NCBI RefSeq assembly: GCF_000963945.1
Contig: NZ_BAMW01000011.1
Span: 1-64,000, forward strand
Length of the DNA stretch: 64,000 nt
Origin: Acetobacter indonesiensis
GTDB taxonomy: Bacteria > Pseudomonadota > Alphaproteobacteria > Acetobacterales > Acetobacteraceae
Reading direction: 5' to 3'
The notes below the pieces were generated by a model that was given only the letters and a program-made list of their open reading frames with translations, was not told the DNA's origin and searched no databases. This document shows positions 1 through 64,000 of this stretch, piece after piece. The first letter of the stretch is position 1, and every line of letters begins with the position of its first letter. The translations under genes and the position numbers were made by a program.

Positions 1-89
1 GCTATCCGCGCTCACTCACAACATAATATGCAACTGTAGTGATAGGGCTTTCTATTCCCATATCTCTACGTCACGTGAAGATTAGAGAC

Positions 90-380
90 ATGATCGGGGA
101 CAGCCCCGATCAACCACTGCACCGCCGCATCAGGGCGCAGGGAAACTTCATCGAATATGTTCCTCTCTGCCTGCTTGGCCTCGTCGTGACCGAAGCCGAG
201 ACCGCTTCCCTATGACCTGCACTGAGTATCGGTATCGCACTTGCCTGCGGGCGAGTTCTCCACGTCATCGGCATGTACGGCAATTATGCACCTCTGCGAG
301 GGCTTGGAATGGTGTTGACCTATCTCTCACTTGTTCTGACAGCACTGTTCCTGTCAGGCACAATGCTGGGCTTTGTATAG
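90..380 (+). pseudogene. Decayed MAPEG-family membrane protein gene
   Basis: One reading frame from 90 to 380 gives a protein recognisable as the C-terminal two thirds of a MAPEG family protein (membrane-associated eicosanoid/glutathione metabolism fold). It has the family hallmark RRIRAQGNFIEYVPL followed by two hydrophobic segments ending ALFLSGTMLGFV. The frame is broken by a TGA at 213-215, between the hallmark helix and the third segment. The N-terminal helix that normally comes first is missing. The single in-frame stop plus the missing start region mark it as a pseudogene. I infer it was lost in place, because the rest of the frame is well preserved. Confidence 0.7.
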
Positions 381-820
381 GCAAGATCTTGTTCCACACA
401 GGCTTCAGTGTATGGTTGGTACATCATTTTGCGAGTGACGCCGTCAACGATGCACGACTTTGGAGAAGATTACGAAAGGTCTCTCTGCCGTTTTCCTGAT
501 GCGACGACTGAAGGCCGATTGCGTCACATGACGCTCTTCCGCTACGCGTGAAAAACTCTGCACACGCGATAACGTGATGAAATCTTCAAGCCACTTGATG
601 GCCATAGAATTCTTTTATGTTGAGTTCCATTTTTAGAAAATATTTTCGGAAAGTTTGAAAGCCATTAATATTATTTTAGGTAGATAAATTTTATGATGCA
701 GCGAACTTTACTTAACATCAAAAGCAAAGTGTCAGTCAGGCGCAAAAATCTGCAGCTTATTCCACCATAGAATTCCTCACATCAACAGCGTCCAATACCA
801 TACAACGTATCTCAATTGAG
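381..820. other. Intergenic stretch with no recognisable gene
   Basis: About 440 bases between the MAPEG remnant and the end of the TSUP gene. The right half is AT-rich (for example around 600-720). I see no convincing open frame, RNA gene or repeat in it. It is probably decayed accessory DNA. Confidence 0.5.
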
Positions 821-1594
821 CTAGAACATTTTCCAAAGTGGATTATCAGGGTTAGAAAGCATCTTGATGGTCAACGCCAATGACATAAAGACAAGTAAAG
901 GACGAATACCTTTACCCCCAAAGCGAATAGCGAGCCAGGCTCCAACCTGATTACCCAAAATATTTGCACAGGCCATGCCAAAACCCAGAAGCCACAAAAC
1001 TTTTCCACCTGCAATCATGGCAATCAAACCAGCTAGATTGGTCATCAGGTTAAGAAATTTAGTGTTGGCGATAGCACGTACCAAACCTAACCCAGCAAAT
1101 GCGACCAAAACAGTTGTTAAAAATGAACCTGCTCCAGGACCAAAAAAACCATCGTAAAAGCCAACCCCGCTGATACAGACTGTAATCCCCCACCTATTCA
1201 GGTAAGCGTGACGATCTACCGCACTCATGGGAGGAGATAATAGAAAATAGAAAGCCATCCCAATCAACAGAAGAGGCACAATAGCAGACAAAATAGTAGG
1301 ATTAATAAACTGTACAGCCGTAGCACCAGCCAATGAACCGAAAAAAGCCCCGGTCGCTGGAACGGCAAATAGGTAGATATCGACATGTCCAGCTTTAAGA
1401 AATGCCAGAAAAGCCGAGAGCGTCCCTAATGTGCTCTGCAGCTTGTTGGTCGCGAGCGCTGAGACAGGTGGAATACCAGCCGCCATCAGAGCCGGTATTG
1501 TCAGAAGCCCGCCGCCACCTGCCAGAGCATCAATACACCCAGCCAGAAAAGCGCAAGAGATCAGAAAAAAAAGGGTCTCTACCGTAAAATGCAT
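821..1594 (-). CDS. TSUP family permease (TauE/SafE-type sulfite/sulfonate or anion exporter)
   Basis: An inner-membrane protein of about 257 residues with roughly eight hydrophobic segments in two repeated halves. The first half carries the TSUP signature AGCIDALAGGGGLLTIPAL and the second half the matching GFYDGFFGPGAGSFL. Family members move sulfite, sulfoacetate, taurine-derived or other small organic anions; the substrate cannot be read from the sequence. I place the start at the ATG at 1594; an upstream TTG at 1606 would add four residues and has only a weak Shine-Dalgarno (AGG). The gene stands alone between degraded sequences, so the context gives no substrate clue. Confidence 0.85.
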   Translation of the reverse strand: MHFTVETLFFLISCAFLAGCIDALAGGGGLLTIPALMAAGIPPVSALATNKLQSTLGTLSAFLAFLKAGHVDIYLFAVPATGAFFGSLAGATAVQFINPTILSAIVPLLLIGMAFYFLLSPPMSAVDRHAYLNRWGITVCISGVGFYDGFFGPGAGSFLTTVLVAFAGLGLVRAIANTKFLNLMTNLAGLIAMIAGGKVLWLLGFGMACANILGNQVGAWLAIRFGGKGIRPLLVFMSLALTIKMLSNPDNPLWKMF

Positions 1595-1908
1595 ACCAAT
1601 AAACAAACTTTAACCTGAAGAGCCATATGAGGATTGACCCTATCCTCGACTTGCCTTCATTTTTGAGTGCGGGTCTATAGAATGATAGATTGCGTTAATG
1701 AGGCTCTACTTACAAAAGATCCATTCCAACTTTCTCAAACATAATTCCACACTAGCCCTTTCCGAGACCTGCTAATACGTAGTCACCTAGCGGACAAGGA
1801 ATAGACAACCTTTCTATGACAGGCAGCTTTCATTCTTCAGGCAGTCAGAATCTGTCCTCTGTTTATAGACTTCGAAAGTTGGACAACGCGGACGAAAACA
1901 CTCGCTAA

Positions 1909-2196
1909 GCGGGGTTTAGTTTCTGCTTTCTGCAAGATGCCAATTTGAATATTGCTGGCAGCAGGCTGCTCCTGTACCCAGACACCGACCGGACACCTTC
2001 TCCATCGCTCCCACTCGCCCAATATCGACTAGTATTGTTTGCTCCACAGTTCGCTCTTTCACATGGTTGCTAGCTTATCGCCTACCTTCTTACAGGGCAT
2101 GTCAGTGCTGCGTATGGATTACCTGCTTCTGCACTCCTGCTTTGTTTACTGACGGCAGCAGGCATCGCCCTGAAAATTAGCGTGACAATTCCATAG
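1909..2196 (+). pseudogene. C-terminal remnant of an MFS transporter
   Basis: A single frame open from 1909 to the stop at 2194-2196 encodes a stretch resembling the last two transmembrane helices of a major facilitator superfamily drug or sugar efflux protein: FAPQFALSHGC, then LIAYLLTGHVSAAYGLPASA and a final hydrophobic helix. A TAG at 2071-2073 interrupts it exactly where related proteins carry Trp (SHACW-L), so a TGG-to-TAG change is likely. The rest of the transporter is absent, and upstream of 1906-1908 the frame is closed by TAA. Family recognition is by eye and moderately sure. Confidence 0.45.
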
Positions 2197-2875
2197 CAGA
2201 AAGAAGTGCTTCTGCATGAATTTCGAGCGTATCGAGACATGATATTGAGAGCGTGACACCGTCAAACAGAAGCGGCAGTTCTGTACAGCCGAGAACAACA
2301 GCATCTATGCTGGATTCAACGGTCATTCTCTGAATGATGTTCAGAAACTCGGTCTGCGTCGCCGGTTTGACTGTTCCATGTTCCAGTTCAGTCGATATTT
2401 TTTCTACCACGAAATCGAAGTCATGTCCTGTGGGGATCACCACGTCTATTCCGACTTCCCTGAAAGGTTTCTTGAAAAAATCCTCTTCCATGGTGAAACG
2501 GGTACCCAGCAGGCCTAATTTTTTCAAACCCCGCTTTTTTGCTTCATCACGCGTTGTTTCGATAATACTTACAAGCGGTACAGAAGAATGTTCACGCAAG
2601 GCATCAAAAACAATATGAGGCGTATTGCCCGTAAGAGACACAATCTCGCAGCCCGATGCTATGAGATTATTGATGCCGTCCACGAGATAACGCGTTAACC
2701 CATCATAATCTCTGTCCGAGCAATATTTGAGAACATTGAAAACATTCAGGCTTTCTATCGTCAGATTAGGAAAAAACTCTTTTCCAACCCGCTTATTGGC
2801 TCCATAAACAATTTTCTTGTAGTAAATGAGCGTGGATTCCGGACCTGTCCCACCAATTAAGCCAAGTTTTTTCAT
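2177..2875 (-). CDS. Aspartate/glutamate racemase family protein (YgeA/EcL-DER-like)
   Basis: A cytoplasmic enzyme of 232 residues of the cofactor-independent Asp/Glu racemase superfamily. It begins KKLGLIGGTGPESTLIYY, the phosphate/substrate loop typical of the YgeA branch. The second catalytic Cys is Cys197 in VVLGCTELPLL. The position of the first catalytic Cys (usually CxNT) is Thr82 in SLTGNTPH. From family knowledge, the E. coli L-Asp/Glu-specific racemase has the same Thr/Cys arrangement and works mainly in the L-to-D direction. The start is the ATG at 2875, preceded by GGGAGAAG at good spacing; an upstream TTG (2890) lies on that ribosome site and is rejected. No neighbour shares an operon with it. 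Confidence 0.85.
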   Translation of the reverse strand: MKKLGLIGGTGPESTLIYYKKIVYGANKRVGKEFFPNLTIESLNVFNVLKYCSDRDYDGLTRYLVDGINNLIASGCEIVSLTGNTPHIVFDALREHSSVPLVSIIETTRDEAKKRGLKKLGLLGTRFTMEEDFFKKPFREVGIDVVIPTGHDFDFVVEKISTELEHGTVKPATQTEFLNIIQRMTVESSIDAVVLGCTELPLLFDGVTLSISCLDTLEIHAEALLSAMELSR

Positions 2876-3063
2876 ATCCACTTCTCCCAATACCCAGATT
2901 TCTGCATCAGAATGCAGAATGTCTGCCCTTTTATCGTAACGCGTGGCTTTCGGTCACTCAAGATTGCCCTGTGTCGGCATAAACACAAAACACTCTGGGT
3001 CACCAGATCAAAAATCATGCCGCTTTTTCGAAATAGAATGTTTTTACGCCTAGCATTTTACCT

Positions 3064-3663
3064 TCAGTCTCTGGAAGTGTTTATCTGTGGGTAAGTAATA
3101 TGGCGGCTGCTATCAATAATCGCAGATTCAATGAGGTGCGCGGGAACGGCATCCGTCATGGACAGAATATGAAAGACTGTCACCCCGTGGGCCAGGAGAT
3201 AGTCAGTAACGATGCGCCTGTGACAGCGCCACCAGAGCACTTCCGCGCACATGATCGCAACAGTCGCCCGCTGTCCCGCCTCGATAAGCCGGACGAGACC
3301 TCGGTGAAAATCTTGCCCAAGCGCATAATCTGCATAATTATGAAAACTCTGGACACGCCAGAATGCGTTGGTCTCCGCAGGCACCGTCTTCAACCGTGGC
3401 CGTCGTCCACCAAGCTCTGGAAAATGACTATATCCGATCCCCTGTGTCGCCAGTTCCGGCTGGAGACTGGTGCCATCATAGTCTCGATTACGCCGGGAAT
3501 ACGGAAAAGCCCTCACATCCGCGATCAGTGTCACGCCATAATGACGCAAAAGCGCGATAAAATCAGATAGTGCAAGCGTGGAATGCCCAATGGTGTAGAA
3601 TGGATGACAAGAAGATGATCTTGCCTCCCCTGCGAGGTTCACATTGGATACGGAGTTTTCCAT
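3064..3663 (-). CDS. DUF488 domain-containing protein
   Basis: A protein of about 199 residues with the full DUF488 pattern: FYTIGHSTLALSDFIALL near the N-terminus, then DVRAFPYSRRNRDY, FPELGGRRPRLK, a central YADYALGQDF and MCAEVLWWRCHRRIV. The last segment holds the conserved Cys and the WRCHR motif. The biochemical role of the family is not established. The chosen ATG (3661-3663) overlaps the ATG of the divergent DUF2945 gene (3662-3664) inside one CATG tetramer. The frame stays open upstream to 3744, so a longer product is possible, but homology begins only at the YTIGHS segment. Confidence 0.8.
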   Translation of the reverse strand: MENSVSNVNLAGEARSSSCHPFYTIGHSTLALSDFIALLRHYGVTLIADVRAFPYSRRNRDYDGTSLQPELATQGIGYSHFPELGGRRPRLKTVPAETNAFWRVQSFHNYADYALGQDFHRGLVRLIEAGQRATVAIMCAEVLWWRCHRRIVTDYLLAHGVTVFHILSMTDAVPAHLIESAIIDSSRHITYPQINTSRD

Positions 3664-3877
3664 GCCGTCACAAACTTTCCAGATCGGAGACATCGTATCC
3701 TGGAACTCGGAAGCGGGATACGTCAGTGGACGGATCAAAGCCATTCATACGGCGCCCTTTCTGGTCAACGGCTATCAGCATCACGCGACGGCAGAACACC
3801 CTCAATATGAAATAGAAAGCCTTAAAACCAGTCATATCGCCTTTCACAAAGGCACGGCCCTGACACTTGCTGAGTGA
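3662..3877 (+). CDS. DUF2945 (hypervirulence-associated, Tudor-like) small protein
   Basis: A 71-residue cytoplasmic protein matching the DUF2945/HVA1 family along its whole length. It starts QTFQIGDIVSWNSEAGYVSG, has a central IKAIHTAPF and ends with the diagnostic HPQYEIESLKTSHIAFHKG. The family has a small SH3/Tudor-like barrel and no proven reaction. The start at 3662 is chosen because GGAG lies 7 bases upstream and homology begins right after it. An ATG at 3644 would add six unconserved residues. It is transcribed away from the DUF488 gene with overlapping start codons. Confidence 0.85.
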   Translation: MPSQTFQIGDIVSWNSEAGYVSGRIKAIHTAPFLVNGYQHHATAEHPQYEIESLKTSHIAFHKGTALTLAE

Positions 3878-4053
3878 CTGGATCATCTCCTGAGCCAGCA
3901 TCAATGTAGAGACAGACGGATTGGCTGAGGTGATCAGAGCACAGAGCACCACATCCAGAATCGGGGTAACAGACGTGAGTTTCGCAACAAGCCTCTCATG
4001 ACAGAGATTGTCCGGCCCAATCACTCTTTTATTGGCGCACGCATGATCTGCTC

Positions 4054-4908
4054 TCATGATAATTCGTAATTTTTCTCTTGGCAGATGGATTGTTCGCAAA
4101 TGCGGAGAATATTCCTCTCGCTGCAAAGCTTTATATAAGCTGCAGGACTGTGTCCCGTGATCTTCCGAAATAGTGCCGCGAAAGCGCCCGGACTTTCATA
4201 ACCGACGTTACGTGCGACACTCGTGACCCTCTCCCCACGTGCCAACCGTTCCTGTGCATTGAGAATACGCAGCCGCTGACGCCACGCCGTAAATGGCATT
4301 CCCGTCTCCACTCCGAAATACCGAACAAAGGAACGCACTGACATGGAAGCGACGATCGCCCATTCCTGCTGCTCGCGCACATCTGCAGGGTTTTCGCTCA
4401 ATGCATCAGCCACACGACGCAAACGCTCATCTTTGGGAAAAGGCAAAGAAACTGACGCACGAGGCAAGGGCAAAAACTCATCCCAGAAGCTTTCGGCCAG
4501 ACGGGCAACAACATCGCTCCATGACTTAGCTGACGAACAATGCGATAGCCGCTCGGCTTGCGCGATCAAAAGAGGCGTACCACGCACCAGAAATGGCTGA
4601 ACAGGTAACGCCGTAGACCGGGCTTCATCAATAAACAGGCTCCAGCCGCGTATAGCCCCGTGCGAACGAGCCATGTGACGCAGGTGAGGCGGCAGCCACA
4701 CTGCCTGCCCCGGTCCGATCAACCAGTAAGCCTCGTCCGTCCGTATGCTCATGACTCCATAAGTGATTCCGAAAATCTGGCCACGAGAATGCGTGTGAAA
4801 GTCCGCAAACCGACGTGTCTGCTGCCGCATATGACCACCCAGCAGCCAGGGAAGATCTGCTTCAGAATTTCCCATGCAAGGTGGGATCAGGGACAATGTG
4901 GCGCACAT
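4054..4908 (-). CDS. AraC family transcriptional regulator
   Basis: A 284-residue protein with an N-terminal cupin-like sensor half (HTHSRGQIFGITYG, GPGQAVWLPPHLRH) and a C-terminal double helix-turn-helix at about residues 185-265. The second HTH contains VTSVARNVGYESPGAFAALF and the final FRKITGHSPAAYI typical of AraC. The HTHSRGQ and WLPPHLRH motifs place it with the cupin-sensor AraC regulators that often act on nearby efflux or reductase genes. It is divergent from the reductase gene at 5008, about 100 bases away, so control of that gene is the obvious inference. The start could be the ATG at 4875 instead. Confidence 0.85.
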   Translation of the reverse strand: MCATLSLIPPCMGNSEADLPWLLGGHMRQQTRRFADFHTHSRGQIFGITYGVMSIRTDEAYWLIGPGQAVWLPPHLRHMARSHGAIRGWSLFIDEARSTALPVQPFLVRGTPLLIAQAERLSHCSSAKSWSDVVARLAESFWDEFLPLPRASVSLPFPKDERLRRVADALSENPADVREQQEWAIVASMSVRSFVRYFGVETGMPFTAWRQRLRILNAQERLARGERVTSVARNVGYESPGAFAALFRKITGHSPAAYIKLCSERNILRICEQSICQEKNYELS

Positions 4909-5007
4909 GAGTCGAAATCTGGCCTACGGGACGAAGCACGCCAAGTTTTATCTTGTTAACATCGCGCTTGGACCAACACGCACTTTATACAGTCAAGGAG
5001 TATGCTC

Positions 5008-5889
5008 ATGAAAATTGGATTTATCGGGCTAGGAGCCATGGGTCATCCTATGGCCAGGCGGCTTCTCGATGCGGGGCATCATCTTGTTGTTTATAATCGC
5101 ACGACTGCGAAGGCCGCTGATCTTGTCGCTCAAGGTGCTATCCTGGCCGACACACCAGCCGCTGTCGCGCGGGAAGTCGATATCGTTTTTTCGATGCTCT
5201 TTGACGACGCCACTACCCAGGAAATAGCCTTCGGCACAGACGGGATCGCAGCCGGACTATCCCCGAAGGGCGTTCACGTCTGTTGCAGTACGATTTCCCT
5301 CGCCCAAGCGCGCCGTCTGCGCGACGATCATGCAGAGCGGGGGCAGATTTATGTCAGCGCGAATGTTCTCGGGCGCCCACCCGCAGCGGAAACAGGAACA
5401 TTATTCGTCATGGCGGCAGGTGATTCCGATGCGCTGGACCGTCTGGAACCAGCACTCACATGTTTCGGTCCCCATGTCTTCAGGTTGGGTAATGATCCCG
5501 TTCAGGCTAATCTCGCCAAGCTGTCTCTGAACTTCATGATTTACTCGACCATCGAACAGATGGCGGAAGTATTCGCTCTCAATGAAAAGGCAGGGACTGA
5601 TCCACGTAAGATCTTCGAGGTTATGACAGGCAGTTTCTATAATGCTCCGGTCCACAAAAATTACGGTAAACTGATGGTCGAGCATGATTACGATTATCCC
5701 GGCGCGCCGGTAACACTCGGCCTGAAGGACGTCAAAATGTTTATGGACGCTGGCGGGGATTATGGTGTGCCGCTACCTTATGCCTCTGTCGTCCGAGATC
5801 GCCTGCTGAGTGCGATCAGCGCCGGAGACGCCGATCGAGATTTCGTCGTACTGTTGGAACGCGTGCGACAGGAAAGCGGTTTGAAGTAA
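5008..5889 (+). CDS. NAD(P)-dependent oxidoreductase, 3-hydroxyisobutyrate/6-phosphogluconate dehydrogenase-like
   Basis: A cytoplasmic beta-hydroxyacid dehydrogenase of 293 residues. The N-terminal Rossmann motif is KIGFIGLGAMGHPMARRLL. The substrate-binding region, normally DAPVSGG, reads SANVLGRPPAAETGTL, as in the imine-reductase/GLYR-like branch. The catalytic Lys is probably in NLAKLSLNFMIYS. The second half is the helical domain (GLKDVKMFMDAG). It could reduce a small 2- or 3-oxo acid, an aldehyde or an imine; the substrate is unknown. AAGGAG lies 7 bases before the ATG at 5008, which excludes the ATG at 5002. It is divergent from the AraC regulator. Confidence 0.85.
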   Translation: MKIGFIGLGAMGHPMARRLLDAGHHLVVYNRTTAKAADLVAQGAILADTPAAVAREVDIVFSMLFDDATTQEIAFGTDGIAAGLSPKGVHVCCSTISLAQARRLRDDHAERGQIYVSANVLGRPPAAETGTLFVMAAGDSDALDRLEPALTCFGPHVFRLGNDPVQANLAKLSLNFMIYSTIEQMAEVFALNEKAGTDPRKIFEVMTGSFYNAPVHKNYGKLMVEHDYDYPGAPVTLGLKDVKMFMDAGGDYGVPLPYASVVRDRLLSAISAGDADRDFVVLLERVRQESGLK

Positions 5890-6148
5890 GGGCGGACGGA
5901 AGCTGAGCAAAAATATCCAAAGTTCCCCGAAAAAGGGACAAAACGGGTTCCCGTGCTCATGGACAGTTCACGATGGGGTCCTTATCACGCCATCGAACTG
6001 GGAGTTTTCCAAATCGGACAGAAAAGGCCGATTTCGCCATTGAGCCCGCAGAATGACTCCGTCCATGGACGATAGGCCCGGCATTTCGGCGCCTGGCCTC
6101 TATAAACAGCCACACTTAAGACCTTGAGAGCGAGATCGGCGCTCTGGA

Positions 6149-7084
6149 TCAGCCAAATCTTTCGGTAGCAAAGAACTCGACCAGTCGATCGACCACATGG
6201 CGGATCTTCGGGCTCAGATGTGACGTTTGCGGCCACAGTGCGTGAACATCGACCGCCCGCTTCGTATAATCCTCAAGAACCGGGATCAGGTCGCCCTTTT
6301 CAATATGCGTTCTGACAATCGGCATAGGAAATTGGCATAGACCGAAACCAGCCCTCGCAGCTTCGACGATCGCGTCACCATCGCCAAGCTCGAAGGTCGG
6401 CGGAGCGTCTATGCGCCTATCTTCTCCGTCGATCCTGAACCACCAACTCAACGGTCGACCGCGACGATATCCGACAATGCAGGCGTGGCTCCTCAGATCA
6501 TCAGGTGACGCTGGGGCGCCCCTGTCTTCTAGGTAAGCCGGAGACGCGCAGGTGACCAATTTATACGTAGCGAGCTTCCTTGCGATAAGTCCATCGCAAT
6601 TCTCCAAGTCCCCAAATCGGATGACCAGATCAACGCCCTCGGCTATGGGATCAATGACAAAATCCGAGAACGTCATAGTCAGTTGAAGCCTAGGATAAGG
6701 CCGAGCTATCTCCAGCAGGAGAGGCAACATCACGGATCGACCGAACGATACAGGCAAATCTATGCGCAACCTGCCTGTGAGATTTTGCCTGCTCGTCGTG
6801 AGTGCGGCTTCCACCCCCAATATCTCGTCGAGGGCATTCGCGCAGGTCGCAAAGTAGACTTCGCCATCCACAGTCAGCCCAATTTTGCGCGTGGTACGAT
6901 TAAACAACTGCATGCCCAGACGGTCCTCCAGCCGGGAAATACTCTTTCCGACCGCGGACTTCGTGACACCAAGCTGAGCAGCGGCAGCCGTGAAGCTGCC
7001 TGCCCGTGCAGCCGCGACAAACGCAACCACACCACCGAGATGATCGAATTCGGACACCTCGCCCCTCCTTCCAAAGCCGCTCAC
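6149..7084 (-). CDS. LysR family transcriptional regulator
   Basis: A 311-residue regulator with an N-terminal winged HTH (AFVAAARAGSFTAAAAQLGV, then SAVGKSISRLEDRLGMQLF) and a C-terminal LysR substrate-binding domain from about residue 95 (LTGRLRIDLPVSFGR to the end). It is divergent from the luciferase-like monooxygenase at 7387. A perfect 7-bp inverted repeat with a 5-bp spacer sits 19-37 bases upstream of its start. It most likely represses itself and controls the flavoenzyme genes. The first ~10 residues may be extra; homology starts at FDHLGGVVAFV. Confidence 0.9.
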   Translation of the reverse strand: MSGFGRRGEVSEFDHLGGVVAFVAAARAGSFTAAAAQLGVTKSAVGKSISRLEDRLGMQLFNRTTRKIGLTVDGEVYFATCANALDEILGVEAALTTSRQNLTGRLRIDLPVSFGRSVMLPLLLEIARPYPRLQLTMTFSDFVIDPIAEGVDLVIRFGDLENCDGLIARKLATYKLVTCASPAYLEDRGAPASPDDLRSHACIVGYRRGRPLSWWFRIDGEDRRIDAPPTFELGDGDAIVEAARAGFGLCQFPMPIVRTHIEKGDLIPVLEDYTKRAVDVHALWPQTSHLSPKIRHVVDRLVEFFATERFG

Positions 7085-7102
7085 TGTAGAGATTGAGGAT
7101 AC

Positions 7103-7121
7103 TATCCTACTCCTTAGGATA
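7103..7121. promoter_or_regulatory. Perfect inverted repeat, likely LysR-type operator
   Basis: TATCCTA (7103-7109), a 5-bp spacer, then TAGGATA (7115-7121). It lies between the LysR regulator start and the monooxygenase gene. Size and symmetry fit a LysR-type box with dyad symmetry. A further half-site, AGGATA, begins at 7097. The binding protein is inferred from position only. Confidence 0.6.
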
Positions 7122-7386
7122 CCTTTATCAAGTTGTGGAGAACGATAAATATGTCACTACGCTGAGCCTCCGTGACGTTCTCATGACAAGGTTCAGCCCT
7201 GCCAGCGGCGGTTGTTCGGGAACGGCCACGTGCAGAACTGCACCTAGCCTTCTGGTGTGCTGTTCACTCTTGTTCGCAAGATTGATCCGTTCAACGGTCA
7301 AGCCATACAGCCCGCGAGCTGGTCATCTGGTTTTCGAGAACCGGCGGTTCTGGTGCCTTGAGGCGTCCCGTTGGAAAGGAGTTGAA

Positions 7387-8376
7387 GTGACAAAACTGTC
7401 CATCCTCGACCTCGTCATGATCGGTGAAGACAAGGATCTCGCCACCTCTTTGCAGGATACCGTTCGCCTTGCTCAATGCGCCGAGCGTAGCGGCTATCAG
7501 CGATACTGGATTGCCGAACATCACAGCATGCCCGGGATCGGTTCTGCCGCGACGACGCTCATCATGTCACATGTCGCGGCACATACGTCGGCGATCCGCG
7601 TCGGCTCGGGCGGCATGATGATGCCCAATCACTCCCCGCTTATCGTCGCCGAGCAGTTCGGCACGCTCGACACTTTATATCCCGGGCGGATCGACCTTGG
7701 CGTGGGACGCGCGCCCGGCTCGGACAGCTCTGCCATGCGAGCAATAAGGGGTATTTTCCCGCAGCAGCGCGAACTCTCCGAGGACGTCACAGCGTTGCTC
7801 GACTACCTCGCCGACAATGGTAGGCAGCCGGCTCGCGCGATCCCGGGCCAGCATGACGTGCCGCTCTGGATCCTCGGTTCTGGCCTGCACGGCGCAGAGC
7901 TTGCGGCGACGCTAGGGCTTCCTTTCGCCTTTGCTTCCCACTTCGCCCCGCGGCATTTGCTTGAGGCCATTGCGCTTTACCGCCAGCATTTCCGTCCCTC
8001 ACAGTATCTGGCAGAACCTTATGTCATTGCCGGATGTTGCGTGTTTGCCGCCGATACGAAAGAAGAAGCCGTATTCCTCGCGAGTTCTCACCAGAAGTGG
8101 GTCGCCAATCTGCACTCCGGTCGGTCGGGTCTGCTTCCCAAACCCGTGCATAACTTCATGGAAAGCCTGCCCGTCAACATGAGGACGGGTCTGCAACAGG
8201 AACTCGCCTACTCCGTCATAGGCACACGCAAAGAGGTCGGTAATTGGTTGCGTGCCTTCGCGCAGCAGACATCGGCAAACGAACTGATGATTGATGCGCG
8301 GATCTACGATCCGGCAGCACGATGCCGATCTTTCGAGATCGCTGCGGCAGCTCTGTCCGCTTCCATTCCTGCATAA
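7387..8376 (+). CDS. LLM class flavin-dependent monooxygenase (luciferase-like)
   Basis: A protein of 329 residues of the bacterial luciferase-like, FMN/F420-type superfamily. Motifs seen are the N-terminal SILDLVMIGEDKDL, RYWIAEHHSMPG, the loop VGSGGMMMPNHSPLIVAEQF and TLYPGRIDLGVGRAPGSD. These are the usual signs of the MsnO8-type oxidoreductases, which use reduced flavin to oxidise an unidentified substrate. The start is a GTG at 7387 with GGAAAGGAG 5-6 bases upstream; the frame is open upstream to 7093, but that part has no family similarity. With the old yellow enzyme downstream it forms a flavoenzyme pair, probably under the divergent LysR regulator. Confidence 0.85.
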   Translation: MTKLSILDLVMIGEDKDLATSLQDTVRLAQCAERSGYQRYWIAEHHSMPGIGSAATTLIMSHVAAHTSAIRVGSGGMMMPNHSPLIVAEQFGTLDTLYPGRIDLGVGRAPGSDSSAMRAIRGIFPQQRELSEDVTALLDYLADNGRQPARAIPGQHDVPLWILGSGLHGAELAATLGLPFAFASHFAPRHLLEAIALYRQHFRPSQYLAEPYVIAGCCVFAADTKEEAVFLASSHQKWVANLHSGRSGLLPKPVHNFMESLPVNMRTGLQQELAYSVIGTRKEVGNWLRAFAQQTSANELMIDARIYDPAARCRSFEIAAAALSASIPA

Positions 8377-8560
8377 TCCCGCAAGTTGCAGGCTTCTCTC
8401 CGTTTAAGTGCCACCATGTCGCTCAGATGATGTGTAAGGCCGCATGCAAATGATGCGCATGCCTTGTGAACGACCTTCTGAGGGACGTCAGAAATGGAAA
8501 TGTCCGCTCCAACAATCAGAGAAAGCGGCAACGGGTGACATACAATACTTCAGCACCGTC

Positions 8561-8599
8561 GTCCCATTACTGTTTCCTCAAAGGAAACAGTAATGGGAC
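8561..8599. repeat. Perfect 18-bp inverted repeat with 3-nt loop
   Basis: The arm GTCCCATTACTGTTTCCT (8561-8578) is repeated exactly as its complement at 8582-8599, with CAA between. It lies 68 bases before the start of the old yellow enzyme gene. No T-run follows on either strand, so it is not a standard terminator. It could be an operator for a dimeric repressor, an mRNA hairpin or a mobile-element scar. Confidence 0.8.
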
Positions 8600-8667
8600 A
8601 TAAAGAGGAATTGTTCTCTCAATCGTGCAGATACACAGTGAGAATTCATATTCTAAAGAGGGCAACG

Positions 8668-9780
8668 ATGATCGATCTTTTTAAACCCTATTCGTTTGCA
8701 GGCCATCACCTAAAAAACCGCTTCGTCATGGCCCCGATGACCCGCGCTCGACGCCCGGACTACATCGCCGACGCCGAGACGGCGCTATACTACCGTCAGC
8801 GCGCGACGGCCGGCCTTATCGTAACCGAAGGCACTCCGGTCTCGCCAGAAGGTCAGGGCTACATCAACGTTCCTGGCATCTGGTCAGAGGCACAGGTCGC
8901 CGGTTGGAAACTGGTGACGGATGCAGTGCATGAAGAAGGTGGCACGATCTTTGCTCAGCTTTGGCATGTCGGTCGCATGTCGCACGTCTCTCTGCAACCA
9001 AATGGCAACGCCCCCGTCAGTTCGACCGCAACGCCCGCTCGGGATCCCAAAAGTCAGGCGTTCATCTATCTGGCAGATGGATCGACCGGCTTCGCCGAAC
9101 CGAGTGTACCGCGTCCATTGGGGACGGAGGAAGTCGCGCGCGTGGTGGCAGATGTCGCCAAAGCCGGCCGTAATGCTCAGGCTGCGGGTTTCGATGGCGT
9201 TGAACTGCATTCCGCAAATGGCTACATCTTCGAACAGTTCCTCAACCCGATTCTGAATACCCGGGACGATCGCTACGGCGGTGCGCTCGAAAATCGTGCT
9301 CGCATCGTCCTCGAAACTATTGACGCGCTCATCGCGGAGATTGGTGCATCACGCGTTGGTATCCGGCTGGCACCGTTCAACCGACAGTTCGACATGCCCG
9401 CCTATGACGACAATGGCGAAACCTATCTCTACCTCGCCCGTGAACTTTCGGCACGCGGCATCGCCTATGTCCATCTTAACGACAACTGGGCCGCCGGGCA
9501 TTCGGTCATCGGAGAGGACTTCCTGCGGCGCTTTCGGAACGCTTTCGACGGCACACTAATTCTAGCAGGCGCGATGACGCTCGACCGCGCGCAGAAACTC
9601 GCGGACGCCAACCTGATCGACCTGTCGGCATTCGGTCAGCCGTTTATCGCCAATCCCGACCTAGTCGCCCGCCTGCGCGAAGGTGCCCCACTCGCGACCC
9701 CGAACCGCGCAACCTATTATGGTGGCAGCGCAAAGGGCTACGTTGATTATCCGACACTGGCCGACGAAAAGCGCGCCTGA
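8668..9780 (+). CDS. Old yellow enzyme family alkene reductase (NemA-like)
   Basis: A 370-residue FMN-binding TIM barrel of the OYE family. It starts DLFKPYSFAGHHLKNRFVMA (FMN site with the MAPMTR motif), has FAQLWHVGRMSH, the substrate-binding HSAN in VELHSANGYIFEQFLNP, and DDRYGGALENRAR. Family members reduce electrophilic alkenes, quinones or nitro compounds with NAD(P)H. The start at 8668 is supported by AGAGGG upstream and by homology starting there; the 25 residues before it read through the inverted repeat region and are not conserved. It probably belongs to the same response as the upstream monooxygenase. Confidence 0.9.
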   Translation: MIDLFKPYSFAGHHLKNRFVMAPMTRARRPDYIADAETALYYRQRATAGLIVTEGTPVSPEGQGYINVPGIWSEAQVAGWKLVTDAVHEEGGTIFAQLWHVGRMSHVSLQPNGNAPVSSTATPARDPKSQAFIYLADGSTGFAEPSVPRPLGTEEVARVVADVAKAGRNAQAAGFDGVELHSANGYIFEQFLNPILNTRDDRYGGALENRARIVLETIDALIAEIGASRVGIRLAPFNRQFDMPAYDDNGETYLYLARELSARGIAYVHLNDNWAAGHSVIGEDFLRRFRNAFDGTLILAGAMTLDRAQKLADANLIDLSAFGQPFIANPDLVARLREGAPLATPNRATYYGGSAKGYVDYPTLADEKRA

Positions 9781-10055
9781 TTTATCGGGGCATTCCCTGC
9801 ATCGCATCCTATGAGGTGGTATAACCACGTTGCCCGCGGTCGTGCCGCCTACATAACCTTTCCAACCGATGGGAATATTTTTTAGCAGTTTCCTTCGTTG
9901 AGCGCGCAAACCATAACGCCACATCTACCTCCACATCGCCCAAAAATGGAGAAACAGTCTGCATAGACCTCAAAAAATACAAAACTCACACATGCCATCG
10001 TTAAATGACACCACAGTTCGAACACGGTTTTTAAAAATCGTTAATTATTCTATAC

Positions 10056-10538
10056 TTATTTAGATTGAACAGGCAATGAAGTTGTGTACTTTACCTGCTC
10101 AAGCGAAAAGCTGGATCGTATATTCGAAACACCTGGTATTTTTGTTAAAACATTCAACATAAATTTTTGATAGTGCATCAAATCCTTGATGACCACGCGC
10201 AATAAAAAATCGGCCTCCCCTGTCATAAGATAGCATTCCATAACTTCCCGTCGTATGGCTATGGCTTGAGTAAATTGATCTAACGTCTCCTTGTCTTGGC
10301 GCTGAAGTGTCACGTTAATGAACACATTGACGGCCAGATCCAATTTAATTGGATCGACCAGCATGACCGCACCTTTAATGATGCCTTTTTCCCGCATCTC
10401 AGCGACACGCCGCCAGCAAGGTGAAGGAGACAAGCCGACACGCTCCGCCAGTTCGGTATTCGTGATTTCTGCGTTTTCCTGCAAGATTTCCAGAATTCTG
10501 AGGCTGGCATTATCGAGCGCTATATTGTTATCGGACAA
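10056..10538 (-). CDS. Lrp/AsnC family transcriptional regulator
   Basis: A regulator of about 160 residues. The N-terminal HTH is LDNASLRILEILQENAEITN followed by TELAERVGLSPSPCWRRVAE; the C-terminal RAM/AsnC ligand domain covers about residues 70-150 (MTGEADFLLRVVIKDL). Family members sense amino acids. The start is a TTG at 10538 with GGAGG 5-6 bases upstream; the frame extends upstream to 10622, but that stretch lies before the ribosome site and is not conserved. It is divergent from the EamA transporter at 10674, which suggests amino-acid-responsive control of the transporter-PhzF-RidA genes. Confidence 0.9.
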   Translation of the reverse strand: MSDNNIALDNASLRILEILQENAEITNTELAERVGLSPSPCWRRVAEMREKGIIKGAVMLVDPIKLDLAVNVFINVTLQRQDKETLDQFTQAIAIRREVMECYLMTGEADFLLRVVIKDLMHYQKFMLNVLTKIPGVSNIRSSFSLEQVKYTTSLPVQSK

Positions 10539-10673
10539 TTTTACCTCCGTGACGTTCTTGTGAGGAATTTTTTTCCGATAATAGACAAAACAGAGACAAA
10601 AAAGGAAATTCTTTTCGGGCAACCAGACATACTTTTTAGGTCATCATATTCACGCGAAAACTAAGGCCTGACC

Positions 10674-11693
10674 TTGTCCATAACACCCGATCTGAAACGC
10701 GATGCTCCCCCAGCCCTGACCATCATGTGGCTTTGCGTCATGGTTGTTTTATGGGGCGTGAGTTGGCCAGCCACCAAACTGGCATTGAATAGTGTTCCCC
10801 CTTTGTGGCTGGCTGCTATCCGGTTCGGCAGCGCGTCTATCTGCCTGTTCATGTTTGTCGCATGGAGAGGGAAACTCAAGCTCCCTGCTCGTGCCGACCT
10901 CCCGGTTGTAATCAGCATGGGCGTTCTACAGATGATGGCATTCACCGGACTGGGAATGGTCGCAATGACGTATACTGACACCAGCCATGCTGTTCTTCTT
11001 GCCTACACAACCCCTTTATGGGGCGTATTGGGAGCATGGCTGTTACTCAAAGAGGTGCCATCCCGCCTGCAAGTCATTGCGGTTGCCATTGGACTGGCTG
11101 GCATCGCCCTGATCTGCTCACCATTTGAAATGAACTGGAGAGCACCAGGTGTATTCATGGGGTGCGCTTTCCTTATTGGAGGAGCCATCGCCTGGTCTGT
11201 GACTATCCTGCATATCCGTCATCATAAATGGCACGACAGCCCTTTGTCTCTTGCTCCATGGCAGATGGCGCTCGCCACAGTGCCCCTTGCTGCGTGTGCA
11301 TTCTATGTGGAAGGCAAACCACGTTTTTTATTAGCTGACGTGAGACTTCTGTCGCTCCTGATTTTTATAGGACCAGTTGCAACATCAGCCTGTTTTGTCA
11401 TTTCTGCGGAGCATGGCCGTCGGATAACGACGTTCGCTATGTCAAACCTCACTTTGGGAGTACCACTGCTTGGGATCGCAGCATCGTGTCTTTTTCTTGG
11501 AAGCCACCTAACGGGTGTCTTTCTGGCTGGCCTGATACTTGTTTGTTTTGGAGCTATTCTTGCGGCGCGTTCCAATGGCCTATCCTCGAAAGTTTCTCTC
11601 AAGGCACCAAAAGTCAGCGTCCCGCAGAAGATTGCTAACCTCCCGGAGAAGTGGCGCGATCTGATGTCAATCGAAAACACAGAAAACCGTTGA
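10674..11693 (+). CDS. EamA/DMT superfamily transporter
   Basis: A 339-residue inner-membrane protein with about ten hydrophobic helices in two EamA repeats (VVLWGVSWPATKLALNSVPP in the first; SAEHGRRITTFAMSNLTLGV and a following LGIAASCLFLG in the second). Members export amino acids, purines or other metabolites. The proposed start is TTG at 10674 with AAGG upstream; the next ATG (10725) falls inside the first helix. It is followed after 11 bases by the PhzF gene, so the two are probably co-transcribed under the divergent Lrp regulator. A polar tail of about 45 residues follows the last helix. Confidence 0.85.
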   Translation: MSITPDLKRDAPPALTIMWLCVMVVLWGVSWPATKLALNSVPPLWLAAIRFGSASICLFMFVAWRGKLKLPARADLPVVISMGVLQMMAFTGLGMVAMTYTDTSHAVLLAYTTPLWGVLGAWLLLKEVPSRLQVIAVAIGLAGIALICSPFEMNWRAPGVFMGCAFLIGGAIAWSVTILHIRHHKWHDSPLSLAPWQMALATVPLAACAFYVEGKPRFLLADVRLLSLLIFIGPVATSACFVISAEHGRRITTFAMSNLTLGVPLLGIAASCLFLGSHLTGVFLAGLILVCFGAILAARSNGLSSKVSLKAPKVSVPQKIANLPEKWRDLMSIENTENR

Positions 11694-11704
11694 AAGGAAA
11701 TACT

Positions 11705-12562
11705 ATGAGTCGCGATTTCAAAATTGTAGATGTTTTCAGCTCTACTCCGCTCAAGGGGAATCCTGTTGCTGTTGTACTAGATGCCGATGGACTGAACACA
11801 ACACAAATGCAAGCAATCGCTGGTTGGACAAACCTGTCGGAAACAACATTTCTGTTGCCCCCAACTCAGCCGGGCGCGACCTATAAGCTGCGTATCTTCA
11901 GCCCTCGCAACGAGCTGGACTTCGCTGGACACCCCACACTCGGGAGCGCATTTGCCGCGCTCGAGGCAAAACGCGTTTTTCCGACAGAGGGGAAAATCAT
12001 TCAGGAATGTGGTGTCGGCCTGGTTACCCTCCACGTGGAGGATACCCATCTTTCTCTCACGCTGCCTGAGCCAAAACTGAAAGCTGTTACTGAGGAAACC
12101 ATTTCAGAAATAGAAACCATTCTCGGGCATTCTGTGTCCAGAACCGCGTCTCCCGTGACTGTAAATACAGGGATTGTTTGGATTGTAGCCTATATCCCGG
12201 ATGCGAAAGACGTTTTGACTATCAAGCCAAATTTGGAACGCCTGACAGCTCTCTCTCATAAATTGAATGTCACTGGCGTGACAGTTTTCGGCGATAAGGA
12301 ACACTCGGGCGAGATTGAAGTTCGGACATTCGCGCCGGCATGTGGCATCGAAGAAGATCCTGTCTGCGGCAGCGGAAATGGTAGTGTTGCGGCTTTCCGC
12401 CAACATTATAAACTTCTGGAAAAACAGGTAACGACCTATATTGCCAGTCAGGGCCAAAAAGTTGGTCGCAACGGGAAGATAACCGTTAATTACAGCGAAG
12501 ACGGTCAAATTAGTATTGGTGGTTCGTGCATCACAACGGTGGACGGCAAATTAAACATTTAA
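11705..12562 (+). CDS. PhzF family isomerase
   Basis: A 285-residue PhzF/YddE-type protein with two diaminopimelate-epimerase-like halves. Signatures are VFSSTPLKGNPVAVVLDADG, NLSETTFLLPP with the catalytic Glu46, LDFAGHPTLGSAFAALE and EEDPVCGSGNGSVAAF. The real phenazine PhzF isomerises a dihydroxyanthranilate, but most homologues have unknown substrates, and no other phenazine genes are here. The start at 11705 has GAAAGGAAAT upstream. It sits between an EamA transporter and an exported RidA protein, suggesting work on a small amino acid or enamine. Confidence 0.9.
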   Translation: MSRDFKIVDVFSSTPLKGNPVAVVLDADGLNTTQMQAIAGWTNLSETTFLLPPTQPGATYKLRIFSPRNELDFAGHPTLGSAFAALEAKRVFPTEGKIIQECGVGLVTLHVEDTHLSLTLPEPKLKAVTEETISEIETILGHSVSRTASPVTVNTGIVWIVAYIPDAKDVLTIKPNLERLTALSHKLNVTGVTVFGDKEHSGEIEVRTFAPACGIEEDPVCGSGNGSVAAFRQHYKLLEKQVTTYIASQGQKVGRNGKITVNYSEDGQISIGGSCITTVDGKLNI

Positions 12563-12645
12563 TGTTAAAACTTATAATAATGCACGGTATGGGGTTAGTT
12601 GTTCAACATCATACCTTGCGTGATTTATATTCCTAACAATGAAAA

Positions 12646-13113
12646 ATGAAAGGTTTGCGTTATGTTTATAAAAGCAAAAGGTCTTTTTGTATCGCTTGGG
12701 CTTTTTTTCTGCCTGTTCTGGCACATGCAGAATCATCCACTCATTTTTATTCAGCGGAAGAAAAAGATGTACCTTTTTCCTCCGCTGTGCAGGTGGATAC
12801 TATTCTCTACCTTTCCGGTGTAATTGGCATCGATAAGAACGGGCACCTTCCTGACGGTTTTGGCGATCAGACAAGAAATGTTATGAATAATATTGCAGAA
12901 TTACTTCGTAAATCTGGAGCAGATTTTTCAGACGTTTTTAGGTGTAGTGTTGCTGTGACAGACGTCAAAAATATACCGGAGTTTAATCGGATTTACCTGT
13001 CACATTTTTCGCAAGGTCACTATCCAGTGCGTATGGTTTACGGTGTTTCTGCACTTGCTCTCGGTGCCTCAGTGGAAGTGCAGTGTGACGCACATCATAA
13101 TGTAAAGAAATAA
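12646..13113 (+). CDS. RidA family protein with signal peptide (periplasmic)
   Basis: A 155-residue protein. Residues 1-28 form a signal peptide (Lys/Arg-rich start, hydrophobic CIAWAFFLPVLAHA, likely cleavage before ESS). The rest is a RidA/YjgF/UK114 fold: VPFSSAVQVDTILYLSGVIG, DQTRNVMNNIAELLRKSGAD and YPVRMVYGVSALALGASVEV. The Arg (129) and Glu (144) that bind the imine substrate in RidA are both present. RidA hydrolyses reactive enamines/imines, normally in the cytosol; the export signal is unusual but occurs in some family members. It follows the PhzF gene by 83 bases. The ribosome site is weak. Confidence 0.85.
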   Translation: MKGLRYVYKSKRSFCIAWAFFLPVLAHAESSTHFYSAEEKDVPFSSAVQVDTILYLSGVIGIDKNGHLPDGFGDQTRNVMNNIAELLRKSGADFSDVFRCSVAVTDVKNIPEFNRIYLSHFSQGHYPVRMVYGVSALALGASVEVQCDAHHNVKK

Positions 13114-13145
13114 TAGAATATCCATCGGGTATGAGTGATCTTTCC

Positions 13146-13505
13146 TGAACCTGCCCCCTGAAATACCCTCTATTTGAAGAGAAGTCTGTCCACTGGAGAC
13201 AGACGATGAAGAAAGAGGTTTCAATTATCGAGAAGCGGCTCCTGATGGAGAGCGTGATGGACGTCTCGACGCTGAAGGAACTGCTGACAAAAAAACTCAT
13301 GACGCCCAGCTTGCGGCGAAATGCTGCGACCTGGGCGATTACAGAGCGGAGTTACACGGAACGCCGTGCGTGCCAGTTGGTCGGCATTGATCCGAAGACA
13401 TGGCACTATGCGTCGTACCGTCCGGACGATAAGGGAGCGCGTGCCCGGCTGCGGGATCTGGCGGAGAGCGGCGCCGGTTCGGGTGTGGAATTCAACGCAC
13501 AATAG
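13146..13505 (+). mobile_element. Degenerate IS3-family fragment
   Basis: An IS3-type left end beginning TGAACCTGCCCCCTGAAATA is followed at 13206-13505 by a 99-codon frame. The middle of that frame is the orfA tail and orfB start of an IS3-family element: MDVSTLKELLTKKL, then RRNAATWAITERSYTERRAC and RPDDKGARARLRDLAE. The N-terminal HTH of orfA is deleted, a two-base duplication (GA) near 13472 shifts the frame just before the usual RRRFG, and everything after about 13500 is lost. It cannot transpose by itself. Confidence 0.75.
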
Positions 13506-13650
13506 AATTTGATTTATGCGAAAATAATTTAAGAAATATTATTTTATTATATATATTTAATGAATACATACGGATTAATTTCCGTATATATTTTATATGT
13601 ATTTATATAAATAATTTATCATTTAGAAAATATTTTTTCTATTCTGCTCC
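13506..13650. other. Very AT-rich spacer of unknown origin
   Basis: About 145 bases with almost no G or C, very unlike its surroundings, between the IS3 fragment and the IS5-type element. It contains a small inverted repeat, ATACGGA (13568-13574) and TCCGTAT (13581-13587). I see no gene in it. Confidence 0.6.
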
Positions 13651-13655
13651 ATCCA

Positions 13656-14883
13656 GAGAGGGAGATGATCAATCGGTTTCTGTAAGATTATAAGTTAGCA
13701 CCTGGATGGTTCGAAAAACCTTCTGATTTTAGGTCTTTCTCTGTGATTCCCTCTCTTGTATGATGATTGGGAGGGGAGGGATGGCCCATGAGGCAGCCCG
13801 GTTTCTTTGATGTTGACGAGTGCCTTGCCCGATTAAGCGGGCTGGGGGATCAGCTTGAAGCGTTTTTCCAGACTGTGGGTTTTGAGTTGTTCCGTCTGGA
13901 GCTGCACAAGGCGCTGGCGTATGCGGATGGTAGCAAAGACGGCCATCCGCCCTTTGAGGCGGTTCTGATGTTCAAGATCCTGGTGATCCAGACGCTGAAC
14001 AATTTGTCTGATGAGCGAACAGAATACCTGATCAATAACCGGCTCTCCTTTATGCGTTTCCTTGGTCTGGGACTGTCGGACCGCATGCCTGATGCCAAAA
14101 CGGTCTGGCTGTGTCAAAAGCGTCTGACACAGGCGGGAGCAATTGATGTTTTGTTCAACCGCTTTGATGCGATCTTGCGGAATACCGGTTATCTGCCAAT
14201 GTCAGGCCAGATCCTGGAGGCTACACTGGTAGCGCCCCAAAGCAGCGCAATACCAACGCTGAAAAGACGGCTCTGCGGGAAGGACGGATCCTCTCAGGAC
14301 TGGCAGGACAAGCCGTCAATGCTATCCCACAAGGACCGTCATGTGCGCTGGATACTGAAGTTCACGAAAGCGAAGCGACAGGAGGACGAGAGTATACCCG
14401 CAACATATCTGGCCATCCTGTTCTTTGGCTACAAATCGCACATTTCCATCGATCGGAAATTCCTGCTGATCCGTAAATGGAAGGCGACCGATGCAGCAAC
14501 CAGCGATGGCGCGAGGGTCTGCTGGATAAAACCAATATGTCATCAACAGTTTGGGGGGATACGGCCCTATCGCTCAAAAGCCAATGAGGACTTCATGGAC
14601 AAGCATGGCTTTGTCTCGAAGGTTCACAGGAAGAAGCCGCTTCTCAAGCCTATGCCACGGCATATCCAGAGATCCAATGCCGGAAAATCCATTATCCTGT
14701 CGCGCGTCGAGCATGTCTTTGCTGATCAGAAATCACAGACGGGGCTGTTCGTCCGAACCGTAGGCATCGCTCGAGCCACCATGAGGATCGGGCTCGCCAA
14801 TATCGTCTATAATATGAGCCGCTTTCTCCTCCTGAAGCAGATTAAGGCCGCCACGTAGCAATCCAGAGCATGAGACCCTCTCT
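13656..14883 (+). mobile_element. IS5-family insertion sequence (inactive)
   Basis: The element is defined by the transposase gene at 13788-14858 and a right end reading CCAGAGCATGAGACCCTCTC (14863-14882), typical of IS5-group ends. The left end is less clear: GAGAGGGAGATGATC at about 13657 matches only the outer seven bases of the right end. No convincing target duplication is visible, so boundaries are approximate. Confidence 0.55.
13788..14858 (+). pseudogene. IS5-family transposase with compensated frameshifts
   Basis: A 356-codon frame starts MRQPGFFDVDECLARLSGLG and ends with the conserved SRVEHVFADQKSQTGLFVR. Two internal stretches are read in the wrong frame. Between about 14238 and 14300 the expected PKQRNTNAEKTALREGRI is present one frame over. 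Between about 14517 and 14565 the expected GLLDKTNMSSTVWGDTA is also one frame over, so the second catalytic Asp (GDTAY) is lost from the product. The first catalytic Asp position is Glu (GQILEATLV). The frame is open by compensation, but the enzyme must be dead. GAGGGGAGGGA precedes the ATG at 13788. Confidence 0.85.
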
Positions 14884-14948
14884 CTGCGCAAAACGCAGAG
14901 TGAAAATCAGATCCACGAACCAGCAATTAACACACCAAAAACCCAAAA

Positions 14949-15659
14949 TCAGTCAAAAGAGGAAACAATCAACGGTTCTTCGATCCCTCCAGCTGGAATA
15001 AGCTCGACTTGATGAAAGAGATGCTTAAGCTCTTCCAGATCTATCAGAGCAGGCTGGCGTCCTTTAATTAAAGGGGCGAGTGCACCCTTGATAACGGAAG
15101 CAGGATCATGCCGACCAAGACCATGCGCCATACCAAACAGAAAAATAGCACTTAACCGCTGACGCACTCTTCGCGCAGTTTCCTTTGCTCGGCGGGCTTC
15201 AATTTTCTTGATCGTCTCCAGAACCATCGGTGCTGTGATCTCGTCCAGATCGATATGCCCCAGATCGGGCCACGCAAGGCGTTCCAAACTGGTGCGTACG
15301 TCTTCCGCATGCCGCGGTGTCCAGCGCGCGGATTGGGCTTTCATCCACTCTTCGCCCACGTGCTGAAGTTGCTTATCTACACGCTTGGCCTCGGCCTGAC
15401 GCTGGCGTCGCGTCAGGGACGGATCACGACCGGCCCGGAGTTCGACGCGTGCTTGATCACGTGCCTCCCGGGCTGCCGCCAATGTCACCTCAGGATAAGT
15501 CCCAAAGGAGAGTAGTTTCTCCTTCCCGCCAAAACGATATTTCATGCGCCATAATCGGGATCCGCTAGACTGCACGAAAATGAACAGTCCGCCTGTATCC
15601 GAAAGCTTGTATGGTTTCTCGCGTGGCGTGAGGCGACGCAACTGAACATCTGTCAGCAT
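14949..15659 (-). pseudogene. Tyrosine-type integrase, 3'-truncated (DUF4102 N-terminal domain)
   Basis: About 236 residues of a P4/prophage-type integrase. The N-terminal DUF4102 domain is clear (LTDVQLRRLTPREKPYKLSD, then GGLFIFVQSSGSRLWRMKYR and SFGTYPEVTLAAARE), followed by the core-binding SAM-like domain to about residue 210. The catalytic domain with the R-H-R-Y residues is missing: the frame ends just beside the IS5-type right end, so the insertion probably removed it. The start is ATG 15659 with GGGGG upstream. It reads away from the adjacent tRNA-Ser gene, the usual place for such an integrase to have inserted. Confidence 0.85.
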
Positions 15660-15661
15660 CA

Positions 15662-15691
15662 ATACCCCCACCCTTGAAATGATACCCCCAC
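15662..15691. repeat. Two direct repeats ATACCCCCAC before the integrase gene
   Basis: ATACCCCCAC occurs at 15662-15671 and again at 15682-15691, a 20-bp period, between the integrase start and tRNA-Ser. The spacing is about two helical turns. They could be integrase arm sites or operator sites; the function is inferred from position alone. Confidence 0.55.
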
Positions 15692-15802
15692 AATGCTTGA
15701 GCTTGAAGGAACATCACGGAGCGTCATAAAGTGCACAAACAGCAGAAAACCGCCAGTGTTTATGCGAAATAAGCGCTATGGACTGTCATGGGATATATCA
15801 GA

Positions 15803-15892
15803 TGGCGGAGAGACAGGGATTCGAACCCTGGGTACTATTGCTAGCACAACGGTTTTCGAGACCGCCCCGTTCGACCGCTCCGGCATCTCTCC
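15803..15892 (-). tRNA. tRNA-Ser (anticodon CGA)
   Basis: On the minus strand the gene begins GGAGAGATGCCGGAGCGG, has the anticodon stem-loop with CTCGAAA (anticodon CGA, reading UCG), a long variable arm as in class II tRNAs, the T loop GGTTCGAATCC and the 3' acceptor CTCTCCG followed by an encoded CCA. It is 90 bases long including CCA. The integrase gene lies 144 bases beyond its 3' end, so its 3' part is the likely attachment site of the island to the left. Confidence 0.95.
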
Positions 15893-16107
15893 GTGGGGCA
15901 GGCTTATAATCGTGGTTGAAAATGCGTGCAAGCGGGCATGGCTGCATGTTTTTGTTGACGGACTGGGGGGCTAACCTTTAAAAGGCCGCACCACTCCACA
16001 TAGATGGGGGCATGCCGCCTGCGCGGCACAAGAACAAAAAGCGTCCAGACCCTTCGCCTGCATTCTGCCGCGAGAGGTTGAGAGATCGGAAAGAGAGACC
16101 GTTTATT

Positions 16108-16422
16108 ATGTTCGCAGTTATCCGCACTGGCGGCAAGCAGTATCGGGTTGAGCCCAACATGGTGCTCAAGGTTGAAAAGCTGGAAACAGAAGCTGGCGCA
16201 ACCATCACCTTTGATGAAGTTCTTGCTGTCGGTGGCGAAGGCACCACCACCATTGGCGCCCCTACAGTCGCTGGCGCAAAGGTGACGGCAACCGTCATCG
16301 CTCAGGACCGCCTCAAGAAGGTCATCATCTTCAAGAAGCGCCGCCGGCAGAACAGCCGCCGCAAGAATGGCCACCGTCAGCCGGTTACCGTTCTGCGCAT
16401 TCAAGAGATCAACGCCGCCTGA
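16108..16422 (+). CDS. rplU: 50S ribosomal protein L21
   Basis: A 104-residue ribosomal protein with the family start [16 protein letters not shown] and the C-terminal [18 protein letters not shown] that contacts 23S rRNA. Length is typical. The ATG at 16108 is chosen because homology starts there; AAGAGAGA lies upstream, and the frame before it is not conserved. It is followed after 48 bases by rpmA in the usual L21-L27 operon. It is the first clearly core gene to the right of the tRNA-Ser island boundary. Confidence 0.97.
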
Positions 16423-16470
16423 TTCCCCACACAGGGTTTCAAGAGCAGCAAGACCAGGAGGACTTAGGTC

Positions 16471-16740
16471 ATGGCACAAAAGAAAGCTGGCGGTTCATCC
16501 CGCAACGGGCGCGACAGCGCCGGACGCCGTCTTGGCGTTAAGAAATTTGGTGGCGAACAGGTTATCGCTGGTAACATCATTATCCGCCAGCGCGGCACAA
16601 AGATGAAGCCGGGCGCAAATGTTGGCGTTGGTCGTGACCACACCATTTTCGCACTGATTGATGGCAGCGTTCGCTTTGAACGTCGCGGTGAAGGCCGCGT
16701 GCACGTATCTGTTGATGCGCTGCCGGCTGCTGCTGAATAA
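16471..16740 (+). CDS. rpmA: 50S ribosomal protein L27
   Basis: An 89-residue protein starting [20 protein letters not shown], the N-terminal tail that reaches the peptidyl transferase centre. The remainder ([20 protein letters not shown], then [20 protein letters not shown]) is typical. There is no N-terminal extension of the kind cleaved in Firmicutes. AGGAGGA lies 8 bases before the start. Partner of rplU; a strong terminator follows 50 bases downstream. Confidence 0.97.
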
Positions 16741-16788
16741 GCATTAGCTTTTTACCCGCTGCGCGTTATACCCGTGGCCGGAATGGCG

Positions 16789-16821
16789 AAAGGGGCCGGT
16801 CCTCAGGATCGGCCCCTTTTC
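16789..16821 (+). terminator. Rho-independent terminator after rpmA
   Basis: Stem AAGGGGCCG with CGGCCCCTT, inner GTCC/GGAT pairs, then TTTT. It ends the rplU-rpmA transcript before obgE. Confidence 0.85.
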
Positions 16822-16836
16822 CTGTTTTGGCACTGA

Positions 16837-17868
<1,032 letters not shown>

Positions 17869-18020
17869 CAGCAGGACCGAGGGCCTACCCTCAGACTATA
17901 TCACTGCGGGTAAAAACAGGCTTTCTGCTAAGTTTTTGCCCGCAAGCGGATACTCCATTCTGGCAGGATATGCTTTAACGCTTCCGTAACGGCCTTCCCT
18001 GCCAGTAACGGATACCGCCA

Positions 18021-19151
18021 ATGACCGGACGCTCCCTGCCCCCTTCCCTTGCCTCTGCCAAGCGGCTTGTTGTCAAAATTGGCAGCGCATTGGTTGTGGA
18101 TGCAGAAAAAGCAGCCCCTCGACAGGCCTGGCTGACCAGTGTTGCAGAAGATATTGCCCTGCTACGCAAACAGGGCACTGATGTTACGGTTGTGTCGTCC
18201 GGTGCTATCGCTCTGGCACGCCACACACTTGGGCTTACCAGTGGGCCTTTGCGGTTAGCAGAAAAGCAGGCAGCAGCGGCTGTGGGCCAGATTAGTCTGG
18301 CGCAAGCATGGAGCAACGCTCTTTCGGCACAAGGGCTGACAGCCGCCCAACTTCTTTTAACACCGGAAGACACGGAAGACCGGAAACGGTATCTGAATGC
18401 CCGCGCCACGTTAGACACATTGCTGGGTCTTGGCTGTGTGCCGGTGATTAATGAAAACGATACGATTGCTACGGCTGAAATCCGCTTTGGTGACAATGAC
18501 CGCCTTGCCGCCCGCGTAGCCCAGATGACAGATGCAGACCAGCTTGTGCTGCTGTCTGATATTGACGGCCTTTACACGGCTGACCCACGCACAGACCCGG
18601 CAGCCACTCATCTGCCCGTTATCGAAACCCTGACGCCTGAAATTGAGGCAATGGGCGGAGAACCCCCACCCGGCTATTCATCTGGTGGTATGCGCACCAA
18701 ACTACTGGCCGCCAGCATTGCCACACGGTCAGGCTGCGCCATGGCCATTGCGCTTGGCAAACTTGACCACCCGTTACGTGCATTGATGGAAGGGGCACGG
18801 TGCTCCTGGTTTTTACCCCAGACATGCAGCCAGACCGCCCGCAAACAGTGGATTGCCGGCAGCCTGACCCCGGCGGGGGAAATCATGATTGATAGGGGGG
18901 CCGCTGACGCACTGCGGAATGGCGGTTCGTTGCTCCCCGCAGGTGTGAAAGGCGTGAAGGGTGACTTCACACAAGGCGATCTGGTCGTTGTGATTGATGA
19001 GTCAGGCCGTATTCTGGCGCGCGGTCTGACATCTTATGATGCTGACGATGCCCGCCGCATCGCAGGCCATCGCTCGTCAGAACTGGGGGCCATTCTGGGC
19101 TGGCAGGGGCGTGATGAGATTATCCACCGGGATGATCTGGTGGTTGTATGA
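18021..19151 (+). CDS. proB: Glutamate 5-kinase
   Basis: A 376-residue enzyme phosphorylating L-glutamate, the first step of proline synthesis. The amino acid kinase domain runs from KRLVVKIGSALVVDA to about residue 260, with TVVSSGAIALARHTLGL, PVINENDTIATAEIRFGDND and the DIDGLYTADPR motif. A PUA domain covers about 280-365. The usual partner proA is not downstream, so it must be elsewhere. The next feature is a bidirectional terminator. It follows obgE by 152 bases, a common pairing. Confidence 0.95.
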   Translation: MTGRSLPPSLASAKRLVVKIGSALVVDAEKAAPRQAWLTSVAEDIALLRKQGTDVTVVSSGAIALARHTLGLTSGPLRLAEKQAAAAVGQISLAQAWSNALSAQGLTAAQLLLTPEDTEDRKRYLNARATLDTLLGLGCVPVINENDTIATAEIRFGDNDRLAARVAQMTDADQLVLLSDIDGLYTADPRTDPAATHLPVIETLTPEIEAMGGEPPPGYSSGGMRTKLLAASIATRSGCAMAIALGKLDHPLRALMEGARCSWFLPQTCSQTARKQWIAGSLTPAGEIMIDRGAADALRNGGSLLPAGVKGVKGDFTQGDLVVVIDESGRILARGLTSYDADDARRIAGHRSSELGAILGWQGRDEIIHRDDLVVV

Positions 19152-19172
19152 CCCCTCACTAATTACAAAAAC

Positions 19173-19209
19173 AAAAAAGCCGGTGCAGAAAACTGCAACC
19201 GGCTTTTTT
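19173..19209. terminator. Bidirectional terminator between proB and the convergent gene
   Basis: AAAAAAGCCGGTGCAG pairs with CTGCAACCGGCTTTTTT apart from one bulge. A-run and T-run at both ends let it stop transcription from both sides. Confidence 0.85.
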
Positions 19210-19232
19210 CATGATTATCGTTGCACGTCCTG

Positions 19233-19901
19233 TTACAAAGACGACTTGGTATTAGCGGGCCAGTTCAACATTGGCTCGGTACGGCCTGTCTGGGCGTCAT
19301 AGCGCCGGTGGCCCTGCGGTTCGTCCCGGTCTTTTGAAAAATCAGGACGATAAGGAGGCTGATTGGCATCTGGTGCCCGATCACGCCGAATGACATTGGC
19401 TAATGGTTCTGTCCGCCCCTCAGGATAGACTGTCTGTGCAGCCTGATCATGCCACGGCATACGACGGGCTGACAGACCAGCCGGTTCAACCGAGGCCTGA
19501 GGCATGGGCGGTGCTTCGTTCCGGGGCTCATAGGCGTCTGAAACCTTTGGCGCACGAACGCTTGTCAACACCGGCGCAACAGGGGGTGCAGATGGTGCCG
19601 GGACAGGTGCTGGCGGCCGGATTTCCTCAACCACTGCCTGGCTGCGGGCTACAGGCCGGTCAAACATATCGCGTGACAAACTGCCAGTTTCCACACCCTG
19701 AGCCGACGCCAGACGAACGGAAATCGCGCGGACATCGGCATGAAGTTCCTGCACAAGCAGTTCAAGTTCGGCCAGACGGCCTTTCACGCCAAACACCGCA
19801 AACGGCGTCATAAGAAAGCCAAGACCGAACACGATCAGCACAGCCAGAAGAACAAGCTGTGCCCACAGCGGCATCCAGTCAGGTAAAGACAGTGACATCA
19901 T
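19233..19901 (-). CDS. Hypothetical membrane-anchored protein with coiled coil and proline-rich tail
   Basis: I do not recognise this 222-residue protein. Residues 13-38 form one hydrophobic segment (AQLVLLAVLIVFGLGFLMTP), followed by a short predicted coiled coil (GRLAELELLVQELHADVRAI). From about residue 85 it is Pro/Ala-rich and looks disordered, ending in a polar Arg/Asp-rich tail. Layout suggests an inner-membrane protein with a soluble tail. It lies convergent to proB and upstream of gapR in the same direction, with 105 bases between. Confidence 0.75.
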   Translation of the reverse strand: MMSLSLPDWMPLWAQLVLLAVLIVFGLGFLMTPFAVFGVKGRLAELELLVQELHADVRAISVRLASAQGVETGSLSRDMFDRPVARSQAVVEEIRPPAPVPAPSAPPVAPVLTSVRAPKVSDAYEPRNEAPPMPQASVEPAGLSARRMPWHDQAAQTVYPEGRTEPLANVIRRDRAPDANQPPYRPDFSKDRDEPQGHRRYDAQTGRTEPMLNWPANTKSSL

Positions 19902-20006
19902 GATGAACAGACCCCACGCGCCATAAATATGCTGCCCTTACAGGCCCCGTGAAAAAGAACGACAAAGACCTGCGGCCAGAACCCCTGACACACGGCAGCA
20001 CCTACC

Positions 20007-20279
20007 TTACATGCCCAGAGCGCGACGGTAGATATCAAGCAGGGTTTCCTGCTCTTCCACTTCGGCAGGCTCCTGCTTCCGCAGGCGGATAATCTGCTTG
20101 ATCACCTTGATATCAAACCCGGCAGACTTCGCTTCGGTAAAGATATCCTTGATATCGCCTGCCAGCGCCTTGCGTTCCTCTTCCAGACGCTCAACACGTT
20201 CAATAATGCTGCGCAGTCGGTCTGCGGCAATTCCACCCACAGCGGCATCATCACCACCGGCAAAACCTTCGGTATCCAT
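20007..20279 (-). CDS. GapR-like DUF2312 nucleoid-associated protein
   Basis: A small protein of 90 residues matching DUF2312 throughout: ADRLRSIIERVERLEEERKA, then AGDIKDIFTEAKSAGFDIKV, KQIIRLRKQEPAE and the end DIYRRALGM. The Caulobacter member GapR binds AT-rich overtwisted DNA ahead of replication forks. The mostly helical, dimer/tetramer-forming sequence fits that role. I choose ATG 20279 because of AGGGGA upstream and the family's usual length (about 89); two in-frame ATGs upstream lack ribosome sites. It is divergent from zwf. Confidence 0.9.
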   Translation of the reverse strand: MDTEGFAGGDDAAVGGIAADRLRSIIERVERLEEERKALAGDIKDIFTEAKSAGFDIKVIKQIIRLRKQEPAEVEEQETLLDIYRRALGM

Positions 20280-20539
20280 GCGTCTGTTCCCCTGTTTGCT
20301 TGCCATGTTCGGGCCATCATGACGCACAGTCTTTCTGTGAGCCAGACCCAAGCACCAAAGCGGCGGGCTTATCGCGCACGGGCCGCCGGGTCAATTACCT
20401 TGACAGCCGGAAATCTTGCAGACAAACCCTCTCCCTTGATCGCCTCCCCTGCGGCCCGGCATTGTTACGGTGTTTCCAATACGTTCTATTTCCGGGGTTT
20501 ATCAGGGGGCCCCACGCATCTTGCGGGAGTAAAAACTCA

Positions 20540-22012
20540 ATGGCGCATGTCAATCTGATTGAGCCGTTCGACTTCATTATTTTCGGCGCCACTGGCGATC
20601 TGACCATGCGCAAGCTGCTGCCAGCCTTCCTGCGGCGCTTCCACGCGGGCGAATTCACGGACGATGCGCGACTCATCTGCATTGCCCGGTCTGAACTGAC
20701 GGTCGAAAAATTCCGCCAGCAGGTGCGCAGCGCATTGAAGGAGTTTGCGTCCGACATCAGCAAGGACAACGCGACCCTTGATAGGTTTCTGGCAATTCTG
20801 TCCTATGTACCGATTGACGCCACACAGCCTGACAGCGATTGGGGGCCTGTGCGTGATGCCCTGAAAGATCAGGACAGAACCCGCGTGTTCTATCTAGCGA
20901 CGGCCCCTGCGCTATATGCACCGCTCTGTGCCGCTCTGGCCGAGCACAAGCTGATAACCCGTCAGTCCCGCATTGTTCTTGAAAAGCCCATTGGGGTGAG
21001 CCTGAAAACGGCCACGGAGATCAATGACGGCGTGGGGCGCTATTTCCCTGAAGAGTCGATTTACCGCATTGATCATTATCTGGGAAAAGAGGGTGTGCAG
21101 AATCTGCTGGCCCTCCGCTTTGCCAACCCGGTGCTGGAAAAGCTGTGGTGTGCAGATGCCATTGAGCATGTGCAGATTACAGCGGCTGAAACAGTCGGCG
21201 TAGGGACACGCGGTGCTTACTATGACGAATCCGGTGCCATGCGGGATATGGTGCAGAACCACCTGTTACAGGTGCTGTGCATGGTGGCCATGGATGCCCC
21301 GGCGTCACTCAGCGCGGATGATCTGCGCAATGAAAAGCTGAAAGTACTGAACGCCCTGCGCCCCATGACACCGGACATGGTGCGGCAGAACGTGATCCGC
21401 GGCCAGTATATTGCCGGACGGATAGAGGACAAACCGGTACCCGGTTACAGTGAAGATCTGGGCCACGACCGCACGTCCAACACGGAAACCTTCGTCGCCA
21501 TCCGCACCAAAATCCGGACTGCACGATGGGGCAATGTGCCGTTCTATCTGCGCACGGGCAAACGCATGGCCGCCAAAAGCACGGAAATTGTGCTTCAGTT
21601 CAAACAGCAGGTCTGGCCCATTTTTACCAACACCCCCTCCCCGGGGCGGCTAGTCATTCGCATTGCGCCCGATGAGGGACTATCGCTGGTTGTCGCCTCA
21701 AAAGACCCAGGCGCAGGCGGGTTCCGTGTGCGGAATGCCGCGCTGAATATGTCTTACGAAAATCAGTTTACCATTGAGTATCAGGATTCTTACGAACGCC
21801 TGCTGCTGGATGCGGTGCGGGGTAATCCGGCCCTGTTCATCCGTCGTGACGAAGTAGAAGCGTCATGGCGCTGGATTGAACCTATTCTGGATTCCTGCCG
21901 CCATTCCCTTTCTCAACTTGAGCCCTATCCGGCGGGTAGCTGGGGGCCGGCATCCACGCGTGCCCTGCTGGCACGTGACGGAGCCATGTGGCACGAAGAC
22001 ATGCTGACATGA
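20540..22012 (+). CDS. zwf: Glucose-6-phosphate 1-dehydrogenase
   Basis: A 490-residue cytoplasmic enzyme oxidising glucose-6-phosphate to 6-phosphogluconolactone, the entry to the oxidative pentose phosphate pathway on which acetic acid bacteria rely. N-terminal coenzyme motif FDFIIFGATGDLTMRKLLPA; active-site RIDHYLGKEGVQN starts at Arg176 with Lys183 as substrate-binding Lys; C-terminal domain ends QLEPYPAGSWGP. The ATG at 20540 has GGGAG upstream; the frame before it is unconserved. Its stop overlaps the start of the next gene (ATGA). Confidence 0.97.
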   Translation: MAHVNLIEPFDFIIFGATGDLTMRKLLPAFLRRFHAGEFTDDARLICIARSELTVEKFRQQVRSALKEFASDISKDNATLDRFLAILSYVPIDATQPDSDWGPVRDALKDQDRTRVFYLATAPALYAPLCAALAEHKLITRQSRIVLEKPIGVSLKTATEINDGVGRYFPEESIYRIDHYLGKEGVQNLLALRFANPVLEKLWCADAIEHVQITAAETVGVGTRGAYYDESGAMRDMVQNHLLQVLCMVAMDAPASLSADDLRNEKLKVLNALRPMTPDMVRQNVIRGQYIAGRIEDKPVPGYSEDLGHDRTSNTETFVAIRTKIRTARWGNVPFYLRTGKRMAAKSTEIVLQFKQQVWPIFTNTPSPGRLVIRIAPDEGLSLVVASKDPGAGGFRVRNAALNMSYENQFTIEYQDSYERLLLDAVRGNPALFIRRDEVEASWRWIEPILDSCRHSLSQLEPYPAGSWGPASTRALLARDGAMWHEDMLT

Positions 22013-22464
22013 CCCAGAAACCGACAAAACCAACCACAACCGCCCCCCGTGCGCCCCTAAAGAAACGCAGCCTGCGCCAGCATATTCTGCGCAGGCTGGC
22101 GTTGGTGCTGCCCATAACCGTTCTGATGGTTGTTCTTGCCCGTAGCGGAATGATCGACACCCTGACAGACCGCTACACCTTCCGGCCTGAAAGCTGGTTT
22201 GATGATACGGCTCTGGTGCGCCATCTGCGGGTTTTGGTCACGCATAACGGCATGACGCATGATCGCCCGGATTGCCTGCTGTTTGTGGTCAACGGAAATG
22301 ATGCACCCAATGCATCCCGCATTGACGTGATGCAGAAACATTCCGGCACCTGCCCCGGCCCCAAAGATGAACTGCCCAAGCTGTTCACCTTACGGGTTGA
22401 CCGTATGAACCGCATCATCATGTCCGATCAGGGATCACCCGGCACGTTTCATCCTATTCCGTGA
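22009..22464 (+). CDS. Hypothetical single-pass membrane protein coupled to zwf
   Basis: A 151-residue protein I do not recognise. A basic N-terminus (RAPLKKRSLRQHILRRLALV) leads into one hydrophobic helix at about residues 28-45 (ALVLPITVLMVVLARSG), so most of the protein is probably periplasmic. The rest is a small domain with two cysteines (DCLLFVV, HSGTCPGPK) that could pair. It begins at the ATGA overlapping the zwf stop and so is translationally coupled to zwf. A hairpin terminator follows at 22549. Confidence 0.75.
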   Translation: MTQKPTKPTTTAPRAPLKKRSLRQHILRRLALVLPITVLMVVLARSGMIDTLTDRYTFRPESWFDDTALVRHLRVLVTHNGMTHDRPDCLLFVVNGNDAPNASRIDVMQKHSGTCPGPKDELPKLFTLRVDRMNRIIMSDQGSPGTFHPIP

Positions 22465-22548
22465 GGTCTTCTTTCAGAAGCCCTCAATAAACGGGAAATG
22501 CTGCCGCCTGAAAAAGCAGGTTTGCAGGTTGGTTGTTCCGCCACACAT

Positions 22549-22583
22549 AATCAGGGCGCATACATGAAATTCGCGCCCTGATT
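22549..22583. terminator. Bidirectional hairpin between convergent genes
   Basis: AATCAGGGCGC (22549-22559) pairs perfectly with GCGCCCTGATT (22573-22583), an 11-bp stem with a 13-base loop. It lies between the zwf unit and the convergent esterase. T-runs are weak on both sides. Confidence 0.65.
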
Positions 22584-22606
22584 TATTTCATCAGAACCTG
22601 AAACGG

Positions 22607-23695
22607 TTAAACGCTCTTCCCGCTTGAAGTCTTTGCAAAAGCTTTGCGCAAAGCCCGCGCTCCAGCACGAAGCGCAGATTTCCCCGGCGGCATCAGAGAA
22701 TAGAAATTCAGAAATCCATGCAGCGCACCGCGATAGCAGATATAGCGCACAGCAACGCCCGCTGCTGTTAGAGCCCTTGCGTAAGCTGCCCCTTCATCCC
22801 GCATAGGGTCACATTCAGCCGTAACAATCAGTGCAGGTGCAAGACCCGTCAGATCGACGCACTTACCCGGAACAAAGCGCGGTGCAGTCCAGTCTTCCTC
22901 ACAGGCAATATACTGTTCGCCATACCACTGCATGGACCGGCGAGAGAGAAAATAACCCTCGGAATAGAAATCATGCGACGGAAAAGCCTCTGCCCCGTAA
23001 AGGGACGGATAGTAGAGTAACTGCAAAACCGGTGCCTGCACGGCCCCGGCCTTGGCATCCTGCGCCAGTACCGCAGCCAGATTTCCCCCGGCACTATCAC
23101 CCGCAACGGCAACGGCCCCACCCCAATGACGGTGCGACGCCTCCACAAGCCAACGCAACGCAGCCAGAGCATCATCAGCGGCGGCAGGGTAAGGATGTTC
23201 CGGGGCCAGACGATAATCGGGCAGCAGCACAGCCGCGCCAGAGGCGCGTGCCAGCCGACAGCAGATACCGTGGTGCGAATTAAGCCCACAATGCACAAAG
23301 CCGCCCCCATGCAGATATAAAACGGCTCCCCTCACCCGACCATGCGGCACATACAAACGGGCCGCCATAACCCCACCGGCACCATCGGGAATGGAAAGAG
23401 CATAGACTTTCCGCAAGCCAAAGGCTGAAAGACGCGTGGGAAAGGATGGGGTATCCATGACCTTTCGCAATGTTTTCAAAAAAGACGCCTGCGCAACAGC
23501 ATGATCCACAACCTGCTCCGGCGCGGGAATAGACGGCATACTTTCCTGCTCCAGCGCCTGTTGCCGGGTTGAGCGCGCCACCTTGCGGGCACGATGTGCC
23601 GCCTGCCATTTGATCCATCCCAGCAAGATACGCGCTGGCAGATTAGGGGTGATGGGCGCGGTCTCGTTGTGGTGCCGAGCGAAGTGTTCTGCCAT
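22607..23695 (-). CDS. Alpha/beta hydrolase, hormone-sensitive-lipase family esterase
   Basis: A 362-residue enzyme. Oxyanion-hole motif HGGGF in VLYLHGGGFVHCG, nucleophile in VAVAGDSAGGNLAAVLA, acid in VTAECDPMRDEG and catalytic His in RGALHGFLNFYSLMPPGKSA complete the triad. The PDYRLAPEHPYPAA motif is typical of family IV (HSL) carboxylesterases. Substrate unknown, likely short acyl esters. The N-terminal 80 residues form the cap; no signal peptide. It stands alone, convergent with the zwf operon. Confidence 0.92.
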   Translation of the reverse strand: MAEHFARHHNETAPITPNLPARILLGWIKWQAAHRARKVARSTRQQALEQESMPSIPAPEQVVDHAVAQASFLKTLRKVMDTPSFPTRLSAFGLRKVYALSIPDGAGGVMAARLYVPHGRVRGAVLYLHGGGFVHCGLNSHHGICCRLARASGAAVLLPDYRLAPEHPYPAAADDALAALRWLVEASHRHWGGAVAVAGDSAGGNLAAVLAQDAKAGAVQAPVLQLLYYPSLYGAEAFPSHDFYSEGYFLSRRSMQWYGEQYIACEEDWTAPRFVPGKCVDLTGLAPALIVTAECDPMRDEGAAYARALTAAGVAVRYICYRGALHGFLNFYSLMPPGKSALRAGARALRKAFAKTSSGKSV

Positions 23696-23835
23696 GGTGC
23701 GCCAGACCTCCTGTATGATTCATCTGCTGTGCAAGCCTGGTAAAATCTGGCGCAAGACGGGCCGTAACGACAAGGCCCCCAATCGATTTTGCGTTTTCCC
23801 TTGACCTGCCTGCACAGCCGACGCAGGGTGCAGCC

Positions 23836-24243
<408 letters not shown>

Positions 24244-24271
24244 ATTACATACATTTAAGACCCATCACCCG

Positions 24272-24286
24272 TGGGATTTCATGGGC
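24272..24286 (+). promoter_or_regulatory. Two TGGGN boxes with 5-bp spacer (possible distal MraZ site)
   Basis: TGGGA (24272-24276), five bases, TGGGC (24282-24286). The spacing equals that of the MraZ recognition repeats described in E. coli. Only two units are present and it lies 273 bases before mraZ, so it is a weaker candidate than the site at 24449. Confidence 0.35.
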
Positions 24287-24448
24287 AATCTGCATAAATC
24301 ACACTAAAATGAGAACATTTTAGGAACATTCTATGGTTATCTTTTGTTTACTGTTACTGTATTGATTATCTTCAACGCCCGAACAGTTCTGATAGAATAC
24401 TTTATAAATCGCAGTTTTCTGCTGTTTTTTCTGTCGTTTTAATTTGCC

Positions 24449-24473
24449 TCCCATAAAATCCCATGCTATCCCA
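24449..24473 (-). promoter_or_regulatory. MraZ-binding box: three TGGGA repeats spaced by 5 bp
   Basis: On the minus strand TGGGA occurs three times (24469-24473, 24459-24463, 24449-24453) with exactly five bases between. This is the pattern known to bind the octameric MraZ regulator. It sits 86 bases before the mraZ start. A weak sigma-70-like pair (TTGTTT, 17 bases, TATCTT, around 24352-24380) lies just upstream, which would put the box downstream of the promoter. MraZ probably represses its own operon here. Confidence 0.75.
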
Positions 24474-24558
24474 AACCACACCATAGAAGTGGTGCAGGCG
24501 GCACCGTTCCCGCTGTTCTGCGAACGGAAAGGTTTGACTCGGAAGGATTTCGTCTCTC

Positions 24559-25032
24559 GTGAGTGTGTTCCTCGGCACGCATGAAAATCGATTCGACGCA
24601 AAAGGGCGCGTTTCGATTCCGGCCGGGTTCCGCACAGTCCTGAAGGCTTTGCATACGGAAGGTGATTCTCTGGTGATTTTGCGCCCATCGCACACCATGC
24701 CCTGCATTGAAGCCTGGCCGTCCGCTGCGTTTGCCCATCTGACGCAACCGCTAGACCGTCTGGACATGTTTTCCGACGAGCACGATGACTTGGCCGCTGC
24801 CCTGTATGCAGACGCCTACCCCATGGACCCTGACCGTGAAGGCCGTATCATTCTGCCTGATTTTCTGCGCGACCATGCCGGGCTGACAGATGCCGCCAAT
24901 GCTGCCTTCATGGGCGTGGGCCGCACATTTCAGATCTGGGAGCCTGAAGCCGCAAAGCAGCGCCGTGCCGAAGCGCGCATGCGGTCCCGTCGGGTGAGCA
25001 TTCCTGCAGCCCGCGAAGGCGAGGCTCCATGA
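24559..25032 (+). CDS. mraZ: Transcriptional regulator MraZ
   Basis: A 157-residue AbrB-like regulator with two tandem MraZ domains: [20 protein letters not shown] in the first and [20 protein letters not shown] in the second, each with the DxxGR signature. It forms ring octamers that bind TGGGN repeats and control the dcw cluster. Start is GTG at 24559, with GGAAGGA about 10 bases upstream. It is the first gene of the cluster, and its TGA overlaps the ATG of rsmH. Confidence 0.96.
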
Positions 25033-26045
25033 ACGCCATGCCTAATGCTATTCCCATGCCCGACACCGCTGGCCACATTCCCGTCATGCTGGCGGAAGTG
25101 CTGGACGCCCTGAAACCCGTTGACGGGGACGCTATTCTAGACTGCACGTTTGGCGGCGGCGGTTACACCACAGCCATTCTGAACAGTGCCGATTGCACCG
25201 TGTGGGGGATTGATCGCGACCCGGACGCCATTGCCCGCGGTCATGCGCTTGCCCGCACGTTTGTCGATGCGACGGGGCAGTCTCGCCTTCACATGCTGCA
25301 TGGTGGTTTCGGCTCCATGCAGGAACTGACGCAGCAGGCCAATGCCCCTGCCTTCAACGGCATTGTACTTGATCTGGGCGTTTCTTCTTTTCAGCTTGAT
25401 GAGGCCGAACGAGGTTTCTCCTTCAAGCAGGACGGTCCGCTGGATATGCGGATGGCCAAAAGCGGGCGCACTGCCGCTGATCTGGTCAATACTGCGCCAG
25501 AAACAGAACTTGCTGATATTTTCCATTTCTATGGGGAAGAACGGCACGCCCGCCGTGTTGCGCGCGCCATTGTGGCTGACCGGGTCGAAACCCCCTTCAC
25601 CACCACAGCCCAACTGGCCGGTTTGATCCGCCGGGTGGTGCCGTCTGACCGGTCTGGTATTGATTCCGCCACCCGGTCCTTTCAGGGTCTGCGCATCGCG
25701 GTCAATGACGAATTGGGTGAAATCGAACGCGGTCTTGAACAGGCGCTTGATCTTCTGGCCCCCGGTGGGCGGCTGGTTGTTGTATCCTTCCATTCTCTGG
25801 AAGACCGTATTGCCAAACGGGTTATGGGTGCCGCCACAGGCAAGACCCAAAGTTTTTCACGATATGATCCGCGCGCGGCACTGACAAAGGGTGATGATTC
25901 AGCCTTTACGGCGCTGACCGGGCGGCCCATACGTCCCGGTGACGCCGAATGCGCCGCCAATCCGCGCGCCCGCAGTGCCCGCCTTCGTGCTGTTGTTAAG
26001 CGTAATTCTGATGTTGCTTCCTTAGGTAAAGGACAGACTCCATGA
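25029..26045 (+). CDS. rsmH: 16S rRNA (cytosine-1402-N4)-methyltransferase
   Basis: A 338-residue SAM-dependent methyltransferase (formerly MraW). [15 protein letters not shown] opens the fold, [11 protein letters not shown] is the SAM-binding loop, [19 protein letters not shown] is the family hallmark and [16 protein letters not shown] closes the catalytic domain. It methylates N4 of C1402 in 16S rRNA. ATGA overlap with mraZ, and its own stop overlaps the ftsL start. An N-terminal extension of about 15 residues before GHIPVML is unconserved. Confidence 0.97.
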
Positions 26046-27049
26046 TCCCCCGGCCTTTTACTTGCTGCTGCGCTGTCCTGGCCATTTCATCGGGTTTCTT
26101 TCTTTATACAAAGAAACATCAGACAACCGTGCTTGATCAGCAGATTTCAAAAATCGTCGCTGATACCGAGCGCACACGCTCCCAGACAGCCATGTTGCGG
26201 ACGGAATGGGCGCTGGAAAATCAGCCAGAACGCCTGACGCGTCTTGCCGAGCACAATCTGGTTGACCTGCACCCCATGGACCCGGCGCAGTTTGTGCGCA
26301 TGGCCGATCTGGACAAACATTTGCCCTCCACAGGTCGTGGTCCTGCTGAAGACCCGCGTGCGGGTATGGTTTCCGCTACGCTTGCGTCCGCTCAGACGAA
26401 TTCTGCCGCACCACCCCACACCCCCGTTGCCGTTGTAGCCGAAGCGAAACCCGCTATCCGGCCAGTCGCCGCGCAAACGCATGACCATGCAGACGCCGAT
26501 GATGACGCGGCGACTCCCCATGCGGCCACTATTGTTGCAGATGCAGCGCCTGTTCGGGCCAAGCCCCCAGTACGGGCCGTTATTCGCCATGATGTTGCAC
26601 CGCACATGCTTGATGAAGACGGTGTAGAGGCTGCACCGGTTCGCACCGCGCAGAATATTCCTGCCCCCACACCGCGTCCGGCAATGCCGCATCGGGCACC
26701 ACAGATCCTGGCTGATGCCTCCATGCGTCCGGTTGCACCCACAACGCGTCCGATCGCAACAGTGGCAAGTGTAACGCCAGCACCGCAGCCAGTTGTTCGG
26801 CATACCCCGGCTGTGCCCCGCGTGGCATCAGTGACACCACGCGCGACAGCACAGGATAGCGACGGTGAGCAGCAGGTCAGGCATCCGCTTCCGGTAACAG
26901 TTGCAAGCTGGCACGCGGCCCGTGCCCGCCATACTCCGGCCGCATCTCCCGGATATGTTGAGGCCAGAGCAACATCTTCCTACAGCAGTGCGTCATTGCT
27001 GGGTCGCGGGGATGATGCTCTGCCGCCGCCTGTACCGATGACCAACTGA
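26042..27049 (+). CDS. ftsL: Cell division protein FtsL with very long C-terminal extension
   Basis: Position between rsmH and ftsI and sequence both say FtsL. Residues 1-90 carry a short N-terminus, one membrane helix ([14 protein letters not shown]), a coiled coil and the motif [20 protein letters not shown] followed by LDLHP-like [11 protein letters not shown]. FtsL forms the FtsQLB complex in the division septum. The protein continues for about 240 residues of Ala/Pro/Val/His-rich low-complexity sequence; usual FtsL is about 100-130 residues. The extension would lie in the periplasm and looks disordered. Confidence 0.85.
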
Positions 27050-27085
27050 TTTTTTCTTCCTGCCTGAAAGTGTTTCTCCCCAACA

Positions 27086-29170
27086 ATGGCCCTACCGCCG
27101 CACGACCCTGACCATACACACACCGTTGGGCGCACATCTGGTGCCGCCGGTGATGATTTTCGCGTGCGGGCTCATCGGGATCAGATGCATGTCAGGCTTC
27201 TGGCCGTTGCAGCCGGGTTCTGCACCCTGTTTGGCGTTGTGGCGCTGAAGCTTTCTGTCGCTACAGTATTTCACCCTATGGCACCTGAAAAACGGCAAAT
27301 TGCGCCGCAGGTTCCTGAAATTCCCAAAATTGACCCCAAAGCCAGCCTTGCCGGAGATTTCTCTCTGCCGCAGGTTCACCGGGCTTCAATCGTTGACCGA
27401 AACGGGCAGACGCTGGCGCTATCGCTGCCTGTGGCGCAGGTCTATGCCAACCCGCAGGAACTGATCGACCCGCAGGATGTCACCAAAAAGCTGAAATCCG
27501 TTCTGAAAGATCTGGATGAAGCTGAAACAACCCGCAGGCTCTCGCTCCCCAAGCAGTTTGTTTATATTGCCCGCAACATTTCCCCGCAGCAGGAACTTGC
27601 AATCAACAGCCTTGGTATCCCCGGCATCTATTTTGAGCCCGGTGAGCGCCGCCATTATCCGCTAGGGCATATGGCCGCCCAGATTATGGGCACGGTTGAT
27701 ATTGATGACCACGGCGTTGCCGGTGTGGAACGTTATTTTGACAAGCGCCTGATGTCTGACCATCGCCCGCTGCGCCTGTCGCTGGATGTGCGCGTGCAGT
27801 CAGTGGTGCGTGATGAACTGGCAACGGCCATGACAACCTTTCAGGCTATCGGGGCCTGCGCCATTGTCATGGATGTTCGGACGGGCGAAATCGTCGCCAT
27901 GGTCAGTCTGCCTGACTATGACGCTAACGAATTCAACCACGCTACTAACGACGCCCGCTTCAACCGCGCTGTGACGGGGCTGTACGAACCCGGTTCAACC
28001 TTCAAACTGCAAACGGCAGCCATGGGGCTTGAAACCGGTACCATTCATATCTGGGATCGCTTTTCATCCGTTCCCATCCATGTTGGTCGCTTCAAAATCT
28101 CTGACATGAAAAGCGATCATTTCAGTGAATGGCTGACCCTGCCGGAAGTGATGGCCTATTCATCCAACCCGGCCGCAGCCCATATCGCGCTGGATGTTGG
28201 CGGCAAGAAACAGTCTGAATGGATGCGCGGCATGGGGTTCTTCGCCCCCGTGCCCGTTGAATTGCCTGAAGCGGCGCGTCCGCTGGTGCCACACCAGTGG
28301 AGCATTTCCACCACCATGACAGTCGGGTTCGGGCACGGTATGGCTGAACCACCGCTTGCCATTGTGCGCGGCACCGCCGCCACGGTGAATGGTGGTATTC
28401 TGCTGAAACCTACCCTGCTTGAGCGTGAAGACTCAGCCGCAGCAATCGCAGGCAATGCCCCAGACGCAACCCCGACGGCTGATCAGGGCAAGACGCTGGC
28501 CGACGGGGTTCAGAACGCCGCTTTCGCACAGGCTGCCGCTGCGGCAACCGCCCCCACGCCCGCCAATGCTGCGTCAAAATCCACCAGTTCGGATGAAGAA
28601 GCGTTGCCTGCACCTGAAGGCACACGGGTGCTGTCAGAAAAAAACTCTGCCCTGTTGCGGCGTCTGCTGCGGCTTGACGTTACGGCAGGTACAGGCCGCA
28701 CAGCGGAATCCCCTGGGTATTTTGTGGGCGGCAAAACCGGCACGGCTGAAAAAATTGGCCCGCATGGCGGGTATCTGAAACACGTCAACATCTCGGCCTT
28801 CACGGGTATCTTCCCGATGAACGAGCCGCGCTATGCCGTATATGTCATGCTGGATAGCCCAAAGCCGACCCCACAGACACACGGCTGGACAACTGCGGGC
28901 TGGAACGCGGCCCCCACAGTGTCCAAAATTATTTCCCGCATTGGCCCGATGTTGCAAATCTTCCCGGATACAGCACATGCGGCACAAATTGATGCCTCTA
29001 TGGCGCTGCCCATGCATCCGCCAGTGCCACGCGGCGTGCGGCCACTCGGGCCGGGTAATGACCCCGGAGACCCGCGCAAGGCAGAAGCGGCCCGCAAGGC
29101 TGAAAAAGCTGCGGAAAAGCAGAAACTGGCCGACCTTAAAAAACATGGTGGGGAGGTCATGGACGAATGA
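27086..29170 (+). CDS. ftsI: Septal peptidoglycan transpeptidase FtsI (PBP3)
   Basis: A 694-residue class B penicillin-binding protein. One membrane helix at about 37-57, a pedestal domain, and the transpeptidase domain with the catalytic STFK at Ser304-Lys307 (YEPGSTFKL), SSN at 359-361 and KTGT starting at Lys550. It cross-links septal peptidoglycan with FtsW. It differs from short FtsI (about 580) by a Pro/Ala-rich insert around residues 450-510 and a Lys/Ala-rich tail (KAEKAAEKQKLADLKKHGG). Start at 27086 lacks a strong ribosome site; ATG 27185 is an alternative. Stop overlaps murE. Confidence 0.95.
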   Translation: MALPPHDPDHTHTVGRTSGAAGDDFRVRAHRDQMHVRLLAVAAGFCTLFGVVALKLSVATVFHPMAPEKRQIAPQVPEIPKIDPKASLAGDFSLPQVHRASIVDRNGQTLALSLPVAQVYANPQELIDPQDVTKKLKSVLKDLDEAETTRRLSLPKQFVYIARNISPQQELAINSLGIPGIYFEPGERRHYPLGHMAAQIMGTVDIDDHGVAGVERYFDKRLMSDHRPLRLSLDVRVQSVVRDELATAMTTFQAIGACAIVMDVRTGEIVAMVSLPDYDANEFNHATNDARFNRAVTGLYEPGSTFKLQTAAMGLETGTIHIWDRFSSVPIHVGRFKISDMKSDHFSEWLTLPEVMAYSSNPAAAHIALDVGGKKQSEWMRGMGFFAPVPVELPEAARPLVPHQWSISTTMTVGFGHGMAEPPLAIVRGTAATVNGGILLKPTLLEREDSAAAIAGNAPDATPTADQGKTLADGVQNAAFAQAAAAATAPTPANAASKSTSSDEEALPAPEGTRVLSEKNSALLRRLLRLDVTAGTGRTAESPGYFVGGKTGTAEKIGPHGGYLKHVNISAFTGIFPMNEPRYAVYVMLDSPKPTPQTHGWTTAGWNAAPTVSKIISRIGPMLQIFPDTAHAAQIDASMALPMHPPVPRGVRPLGPGNDPGDPRKAEAARKAEKAAEKQKLADLKKHGGEVMDE

Positions 29171-30672
29171 GCCAGACACTTTCAGCATTGCAGCAGGCCG
29201 TTGGCCTGCCTGACACTCCCAATGCAGGGGCCGTAACGATTACCGCCATTACGGCCGATAGCCGCGCAGTCTCCCCCGGCACACTGTTTGCTGCGCTGCC
29301 GGGTGTAAAAACCGACGGGCGCGCCTTTATTGCCAGTGCCGTTGAAAACGGGGCTGCCGCAATTCTGGCCCCCAAAGGCACCGACTGGCCCGCCAATGTG
29401 CCCCAGCGCCCATTGGTGCTGGCTGATGAGCCCCGGCATGCGCTGGCTGTTATGGCCGCGACATTGGCTGGCCCGCAGCCAGAACAACTGGTTGCGATCA
29501 CTGGCACAAATGGCAAAACCAGTACGGCTGACTTTGTGCGCCAGCTTTGGGCATTGCAGGGGCTGAAAGCGGCTGCTGTGGGCACGCTCGGTCTGACTGG
29601 CACAGACCTTCCGCCCATCGCCATGCCCTCGCTGACCACGCCTGACCCGGTTGCTCTGGCAAACGGGTTAGCCGCGCTGGCACAGGCAGGCGTGCAGCAT
29701 GTCGCACTTGAAGCATCATCCCACGGGCTGGAACAACATCGGCTTGATGGGCTGCGCATTTCTGCGGCAGGCTTTACCAACCTGACCCGCGATCATCTTG
29801 ATTATCATGGCACGGTTGATGCCTATCGGCAGGCCAAACTGAAACTGTTTGCTGATCTGCTTCCCAGCGGGGGCATTGCCGCCGCCAATGCGGATATGGA
29901 CAGCTCAACACTGGCCGCTTTGCGCACTATTGCCGCCACCCGCAAGCTGCATCTGCGCACTGTGGGTGAAGCCGGTGAAACCCTGCGCTTGCTGGAACAT
30001 ATGCCCCTGCCCTCCGGCCAGAAACTGGTATTGGATGTCAACGGCACCAGACGCACAGTAACATTGGCGCTGCCCGGCCGCTTTCAGGCCGATAATGCCC
30101 TGCTGGCCGCCGCATTGGCCGCACCCGATGACGCCGCGTTATTGACTATGGTTGATCTGCTTCCGCGCCTACAGGGCGTACGAGGCAGGATGGAACGCGC
30201 CGTTGTGCTGCCAAACGGTGCAAGCACGTATGTTGATTATGCCCATACGCCCGATGCACTTGCCCGACTGCTGGCGTCTCTGCGTCCCCATGCTCTTGGT
30301 CGGTTGATTGTCGTGTTTGGTGCCGGTGGGGACCGTGACAAAGGTAAACGTCCCCTCATGGCGCAGGAAGCCGTCAAGGGCGCGGATATCGCCATTATTA
30401 CCGATGACAACCCGCGTACTGAAAACCCTGCGTCCATTCGTGCCGATGTAAAAGCAGGCGCACCCACCGCGCTTGAAATTGGCGACCGCCGCACCGCCAT
30501 TGCGGAAGCCCTTGCCATGCTTGGCCCACAGGATGTGCTGGTGGTTGCCGGTAAAGGGCATGAACAGGGCCAGATTATCGGCACGGATGTTCATCCGTTT
30601 GACGATGCTGACGTTATTCGTACGCTTGCTGGCCAAAACACCCACACCGCCCGTCAGGTCGCTGGGGTATGA
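29167..30672 (+). CDS. murE: UDP-MurNAc-L-Ala-D-Glu:meso-diaminopimelate ligase
   Basis: A 501-residue Mur ligase adding the third amino acid to the peptidoglycan stem. N-terminal domain with TADSRAVSPGTLFAALPG, ATP loop ITGTNGKTSTADF near residue 110, and the DNPR motif at about 412 (ITDDNPRTENPASI), which marks meso-diaminopimelate specificity rather than lysine. EASSHGLEQHRLDGL and FTNLTRDHLDYHGT complete the central domain. ATGA overlaps with ftsI before and murF after. Confidence 0.97.
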   Translation: MSQTLSALQQAVGLPDTPNAGAVTITAITADSRAVSPGTLFAALPGVKTDGRAFIASAVENGAAAILAPKGTDWPANVPQRPLVLADEPRHALAVMAATLAGPQPEQLVAITGTNGKTSTADFVRQLWALQGLKAAAVGTLGLTGTDLPPIAMPSLTTPDPVALANGLAALAQAGVQHVALEASSHGLEQHRLDGLRISAAGFTNLTRDHLDYHGTVDAYRQAKLKLFADLLPSGGIAAANADMDSSTLAALRTIAATRKLHLRTVGEAGETLRLLEHMPLPSGQKLVLDVNGTRRTVTLALPGRFQADNALLAAALAAPDDAALLTMVDLLPRLQGVRGRMERAVVLPNGASTYVDYAHTPDALARLLASLRPHALGRLIVVFGAGGDRDKGKRPLMAQEAVKGADIAIITDDNPRTENPASIRADVKAGAPTALEIGDRRTAIAEALAMLGPQDVLVVAGKGHEQGQIIGTDVHPFDDADVIRTLAGQNTHTARQVAGV

Positions 30673-32144
30673 GTGTACTCTGGACCCGTGCCGAACTGGA
30701 AGCAGCCACCGGCGGTCACTTTCTTTCAGCTTCACCCGCCGCCCTAGCACCCGCTGCTCTCCCGACAGGCGTCAGCATGATCGCTGGATCTGAAAACCTA
30801 CCGGACCAAGATCAGGCCGCGCCTGAAATCATTGTCACGGGTATTTCCATTGATACGCGTACCATCGCCCCCGGTGATCTGTTCATTGCCCTGAAGGGCG
30901 ATAACAGCGACGGCCATGCTCATATTGGCATGGCGCTTGAAAAAGGGGCCGCAGCCGTTCTGGTGCATAACACCACCGGACTGACTGACCCTCGGCTGCT
31001 GGTTGTGGACGATACCTTGGCCGGGTTGCAGGCCCTTGCCCATGCCGCCCGTGCGCGTTTCAAGGGCAAGCTGGTCGCTGTCACCGGCAGCGTGGGTAAG
31101 ACTACCACCAAGGATATGCTCCGGGTGGCACTTAGTGCGCTTGGCCCTACCCATGCGGCCGAGGCATCTTACAACAATCATTGGGGTGTGCCGCTTACGC
31201 TGGCCCGGTTGCCACGGGAGGCCGCATTCTGCATCAGCGAAATCGGGATGAACCATCCGGGGGAAATCCTTCCGCTGGCGCGTATGGCACAACCCGATGT
31301 TGCCGTCATTACAACCATTGCCTCAGCACATCTGGGGCATATGGGCAGCTTGGACGCCATTGCGCAGGAAAAGGCGGACATCATTGCCGCCCTGCCTGCA
31401 CACGGTATCGCCATTGTGCCCGATGACGCCCACGGACAGGCTATTTTTCAGAACGTCGCACAGAAAGCGGACGCGACCCTCTGGTTAAGCGGGGAAAACC
31501 CGAACAGCTTTGCGCATCTGGATGGGCTAGTTGCCAGCAATGGCGGGTCTTCCTTTATAGCGCATCTGGGCGATAAAGCCGTGCCGGTAAGGCTTGAGGC
31601 TCCGGGCACACATCTGGCGCGCAATGCTCTCTCTACCCTTGCTGTTTGCGCGGCTTTCGGGGCCGATATTGCCCGCGCTGCACAGGCGTTGGCCGCTTTT
31701 CGGCCCGGCAAAGGGCGTGGGGCGCTAGCGACCATTGCTGGCGGAGACGTGACCCTGCTGGATGAAAGCTATAACGCGTCAGCGGCTTCCATCCGGGCAA
31801 CGCTCGCTGTGCTGCATCTTCTTCCCGCCAACCGCCATATTGCCGTTCTGGGCGATATTCGCGAACTGGGCGATTTTTCCACCGCAGAACATGCCGCGCT
31901 GGCAACCCCAGCCGCTAACTCTGCTGATCTTGTTTTTTGCTGCGGACCCCACATGAAATCCCTTTTTGATGCCCTGCCTCGTGCAAAGCAGGGCGCTTGG
32001 GCGGAAACTTCCGCCACTCTGGCTCCTCTTGTCTGCGCTGCGTTGCGCAAGGGGGATGCCGTGCTGGTCAAAGGGAGTCTGGGCAGCCGCATGCGTGATG
32101 TCATTACGGCACTGAACACCCTGCACACGGTAGGAGCCGCCTGA
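30669..32144 (+). CDS. murF: UDP-MurNAc-tripeptide:D-alanyl-D-alanine ligase
   Basis: A 491-residue Mur ligase adding D-Ala-D-Ala. The N-terminal domain (GISIDTRTIAPGDLFIALKG), ATP loop VAVTGSVGKTTTKDML at about residues 135-150, and SEIGMNHPGEILPLARMAQP are all typical. C-terminal DESYNASAASIRATLAVLHL holds the ribose-contacting Asn. About 30 residues near 25-50 are an extra insert before the conserved start of domain 1. It follows murE with an ATGA overlap; mraY starts 2 bases after its stop. Confidence 0.97.
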   Translation: MSVLWTRAELEAATGGHFLSASPAALAPAALPTGVSMIAGSENLPDQDQAAPEIIVTGISIDTRTIAPGDLFIALKGDNSDGHAHIGMALEKGAAAVLVHNTTGLTDPRLLVVDDTLAGLQALAHAARARFKGKLVAVTGSVGKTTTKDMLRVALSALGPTHAAEASYNNHWGVPLTLARLPREAAFCISEIGMNHPGEILPLARMAQPDVAVITTIASAHLGHMGSLDAIAQEKADIIAALPAHGIAIVPDDAHGQAIFQNVAQKADATLWLSGENPNSFAHLDGLVASNGGSSFIAHLGDKAVPVRLEAPGTHLARNALSTLAVCAAFGADIARAAQALAAFRPGKGRGALATIAGGDVTLLDESYNASAASIRATLAVLHLLPANRHIAVLGDIRELGDFSTAEHAALATPAANSADLVFCCGPHMKSLFDALPRAKQGAWAETSATLAPLVCAALRKGDAVLVKGSLGSRMRDVITALNTLHTVGAA

Positions 32145-32145
32145 C

Positions 32146-33240
32146 ATGCTGTATCTTCTGGCGTCCCATGCCGTTCATGACGGCCATATGCCGTTGTTCA
32201 ACCTGCTGCGCTACATCACGTTCCGCGCCGGATGCGCCTGTCTGACTGCTCTGGTTATCAGCCTGCTGATGGGCAAGCCGCTTATTGCCATGCTGCGCCG
32301 CATTCAGCGGGGCGGCCAGCCAATCCGCGCTTTAGGGCCGGAACGTCACCTGCTGGAAAAAACCGGCACACCAACAATGGGCGGCGTGCTGATCCTGTTC
32401 TCTCTGGCCATTTCCGTGCTGTTGTGGGGGGATCTGGAAAACGGGTTTGTGTGGGCTGTTCTGCTGACAACATTGGCGTTCGGGGCCGTAGGCTTTGCCG
32501 ATGACTATCTGAAATTATCCCGCCGCAATACCGATGGCGTTTCAAAGCGCACCCGCCTGGGGGCAGAGTTCGCAACGTCTCTGGCGTGCGGCTGGTATCT
32601 GCAGACGCTCATGCCCGCAGACGTGGCAAACATGGTCGCTTTCCCGTTTGTGAAAGACCTGCTGCTGCCGCTGGGCTTTGCCTTTCCCATCTTTGCCATG
32701 ATTACCATCACCGGCTTTGGCAATGCGGTAAACTTTACTGATGGGCTGGATGGCTTGGCTATTGTGCCGGTGGTGATTGCCGCACTGGTGTTTGGTATTC
32801 TTTCCTACGTGGTGGGGAACCACGTTTTTGCAGATTACCTACAGGTGCATGCTGTACCCGGCACGGGCGAACTGGCCGTGTTCTGTGCGGCTCTGGTTGG
32901 CGCGGGGTTAGGCTTTCTGTGGTTCAATGCGCCCCCTGCTTCCGTTTTCATGGGGGATACCGGCTCTCTCTCCCTTGGTGGGGCACTGGGGTCTCTGGCT
33001 GTTGCCATCAAGCACGAACTGGTGCTGTGCATTGTTGGTGGCCTGTTTGTGGTTGAAACCCTTTCGGTGGTGATTCAGGTTTTCTGGTACAAGCGCACAG
33101 GGCGGCGCGTGTTCCTGATGGCCCCCATTCATCACCATTTTGAGAAAAAAGGCTGGGCAGAGCCGAAAATTGTTATTCGGTTCTGGATTATTTCCGTCAT
33201 TCTGGGGATGTGTGGCCTCGCCACATTGAAATTGCGATGA
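32146..33240 (+). CDS. mraY: Phospho-MurNAc-pentapeptide transferase
   Basis: A 364-residue inner-membrane enzyme with about ten helices, which moves phospho-MurNAc-pentapeptide onto undecaprenyl phosphate to make lipid I. Motifs: [13 protein letters not shown] (here KTGTPTMGG), [13 protein letters not shown] with the metal-binding [19 protein letters not shown], and the cytoplasmic [19 protein letters not shown]. All key acidic and His residues are present. Its stop overlaps the murD start (ATGA). Confidence 0.98.
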
Positions 33241-34679
33241 GCATTTTTCCACCCACGCTGTTTGAAGGTCAACGCTACGCTGTTCTGGGTCTAGGCCGGA
33301 ACGGCGTGCCTGCTGTACTGGCTCTGGCCCGTTGCGGTGCCACCGTTCAGGCGTGGGATGATGGAGAAAACGCTCGCACTGCACTGGGCAAACACTGCGC
33401 GACACTTTCAGCAGATATTGCGGCCCGCATTACCTGCGCTCCAATCGAAACAGTGATGGGGTTTGACGGGTTGGTGCTCTCACCCGGTATTCCGCATAGT
33501 CTGCCAAAACCACACCCTGTCGCCCTGCTGGCACAGGATGCGGGGGTGCCCATCCTGTCTGACGCAGAACTGCTATATCGCGCCGTGCGCGGGGCAGGAA
33601 GCAAAGCCCGGTTTGCTGGCATTACAGGCACCAACGGCAAATCAACCACCACAACATTGCTGGCCCATATTCTGGACAACGCCGGTCTACCGGTAGCCGC
33701 CGGGGGCAATTTAGGCCCCGCCGCACTGGCGCTGCCCCTGTTGCCCGACAACGGGGTCTATGTACTTGAAATGTCATCCTACATGCTGGAACGGCTGGAC
33801 ACGCTGCATTTTGATGCGGCCTGCCTGCTGAACCTAACGCCTGACCATCTTGACCGTCATGCCGGCATGGAAGGCTATGCCCTTGCCAAAACCCGTGTTT
33901 TTGCTGGCCAGACACCAGATGATCTAGCGGTAATTGGCGTAGAAGATGACTGGTGCCGTGACATTGCTGCCAAATTAAAAGCCGGCCCCGCACGCTGTGT
34001 CACTATTTCCGGTGCTGCTGTAACACCGCCCAGCATGCTCTATGGGCAGAACAATGCGGTATGGCAGAACAACACAACTGCTGGCCCACAGAAAGTCGCA
34101 GATATCGGGCCTGCGTTACCCGGCAGCCATAATGCGGAAAACGCGGCTGCGGCGTATGCTATGGCCGAGTTTCTGGGTGTGTCACAGGCTGATATTGCAT
34201 CAGGCCTGCGCACCTTCCCCGGTTTGCCGCACCGCCAGAAAGTGGTGGCAGAGCAAAATGGTGTTGTCTTTGTGGATGACAGCAAGGCCACCAACGCCGA
34301 TGCGTCGTCCCGCGCCCTGGGATGTTACGACCGGCTGGTGTGGATTGCGGGCGGCATGGCAAAAGAAGGCGGCATCAATTCTCTGACAGACTACTTCCCG
34401 CGCATCACGCACACCTTCCTGATTGGCCGCGATGCCGAGGAACTGGCCGCAACCCTCCGTGCCCATAACGCGCCCTACACTATTGTAGGCACGCTAGAGG
34501 CCGCGGTGCCTGCCGCCTACGCCACAGCGCAGCAAAGCCACACACCTGTTGTGCTGCTTTCACCCGCATGCGCCAGTTTTGATCAGTTTTCAGGGTTTGA
34601 AGCACGCGGCCTCCGGTTTCAGGAACTGGCCCGCGCAATGCAGACTGATACCGCCCCACAGACAGGAAAGAACGGCTGA
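33237..34679 (+). CDS. murD: UDP-N-acetylmuramoyl-L-alanine:D-glutamate ligase
   Basis: A 480-residue Mur ligase. Rossmann-like N-terminus ([20 protein letters not shown]), ATP loop [16 protein letters not shown] from about residue 126, [18 protein letters not shown] and [17 protein letters not shown]. It adds D-Glu as the second stem residue. The start ATG lies in the ATGA overlapping the mraY stop, and homology supports it. The stop shares a base with the ftsW start (TGATG). Confidence 0.97.
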
Positions 34680-35845
34680 TGCCAGGGTATTCCCGCAGTG
34701 ATGATTCCGCTTTGGGCCGCTGGTGGCGGAATGTTGACCGCACCACGCTTATCTGCGCGTTCATTCTCATCGGGTTTGGCTATATTCTGATGATGGCCGC
34801 CAGCCCTGCTGTGGCTGTGCGTATTGGCGCATCACGCAATATGTTCATCTTCAAACAGATGATGTTTCTCAGCATTGCCGGGTTGATTGTAACGGGCGTT
34901 TCAACACTCTCGCGCAAAGCCGTGCTGCGACTATCCCTGATCGGGGGGGCTCTGATGCTGGGGGCTACGGCCCTGACACTTGTTCATGGCATTGAGATCA
35001 AAGGCGCACGCCGATGGATTGCGCTGCCCCTGATGTCCCTTCAGCCATCCGAATTCCTGAAACCCTGTTTTGCCGTTGTAACCGGGTGGCTGCTGACCCA
35101 GCGCCGCCTGACCAAATACTTCCCCGGTATGCTGCTGGCCTTTGGTCTTTTTGGTGCCATTCTGATGCTGCTGAAGTCTCAGCCAGACATCGGCATGTTG
35201 ACAGTCATCACCACCGTTTTCATGACCCAGTTGTTTGTTGATGGCCTTAGCCTTGTTCTGGTGGGTGTCGGCGTGGCGTGCATGATCGGGGCGGGTGTGT
35301 CGGCCTTCTTCCTGTTCCCGCATGTGCGGTCACGTGTTGAACGCTTCATGCACCCCAACGTGGGGGACCACTACCAGATTGATACCGCCCTACGCGCTTT
35401 TGGTAATGGCGGCCTGACAGGCCGTGGCCCCGGTGAAGGCCGCGTAAAAGACCTTCTGCCCGACGCCCATGCTGACTTCGTGTTTGCCGTGGCGGGGGAA
35501 GAATACGGCATGATTGTCTGCATGCTGATTATTGCCGTGTTTGGCGTGATTGTGGTCCGCACATTGCTGCGCCTTATCCGGGAAGATGACCCGTTTGTGG
35601 TGCTTTCCGTCACCGGGCTGGTCACGGGGTTTGGCCTTCAGGCCTTTGTGAACATGGCCTCGACCTTGCATCTTATCCCGACCAAGGGCATGACGCTGCC
35701 TTTCATCTCCTATGGTGGGTCTTCAGCTATGTCTATTGCGCTGGCAGTCGGCATGGTTCTGGCCTTGACCCGACACCAGCCCGGCGGCCGCACGCAGATT
35801 GGAAACGGCTTCATGACCACACTCAGACAATGGCGGCCAGCATGA
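34679..35845 (+). CDS. ftsW: Septal peptidoglycan glycosyltransferase FtsW
   Basis: A 388-residue SEDS family protein with about ten helices that polymerises lipid II at the septum together with FtsI. Motifs: IEIKGARRWIALPLMSLQPS with the following EFLKP, LLKSQPDIGMLTV with the catalytic Asp, LRAFGNGGLTGRGPGEG and LPFISYGGSSAMSIALAVGM. Start is by stop/start overlap with murD. Flanked by murD and murG, the standard dcw order. Confidence 0.97.
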   Translation: MPGYSRSDDSALGRWWRNVDRTTLICAFILIGFGYILMMAASPAVAVRIGASRNMFIFKQMMFLSIAGLIVTGVSTLSRKAVLRLSLIGGALMLGATALTLVHGIEIKGARRWIALPLMSLQPSEFLKPCFAVVTGWLLTQRRLTKYFPGMLLAFGLFGAILMLLKSQPDIGMLTVITTVFMTQLFVDGLSLVLVGVGVACMIGAGVSAFFLFPHVRSRVERFMHPNVGDHYQIDTALRAFGNGGLTGRGPGEGRVKDLLPDAHADFVFAVAGEEYGMIVCMLIIAVFGVIVVRTLLRLIREDDPFVVLSVTGLVTGFGLQAFVNMASTLHLIPTKGMTLPFISYGGSSAMSIALAVGMVLALTRHQPGGRTQIGNGFMTTLRQWRPA

Positions 35846-36990
35846 CCCCCCGCACTATCGTCATTGCCGCCGGGGGAACCGGTGGGCACTTCTTCCCCGC
35901 AGAAGCACTGGCAGACGCCTTGGCCAGCCGCGGCCACCAGCTTGTGCTGATGACGGATGAGCGTGCCGGCACCCGGACCGAGGGTGTGTTTGCAGGTGGC
36001 CCACAATATGTGCTGCGGGGTGCCGGTGTTGCAGGCCGTGGCCCGACCCGTGCCCTGAAAGCCGGTTTGACATTGCTGGCCAGCGCATGGAAGGCGCGTT
36101 CCATTCTGCGCACTGTCAAGCCAGATGCCATTGTCGGGTTCGGCGGTTATCCCTCCGTGCCGCCTTTGCTGGGTGGGCGGCTACTGGGCCGCAAGCATCC
36201 TGTCCTGATTATTCATGAAGGCAATGCTGTTCTGGGCAAGGCCAATGCCGTGCTTTCCCGCTTTGCTGATGTTATTGCGACTTCCTACCCATCCGTCGCC
36301 AAGTTACCGATTGGCGCACGCACAGCGTTGACCGGCATGCCGGTTCGCCCTGCGATTGCGGATCTGGCCGGGGAAGCATATGCGCCCCCTGCTGACACCA
36401 TTCATCTGCTTGTCTGGGGCGGGTCACTGGGGGCCACTGTTTTTGCCCAGACCGTTCCGGCCGCACTTGGCAAACTGCCAGAAACCCTGCGCAGCCGCCT
36501 GCGTGTTACGCAACAAGCCCGCAAGGCCGATCTGGACGATGTGCGTGCATCCTATGCGGGCATGGGTATTCAGGCGCGTGTAGAGCCATTTCTGAACGAT
36601 GTTCCCGCCCTGCTGAAAAACGCGCATTTGGTCATTGGCCGTGCCGGTGGGTCTTCCGTGGCAGAAATTACCACAGCGGGCCGCCCGTCCATTCTGGTCC
36701 CACTGCCCATTGCGGCGAGTGATGAGCAGACTGAAAATGCCCGCGCCATAACCACTGCTGGTGCCGGGTGGATGATCCGCCAGCCGGATTTCACCCCCGC
36801 TGCTCTGGCTTCGCGCCTGAGTGATCTGTTAACCGCCCCGGACGATCTGGCGCGTGCCGCCGCCGCCGCGGCCACACTGGCCCGCCCGGATGCCGCCACC
36901 CGTCTGGCCGATATTGTAGAAGAATGTTTGCACCTTTCCCCCTCGCCCGCCTATCCGACGACACCCAGCCAGACGGAGTTCAGCGCATGA
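35842..36990 (+). CDS. murG: UDP-GlcNAc:lipid I N-acetylglucosaminyltransferase
   Basis: A GT-B glycosyltransferase of about 382 residues at the inner face of the membrane that turns lipid I into lipid II. N-terminal [20 protein letters not shown], middle [20 protein letters not shown] and [20 protein letters not shown]-terminal [20 protein letters not shown] and [18 protein letters not shown] choose the ATG at 35842, in the ATGA overlapping the ftsW stop; an ATG at 35830 would add four residues and has no ribosome site. Confidence 0.96.
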
Positions 36991-38420
36991 GAGCCCTCCC
37001 CCTTTCCATCGGCACCATCCATTTTGTGGGTATTGGCGGTATCGGCATGTCGGGCATTGCAGAGGTTCTGTCCATGCTCGGCTATTCCGTGCAGGGGTCA
37101 GACATTGCAGAAAACGGCAACGTCAAACGTCTGCGTGCAGCGGGTATTCCTATCTCCATCGGGCACGATGCCGCCAATCTGGGTGATGCGCAGGTTGTGG
37201 TCATTTCAACCGCCGTCAGCCGCGACAACCCGGAAGTTGTTGCCGCCCGCAGCCGGTTGATCCCTGTGGTACGCCGGGCAGAAATGCTGGCGGAACTGAT
37301 GCGTCTGCGCTGGTCGGTTGCTATTGGCGGCACACACGGCAAAACCACCACCACCAGTCTGGTGGCCGCCGTGCTTGAAGCCGCGCAGCTTGACCCGACC
37401 GTTATCAACGGCGGCATTATCGAAGCCTACGGCACCAACACCCGCATGGGCAAAGGTGACTGGATGGTGGCCGAAGCGGATGAAAGTGACGGTTCTTTCC
37501 TGCGCCTGCCTGCTGTTATTTCCGTCGTGACCAACATGGATCCCGAACATCTGGACCATTGGGGGTCAGCCGAGGCCATGGAAGCGGCTTATGACCAGTT
37601 TGTTTCCAACGTGCCGTTTTATGGTTTTGCCGTGCTGTGCATTGACCACCCGGCCGTGCAGCAGATGATCCCGCGCCTGTCCGACCACCGCATTGTCACC
37701 TACGGGTTCTCCCCGCAGGCAGACGTCCGGGCTGAAAAGCTGATTACGGACAAAATGGGTGCGACGTTTGAAGTCACGCTGACAGACCGCATTACCCGCC
37801 GCACCCGCAAGGCCGGTCCATTCCGCCTGCCCATGCTGGGCTCACATAACGTGCAGAACGCTCTGGCTGCCATTGCTGTGGCAACGGAAATGGATATCAG
37901 TGACGATGTGATCCGCTCTGGTCTGGCTTCTTTCCGTGGTGTGAAGCGTCGCTTTACCCGCACGGGTGAAGCCGGCGGCATTACCGTGATTGATGATTAC
38001 GGCCACCACCCGGTTGAAATTGCCGCCGTGCTGAAAGCGGCACGTCAGGCAGGGGCAGCCAAGGTTATTGCCGTAATGCAGCCCCACCGTTATTCGCGCC
38101 TGCAAATGCTGTTCGCTGATTTCTGCACCTGCATGAATGATGCAGATACCGTCATTGTGTCAGACATCTACGCGGCGGGTGAACAGCCGATTGAGGGCGT
38201 TAGCCGCGATATGCTGATTGAAGGCCTGCGCGAACGTGGCCACCGATCAGTCGTGCCGCTGTCCAGCCCTGACCATCTGGCAGAAATGGTCAACGCCATT
38301 GCCAAACCGGGTGACTATGTTGTCTGCCTTGGCGCAGGCACCATTACCAACTGGGCACAGGCATTGCCAGAACAGTTGTCGGCCCTTCAGGCCGCAGCGA
38401 AAGGTGGACGTGCGGCATGA
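36987..38420 (+). CDS. murC: UDP-N-acetylmuramate:L-alanine ligase
   Basis: A 477-residue Mur ligase adding the first stem residue. N-terminal [21 protein letters not shown] loop [17 protein letters not shown] from about residue 111, [27 protein letters not shown], and C-terminal [18 protein letters not shown] with QPHRYSRL. Start is the ATGA overlap with murG; the frame upstream of it belongs to murG coding sequence in another frame. Its stop overlaps murB. Confidence 0.97.
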
Positions 38421-39355
38421 CTGCCGACACCATGACCAACCTTGTGCAGCATGCATTTGCTGACACACGCGGCCGTCTTACACCGCAAGCTCCTCTTGGG
38501 CCACGCACATGGTTTCGGGTCGGCGGCAATGCGGAATGGCTGTTTCAGCCAGCCGATACGGAAGATCTGGCAGCAGTCATGCAGAAGCTGTCACCAGAAC
38601 TTCCTGTGACCGCACTGGGCGCGTGTTCAAACGTCATTATCCGCGATGGTGGGCTGGACGGCATTGTCATCCGTCTGGCCCGCGGTTTTGCCGATGTCAC
38701 AGTTGAGCAGGACGGACTGGTTGTTGGCGCGGCCTGCTTGGATGCCACGGTTGCCGAACATGCGGCACAGGCTGGTCTGGGTGGGCTGGAATTTCTGGCA
38801 GGTATTCCCGGCTCCATCGGTGGGGCCGTGCGTATGAATGCGGGTGCGTATGGGTCTGACATCGCAGCAGTGCTTGATTGGGCGGATATTGTAACCCGCG
38901 ATGGCAGTCTGGTACGGCTGGATGCTGGCGCACTGAACTTTGGGTATCGCCGGTCTGGCCTGCCCGAAGGTGCTTTGGTGGTGCGCGCACGCCTGCGCGG
39001 TGTGCCTGCAAACCCGGCCGATATTGCCGCCCGTATTGCCGACGTGCGCACATCCCGCGAACAATCCCAGCCTGTCCGGGCCAGAACCGGAGGGTCAACC
39101 TTCCGTAATCCTGACCCTGAACTCTCACGCCGCAAGGCATGGGAACTGATTGATGCTGCCGGTTGCCGCGGGTTAACGCTGGGCGGGGCGCAGGTCAGTG
39201 AAAAACACTGTAATTTTCTGATCAATACCGGCACAGCCACCGCCTCGGACCTTGAAGCATTGGGCGAGGAAGTCCGGAAGCGGGTTGAACAGAACTCTGG
39301 TGTTTCCCTGCACTGGGAAATCAAACGTATTGGCAAAACGGGCACCCCGGCATGA
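38417..39355 (+). CDS. murB: UDP-N-acetylenolpyruvoylglucosamine reductase
   Basis: A 312-residue FAD enzyme (type II MurB) reducing enolpyruvyl-UDP-GlcNAc with NADPH. FAD domain: [57 protein letters not shown] with GAYG. Substrate domain: [11 protein letters not shown] with the catalytic Ser, [20 protein letters not shown] and [10 protein letters not shown]. An unusual NPDP replaces the NP/KNP segment but key residues are kept. Overlaps murC and ddl by ATGA. Confidence 0.97.
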
Positions 39356-40293
39356 ACAGCAATACACGTGTGACCGTTCTGATGGGCGGCATTTCCTCTG
39401 AACGCGAAGTCAGCCTGTCATCCGGCAAAGGCGTAGCTGATGCCCTGCGGAGCGCGGGCTATACCGTATCGGAACTGGATGCCGGGGCAGATCTGGCCGG
39501 GCTGGTTGCCAGCCTGACCGAACAGAAACCGGATGTGGTGTTCAATGCCCTGCACGGCCGCTTTGGGGAAGATGGTTGTATTCAGGGCATTCTGGAATGG
39601 ATGCGCCTACCCTATACCCACTCCGGCGTACGCGCCTCTGCAACCGCTATGGACAAGGCCGCCGCCCGCGCGGTGTTTCTGTCTGCAGGCTTACCCGTTG
39701 CTGACGGCAAGGTTATCAGCATTGAAGAGCTGGCTGAAGCTGACCCGATGCCTGCCCCCTATGTGGTCAAACCATTAAGCGAGGGCTCGTCAGTTGGGGT
39801 ATCCATTGTCCGCAAAGGATCAAATGTGCGGGCAGGGATTGTCGAAAACTGGCACTACGGCACACACGCACTGGTAGAAGAATTTATTCCGGGGCGTGAA
39901 ATTACTATCGGCGTGCTGGGTGACCGTGCATTGACAGTAACAGACATCACCCCTACCCCAGCCGAAGGCCGCGATTTCTACGATTACGATGCCAAATACA
40001 AAGCAGGCGGGTCTGCCCACGTTCTACCGGCAAACATAGACGCGGATATTGCGAAAAAAGCCTGTGATATTGCTGTGGCAGCGCATCAGGCTTTGGGCTG
40101 TGCAGGCGCATCGCGGTCTGACTTCCGGCTGGATGACACTGGCGACGGCCCAGCCCGGCTTATTCTGCTGGAGGTCAACACCCAGCCGGGTATGACCGCA
40201 ACATCCCTTCTGCCAGAACAGGCCGCCTATTGCGGCATCAGCTACCCGGAACTGTGCGGCTGGCTGGTTGAACAGGCCCTTCACCGTCAATGA
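39352..40293 (+). CDS. ddl: D-alanine--D-alanine ligase
   Basis: A 313-residue ATP-grasp enzyme making D-Ala-D-Ala for MurF. VLMGGISSEREVSLSSGKGV, NALHGRFGEDGCIQGILEWM, VVKPLSEGSSVGVSIV, YDAKYKAGGSAHVLPA and ILLEVNTQPGMTATSLLPEQ are all canonical for the DdlB branch. Position in the dcw cluster between murB and ftsQ is typical, with ATGA overlaps on both sides. Confidence 0.97.
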   Translation: MNSNTRVTVLMGGISSEREVSLSSGKGVADALRSAGYTVSELDAGADLAGLVASLTEQKPDVVFNALHGRFGEDGCIQGILEWMRLPYTHSGVRASATAMDKAAARAVFLSAGLPVADGKVISIEELAEADPMPAPYVVKPLSEGSSVGVSIVRKGSNVRAGIVENWHYGTHALVEEFIPGREITIGVLGDRALTVTDITPTPAEGRDFYDYDAKYKAGGSAHVLPANIDADIAKKACDIAVAAHQALGCAGASRSDFRLDDTGDGPARLILLEVNTQPGMTATSLLPEQAAYCGISYPELCGWLVEQALHRQ

Positions 40294-41228
40294 GACCACC
40301 GCCCTCACCCTCTGATCGTCCGTCCCGGCTGGCTCTGTTTGCCCGCAGGCAGAAGCATCTGTTGCGGCCACTGGCCGGGCTTATCGTTCTGGGGGCTGTG
40401 GGCGGCGCGGCTTATCTGTATCTTCAGCTGCCTGGCGCAAAAGAACAACTTGCCCCCATACGCGATAGATTACTGAACAAAGCCCCCCTGCGTATTACCG
40501 CGCTTAAAATCGACGGTGCCCAGCTGACCAGTGAGGAAGCTATTCGTAACGCGGTTGGCGTAAAGGTGGGTGACCCTGTTCTGAACTTCAGCGTCAGTGA
40601 CGCACGCGACAGACTGAATGCGCTGCCGTTTGTTGATCATGTAACGGTTGAGCGGCACCTTTCGGGCGAGATTGATGTTCATATTACCGAACGGCCGCCT
40701 TTTGCCGTCTGGCAGCATAATGGCCATTTTGAACTGATTGACCGTCAGGGCAACAAAGTGCCTGATCAGGGCATGACTGGCAAAGATGCAGAAGCCTTTA
40801 CCAAACTGCCGCTGGTGGTGGGTGATGGTGCCAATGCCCCCGCAGCAACCCTGCTTGATGCACTGGCGCTGGAGCCAGAAGTCCGCTCCCGCATGGTCGC
40901 AGCTGTTCGCGTCAGCAACCGGCGCTGGAATCTCACGCTCAAAGATGGTGCCACAGTGCTGCTGCCAGAGGGAGAGGAAGTGCCCGCCATCCATCGGCTG
41001 GCCAAGCTCCACGCGACCACCCGTCTGCTTGATCGGCCTGTCGTGCTGATTGACATGCGCCTGCCAGACCGCCTGACCATTCGGGAAAAACCGCCAGAAC
41101 CACAACCCGATGCCAGCAAACCAGAAACGGATGCCCCAGCCGCAGCCGGTGCCCATCCCGGCAAACCCGCGGCAGCGCCTTCTGGTCAGCCCCACTCCTC
41201 AGCCCCCGCAACGGGAAGCCCACAATGA
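40290..41228 (+). CDS. ftsQ: Cell division protein FtsQ
   Basis: A 312-residue bitopic division protein. Basic cytosolic N-terminus, one helix (GLIVLGAVGGAAYLYLQL), a POTRA domain beginning LRITALKIDGAQLTSEEAI, and a beta domain ending VLIDMRLPDRLTIREK. It then has an Ala/Pro-rich tail of about 45 residues. FtsQ scaffolds FtsL/FtsB at the septum. ATGA overlap with ddl and ftsA. Confidence 0.95.
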   Translation: MRPPPSPSDRPSRLALFARRQKHLLRPLAGLIVLGAVGGAAYLYLQLPGAKEQLAPIRDRLLNKAPLRITALKIDGAQLTSEEAIRNAVGVKVGDPVLNFSVSDARDRLNALPFVDHVTVERHLSGEIDVHITERPPFAVWQHNGHFELIDRQGNKVPDQGMTGKDAEAFTKLPLVVGDGANAPAATLLDALALEPEVRSRMVAAVRVSNRRWNLTLKDGATVLLPEGEEVPAIHRLAKLHATTRLLDRPVVLIDMRLPDRLTIREKPPEPQPDASKPETDAPAAAGAHPGKPAAAPSGQPHSSAPATGSPQ

Positions 41229-42655
41229 ATGACCGCGCACGTTCTTCCTCTCCCAATTTTTCTCTGGGGGGCCGGTCTCGCAAAAAATCTGCCAATGGGG
41301 GCGCATCTTCCGGCCTGTTGATGAGTGGTGATGACACCATCCTTCCGCTGCCGCCGTCAGAAGCCAATAAACGCCCCCGCGTATGGCGCAACGGCTACTC
41401 CGCAGTGCTGGATATCGGGTCAACCAAAATTACCTGCCTGATTGGCAAGGGCGAGCCAAACGGCAATCTGCGGGTCATTGGCTGCGGCTGGCGTCGGTCA
41501 GATGGTATTCGCAACGGTGCCATTACAGACCTGCAAAAAGCGGAAGCGGCCATTCGGGCTACGGTTGGTCAGGCTGAAATGATGGCCGAACGGACGGTTG
41601 ACCGCATTGTGGTCAATCTGTCCTGCGGTCATCCGGCCAGCCGTCTGTTCAACGTACGGTGGCCTGTCGGCGGCCGCGTTGTCACGGAAGCCGATATTCG
41701 CCGCGTGGTGACGGAAGGCCGTGTGCAGGCGACGGTTGAAGGACGCGACGTTGTCCATACACTCCCAATTGATTTTACGGTCGATGACACCGAAAACGTC
41801 GCAGACCCGCGTGGTCATTTGTGTGAAACCCTGAAAGCACGGCTGCATATTATTGATGCGGCTTCGACTGCCCTGCTGAATCTTGAAACGGTTTTAAGCC
41901 GGGCAGAACTGAAGCTGGAAGCACTTGTATCCTCCCCCATGGCCTCTGGCTTGTCCGTTCTGGATGCCGATGAGCGGGAACTGGGCACCACCGTCATTGA
42001 AATGGGCGGCGGTACAACCTCTTTTGCTGTTTTTGGCGAAGGCCAGATCCTGCACACCGCGCAAATTGGTGTCGGTGGTCTGCACGTTACCCGCGATATT
42101 GCCCGTGGGCTGAGCACATCGCTGGAAAATGCCGAGCGTCTGAAAACGGTTTACGGCAGCGCGGATCTTGCATCGGACGTTGAGGACGAACTGATCACGG
42201 TAGAGTTACTGGGCAACGACGTTCCGCATTTTGAACAGATTTCCCGCGCACAGCTTGGCCGTATCATCCGGCCACGCATGGAAGAAACACTCGAACTGGT
42301 ACGTGAAAAACTTGATGGCGCAGGTTTGGGTAATGCCGCAAGTGGTCGCATTGTATTGACCGGCGGAGCCTCACTTCTGGATGGCATGCGGCCGCTGGCC
42401 GAGCGTATTCTGGGTTCACCTGCCGCTAAAGGCCGACATGGGCCGGCGTTTACACGCTCGGTTCGGTTGGGGCGGCCCAAGAACATTATTGGCCTGCCTG
42501 AAAAAACGGCCGCAGCCGCAGGCTTTGCCACTGCGGCCGGGTTGCTATCCTGGGCAGCAAGTGCTGAACGACCATTTGGCGATGTTGAGTTCAGAGAAGC
42601 ACCCCCTTCAGGTTTTTTACAGAAACTCGTCGCTTTTATTCGTGAGAGAGTTTGA
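41225..42655 (+). CDS. ftsA: Cell division protein FtsA
   Basis: A 476-residue actin-like protein that anchors FtsZ to the membrane. ATPase motifs: AVLDIGSTKITCLIGKG (phosphate 1), VIEMGGGTTSFAVFGEG (phosphate 2) and GRIVLTGGASLLDGMRPLAE (adenosine). The 1C subdomain covers about residues 135-220. About 55 polar residues precede the fold, longer than in E. coli. The C-terminal GFLQKLVAFIRERV is the membrane-binding amphipathic helix. 82 bases separate it from ftsZ. Confidence 0.96.
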   Translation: MNDRARSSSPNFSLGGRSRKKSANGGASSGLLMSGDDTILPLPPSEANKRPRVWRNGYSAVLDIGSTKITCLIGKGEPNGNLRVIGCGWRRSDGIRNGAITDLQKAEAAIRATVGQAEMMAERTVDRIVVNLSCGHPASRLFNVRWPVGGRVVTEADIRRVVTEGRVQATVEGRDVVHTLPIDFTVDDTENVADPRGHLCETLKARLHIIDAASTALLNLETVLSRAELKLEALVSSPMASGLSVLDADERELGTTVIEMGGGTTSFAVFGEGQILHTAQIGVGGLHVTRDIARGLSTSLENAERLKTVYGSADLASDVEDELITVELLGNDVPHFEQISRAQLGRIIRPRMEETLELVREKLDGAGLGNAASGRIVLTGGASLLDGMRPLAERILGSPAAKGRHGPAFTRSVRLGRPKNIIGLPEKTAAAAGFATAAGLLSWAASAERPFGDVEFREAPPSGFLQKLVAFIRERV

Positions 42656-42737
42656 TATACTTAACGCAATACTGAAACATCACGCCCGCTAGCCATTACT
42701 GACTCCGTTAGCCGCCGCTGTTCACCGGGAGAGACTT

Positions 42738-44282
42738 ATGACACTGAACCTGACCGTGCCACCTCAAAATCACGCTGATTTCTCGCCGAGAATCACCGTT
42801 ATCGGCGTTGGCGGCGGCGGTACGAACGCAGTGGACAACATGATTGCGTCGAACCTTCAGGGCGTGGAATTTGTTGTTGCCAATACGGATGCTCAAAGTC
42901 TGGCAAAAAGCCGGGCTGACCGCCGTGTACAGCTTGGCCCGCACCTGACGCATGGTTTGGGTGCCGGGGCAAAACCGGAAGTTGGGCGCGGCGCGGCAGA
43001 AGAAGCGGCAGATGAACTGGCCCGGCACCTTGATGGCTCTCACATGGTTTTCATCACCACCGGTATGGGTGGTGGCACGGGTACGGGTGCGGCCCCGGTT
43101 ATTGCCCGCATGGCGCGTGAACGGAATATTCTGACGGTTGGCGTTGTCAGCAAGCCTTTCGACTACGAAGGCAAGCGTCGCGCCCGTCTGGCGGATGAAG
43201 GGATTAAAGAACTTCAGCAGTATGTTGATACGCTGATTGTTATCCCAAACCAGAACCTGTTCCGCGTTGCCAGCGAACGTACTACTCTGCGTGAAGCCTA
43301 CAAAATGGCTGACCACGTTCTGTATATGGGCGTGCGTGGCGTGACCGACCTGATGATGGCCCCCGGCTACATCAACCTCGACTTCGCAGATATCCGCAGC
43401 GTCATGGCCGAAATGGGCAAGGCTATGATGGGTACGGGGGAAGCCGAAGGTGAAAACCGCGCGATTGAAGCTGCTGAAGCTGCGATCGCCAACCCGCTGC
43501 TTGAAGATTCTTCCATGTCTGGCGCACAGGGCCTGCTGGTGAACATCACCGGCGGTGAAGACATGACGCTGTTTGAAGTGGAAGAAGCCGCAAACCGCAT
43601 TGGTCGTGAAGTTGCCGAAGGCGCAAACATGATCTGGGGTTCTATCATTGACGAAAACATGAATGGCAAAATTCGTGTCTCCGTCGTAGCAACCGGTATT
43701 GATATTCCCCCCCCCAATGCTGACCGTCTGCATCTGGTTTCGGTTGAAAGCGAAACCGGAACTGAACATCCTGCTGCGGCTGCCAACGCAGCTCCGCAGG
43801 CAGAAGCCTCGGCTTCAGCGAGCACACCACGGGCAGAAAGCAGCGCTGCGCAGACGCACTATCAGGCACCCCGTCCTGCCGCTGCTGCGCCAACACAACC
43901 GGCTTATCAGGCGCCGCAGACTGCATCATCTCACGTAACGCCTCCCCCGGCTCACAGTGTTCCGGGTTCGGCGGCACCGGCGGCCTCTGCCCCGGCTGGT
44001 CAGGCCCAACCTCTCAGCCGTCAGGTTCCTTCACCCCGCGCTGGTCTGTTTACGGAAACGCCTCGCTCCCCTTACGCGCCTGAACATGCGCAGCAGTCCT
44101 CCCGTAGCCTGTTCGGCCGCGTCACCGGTGCGTTCCGTCGCAGCGCTGGGGATGAACAGCGTAACGAACCCACAACGCAGCAGCGCCCAACCGTCAGTCA
44201 GGCTGACCAAGGGCCAAGCATCCGTCAGGCTGAAACGGATGATGCCGGTCTGGAAATCCCGACCTTCCTGCGTCGTCAGTAA
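42738..44282 (+). CDS. ftsZ: Cell division protein FtsZ
   Basis: A 514-residue tubulin-like GTPase that forms the division ring. Gly-rich [18 protein letters not shown], tubulin signature [19 protein letters not shown]7 loop [11 protein letters not shown]. After the globular core (about residue 325) comes a disordered Ala/Pro/Gln/Ser-rich linker of about 170 residues, then the C-terminal peptide [13 protein letters not shown] that binds FtsA. The linker length is typical for Alphaproteobacteria. GGGAGAGA lies upstream of the start. A terminator follows. Confidence 0.98.
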
Positions 44283-44299
44283 TCTGGCGGTATTTTATG

Positions 44300-44330
44300 G
44301 CGCGCCGTCCTATGGGGCGGCGCGTTTTTT
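44300..44330 (+). terminator. Rho-independent terminator after ftsZ
   Basis: GCGCGCCG pairs with CGGCGCG, with CC/GG inner pairs, followed by TTTTTT. It marks the end of the dcw transcript. Confidence 0.8.
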
Positions 44331-44431
44331 GTGTGTAATAGACGGCAATAATCATTGACTCGCCAGAACACTTTGCCGGCTTTAGCGTTAGGCTGCACAG
44401 TTTTTCACTCTAGCAGGAAAACGTCAGAGCC

Positions 44432-45412
44432 ATGGACAGTCTCCTGATGGAACCGATTTCTCTCTCCGCTACGCCGGAAGCGTTGTCTGTTCCTCCCTAT
44501 AGCCGCACCAAGACGGTAAAGACCTGTCAGCATACGCTGGGCCAGACTATTTCAAGCGTCGGGATCGGTCTGCACACCGGTGCACGGATCAACCTGACGC
44601 TGATGCCTGCCCCAGCTGATCACGGGATTGTCTTCCGCCGGAGTGATCTGAACGCTTCGCCGTTGCCCGCACGATTCGACCACGTGGTTGATACACGCCT
44701 GAGCACGGTTCTGGGTGAGGCCACTAATCCTGCAAACCGTATTGCCACCATTGAACATCTGATGGCGGCACTCCACGGATGTGGGGTAGACAATGCGCTG
44801 GTGTTGGTTGATGGCCCGGAAATTCCGGTATTTGACGGTTCAGCCGCTGATTTCGTTTTTCTGCTTGATTGCGCTGGCCGAGCCCCACAGGACGCCGTAC
44901 GCCAGAGCATTGAAGTTCTGCGCCCCATCCGGGTAGAACATAACGGCGCTTTTGTTGAACTTTTACCCTCTGCCGCACCGTCGCTGCATCTGTCTCTGGG
45001 GATTGAATTTTCTGCGTCCGCCATTGGTAAGCAGAATTTTTCTCTGTCCCTGACACCTGACACGTTCCGGCACGATCTGGCCCGCAGCCGTACTTTTACT
45101 CTGCGTCAGGAAATTGAAGCCCTGCACAAGGCGGGCCTTGCCCGTGGCGGCTCGCTTGATAATGCGATTGTGGTTGATGGTGCAGATATTTTGAACCCTG
45201 CTGGCCTGCGCTGCCCCGATGAGTTCATCCGCCACAAAATGATGGATGCCGTGGGGGATCTGTATCTGGCCGGTGCCCCGCTGCGGGCCCGTTTCACAGG
45301 CTATCGTTCAGGCCATGGGCTGAATAATCAGGTGCTACGCGCCCTGTTTGCAGATACGTCAGCCTGGCGTTTTGTTCCACCGACCGCAGTGGCCGCCCTT
45401 GCCGCTGCATGA
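44432..45412 (+). CDS. lpxC: UDP-3-O-acyl-N-acetylglucosamine deacetylase
   Basis: A 326-residue zinc enzyme, committed step of lipid A synthesis. TLGQTISSVGIGLHTGARIN opens domain 1; TIEHLMAALHGCGVDNALV carries the first zinc His; FIRHKMMDAVGDLYLAGAPL has the His and Asp zinc ligands; YRSGHGLNNQVLRALF has the catalytic His. About 30 residues precede the conserved part; the second ATG (44447) is an alternative start. Location after ftsZ is conserved in many Proteobacteria. Confidence 0.97.
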   Translation: MDSLLMEPISLSATPEALSVPPYSRTKTVKTCQHTLGQTISSVGIGLHTGARINLTLMPAPADHGIVFRRSDLNASPLPARFDHVVDTRLSTVLGEATNPANRIATIEHLMAALHGCGVDNALVLVDGPEIPVFDGSAADFVFLLDCAGRAPQDAVRQSIEVLRPIRVEHNGAFVELLPSAAPSLHLSLGIEFSASAIGKQNFSLSLTPDTFRHDLARSRTFTLRQEIEALHKAGLARGGSLDNAIVVDGADILNPAGLRCPDEFIRHKMMDAVGDLYLAGAPLRARFTGYRSGHGLNNQVLRALFADTSAWRFVPPTAVAALAAA

Positions 45413-45505
45413 TATGATTTTTCGTTAAAGCGCACAGAGCATCTATCCTTTCCTTTCCCTGACGGCTATGCGTGCTATAAGATAGCTTCAAATTAAAGAA
45501 CCGGG

Positions 45506-46501
45506 ATGTCTGTGAGCGTTATCAATCCTCTTTCCGTTCGCTGCCGCATTCGCCAGTTGGCGACGGCCAGTCTGCTATTGGGCTTGTCCGGCTGCGGGCT
45601 GTTCGGGCATGAGAAAGCGCCCGAGGTTCCGAAACTGGCCTCGGCAGAAACCCTGTATAACAACGGTATCGACGCCCTACGGACGCGCCGTTACACGCTG
45701 GCTGCGGCAGAATTTGAGGTTCTTCAGCAGAACTATCCCTATTCAGGCTATGTGGCGAACGCCCAGCTGATGGAAGGGTATGCCTACTACCTGAAGGGTA
45801 AATACCCTGAAGCAGTGCAGCAGCTTAACCGCTTTATTGGCCTGCACCCTACCAGTGCCGATGCCGCTTACGCCTATTACCTGCGCGCCCTGTGCTATTA
45901 TGAACAGATTGCCGACGTGCAGCGTGACCAGCAGGGCACCGTGGAATCCATGGACGCACTGGAAGAAGTGATTACCCGCTTCCCGCAGTCCAAATACGCC
46001 CGTGATGCGCAGCTCAAGATTGATCTTTGCCGTGACCATCTGGCCGGTAAGGAAATGCAGGTGGGTCGCTACTACCAGCAGGAACGCAACTACGAAGCCG
46101 CCATCAACCGTTATCAGCGCGTTGTGCAGGACTTCCAGACAACCAACCACGTGCCAGAAGCGCTGGAACGTATGGTTGAAGTCTATCTTGATCTGGGTCT
46201 GACAGATCAGGCGCGTAAATCCGGCATTGTGCTTGGCTATAACTACCCCGGCAGCAAATGGTATCGCTTCGCGTACAACAACCTGAAGCGCTACAAACTG
46301 CTGAACGAAAAATTCCCCATTCCGGGCAAACTGGTTACTGCACCGGCAACACCGGCCCAGACGGCACCTCCGCCTACCGCCGCTGGCGCAGCCCCTGCCC
46401 CGGCCGCCATGGGGCAGGCACAGCCGCTGGATATCAAAAAAGCCCCCGTGGCTCCGGTCAAGGCCGAGCCAGCAGCACCAGATCAGGCCCGCGTGCTGTG
46501 A
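45506..46501 (+). CDS. bamD: Outer membrane protein assembly factor BamD
   Basis: A 331-residue lipoprotein of the Bam complex. Signal with lipobox LSGC (SLLLGLSGCGLFGHE); five TPR repeats from SAETLYNNGIDALRTRRYTL to NNLKRYKLLNEKF, including the hallmark NAQLMEGYAYYLKGKYPEAV and FIGLHPTSADAAYAYYLRA. The last 65 residues are a Pro/Ala-rich tail absent in E. coli BamD. The GTG/ATG at 45506 gives a slightly long signal; a strong terminator follows. Confidence 0.95.
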   Translation: MSVSVINPLSVRCRIRQLATASLLLGLSGCGLFGHEKAPEVPKLASAETLYNNGIDALRTRRYTLAAAEFEVLQQNYPYSGYVANAQLMEGYAYYLKGKYPEAVQQLNRFIGLHPTSADAAYAYYLRALCYYEQIADVQRDQQGTVESMDALEEVITRFPQSKYARDAQLKIDLCRDHLAGKEMQVGRYYQQERNYEAAINRYQRVVQDFQTTNHVPEALERMVEVYLDLGLTDQARKSGIVLGYNYPGSKWYRFAYNNLKRYKLLNEKFPIPGKLVTAPATPAQTAPPPTAAGAAPAPAAMGQAQPLDIKKAPVAPVKAEPAAPDQARVL

Positions 46502-46531
46502 CCTAGTGGCGTGCGCTGCAGCCTATTGTGC

Positions 46532-46568
46532 AAAGGGACAGGCTGTCGTCTGTCCCTTTTTTATTTTT
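46532..46568 (+). terminator. Rho-independent terminator after bamD
   Basis: AAAGGGACAG (46532-46541) pairs with CTGTCCCTTT (46550-46559), followed by TTTATTTTT. Confidence 0.9.
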
Positions 46569-46675
46569 GTTCTCTTTCCGTTCGCCTCTTTTTTTTATAA
46601 AACCCATAAAGTCACGGGCACGGATACTGCCCATCCTGTTTCTGTCTTCGTCAGATTTTTCAGACCGGACCCATC

Positions 46676-50498
<3,823 letters not shown>

Positions 50499-50688
50499 AA
50501 CCGAAAAAGAGTCGTTGCCGAGGGAAACAAAACGCGTCATGCTCGTTTCTGTCGAAGGGGTGGATTTAGTCGTCCAGAATAATAATTAAAAAAATTCGTT
50601 CGCAGATCGGCCTGTTACCTCGGTTCTCCCATCCCCTCGCCCGGGGTTGAGCTGGCTCTGCGTTCGCACCAACGAAGTGAACGGCAAC

Positions 50689-53361
50689 ATGACCAAGTGG
50701 ATCTATAGTTTCGGCGCTGGCCATAATGAAGGCAACGCCGGGATGCGCAATCTCCTCGGCGGCAAAGGCGCTAATCTGGCCGAAATGGCCAACATCGGCC
50801 TGCCCGTCCCCCCCGGATTTACGATTACCACAGAAGTCTGCTCAGCTTTCTACGACAATGGCCGCGCCTATCCGTCTGATCTGGAAGCACAGATTGACGC
50901 AGCAATGGCCGCTGTTGAAGATGCAATGGGGCTGCGCTTTGGTGATGCCAACGCACCGCTGCTGGTGTCTGTCCGCTCTGGTGCCCGCGTTTCCATGCCG
51001 GGCATGATGGACACGGTGCTGAACCTTGGCCTGAATGATGAAACGGTTGAAGGGCTTGTCCGCTCATCGGGTGATTCCCGCTTTGCATGGGATAGCTACC
51101 GCCGCTTCATTCAGATGTATGGCTCCGTCGTGCTGGGCGTGCCGCATCACCGTTTCGAAGATATTCTTGAGCACGCCAAACGCGCGCTTGATAAGGAAGA
51201 TGACACCGCGCTGACCGCCGAAGACTGGCAGGATGTGGTCAAAGACTACAAAGCCATTGTTCTGCGTGAAACCGGCACACCTTTCCCTGAAAAACCCAAA
51301 GACCAGTTGTGGGGCGCTATTGGGGCTGTGTTCGGGTCATGGATGAACCCACGCGCCAATACCTACCGTAAACTGCATGATATCCCCGCAAGCTGGGGTA
51401 CGGCTGTTAACGTGCAGTCCATGGTGTTCGGCAACATGGGGTCTGACTGTGCGACCGGCGTCTGCTTCACGCGTGACCCGTCAACCGGTGAAAATATTTT
51501 CTACGGTGAATACCTGATCAATGCGCAGGGTGAAGACGTTGTAGCCGGTATCCGCACGCCGCAGCCAATGTCTGCCGAACGCGCAACGCCTGATCAGAAC
51601 CCGATGGAAAAGGCACTTCCTGAAGCTTACAAGGAAATGCTGAACGTCCGGTCCCTGCTTGAACGTCACTACAAGGACATGCAGGACATCGAGTTCACGG
51701 TGCAGAGCAACAAGCTCTATCTGCTTCAGACCCGTAACGGTAAGCGCACTGCGGCGGCTGCCCTGCGTATTGCCATCGACATGGCGCAGGAAGGGCTTAT
51801 CACGCAGGAAGAAGCCATTACCCGTGTGCCTCCGTCCTCGCTTGATCAGCTTCTGCATCCGATCCTTGACCCCAAGGCAGAACGTACACAGCTTGCCCGT
51901 GGCCTTCCGGCCTCCCCCGGGGCGGCAACAGGCGTAATCGCGTTCTCGGCTGAAGATGTTGAAGATCGCGCCAGCAAGGGTGAAGACGTTATTCTGGTGC
52001 GTATCGAAACGTCGCCAGAAGATGTGCATGGCATGCATGCTGCCCGCGGTGTGCTGACCACCCGTGGCGGTATGACGTCTCACGCTGCTGTGGTTGCACG
52101 TGGCATGGGCCGCGTCTGCGTGGCCGGTGCTGGCAGCATTACGGTGGATTACAAGGCGCAGACCATGTCTGTCAGTGGCCACACGCTGAAAGCTGGTGAC
52201 TGGATCACGCTGGATGGTGGCACGGGTGCCGTTTATCTGGGCCGCGTTCCGACTATTGCTCCCTCACTGTCTGGCGACTTCTCTACCCTGATGGGGTGGG
52301 CTGACTCCGTGCGTCGTCTGGGTATTCGCGCCAACGCTGAAACACCGGAAGATGCCGAAACCGCCCGCCGCTTCGGCGCGGAAGGGATTGGCCTGTGCCG
52401 TACCGAACATATGTTCTTCGGCCCGGACCGTATTGGCCATGTGCGCCAGATGATCATGGCGGAAGACAGTGCAGCACGTGCGCGTGCCATTGATGCGCTG
52501 CTGCCCTTCCAGCGTGATGACTTCACGGCGCTGTTCCGTATTATGGCCGGTCTGCCTGTCACCATCCGTCTGCTTGACCCGCCGCTGCATGAGTTCCTGC
52601 CGCATGGGGAAGCAGAACTGAAGGAAGTGGCTGCGGCTCTTGGTCAGGATGTTGAAACGCTGCGGGCCCGTCGGTCAGCTCTGTCTGAATCCAACCCGAT
52701 GCTGGGCCATCGTGGCTGCCGCCTTGGCATCAGCCACCCGGAAATCTACGCCATGCAGGTCCGTGCCATTACGGAAGCTGCCCTGGCCGTTTCCAAGGAA
52801 ACAGGCAAGCAGGTTATTCCTGAAATCATGATCCCACTGGTGGGCACCAAGGCAGAACTTGACCTTGTGCGCAAAGCCAGCGAAGCCGTGATTGCCAACG
52901 TGCTTGAAGAACAGAAAGCTGAACTGACCTATCTGATCGGCACCATGATCGAGCTGCCGCGTGCTGCCATCACGGCTGACCAGATTGCTGAAAGTGCAGA
53001 TTTCTTCTCCTTCGGCACAAACGACCTGACGCAGACGGCCCTTGGTCTTTCCCGTGATGATGCCGGGTCATTCCTGCCATCTTACGTGGAAAAAGGTCTG
53101 CTGCCGCAGGATCCGTTCATTTCCATCGACCGCGAAGGCGTGGGTGGTCTGGTGCGGATGGGCGTTGAAAAAGGCCGTGCCACGAAACCGGGCCTCAAGC
53201 TTGGGATTTGCGGTGAACATGGGGGCGACCCACTGTCCATTTCCTTCTTTGAAGAAGTCGGGCTTGATTATGTCTCCTGCTCGCCCTTCCGTGTGCCTGT
53301 TGCGCGCCTTGCCAGCGCGCAGGCTGCCCTTGCAGCCCGCCGCAATGCGGTGAAAGCCTAA
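50689..53361 (+). CDS. ppdK: Pyruvate, phosphate dikinase
   Basis: An 890-residue enzyme interconverting pyruvate, ATP and Pi with PEP, AMP and PPi. N-terminal ATP-grasp domain (LGGKGANLAEMANIGLPVPP), phospho-His domain TRGGMTSHAAVVARGMGRVC with His465 as carrier and Thr463 as the regulatory site, and PEP/pyruvate TIM barrel with SFGTNDLTQTALG and Cys841 in GICGEHGGDP. In acetic acid bacteria it lets cells make PEP from lactate or pyruvate. Start ATG 50689 precedes KWIYSFG, where homology begins. The regulator gene follows. Confidence 0.97.
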   Translation: MTKWIYSFGAGHNEGNAGMRNLLGGKGANLAEMANIGLPVPPGFTITTEVCSAFYDNGRAYPSDLEAQIDAAMAAVEDAMGLRFGDANAPLLVSVRSGARVSMPGMMDTVLNLGLNDETVEGLVRSSGDSRFAWDSYRRFIQMYGSVVLGVPHHRFEDILEHAKRALDKEDDTALTAEDWQDVVKDYKAIVLRETGTPFPEKPKDQLWGAIGAVFGSWMNPRANTYRKLHDIPASWGTAVNVQSMVFGNMGSDCATGVCFTRDPSTGENIFYGEYLINAQGEDVVAGIRTPQPMSAERATPDQNPMEKALPEAYKEMLNVRSLLERHYKDMQDIEFTVQSNKLYLLQTRNGKRTAAAALRIAIDMAQEGLITQEEAITRVPPSSLDQLLHPILDPKAERTQLARGLPASPGAATGVIAFSAEDVEDRASKGEDVILVRIETSPEDVHGMHAARGVLTTRGGMTSHAAVVARGMGRVCVAGAGSITVDYKAQTMSVSGHTLKAGDWITLDGGTGAVYLGRVPTIAPSLSGDFSTLMGWADSVRRLGIRANAETPEDAETARRFGAEGIGLCRTEHMFFGPDRIGHVRQMIMAEDSAARARAIDALLPFQRDDFTALFRIMAGLPVTIRLLDPPLHEFLPHGEAELKEVAAALGQDVETLRARRSALSESNPMLGHRGCRLGISHPEIYAMQVRAITEAALAVSKETGKQVIPEIMIPLVGTKAELDLVRKASEAVIANVLEEQKAELTYLIGTMIELPRAAITADQIAESADFFSFGTNDLTQTALGLSRDDAGSFLPSYVEKGLLPQDPFISIDREGVGGLVRMGVEKGRATKPGLKLGICGEHGGDPLSISFFEEVGLDYVSCSPFRVPVARLASAQAALAARRNAVKA

Positions 53362-53363
53362 CG

Positions 53364-53395
53364 AAAAGGGCCGCTCCGCAAGGGGCGGCCTTTTT
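53364..53395 (+). terminator. Terminator between ppdK and its regulator
   Basis: AAGGGCCGC pairs with GGGCGGCCTT, then TTTTT. It lies 3 bases after the ppdK stop, so the regulator may be expressed at a lower level by read-through. Confidence 0.75.
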
Positions 53396-53410
53396 CAAAA
53401 CTGAACGATC

Positions 53411-54238
53411 ATGAACCAGAAATCTCTGACCCTTCATCTTGTCTCTGAAGCCACCGGCCAGACGCTTGATTCCGTTGCCCGTGCCTGCATTGCGCAATTT
53501 CCCAACACTGATGTGCGGCTCCGTCACTGGAACCTTATCCGCTCGCGCCTTCAGCTTCGCCGTGTGCTGCGTCACATTGCGCTAGACCGTGGGCCTGTCA
53601 TGTCCTCGCTGACTGACCCTGCCCTTCAGGCAGATATGGAAGCAGGATGTGCCAGCATGCAGGTGCGCCTGCTGGACGTTCTGGATAACGCCATGAAATT
53701 CCTCTCTAACGAAACAGGGGAAGAAGCAACGCGGCATCCGGGTGGCCAGTACATCATGGATGAAAATTACTACCAGCGTATTGAAGCCATGCACTACGTT
53801 CTGGCCCATGATGACGGGCAGGAAACAAACGGGCTGAGCGAAGCGGATGTTGTTCTGGTCGGGGTTTCCCGTGTTTCCAAAACGCCGACCTGTTTTTATC
53901 TGGCTAATCGGGGCATCAAAGCGGCCAACGTGCCCTTGGTCATGGGTATTGAACCGCCACCTGCGCTGTTTTCCATCAAACGCCCGGTTATTGGCTTAAC
54001 CATTGAACCGGAAACCTTGATTGAAATTCGCCGTACCCGTCTGTCGCAGATGATTCCGTCCGGGCACCGTCATGATCCGGCTGCGGAATACGCTTATATT
54101 GATCTGGAAAAAGTGCAGGAAGAACTGCGTTGGGCCCGTCGGCTTTGCCGGCACCATAACTGGCCGGTGATTGACGTCACCCGCCGGTCGATTGAAGAAA
54201 CATCAGCTTCTATTCTGGAACTGATTGAAAGCCCCTAA
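53411..54238 (+). CDS. Pyruvate, phosphate dikinase regulatory protein (PDRP/PpsR, DUF299)
   Basis: A 275-residue bifunctional kinase/pyrophosphorylase. N-terminal LTLHLVSEATGQTLDSVARA; P-loop-like GVSRVSKTPTCFYLANRGI at residues 151-169, the family's hallmark; C-terminal EYAYIDLEKVQEELRWARRL and PVIDVTRRSIEETSASIL. It inactivates PPDK by ADP-dependent phosphorylation of the Thr two residues before the catalytic His and reactivates it with Pi. Adjacent ppdK has that Thr (463), so it is the target, not PEP synthase. Confidence 0.92.
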   Translation: MNQKSLTLHLVSEATGQTLDSVARACIAQFPNTDVRLRHWNLIRSRLQLRRVLRHIALDRGPVMSSLTDPALQADMEAGCASMQVRLLDVLDNAMKFLSNETGEEATRHPGGQYIMDENYYQRIEAMHYVLAHDDGQETNGLSEADVVLVGVSRVSKTPTCFYLANRGIKAANVPLVMGIEPPPALFSIKRPVIGLTIEPETLIEIRRTRLSQMIPSGHRHDPAAEYAYIDLEKVQEELRWARRLCRHHNWPVIDVTRRSIEETSASILELIESP

Positions 54239-54307
54239 GCAGCTTTCAGGAAAGCACACAGTTTGGCTGATGAGCCGTGAGCGTGATGCTTTCATGCTCC
54301 GAATAAT

Positions 54308-54343
54308 AAAAAAGGCGACCTGCCAAAACAGGTCGCCTTTTTT
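54308..54343. terminator. Strong bidirectional terminator
   Basis: AAAAAAGGCGACCTG pairs perfectly with CAGGTCGCCTTTTTT across a CCAAAA loop. It separates the PDRP gene from the convergent small secreted protein gene. Confidence 0.92.
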
Positions 54344-54366
54344 AGTGGTTTAAGCAGACGTCACCG

Positions 54367-54741
54367 TCAGTCATCCGCCATTTCACTGGCATCCAGACGC
54401 TGCACACGCGTCACCTGCCCCTGTGCGTTGTAATAGATAATTCCGCTGCCACGACGCTGGGCATAGCCGTCTGGTCGGCCATCCGGTGTCCAGAACAGCA
54501 GACGGTTTGAATCCGCCTGTTCCTGCACTCTGTCACCCTGCGGGATAAAGCGAAATTTGGAAAAATCCTTATGCGCTTTCGGCAGAGGGGGCTTGGCGGC
54601 CAGCTTATGCATATCCGGGCCTTTGCTGCCTTCCTCATCATCGCCCTCATCAGCCAGAGCAGGCGTGACAGACATAACCGGCAGGGCAACAGCCCATAGG
54701 CCAACAGCCAGAACACACCCCTTACGGAACCACTGCGCCAT
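54367..54741 (-). CDS. Hypothetical secreted protein
   Basis: A 124-residue protein I do not recognise. It has a signal peptide (KGCVLAVGLWAVALPVMSVT, cleavage probably after PALA), an acidic stretch (DEGDDEEGSK), then a small domain with KFRFIPQGDRVQEQ and an aromatic/basic end RRGSGIIYYNAQGQVTRVQR. It probably acts in the periplasm or at the cell surface. Stands alone between two terminator regions. Confidence 0.75.
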   Translation of the reverse strand: MAQWFRKGCVLAVGLWAVALPVMSVTPALADEGDDEEGSKGPDMHKLAAKPPLPKAHKDFSKFRFIPQGDRVQEQADSNRLLFWTPDGRPDGYAQRRGSGIIYYNAQGQVTRVQRLDASEMADD

Positions 54742-54857
54742 AACGCCTTACTCTCCCCGTTCCCTGCTCAATATGTAAGCCTGACGATATGTGCCTGTTT
54801 TTCAACTACGGTGCAATCTTGTGCAACGCGCAACACCGAGACTAAGGACTGGTGCCC

Positions 54858-55388
54858 TTACGCCGTCTTCTCCAGTGTCTGATAAATGGTTGCCAGCTTG
54901 TCCTGTGCAAACAGGCTGATCTCATTCAACGCCGTTGCGATCTCAACTTCCGGTTCGTAACGCAGGCGCTGTTCAAGCGCTTTCATAATTTCCGCACTGG
55001 TCCGCCCTTCGGCATATATGACAAACGGCATATCAAACCGTTCCTGATACGCTTTATTCAGCGAGCGGAACTGGGCAAATTCTTCTGGTGATAATCGACC
55101 AAGCCCAGCGGGAGCCTCATTACCGTTCGGAAAAACGGGGGCATCCGGCGCTGCTGCCAGAAATTGCTCCAAACCGGGGTACGCCCGAATAACGCGAATA
55201 CGGGCTCCCTCCGGCGCGCCGCGCACCATTGCGTTCAGAGTGGTGTGCAATGTGCTGGCATCCGCAAACGGCCGACAGGCATAGGCTTCCTCAGCCGCCC
55301 ATTCTGCATTTTGATAAACCGAACCAAAGGTCGCGATAAATGTTTCGCGTTTCATGGCGTTAATGGTGATGATTACCGATTCAGTCAT
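54858..55388 (-). CDS. OHCU decarboxylase family protein (UraD-like)
   Basis: A 176-residue helical protein with the UraD pattern: FGSVYQNAEWAAEEAYACRP, then RVIRAYPGLEQFLAA, GLGRLSPEEFAQFRSLNKAY, RFDMPFVIYAEGRTSAEIM and EQRLRYEPEVEIATALNEIS. UraD decarboxylates OHCU to S-allantoin in urate breakdown. The catalytic His of the family (H-P-D/E-L) is Tyr70 here (RAYPGL), while the Glu (NEAPAGL, Glu91) and Arg (EQRL) are kept. No other urate genes are near, so the true reaction is uncertain. Start 55388; M12 is an alternative. Confidence 0.75.
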   Translation of the reverse strand: MTESVIITINAMKRETFIATFGSVYQNAEWAAEEAYACRPFADASTLHTTLNAMVRGAPEGARIRVIRAYPGLEQFLAAAPDAPVFPNGNEAPAGLGRLSPEEFAQFRSLNKAYQERFDMPFVIYAEGRTSAEIMKALEQRLRYEPEVEIATALNEISLFAQDKLATIYQTLEKTA

Positions 55389-55624
55389 TCATGCCCCGCT
55401 TCCATCATGCTTCACGCTACAGGACCGCTCGGTCGCTCGTTGCCTTAAGCTTTATACATCGCCAGATAAACCGATAGACACTCTGCCCCAGTGCAGACGT
55501 TCATTCTAGCAGAGAATAAACGCGGGACGTACTTGTCCGTTCACGCAGAAACCCCAATGGCGCGATGTCTGGCTTCTTACGGGTATGGCTTGTCGGCCAC
55601 CGGGTGCAGACTTTATATGCAGGC

Positions 55625-56221
55625 ATGACAGAGACACTGATCGGCCCGTTTCAGCTTGAAAAAGACATTCGCAAAAGCCGCTTTCTGGCGCGTGCGTTGC
55701 CTGTTCACAGCGCGGAAGAAGCCGATGCCTTTATTGCGGGGATAGAAAGAGCAGAACCGGAAGCCACGCATCACTGCTGGGCGTGGCAAATTGGCCCGCT
55801 ATGCCGATGCCACGATGCAGGCGAGCCTTCCGGCACGGCAGGTCGCCCTATTTTGGGGGTTATTACGGCCCAGAAGCTTGATTTTGTGGTGGTCGTAGTG
55901 TCGCGCTGGTTTGGCGGGGTCAAACTGGGGGCGGGTGGCCTGATACGCGCTTATGCAGGCACGGCCGCAGAATGTCTGCGTGAAGCCCCAAAAGAACCGA
56001 TTATTGAGCGCGTTACCCTGACCTTCCACATCCCGTTTTCTCTGCTGGCCATTATACAGGCCCGGTTGCAGGAATGGGGGCTGGACGCTGGCACGCCGGA
56101 ATACGACGCTACAGGTGCACAATTCCTACTGACCCTGCCCGCCGACCAGCAGCAGGACATGACAAACCGCCTGATGGATCTAACAAGCGGCCAGACCAGC
56201 GTTTCAGTTGTGGAAGACTAG
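55625..56221 (+). CDS. YigZ/IMPACT family protein
   Basis: A protein of 198 residues with the UPF0029/IMPACT N-terminal domain: LEKDIRKSRFLARALPVHSA, HHCWAWQIGPLCRCHDAGEPSG (here split by unusual Cys residues), TAGRPILGVITAQ and VVVSRWFGGVKLGAGGLIRAY. A DUF1949 domain follows from about residue 135. The molecular role in bacteria is unclear; IMPACT relatives regulate Gcn2 in eukaryotes. I start at ATG 55625 because homology begins there; the frame extends to 55565. Confidence 0.88.
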   Translation: MTETLIGPFQLEKDIRKSRFLARALPVHSAEEADAFIAGIERAEPEATHHCWAWQIGPLCRCHDAGEPSGTAGRPILGVITAQKLDFVVVVVSRWFGGVKLGAGGLIRAYAGTAAECLREAPKEPIIERVTLTFHIPFSLLAIIQARLQEWGLDAGTPEYDATGAQFLLTLPADQQQDMTNRLMDLTSGQTSVSVVED

Positions 56222-56299
56222 CACGTCTAGCGCAGGGAAAAGTCCCTACGCAGCGCTACGGCCAAAGTGCCGCAGCTTTCTAACTCAAGACAGGCCGCA

Positions 56300-56698
56300 T
56301 CAGCGCGGCGTGACCCATCCGTTGCCTGTTGCATCACCCATCTGGCCAGAACCATAAGGACCACTGCTTTGATAGGCAGACCCATAACGGGACAGATCAG
56401 ACCCTGTTACGGCGTCACGATGCACTTTAGCCAGATGGTCCGGGTCATCCCCATGGTTGAACTCCATGGACGGAGCATCCTGATACCCCGGTGGCAGGTT
56501 ACGGTGCCCGTGAACAGTCTGCTTTTCAGTCGATTTGCTGTTCTGGGATGAACCGTACGCCGCAGACCCTTCCCCAAAGGAAATGTTGTTGTCTGGCGTC
56601 AGGGCCGGATCAGCATAGGCAGAAAAGCCGGACAGCAGGCTGGCACCCAGGCCAAGCCCAGCCAGCAGCAAGAAAGATGGTTTACGCAGTTGCGCCAT
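56300..56698 (-). CDS. Hypothetical secreted low-complexity protein
   Basis: A 132-residue protein I do not recognise. Signal peptide at residues 1-29 (RKPSFLLLAGLGLGASLLSG, cleavage likely after AYA). The mature part is Gly/Ser/Tyr/Asp-rich and polar (SAAYGSSQNSKSTEKQ, SGPYGSGQMGDATGNG), probably disordered. It lies convergent to the YigZ gene and divergent from aroG. Confidence 0.7.
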   Translation of the reverse strand: MAQLRKPSFLLLAGLGLGASLLSGFSAYADPALTPDNNISFGEGSAAYGSSQNSKSTEKQTVHGHRNLPPGYQDAPSMEFNHGDDPDHLAKVHRDAVTGSDLSRYGSAYQSSGPYGSGQMGDATGNGWVTPR

Positions 56699-57110
56699 TG
56701 CGCGTCACCCCGCGGAAAAAATTGACCTCAACCCACACCCTCACAGCGTGATGCAGGCGGCAAGCAGACAGTATCGCACCAACTCACGGAAAAATCCAAT
56801 GAGGGATGAGACTCCCCCACATCCGGCCTGCATATCCCGTTATGATGTTGATATTATTACTGGTTCAGCATGAGGAATGCAGGGGATAACGAGCATGGTG
56901 TGGGCATACCGTGCAAGCAAGCCGCTTATTCACTTTACGCATTGCCTGCATGTTCGTTGCGTTCAAAGGCGCATTGCAGGAACAAAATTTGCGTATTGCA
57001 GGTAATTTAGACATAAAGGCAGCCCTTTTGCGCCTTCAGGCGTTAGAGGGTGTTTTTCTTTTTACTGACAACCCATCTTCCAGACAGATAGAACTGACAG
57101 GATCAATTCA
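56699..57110. other. Upstream region of aroG with possible attenuator
   Basis: About 412 bases between the small secreted protein and aroG. A hairpin at 57023-57050 with CCCT/AGGG and CGCC/GGCG stems around a small internal loop is followed by TGTTTTTCTTTTT (57051-57063). It ends about 47 bases before the aroG start. A 67-codon frame (56911-57114) with no similarity runs through it. Otherwise nothing recognisable. Confidence 0.4.
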
Positions 57111-58490
57111 ATGAGTTCCTCGCTCGCCCAGCCCCGCCCGACGTCTGCTACCTGGATGCCGGATAGCTGGCGTTCGTTTCCTGTCAAACAGATGCCAACC
57201 TATCCAGACGCCGCAGCCCTGAAGGCTGTTGAAGACCGTCTGCACGTTTATCCGCCACTGGTGTTTGCCGGGGAAGTACGTCGCCTACGTAACCAGTTGG
57301 CTCAGGCATCAAAAGGGCAGGCCTTCGTGTTGCAGGGTGGTGCCTGCGCTGAAAGCTTCAGCGAATTCAAGGCCGATGTAGTACGCGACACCTTCCGTGT
57401 GCTGCTGCAAATGGCTGTTGTGCTGACATTTGGCGCAAAAGTACCAGTGGTTAAACTGGGCCGCATGGCAGGACAGTTTGCCAAACCCCGCTCATCCGAC
57501 ATGGAAACCGTGAACGGTGTCAGCCTGCCGTCCTATCGCGGGGATATCATCAACGGGCCTGAATTTACGGCAGAAGCCCGTATTCCTGACCCCGCACGCA
57601 TGGAAACAGGGTATTTTCAGTCAGCGGGCATTCAGAATCTTCTGCGGGCGTTCTCACGCGGTGGGTATGCCAACCTTCATGAAGTCCACCGTTGGAACCT
57701 TGGCTTCGTTGAACGTTCCCCGCTGGCAAACCGCTACCGGGTGATGGCAGAACGGATTGGGGAAACCCTGTCCTTCATGCAGGCATGCGGTATTGACGCG
57801 GCCTCTGCCCCGCAGGTTGATGAAACCGAATTCTACACCTCGCACGAAGCGCTGCTGCTGCCTTACGAACAGGCACTGACCCGCGTCGATTCCACATCTG
57901 GTGAATGGTATGATTGTTCAGCCCATTTCATCTGGATTGGGGACCGCACGCGTCAGCCCGATGGAGCGCATGTTGAATTTCTGCGTGGGGTACGCAATCC
58001 GCTAGGGATCAAGGTTGGGCCAACCACCACGGTTGAAGACCTTGAAAAGCTGCTGGAAATCCTGAACCCGACTGATGAAGCTGGCCGTATCACCCTGATT
58101 TCCCGCATGGGTGCGGACAAGATTGAAAAACACCTGCCCCCGTTGATGCGCGCCGTCAAAGCAACAGGGCGCACCGTAACGTGGCTGACCGACCCCATGC
58201 ACGGCAACACCATCTCCACCACCCAGAAGGTGAAGACACGGTCATTTGATGCCATCATGACGGAAGTCAAAGGCTTCTTTAACGCCTGCGCATCTGAAGG
58301 TGTGCATGCTGGCGGTGTGCATATTGAAATGACCGGCCAGAACGTGACTGAATGCGTGGGCGGTGCCCATTGCCTGACGGAATCTGATCTGGCTGACCGT
58401 TACGAAACCTTCTGTGACCCCCGCCTGAACGCGGAACAGTCGCTGGAACTCGCCTTCCTGATGGCTGAAGAACTGACGGGCAAACGATAA
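57111..58490 (+). CDS. 3-deoxy-7-phosphoheptulonate synthase, class II
   Basis: A 459-residue class II (plant/AroH-type) DAHP synthase, the first step of the shikimate pathway. [19 protein letters not shown] opens the fold; [19 protein letters not shown] and [20 protein letters not shown] are the PEP/metal site; [37 protein letters not shown] and [19 protein letters not shown] complete the active site. All key residues look intact. A class II enzyme here suggests regulation unlike the E. coli isozymes. Confidence 0.95.
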
Positions 58491-58596
58491 AACCAGTTAG
58501 CGGGTTTTACATCACAGAACCGGGGGGTGCCTTTACCGCACCGCCCGGAACCCCCATCATCCAGACAACCTGAACCGCAATGGAGTTGAAACTAGG

Positions 58597-59799
58597 ATGG
58601 TGCAGCCTTTTAACGGCGTAGAAACGCCCGGCCTGTCCACGGCCAGTTCGTCCGCTCCACTTTCTGACGCTGTTATCACGGCCCGAACGGATTCCTATTT
58701 TAACCGCACCAAGCAGATTGTCTCCCGCTTTGGCGACTGCGAGGTAACTTACGCGTTCTTCATCCGCCGTCCCGTTATTTCCGCCCCCGGCCTGATGCTG
58801 GAATGGCTGAAAAACGTTATGGCAGAACGCAACAGCCCCTACACTGTTGAAGTGGCTCACCCTGAAGGTGAATGGGTGGGGGCCGGTGAACCACTGGTTT
58901 ACATTACCGGTTCCTTCACACATCTGGCTGATCTGGAAACGCTGCTGCTGCAAAAGCTGGGGAGCCCCTGCGTTGCGGCCCACAGAGCGTATCAGATTGC
59001 CCTTTCCCTGCCCCATACCAAATTTCTGGCCATGGATGCTCGCCACTGCGCCGGGTATGAAATGCAGGAACTGATGGCCTATGCGGCATCCGTAGGGGGA
59101 CGCGCCGCAAAGCGCGATGGGGCCATTGGTTTTATTGGCACAGCAAATGATGCTGTGGCTCCATTTTTTGGTAGCACCCACGGTTACGGCACAATGCCCC
59201 ATGCGCTGATTGGCTATGCCGGGTCCACCGTCCGTGCGGCAGAGATGTTCCATGACCTGTATCCCGATACGGATCTGGTGGTGCTGGTTGATTATTTTGG
59301 CAAGGAAGTGACCGATGCGCTGGCCGTATGCCGCCGGTTCCCAGAACTGGCGGCCCAAGGCAGTCTGGCCGTGCGGCTTGATACGCATGGCGGCCGGTTT
59401 CTGGAAGGGCTGACCACGCAGGAATCCTACGCAGTACTGGACCGTCACGCACCTGATGCCCTGCGTCGCTACCGTTCTGATTCCGAACTGCGGTATCTGA
59501 TCGGCACAGGTGTCTCGGCCGCTGCCGTGTGGCGGATGCGCGATATGCTGGATGAAGGTGGTTTTCCGCATGTCAAAATTATTGCGTCATCCGGTTTTGG
59601 CGTAACCAAATGCGCCTGCATGGCTGACGCCCATGCCCCTATTGATGTTGTGGGCACAGGCTCCTTCATTCCTGATTTATGGAACGAAACCTACGCAACG
59701 GCCGATATTATTTCCTACAACGGCGTTGAACGCGTCAAAGTAGGGCGTGAGTTCCTGCTCCCGTCCCAGCGCAAAACACAGAAAGGCTCTGCTGAATGA
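58597..59799 (+). CDS. Nicotinate phosphoribosyltransferase
   Basis: A 400-residue enzyme of the NAPRTase family, making nicotinate mononucleotide from nicotinate and PRPP in NAD salvage. LSDAVITARTDSYFNRTKQI near the N-terminus, FFIRRPVISAPGLMLEWLK, LLLQKLGSPCVAAHRAYQIA and AIGFIGTANDAVAPFFGSTH, TMPHALIGYAG and VLVDYFGKEVTDALAVCRRF (nucleotide loop). The C-terminal KIIASSGFGVTKCACMADAH and DVVGTGSFIPD bind PRPP. The ATG at 58597 has no strong ribosome site, but GGAG at 58581 is near. Stop overlaps the next start. Confidence 0.88.
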   Translation: MVQPFNGVETPGLSTASSSAPLSDAVITARTDSYFNRTKQIVSRFGDCEVTYAFFIRRPVISAPGLMLEWLKNVMAERNSPYTVEVAHPEGEWVGAGEPLVYITGSFTHLADLETLLLQKLGSPCVAAHRAYQIALSLPHTKFLAMDARHCAGYEMQELMAYAASVGGRAAKRDGAIGFIGTANDAVAPFFGSTHGYGTMPHALIGYAGSTVRAAEMFHDLYPDTDLVVLVDYFGKEVTDALAVCRRFPELAAQGSLAVRLDTHGGRFLEGLTTQESYAVLDRHAPDALRRYRSDSELRYLIGTGVSAAAVWRMRDMLDEGGFPHVKIIASSGFGVTKCACMADAHAPIDVVGTGSFIPDLWNETYATADIISYNGVERVKVGREFLLPSQRKTQKGSAE

Positions 59800-60215
59800 C
59801 AGAAAACCCCACCACGGAAGACAAGACATGGCGTGTGCGTATTCTTGACCTCTCCGGTGGCGCAGAAGACAATATTGTTGAAGAAGTTGGCGGATTTCAT
59901 GATCTGGCGCACGCCAACGCCTTTGCCCGCACCTATGTGCGTGACAGCATGGAACGCTGCCGCGTGCCGGGAGCATCTGCCAAGGATGTGCTGACAGCAT
60001 GGTTCAGCTTTGGTGAAGACGCCATTGTGCTGGAAGCGGGCGAGGACGGCTGGAAATCAGCAAACGAACTTGATGATTTCGCCGCGACCCGCGCCACACC
60101 AATGGAACGCGACTGGCGCATGCTCGACCCCCGCCGCATGGTGGAAGATGAGGATGACCTGCCAGAAGACACATCCTCACCTGACGATGAAGATGACGTC
60201 CCGACAACGCACTGA
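59796..60215 (+). CDS. Hypothetical acidic protein coupled to nicotinate phosphoribosyltransferase
   Basis: A 139-residue protein I do not recognise. Residues 10-95 look like a compact domain (WRVRILDLSGGAEDNIVEEV, then AHANAFARTYVRDSMERCRV and AWFSFGEDAIVLEAGEDGW). The last 30 residues are very acidic (VEDEDDLPEDTSSPDDEDD). No signal or membrane helix. Its ATG overlaps the upstream stop (ATGA), so it is translationally coupled to the NAD-salvage enzyme and may serve it. A terminator follows. Confidence 0.8.
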   Translation: MTENPTTEDKTWRVRILDLSGGAEDNIVEEVGGFHDLAHANAFARTYVRDSMERCRVPGASAKDVLTAWFSFGEDAIVLEAGEDGWKSANELDDFAATRATPMERDWRMLDPRRMVEDEDDLPEDTSSPDDEDDVPTTH

Positions 60216-60238
60216 CCGTGGGATGATCTGATTAGAGC

Positions 60239-60276
60239 AAACGCGATGCGGGCCCATGCCTTCATCGCGTTTTCTT
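60239..60276 (+). terminator. Rho-independent terminator before gltX
   Basis: AAACGCGATG (60239-60248) pairs perfectly with CATCGCGTTT (60263-60272), followed by a short T-rich tail TTTCTTT. Confidence 0.8.
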
Positions 60277-60404
60277 TATGGCCAGACTAGGCTAAGAGCA
60301 CTGTTTGAAAATAGGCACGAGTTAAAGGGCTGGCAGGGCATTTCCGCCCCATGCCCCCACGGCTCAGTCTGGTATTTCTGCTCCACACACGGCATAGAGA
60401 CTTC

Positions 60405-61739
60405 ATGAAGCTTCGTTTTGCGCCCAGCCCCACCGGCATGCTGCATGTTGGCAATGCCCGCCTTGCCATTGCAAACGCCCTGTTTGCCCGCCGTCATGGC
60501 GGCAAGTTCCAACTCCGTATTGATGACACGGACATCGGACGGTCAAAAGAAAGCCATGTCGAGGCTATTCGCACCGACCTGACATGGCTTGGCATTACGT
60601 GGGATGAAACCTTTCGCCAGACAGAACGGCTTGATCGCTACGCCAAAGCCATTGAACGGCTGAAAGCAACCGGCCGCCTGTACCCCTGCTTTGAAAGCGA
60701 GCAGGAACTGGCCGCCAAACGCGAAACGCAGATCCGCCAGCGCCGTGCGCCAGTGTATGATCGCGCTATGCTGAAAATGACGCCGGAACAGCGGGCACAG
60801 GCTGAAGCCAACGGCAAGGTGCCCTACTGGCGCTTCCGCCTGTCTGACAGCATTGTGCAGTGGCGCGATCTGGTGATGGGCAACTGTCAGGTCAAACTGC
60901 CATCCGTGTCTGACCCCGTGCTGGTCCGCACCGATGGTACCGTGCTGTACACACTGGCTTCTGTGGTGGATGATCTTGAAACAGACATCACCCACATTAT
61001 CCGTGGTGAAGACCATGTGACAAACACAGGCGTGCAGATTGATATTGCAGAAGCACTGGGGGCCCGCCCGGACCATTTCCGCTTCGCGCATCTGCCCCTG
61101 CTGCTGGATGAAAATGGGGGCAAGCTGTCAAAACGCTTTGACGCCATGTCATTACGCACGCTGCGTCAGGATGGTGTGGAATCAGAAGCACTGGTTGCCT
61201 ATCTGGCACGTCTTGGCAGTTCGGATGATCCGGTGTTGCTGCCGTTTGCGGAACAGGCAGATGTTTACGATCTGTCCCATATCTCCAAATCCGCAGCGCG
61301 TTTTGACACACGGCAGTTGCTGGGCCTGAACCACAAATATCTGGGACAGCTTCCTTTTAGGGCCGTTGCTGACCGCTTGCCAGAAGGCTCAACAGAAGCA
61401 TTCTGGCTGGCCATCCGTGGCAATATCGACATGCTGTCTGAAGCCAGGCTGTGGCACACCGTCACGTATGGGGACATCGTGCCCCCGCCGCAGGAAGATG
61501 TGGCGTCTTTCCTGAAAGATGCTGCCGACCTTCTGCCACCAGAACCGTGGGACACCACAACCTGGAAAAACTGGACAGCCGCCCTGAAAGAAAAAACAGG
61601 CCTCAGCGGCAAAGCGCTGTTCCTACCCCTGCGCCTTGCCCTTACGGGTGAGGAACATGGGCCAGAACTGCGTGATCTGCTGCCCCTGATTGGCCGTGAG
61701 CGTGTTCTGACCCGCCTTCTGGCTGGCCAGAACCACTAA
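60405..61739 (+). CDS. gltX: Glutamate--tRNA ligase
   Basis: A 444-residue class I synthetase. HIGH-like motif in RFAPSPTGMLHVGNARLAIA, RIDDTDIGRSKESHVEAI, YTLASVVDDLETDITHIIRG and GEDHVTNTGVQID, KMSKS-like motif in GGKLSKRFDAMSL. The C-terminal anticodon-binding part is short. Alphaproteobacteria, including acetic acid bacteria, often have two GluRS; this one looks like the shorter form. Whether it is GluRS1 or GluRS2 cannot be settled by eye. Start ATG 60405, where homology begins. Confidence 0.94.
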   Translation: MKLRFAPSPTGMLHVGNARLAIANALFARRHGGKFQLRIDDTDIGRSKESHVEAIRTDLTWLGITWDETFRQTERLDRYAKAIERLKATGRLYPCFESEQELAAKRETQIRQRRAPVYDRAMLKMTPEQRAQAEANGKVPYWRFRLSDSIVQWRDLVMGNCQVKLPSVSDPVLVRTDGTVLYTLASVVDDLETDITHIIRGEDHVTNTGVQIDIAEALGARPDHFRFAHLPLLLDENGGKLSKRFDAMSLRTLRQDGVESEALVAYLARLGSSDDPVLLPFAEQADVYDLSHISKSAARFDTRQLLGLNHKYLGQLPFRAVADRLPEGSTEAFWLAIRGNIDMLSEARLWHTVTYGDIVPPPQEDVASFLKDAADLLPPEPWDTTTWKNWTAALKEKTGLSGKALFLPLRLALTGEEHGPELRDLLPLIGRERVLTRLLAGQNH

Positions 61740-61748
61740 TACCCTCTG

Positions 61749-61789
61749 CTGACTACCCGACAGGACAAAAAAATCTGTCGGGTTGTCAG
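61749..61789 (+). terminator. Hairpin terminator after gltX
   Basis: CTGACTACCCGACAG (61749-61763) pairs with CTGTCGGGTTGTCAG (61775-61789), one T/T mismatch, with an A-rich loop. T-run after it is weak. Confidence 0.6.
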
Positions 61790-61939
61790 ACCAAAAGCGC
61801 CCTGAACACAGCGGGCTTTCATCGGCAAAATTTCATAAAGCAGCCGCGTGACAGAGCGGAAAAGATTAGGCACTCTGGCCCTCACAGTTATTTCGGCCCA
61901 TGCCCTGATTTTTTCTGCAACAAGCCACCCGGACTTTGC

Positions 61940-63220
61940 ATGCCGCTTTTTCTCCCGCGCCGTTCGTTCTGCTTCGGTCTGGCTGGCAGCCTAGCCCTGC
62001 CCTCTCTGGCCAACGCCCATAGTTTTGACCCGTCAGACGTTCCGCCACCCGCGCTGGAAACACTGAAGTGGGCCCCCAAAACACGCGCAGCCATTCAGGC
62101 CGTCATTAACGAACATGGGCATTATTCAGAAAACTACGACGTCAACCGTCGTCCCTATGCGGTATTTGACTGGGATGAAACAGCTATTGTCGGCAATGTG
62201 CAGGACACGCTGTTTCATTACATGCTCGACCATTTCAGCTTTCTGTTGCCAACCAGTGACTTCCGGCACCTGATTCATACCCACGCATCAGACAGGCCTT
62301 TGCCAAAGCCCTTCACCACCATCAAAGGCAAGCCTATTTCACTTAGTCTGTTGGTGCAGGATATTTTAGAAGACTACAGCTCTCTGGCGGCCCGCTATGG
62401 GCACCTCCCCCACCCATTGCCCCGCGAAACCATTGTGCAGGATGCCGTGGCACAAGCTTTTCGGGCCCGTATGGTCTTTTTCTATCAGGCCCTGCGCGCC
62501 ACGCATGGGGGAGAAGAAGCACAACGGTGGCTGATACGCCTGCTGTCAGGCCAGACCATAACCGATGTTCTGGCCATGACGCGCGCTGCAAACGAGTGGG
62601 GATTGGGTCAATCCATCGGCCAGATAACCCTCCGCTGCCCGGAAGGACGCGCTGGAGAAGGCGGCACCGTTCAGGCCACCATTGTGCAGGCCCTGCGTCT
62701 GACACCTGAAATGTCTGACCTGTTCCAGATTTTGCAGGAACACGGTATCGACCCGATTATCTGCACATCTTCGCTTGAAGATTGCACTGCATTTTTCGCA
62801 ACATCATCTGAATATGGCTACAATATTCGCCGGGAGCATGTTTTTGGTGCCCGTCTGGACGAGCATAAGCATGTGCTGCTTTCGACAGAATCCGCCAAAT
62901 ATCCATTTCCGTATGGCAGTGGCAAAACGGCCATTATCCACAAATACCTTATTGCCAAACGTCAGCGTCCCCCTTTGATGATTTTTGCCGGGGAAGACAG
63001 TTCAGCCCATCTGCTGTCCTCCTTCCCCGAAACCTCCCTGTGTTGCCTTATTAACCGTAAACAATCAGACACCATGCAGCCTTTCCTGAAAGAGGCCGTA
63101 CGCCTGCGGTCAACTGAACGCCCACGGCTTGTGCTGCAAGGGCGCGATGAAAACACGGGGGAATGGTTGCCAGAAGAAGCCAGTATTTTTCTGGGCGAAA
63201 CCGAACCCACACTTCCCTGA
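61940..63220 (+). CDS. Exported HAD-family hydrolase with Tat-type signal
   Basis: A 426-residue protein. The N-terminus PRRSFCFGLAGSLALPSLAN has twin Arg and a short hydrophobic stretch, typical of a Tat signal, cleaved near ANA. Mature part is a haloacid-dehalogenase-like phosphatase: nucleophile motif FDWDETAIVGN with Asp77 and Asp79, motif II ICTSS, the Lys motif in PYGSGKTAIIHKYL and acidic motif IFAGEDSSAHLL. Substrate unknown; periplasmic phosphatase likely. It lies alone between gltX and sodC. Start at 61940 gives the shortest basic n-region. Confidence 0.85.
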   Translation: MPLFLPRRSFCFGLAGSLALPSLANAHSFDPSDVPPPALETLKWAPKTRAAIQAVINEHGHYSENYDVNRRPYAVFDWDETAIVGNVQDTLFHYMLDHFSFLLPTSDFRHLIHTHASDRPLPKPFTTIKGKPISLSLLVQDILEDYSSLAARYGHLPHPLPRETIVQDAVAQAFRARMVFFYQALRATHGGEEAQRWLIRLLSGQTITDVLAMTRAANEWGLGQSIGQITLRCPEGRAGEGGTVQATIVQALRLTPEMSDLFQILQEHGIDPIICTSSLEDCTAFFATSSEYGYNIRREHVFGARLDEHKHVLLSTESAKYPFPYGSGKTAIIHKYLIAKRQRPPLMIFAGEDSSAHLLSSFPETSLCCLINRKQSDTMQPFLKEAVRLRSTERPRLVLQGRDENTGEWLPEEASIFLGETEPTLP

Positions 63221-63248
63221 CCCTGTTTGCATGGTGTGGGCTACCAAT

Positions 63249-63285
63249 AAAAAAGGGAAGCCTGCGTCCCCGCTGGCTTCCCTTT
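63249..63285 (-). terminator. Terminator after sodC (works on the minus strand)
   Basis: AAAAAAGGGAAGCC pairs with GGCTTCCCTTT around a 12-base loop. On the minus strand it ends in TTTTTT, so it terminates sodC; the plus-strand T-run is only TTT. Confidence 0.85.
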
Positions 63286-63348
63286 CTGGTATCAGGTTCT
63301 GCTGACCTTAAAAGCAAGCAGAACGTGAAACTGGATGATGATTCTGTC

Positions 63349-63879
63349 TTATTTCAGAACAGCACAGGCAACGCGATCTCCCGCGCCACCAATCGGCTGT
63401 GTTTTGTAATCATCGGGCTTGGCATGGATAACAAGCGATGACCCGTCAGCATCAAGCAGGCCGGGCAGTTTGCCACCGTTATTCAAAGACACCAGCGTGG
63501 AATAGAGTTCAACAGTCGCGGTGCCATCGGCTGCGACATAAATGTTGGGCAGATCGCCATCATCATTGGCTTTGTCATTCAGCAGACCATGGGTAACCGG
63601 CTTTGCTGTATGGACATGGCCGCCTGCGCTTGTAAATTTCGGGGGCTCGCAGCTCCCTTTTTCATGAAAATGCACACCATGCCAGCCGGGAGTCAGTCCT
63701 TTGGCTTCAATACGCAGAATAACGCCCGCAGGGGCGGCCGTAACATGCACGCTGCCATGTGACGCACCATCGGTGCCCAGCAGGTCTCCGCCAGCCGTGT
63801 CGGCTGCCTGTGCGAACGCCGGGGCCAGAGCCACCCCGCAGACCAGTGCCGCAACCAGTTTCAAACGAGAAGCAAACAT
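63349..63879 (-). CDS. sodC: Periplasmic Cu/Zn superoxide dismutase
   Basis: A 176-residue protein. Signal peptide at 1-25 (RLKLVAALVCGVALAPAFAQ, cleavage after QAA). Mature part is a SodC barrel: GVHFHEKGSCEPPKFTSAGG with Cu ligands and the disulfide Cys, HVHTAKPVTHGLLND, GDLPNIYVAADG with the zinc Asp, SLVIHAKPDD with the last Cu His and GGAGDRVACAVL with the second Cys. All metal ligands are present. It detoxifies periplasmic superoxide, fitting a strict aerobe with periplasmic dehydrogenases. Confidence 0.93.
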   Translation of the reverse strand: MFASRLKLVAALVCGVALAPAFAQAADTAGGDLLGTDGASHGSVHVTAAPAGVILRIEAKGLTPGWHGVHFHEKGSCEPPKFTSAGGHVHTAKPVTHGLLNDKANDDGDLPNIYVAADGTATVELYSTLVSLNNGGKLPGLLDADGSSLVIHAKPDDYKTQPIGGAGDRVACAVLK

Positions 63880-64000
63880 TGTGTTATCCTTTCCTGCTGC
63901 GGCGTTTGCCGCACACAGTGCTGTTTATTAAGTCGCACTCGCATACTCTTGCACGCAATCAGCGATTTGTGAGCACCCGAGTTGCACAAGCACCAAAATT

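Follow-up and report, generated by a model that had tools for sequence, protein, structure and literature searches.

A four-gene Lrp-EamA-PhzF-RidA cassette of Acetobacter indonesiensis with a predicted exported RidA: a tentative link between amino-acid export and periplasmic imine quenching

The window, a stretch of 64,000 nucleotides from contig NZ_BAMW01000011.1 of Acetobacter indonesiensis, carries a regulator gene of the Lrp/AsnC family on the minus strand, divergent from EamA, PhzF and RidA genes that follow one another on the plus strand (Table 1). We tentatively read these four genes, with a probability of about 0.4, as an acquired island cassette that would combine Lrp-controlled amino-acid export through EamA with PhzF and with quenching of imines and enamines by a periplasmic RidA. 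A joint system of this kind had been proposed in the first-pass annotation. All four open reading frames lie where that annotation had placed them, and the Pfam and NCBIfam matches agree with the arrangement. The joint reading itself is favored by the Lrp-EamA pair, the amino-acid context, the predicted export of RidA and the presence of PhzF, EamA and Rid as close neighbours in other bacteria, and disfavored by the absence of co-occurrence in relatives.

Table 1. Features of the cassette and its downstream flank in window coordinates
Feature	Position	Strand	Basis
Lrp/AsnC-family regulator, 160 aa from TTG 10538	10056..10538	-	PF01037 and PF13412; GGAGG ahead of TTG
Divergent intergenic region, likely Lrp operator/promoter (putative)	10539..10673	.	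135 bases; coordinates
EamA/DMT-family transporter, 339 aa, likely amino-acid exporter	10674..11693	+	PF00892, two stretches
PhzF-family isomerase, YHI9-like, 285 aa	11705..12562	+	PF02567, TIGR00654
RidA-family protein, 155 aa, predicted exported	12646..13113	+	PF01042; homologues with signals
Predicted Sec signal peptide of RidA, residues 1-28, cleavage between AHA and ESS	12646..12729	+	Sequence
Codon of RidA Arg129 (carboxylate-binding Arg)	13030..13032	+	Alignment to solved RidA
Codon of RidA Glu144	13075..13077	+	Alignment to solved RidA
IS5-type transposase copy, just downstream of cassette	13767..14858	+	PF05598
Cut tyrosine integrase, arm-binding and central domains only	14949..15671	-	PF13356, PF22022
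tRNA-Ser(CGA), likely island attachment site	15803..15892	-	ARAGORN

EamA and PhzF are separated by only 11 bases, within which a ribosome-binding site lies, and PhzF and RidA by 83 bases. The GC3 of RidA is 0.32 vs 0.48-0.52 for the other three genes, which together with the 83-base gap makes a separate arrival of RidA possible. Scanning of the divergent intergenic region for promoters gave nothing above chance; promoter predictions numbered 7 vs 6.5 in shuffled sequences, and terminators 7 vs 4.2 (sd 2.3). The cassette likely sits at the edge of a low-GC island. Compared with IS5 transposases from plasmids of Acetobacteraceae, the IS5 copy shows 79-86% DNA identity among the best 20 of 53 records, a domain search of the integrase returned no catalytic-domain match, and no second exact copy (at least 12 bases) of the tRNA-Ser 3' end is present in positions 1-15780. 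The cassette looks to have been newly assembled through horizontal transfer from two modules, Lrp-EamA and PhzF/Rid.

The regulator combines a winged helix-turn-helix with an AsnC ligand-binding domain, and its best PDB matches are Lrp/AsnC regulators. Its reading frame stays open to 10622, and a longer call was corrected to TTG 10538. As its score of 127.8 bits is below the Lrp equivalog cut-off of 233, it is not Lrp itself. Two EamA repeats place the transporter in the EamA/DMT family; its TIGR00950 score is under the cut-off, as are its scores for the YedA, EamA/YdeD and YddG NCBIfam equivalogs, and a structure search found no solved relative. The divergent Lrp-EamA pair recurs at six of the seven other EamA loci of the genus, with EamA relatives at 51-69%, and at three of the five plasmid EamA loci examined (from 30 records), being absent from the other two. 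Its conservation in the genus and on three plasmids speaks for the predicted control of EamA by Lrp, and such regulation is plausible on the basis of gene order. Genes next to the EamA relatives include homocysteine methyltransferase, aminotransferase-type genes, ACC deaminase, a PLP-dependent enzyme and ABC importer genes, in agreement with the amino-acid context originally suggested for the unit. The lrp-brnFE locus of Corynebacterium is an Lrp-controlled amino-acid exporter and shares with the window unit an Lrp-type regulator divergent from the exporter; however, BrnFE belongs to another transporter family and is accompanied by neither PhzF nor RidA.

The PhzF protein has the family domain, with E46, H76 and D218 aligned to the Glu/His/Asp of PhzF (1t6k), which we take to be its active-site residues. 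Its nearest solved relative is not PhzF itself (1t6k, 90 bits) but yeast YHI9 (1ym5, 181 bits), and no phz gene occurs among the flanking genes scanned, which sets the gene apart from phz operons.

The RidA protein begins with MKGLRYVYKSKRSFCIAWAFFLPVLAHA, followed by ESS, and this start contains five K/R residues, a core of hydrophobic residues and AHA as the cleavage motif. Behind this predicted signal stands a complete Rid domain at residues 42-150 (PF01042, 86.7 bits vs a cut-off of 27.3), so that the proposed Sec-type export agrees with the sequence. R129 and E144, earlier described as intact, indeed align with the Arg and Glu of solved RidAs. Passages of PMC4960622 describe a salt bridge between R165 of Arabidopsis RidA and bound pyruvate, and R129 is presumably its counterpart. 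The catalytic Arg (RidA Arg105) is named in sections of PMC5619798 as a predictor of deaminase activity among Rid proteins, and the window protein has it in the aligned R129. It falls outside the archetypal RidA subfamily, with a TIGR00004 score of 78.1 bits vs a cut-off of 106.25 and Phe44 in place of the Tyr of the GPY motif. The Rid domain and the catalytic Arg and Glu are shared with the described RidA/Rid1-7 families (PMC4433059, PMC5619798); the exported clade differs in its signals, the words "signal", "periplasm" and "secreted" not being found in PMC4433059.

Export is predicted not to be a peculiarity of this one protein, as judged from the N-termini of homologues. When judged by a hydrophobicity threshold of our own (H ≥ 1.75) rather than by SignalP, 38 of 80 homologous Rid loci have a predicted signal or lipobox, and at five further loci the Rid domain is fused to amidohydrolases with signal-like starts. 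The remaining 37 lack a signal by the same threshold, four of them (L006, L021, L033, L040) having no start codon usable by the test. Even homologues no more than 50% identical keep such signals. Among 48 exported or fused rows, which include the window RidA, P0001, P0003, P0004 and P0247, R129 and E144 are each kept in 47 and N114 in all, while Phe replaces the conserved Tyr in 46. Cys147 is present in 46 of these rows vs none of 24 canonical ones. A Cys100-Cys147 disulphide was considered and rejected, since C100 was part of one search pattern (ascertainment bias) and signal-less rows inside the clade often carry both cysteines. The window RidA, with its signal and complete domain, falls in the exported clade: its nearest rows in the tree are all exported, with support of only 86-92 around it and 97 for its close trio, in a tree of few columns and 85 of 86 rows (L040 dropped). 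One of the searches for relatives detects only those sharing 5-residue words. Neighbours of the exported Rids are mixed (ThiC, M28, M3, S10, amidohydrolase, GST, AraC, Aldedh, valyl-tRNA synthetase and others), with no single common partner among the 24 ORFs scanned out of 198 listed.

The same genome encodes, on a different contig, a lao-cccA-ridA operon consisting of a Tat-like L-amino-acid oxidase (LAAO), a signal-bearing cytochrome c and a second predicted exported Rid, only 26% identical to the window RidA. The latter is not the Rid that stands beside LAAO and cytochrome c, and the operon, unlike the cassette, is without Lrp, EamA or PhzF. The corresponding operon of Gluconacetobacter diazotrophicus, likewise of the Acetobacteraceae, also has a Rid in an amino-acid context, and its lao gene is described as required for indole-3-acetic acid in sections of PMC5053998. 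Those sections also cite a periplasmic LAAO of Chlamydomonas whose M-beta subunit is RidA-like, which offers a Rid protein outside the cytoplasm together with an amino-acid oxidase; it differs from the cassette in being a physical complex of a eukaryote. The initial statement that RidA is normally cytosolic holds only in part, given the exported clade and the second predicted exported Rid of the lao operon.

Protein and DNA searches covered samples of the genus, family and phylum, a genome collection and plasmids. In 49 genomes of the genus, 150 of the family, 80 Rid loci and the plasmids examined, the window arrangement was found nowhere else. Co-occurrence of the four genes in relatives, the check that the first-pass annotation had set itself, failed in all 48 other genus genomes. 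Only one of these (G173) has DNA matches to both EamA and PhzF, 0.9 Mb apart, and none of six PhzF loci in the genus has EamA within 1.5 kb. For RidA, the DNA search of the genus gave no match beyond its own genome, and the protein search gave two 124-aa matches at 33-36%. At E ≤ 1e-70, EamA was found in one of 299 genomes of the phylum sample, its own, with about seven candidates scored per EamA-rich genome, so that relatives may be missed. Close copies of single genes do occur on metagenome contigs, at 85-96% for PhzF, 94% for EamA and 89-91% for RidA. Among the 80 Rid loci of the genome collection, 62 of which have at least 3 kb on either side, EamA or PhzF occurs only at a spirochaete locus.

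PhzF, EamA and Rid are nevertheless grouped elsewhere. Two Klebsiella plasmids carry PhzF-EamA-RidA divergent from a MocR regulator; five more Klebsiella records like NZ_CP042975 stand outside this count, and the plasmid records examined were 5 of 30 for EamA and 12 of 42 for PhzF. This arrangement differs from the window in its regulator (MocR, not Lrp), its RidA without signal and its EamA subfamily, the Klebsiella EamA aligning to that of the window in short pieces only. Genome G516 has the order EamA-aminotransferase-Rid-PhzF, and the order aminotransferase-Rid-PhzF was seen in two genomes, both from one family (f56). A spirochaete MAG (L071) holds Lrp, PhzF, a beta-eliminating lyase, aminotransferases, RidA, Asp/Glu racemase and EamA within 10 kb, a looser foursome with all four families and not the window arrangement. 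EamA together with Rid and PhzF at L071 and L185 represents two further lineages. The two PhzF-associated Rids examined, from Klebsiella (128 aa) and the spirochaete (125 aa), have no visible signal, which speaks against the joint reading.

We further compared 60 PhzF loci with 39 control stretches. The former are one place per genome, taken roughly by E-value from 123 matching genomes and omitting two Acetobacteraceae and second places; the latter are hand-picked positions, mostly ~1 Mb off and partly in the same genomes. Rid lies near three PhzF loci vs no control, and EamA near four vs one, the four profile matches being weak (3e-6 to 5e-5) compared with 3e-25 for the control; the one examined of the four, L185, is a genuine EamA. 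MocR-like matches, with plain aminotransferases counted in, occur near 17 PhzF loci vs none of the controls. Sections of PMC5320631 predict a PhzF-DMT link from MocR regulons, in which PhzF adjoins an EamA/DMT transporter, in some with RidA, as in the cassette. The PdxQ regulons described there contain PLP genes, DMT transporters and PhzF-like COG384, and RidA occurs in five regulogs from four groups. In the window, PhzF and EamA are likewise adjacent, but the Lrp-type regulator places them outside these regulons.

The genes might instead be chance neighbours on a mobile island, with Lrp-EamA exporting alone and PhzF and RidA having arrived separately for unrelated jobs. We regard this as a serious possibility, though not a probable one: the confinement of the arrangement to its own genome among those searched, the cut integrase, IS5 copy and tRNA-Ser that mark an island edge, the deviating GC3 of RidA and the distant or missing EamA at PhzF loci of the genus all point this way, while the close EamA-PhzF spacing with its ribosome-binding site, the groupings in Klebsiella, G516 and the spirochaete, and the PhzF-DMT link predicted in the sections of PMC5320631 argue against it. 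Those regulons, with RidA among their members, and the MocR-like matches near PhzF loci, aminotransferases included, would also suit a role in B6/PLP protection, in which a B6 vitamer or a damaged PLP adduct would be the substrate of PhzF and EamA, RidA would guard PLP enzymes against enamine damage and Lrp would have replaced MocR. This appears unlikely, as an exported RidA could not guard cytoplasmic PLP enzymes, Lrp is not PLP-sensing, and neither a pdx gene nor MocR occurs among the flanking genes scanned.

Finally, RidA could be cytoplasmic, if its hydrophobic start were an artefact of annotation or a frameshift and translation began later. ATG 12646 has no clear Shine-Dalgarno sequence, AAAGG stands ahead of the out-of-frame ATG 12662, relatives P0002 and P0003 start as if in the frame of that ATG, and the 37 signal-less loci would fit as well. 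Yet P0001 (90%) shares the window's form of start, P0002 and P0003 carry another signal that also ends in AHA, the stretch from the signal to the Rid domain contains no in-frame ATG, and distant homologues keep their signals, making a cytoplasmic location quite improbable.

Under the preferred reading of an export cassette, Lrp probably responds to an amino acid by turning on EamA-PhzF, perhaps also RidA, as the conserved divergent pair suggests. EamA, judged by family and neighbours, probably carries an amino acid or the PhzF product out of the cytoplasm, where PhzF probably isomerises a small amino or enamine acid. Periplasmic amino acids would then be oxidised to imino acids, the LAAO of the lao-cccA-ridA operon, itself predicted to be exported, being one candidate for this step, and the window RidA, like the lao-operon Rid, would turn these into keto acid and ammonia before damage occurs, going by its predicted activity and location. 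Export would leave PhzF and RidA in different compartments, which counts against one unit, and the location of LAAO on another contig also speaks against the reading.

RidA is a model of pre-emptive repair of reactive enamines, mostly studied in the cytoplasm, mitochondrion or chloroplast. It is possible, if doubtful, that a multi-phylum periplasmic Rid branch, made up of exported, lipid-anchored and amidohydrolase-fused proteins, quenches imines and enamines and that the cassette couples this branch to Lrp-controlled amino-acid export. If so, amino acids pumped out and oxidised outside the cytoplasm would be made safe there. The wide spread, kept catalytic residues and amidohydrolase fusions of the exported clade indicate that reactive intermediates probably also form outside the cytoplasm. 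Through this unit, the uncharacterised enzymes of the PhzF/YHI9 type would also be connected with the transport of amino acids and the chemistry of PLP enzymes. In acetic-acid bacteria, many compounds are oxidised in the periplasm; with this extensive periplasmic oxidation and two predicted exported Rids in the present genome, they are well suited for tests of a periplasmic Rid function.

The cassette comprises an Lrp/AsnC regulator gene (Lrp) on the minus strand, divergent from plus-strand genes for an EamA/DMT transporter (EamA), a YHI9-like isomerase (PhzF) and a Rid protein (RidA). All four names agree with Pfam and NCBIfam matches, and order and strands are as proposed in the first-pass annotation. 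EamA and PhzF are separated by 11 bases, with AAAGGAAA preceding the PhzF ATG, and PhzF and RidA by 83 bases. The most likely Lrp start is TTG 10538 behind GGAGG, giving a protein of 160 aa and a Lrp-EamA intergenic region of 135 bases. PhzF scores 181 bits against PDB 1ym5 (yeast YHI9) and 90 bits against the PhzF structure 1t6k; its E46, H76 and D218 align to residues of 1t6k, which we take to be functional in PhzF.

Residues 1-28 of RidA contain five K/R, a hydrophobic core and AHA|ESS, followed by a complete Rid domain. These features fit the signal peptide claimed earlier, and RidA is predicted to be exported. The annotated active-site residues Arg129 and Glu144 are indeed intact, aligning with the Arg and Glu of solved RidAs. 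Four database relatives were found at E<=1e-3, three at 89-91% identity and one at 39%, the latter with a lipobox-like start. The signal region (12646-12733) is open in two frames. We used ATG 12646, the form also seen in relative P0001, while ATG 12662 (MFIKAKGLFVSLGLFF...), favored by AAAGG, is nearly the start of relatives P0002 and P0003. A single-base change near a T-run would swap the start codons with the signal still kept.

The four-gene arrangement was not found in any other genome searched (49 of the genus, 150 of the family, and 80 collection Rid loci), and the expected co-occurrence in related genomes did not materialize: among the genus and family sets, only the genome itself has it. 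RidA at E<=1e-15 occurs in two of 150 family genomes (its own and G071), and at E<=1e-10 in three of 49 genus genomes including its own; the other two proteins are 124 aa long, 33-36% identical, and lie on contigs separate from their EamA. PhzF (E<=1e-20) is present in 85 of the 150 family genomes, and in one of the genomes searched (G173) EamA and PhzF lie 0.9 Mb apart. The cassette has a GC content of 0.471 vs 0.576 for 16-64 kb, where the minimum over 90 three-kb windows is 0.547. Since the GC3 of RidA (0.321) is unlike that of its three neighbors (0.483-0.524), a separate origin of RidA is suggested. At its end the stretch 1-15.9 kb carries an IS5 copy, then an integrase for which no catalytic domain was matched, and a tRNA-Ser; this is likely an island edge at tRNA-Ser(CGA). 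Together with the restricted distribution and the base composition, these features speak against a single long-standing unit. No far attachment site, sought as a second exact copy of the tRNA-Ser 3' end, was found in 1-15780. The short ORF ending before the IS5 copy presumably resembles part of an IS3-type transposase.

Coordinates of the cassette, its island and the compared loci (L-numbers denote loci)
Feature	Location	Description
Cassette	window 10056-13113	Lrp (-); EamA, PhzF, RidA (+)
Island genes	window 1-15892	TauE, Asp/Glu racemase, DUF488, AraC, hydroxyisobutyrate-type dehydrogenase, LysR, luciferase-like, OYE
Short ORF	window 13206-13505	99 aa, no Pfam match
Spirochaete MAG locus	L071:1704-11590	<10 kb: Lrp, PhzF, beta-eliminating lyase, two aminotransferases, RidA, Asp/Glu racemase, SNF-type symporter, EamA
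Amidohydrolase-Rid fusion	L030:5844-8357; also L031, L032, L035, L050	Hyphomonas-type, 821-837 aa, signal-like start
thiC	L009:5572-7479, L018:5908-7899, L036:5887-7917	directly upstream of exported Rid, sphingomonad-type loci
M28 peptidase gene	L022:6102-7811, L029:6149-7822, L044:6038-7759	divergent from Rid
lao-cccA-ridA row	L297:11140-13704 (G000:C180)	flavin amine oxidase, cytochrome c, 174-aa Rid
PhzF gene	L302:1984-2826 (NC_024995.1)	41% identical, beside replication gene

Lrp and EamA form a conserved divergent pair. EamA at E<=1e-40 occurs in eight of 49 genus genomes, its own among them, and six of the seven other loci (51-69% identity) carry a divergent Lrp (56-64%); the seventh relative (36%) has none. 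Neither PhzF nor RidA lies within about 1.5 kb of EamA in these seven genomes. Among plasmids, where five of 30 records with an EamA relative were opened, a divergent Lrp/AsnC gene accompanies EamA in Neorhizobium, Thioclava and Rhizobium and is absent at EamA on two Klebsiella plasmids. Neighbors of the EamA relatives include genes for homocysteine methyltransferase, aminotransferase-type proteins, ACC deaminase and ABC importers (an SBP_bac_3 binding protein belongs to one of these), as well as a PLP-dependent enzyme that has an Lrp gene of its own. Enamine release is within the chemistry of several of these PLP enzymes. The Lrp pairing and the neighboring genes fit an amino-acid exporter controlled by Lrp; EamA matches to TIGR00950 and three named exporters fall below cut-off.

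PhzF, EamA and Rid genes are also grouped elsewhere, in other forms. On two Klebsiella plasmids, a MocR regulator (GntR and aminotransferase domains confirmed, as was the EamA domain) is divergent from PhzF-EamA-RidA-YbaK, with a RidA of 128 aa lacking a signal. Genome G516 carries a row of EamA, aminotransferase, Rid and PhzF; the last three also line up in G514, a genome from that family. The spirochaete locus, the only one of the 80 Rid loci with EamA or PhzF, holds all four families, in an order and orientation that differ from the window, and its 125-aa RidA has no signal. An Asp/Glu racemase is common to this locus and the window's island. Among 12 annotated PhzF plasmid loci opened, a 'PLP-dependent aminotransferase family' gene lies near seven, a DMT transporter near three and RidA near two. 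The 5.5-kb Komagataeibacter europaeus plasmid pGE3 has just five annotated genes, PhzF among them. In the phylum sample, Rid lies within about 4 kb of PhzF at 3/60 loci vs 0/39 control stretches, EamA near it at 4/60 vs 1/39 (weak matches, narrow profile), Lrp at 1/60 vs 0/39, and MocR-like genes at 17/60 vs 0/39. Pairing of PhzF with DMT transporters was already predicted in a MocR regulon study, which also assigns RidA to five MocR regulogs (PMC5320631). From these groupings, counts and predictions it follows that the PhzF-EamA-Rid association is real but loose.

Scanning genome_contigs with a RidA profile, we kept the best 80 loci of 95 relatives. By our own hydrophobicity threshold, 38 of them carry a signal or lipobox and 37 have no signal (four of these without a start usable in the test); in a further five, from Hyphomonas, Ponticaulis and one alphaproteobacterium, Rid forms the C-terminus of an amidohydrolase-domain protein. 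On the Rid tree, built from few columns and with many forks left open, the 'exported' label, assigned from predicted signals, is clustered, changing 7 times vs a shuffled mean of 28.7. Rows with this label span Pseudomonadota, Bacteroidota, Verrucomicrobiota and Myxococcota. Across 48 exported or fused rows, R129 and E144 are each present in 47 and N114 in all. Phe44 occurs in 46/48, with Tyr there in 24/24 canonical rows, and Cys147 in 46/48 vs 0/24. Because signal-less rows inside the clade also carry Phe44 (12/12) and Cys147 (8/12), Phe44 and the cysteines indicate membership of the clade and not export. Gene neighborhoods are mixed. An Lrp-type gene occurs in six of the 80 loci, in four convergent and directly behind the fused Rid (L030, L031, L035, L050). 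Upstream of the L030 fusion lies an S10 carboxypeptidase-like ORF; in L014, an ORF sized like thiC encodes an AAA ATPase. Open-licence literature searched for RidA with signal or periplasm, PhzF or LAAO (L-amino-acid oxidase) yielded no description of an exported Rid clade among the listings and passages covered.

The window's genome has six Rid matches, one being the third gene of a row resembling the Gluconacetobacter diazotrophicus lao-cccA-ridA operon. This Rid has a clear signal (SAHA|DS) and differs from the window's RidA, with 26% identity. The amine oxidase (PF01593) has a Tat-like start with RRQLLTRIG, and the cytochrome c carries a signal. In the parts seen of PMC5053998, G. diazotrophicus lao mutants do not make indole-3-acetic acid, the authors suggest a periplasmic LAAO and cite a Chlamydomonas periplasmic LAAO/RidA complex, and export of RidA itself is not stated.

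In the proposed mechanism, the cassette may be co-transcribed, Lrp would control amino-acid export, and PhzF would act as a cytoplasmic isomerase on a side branch. With a lao-type row and its predicted exported Rid in the genome, a likely imino-acid source and a Rid predicted to be rightly addressed coexist. The cassette's RidA, if exported, would quench in the periplasm imines formed by exported oxidases, possibly the LAAO.
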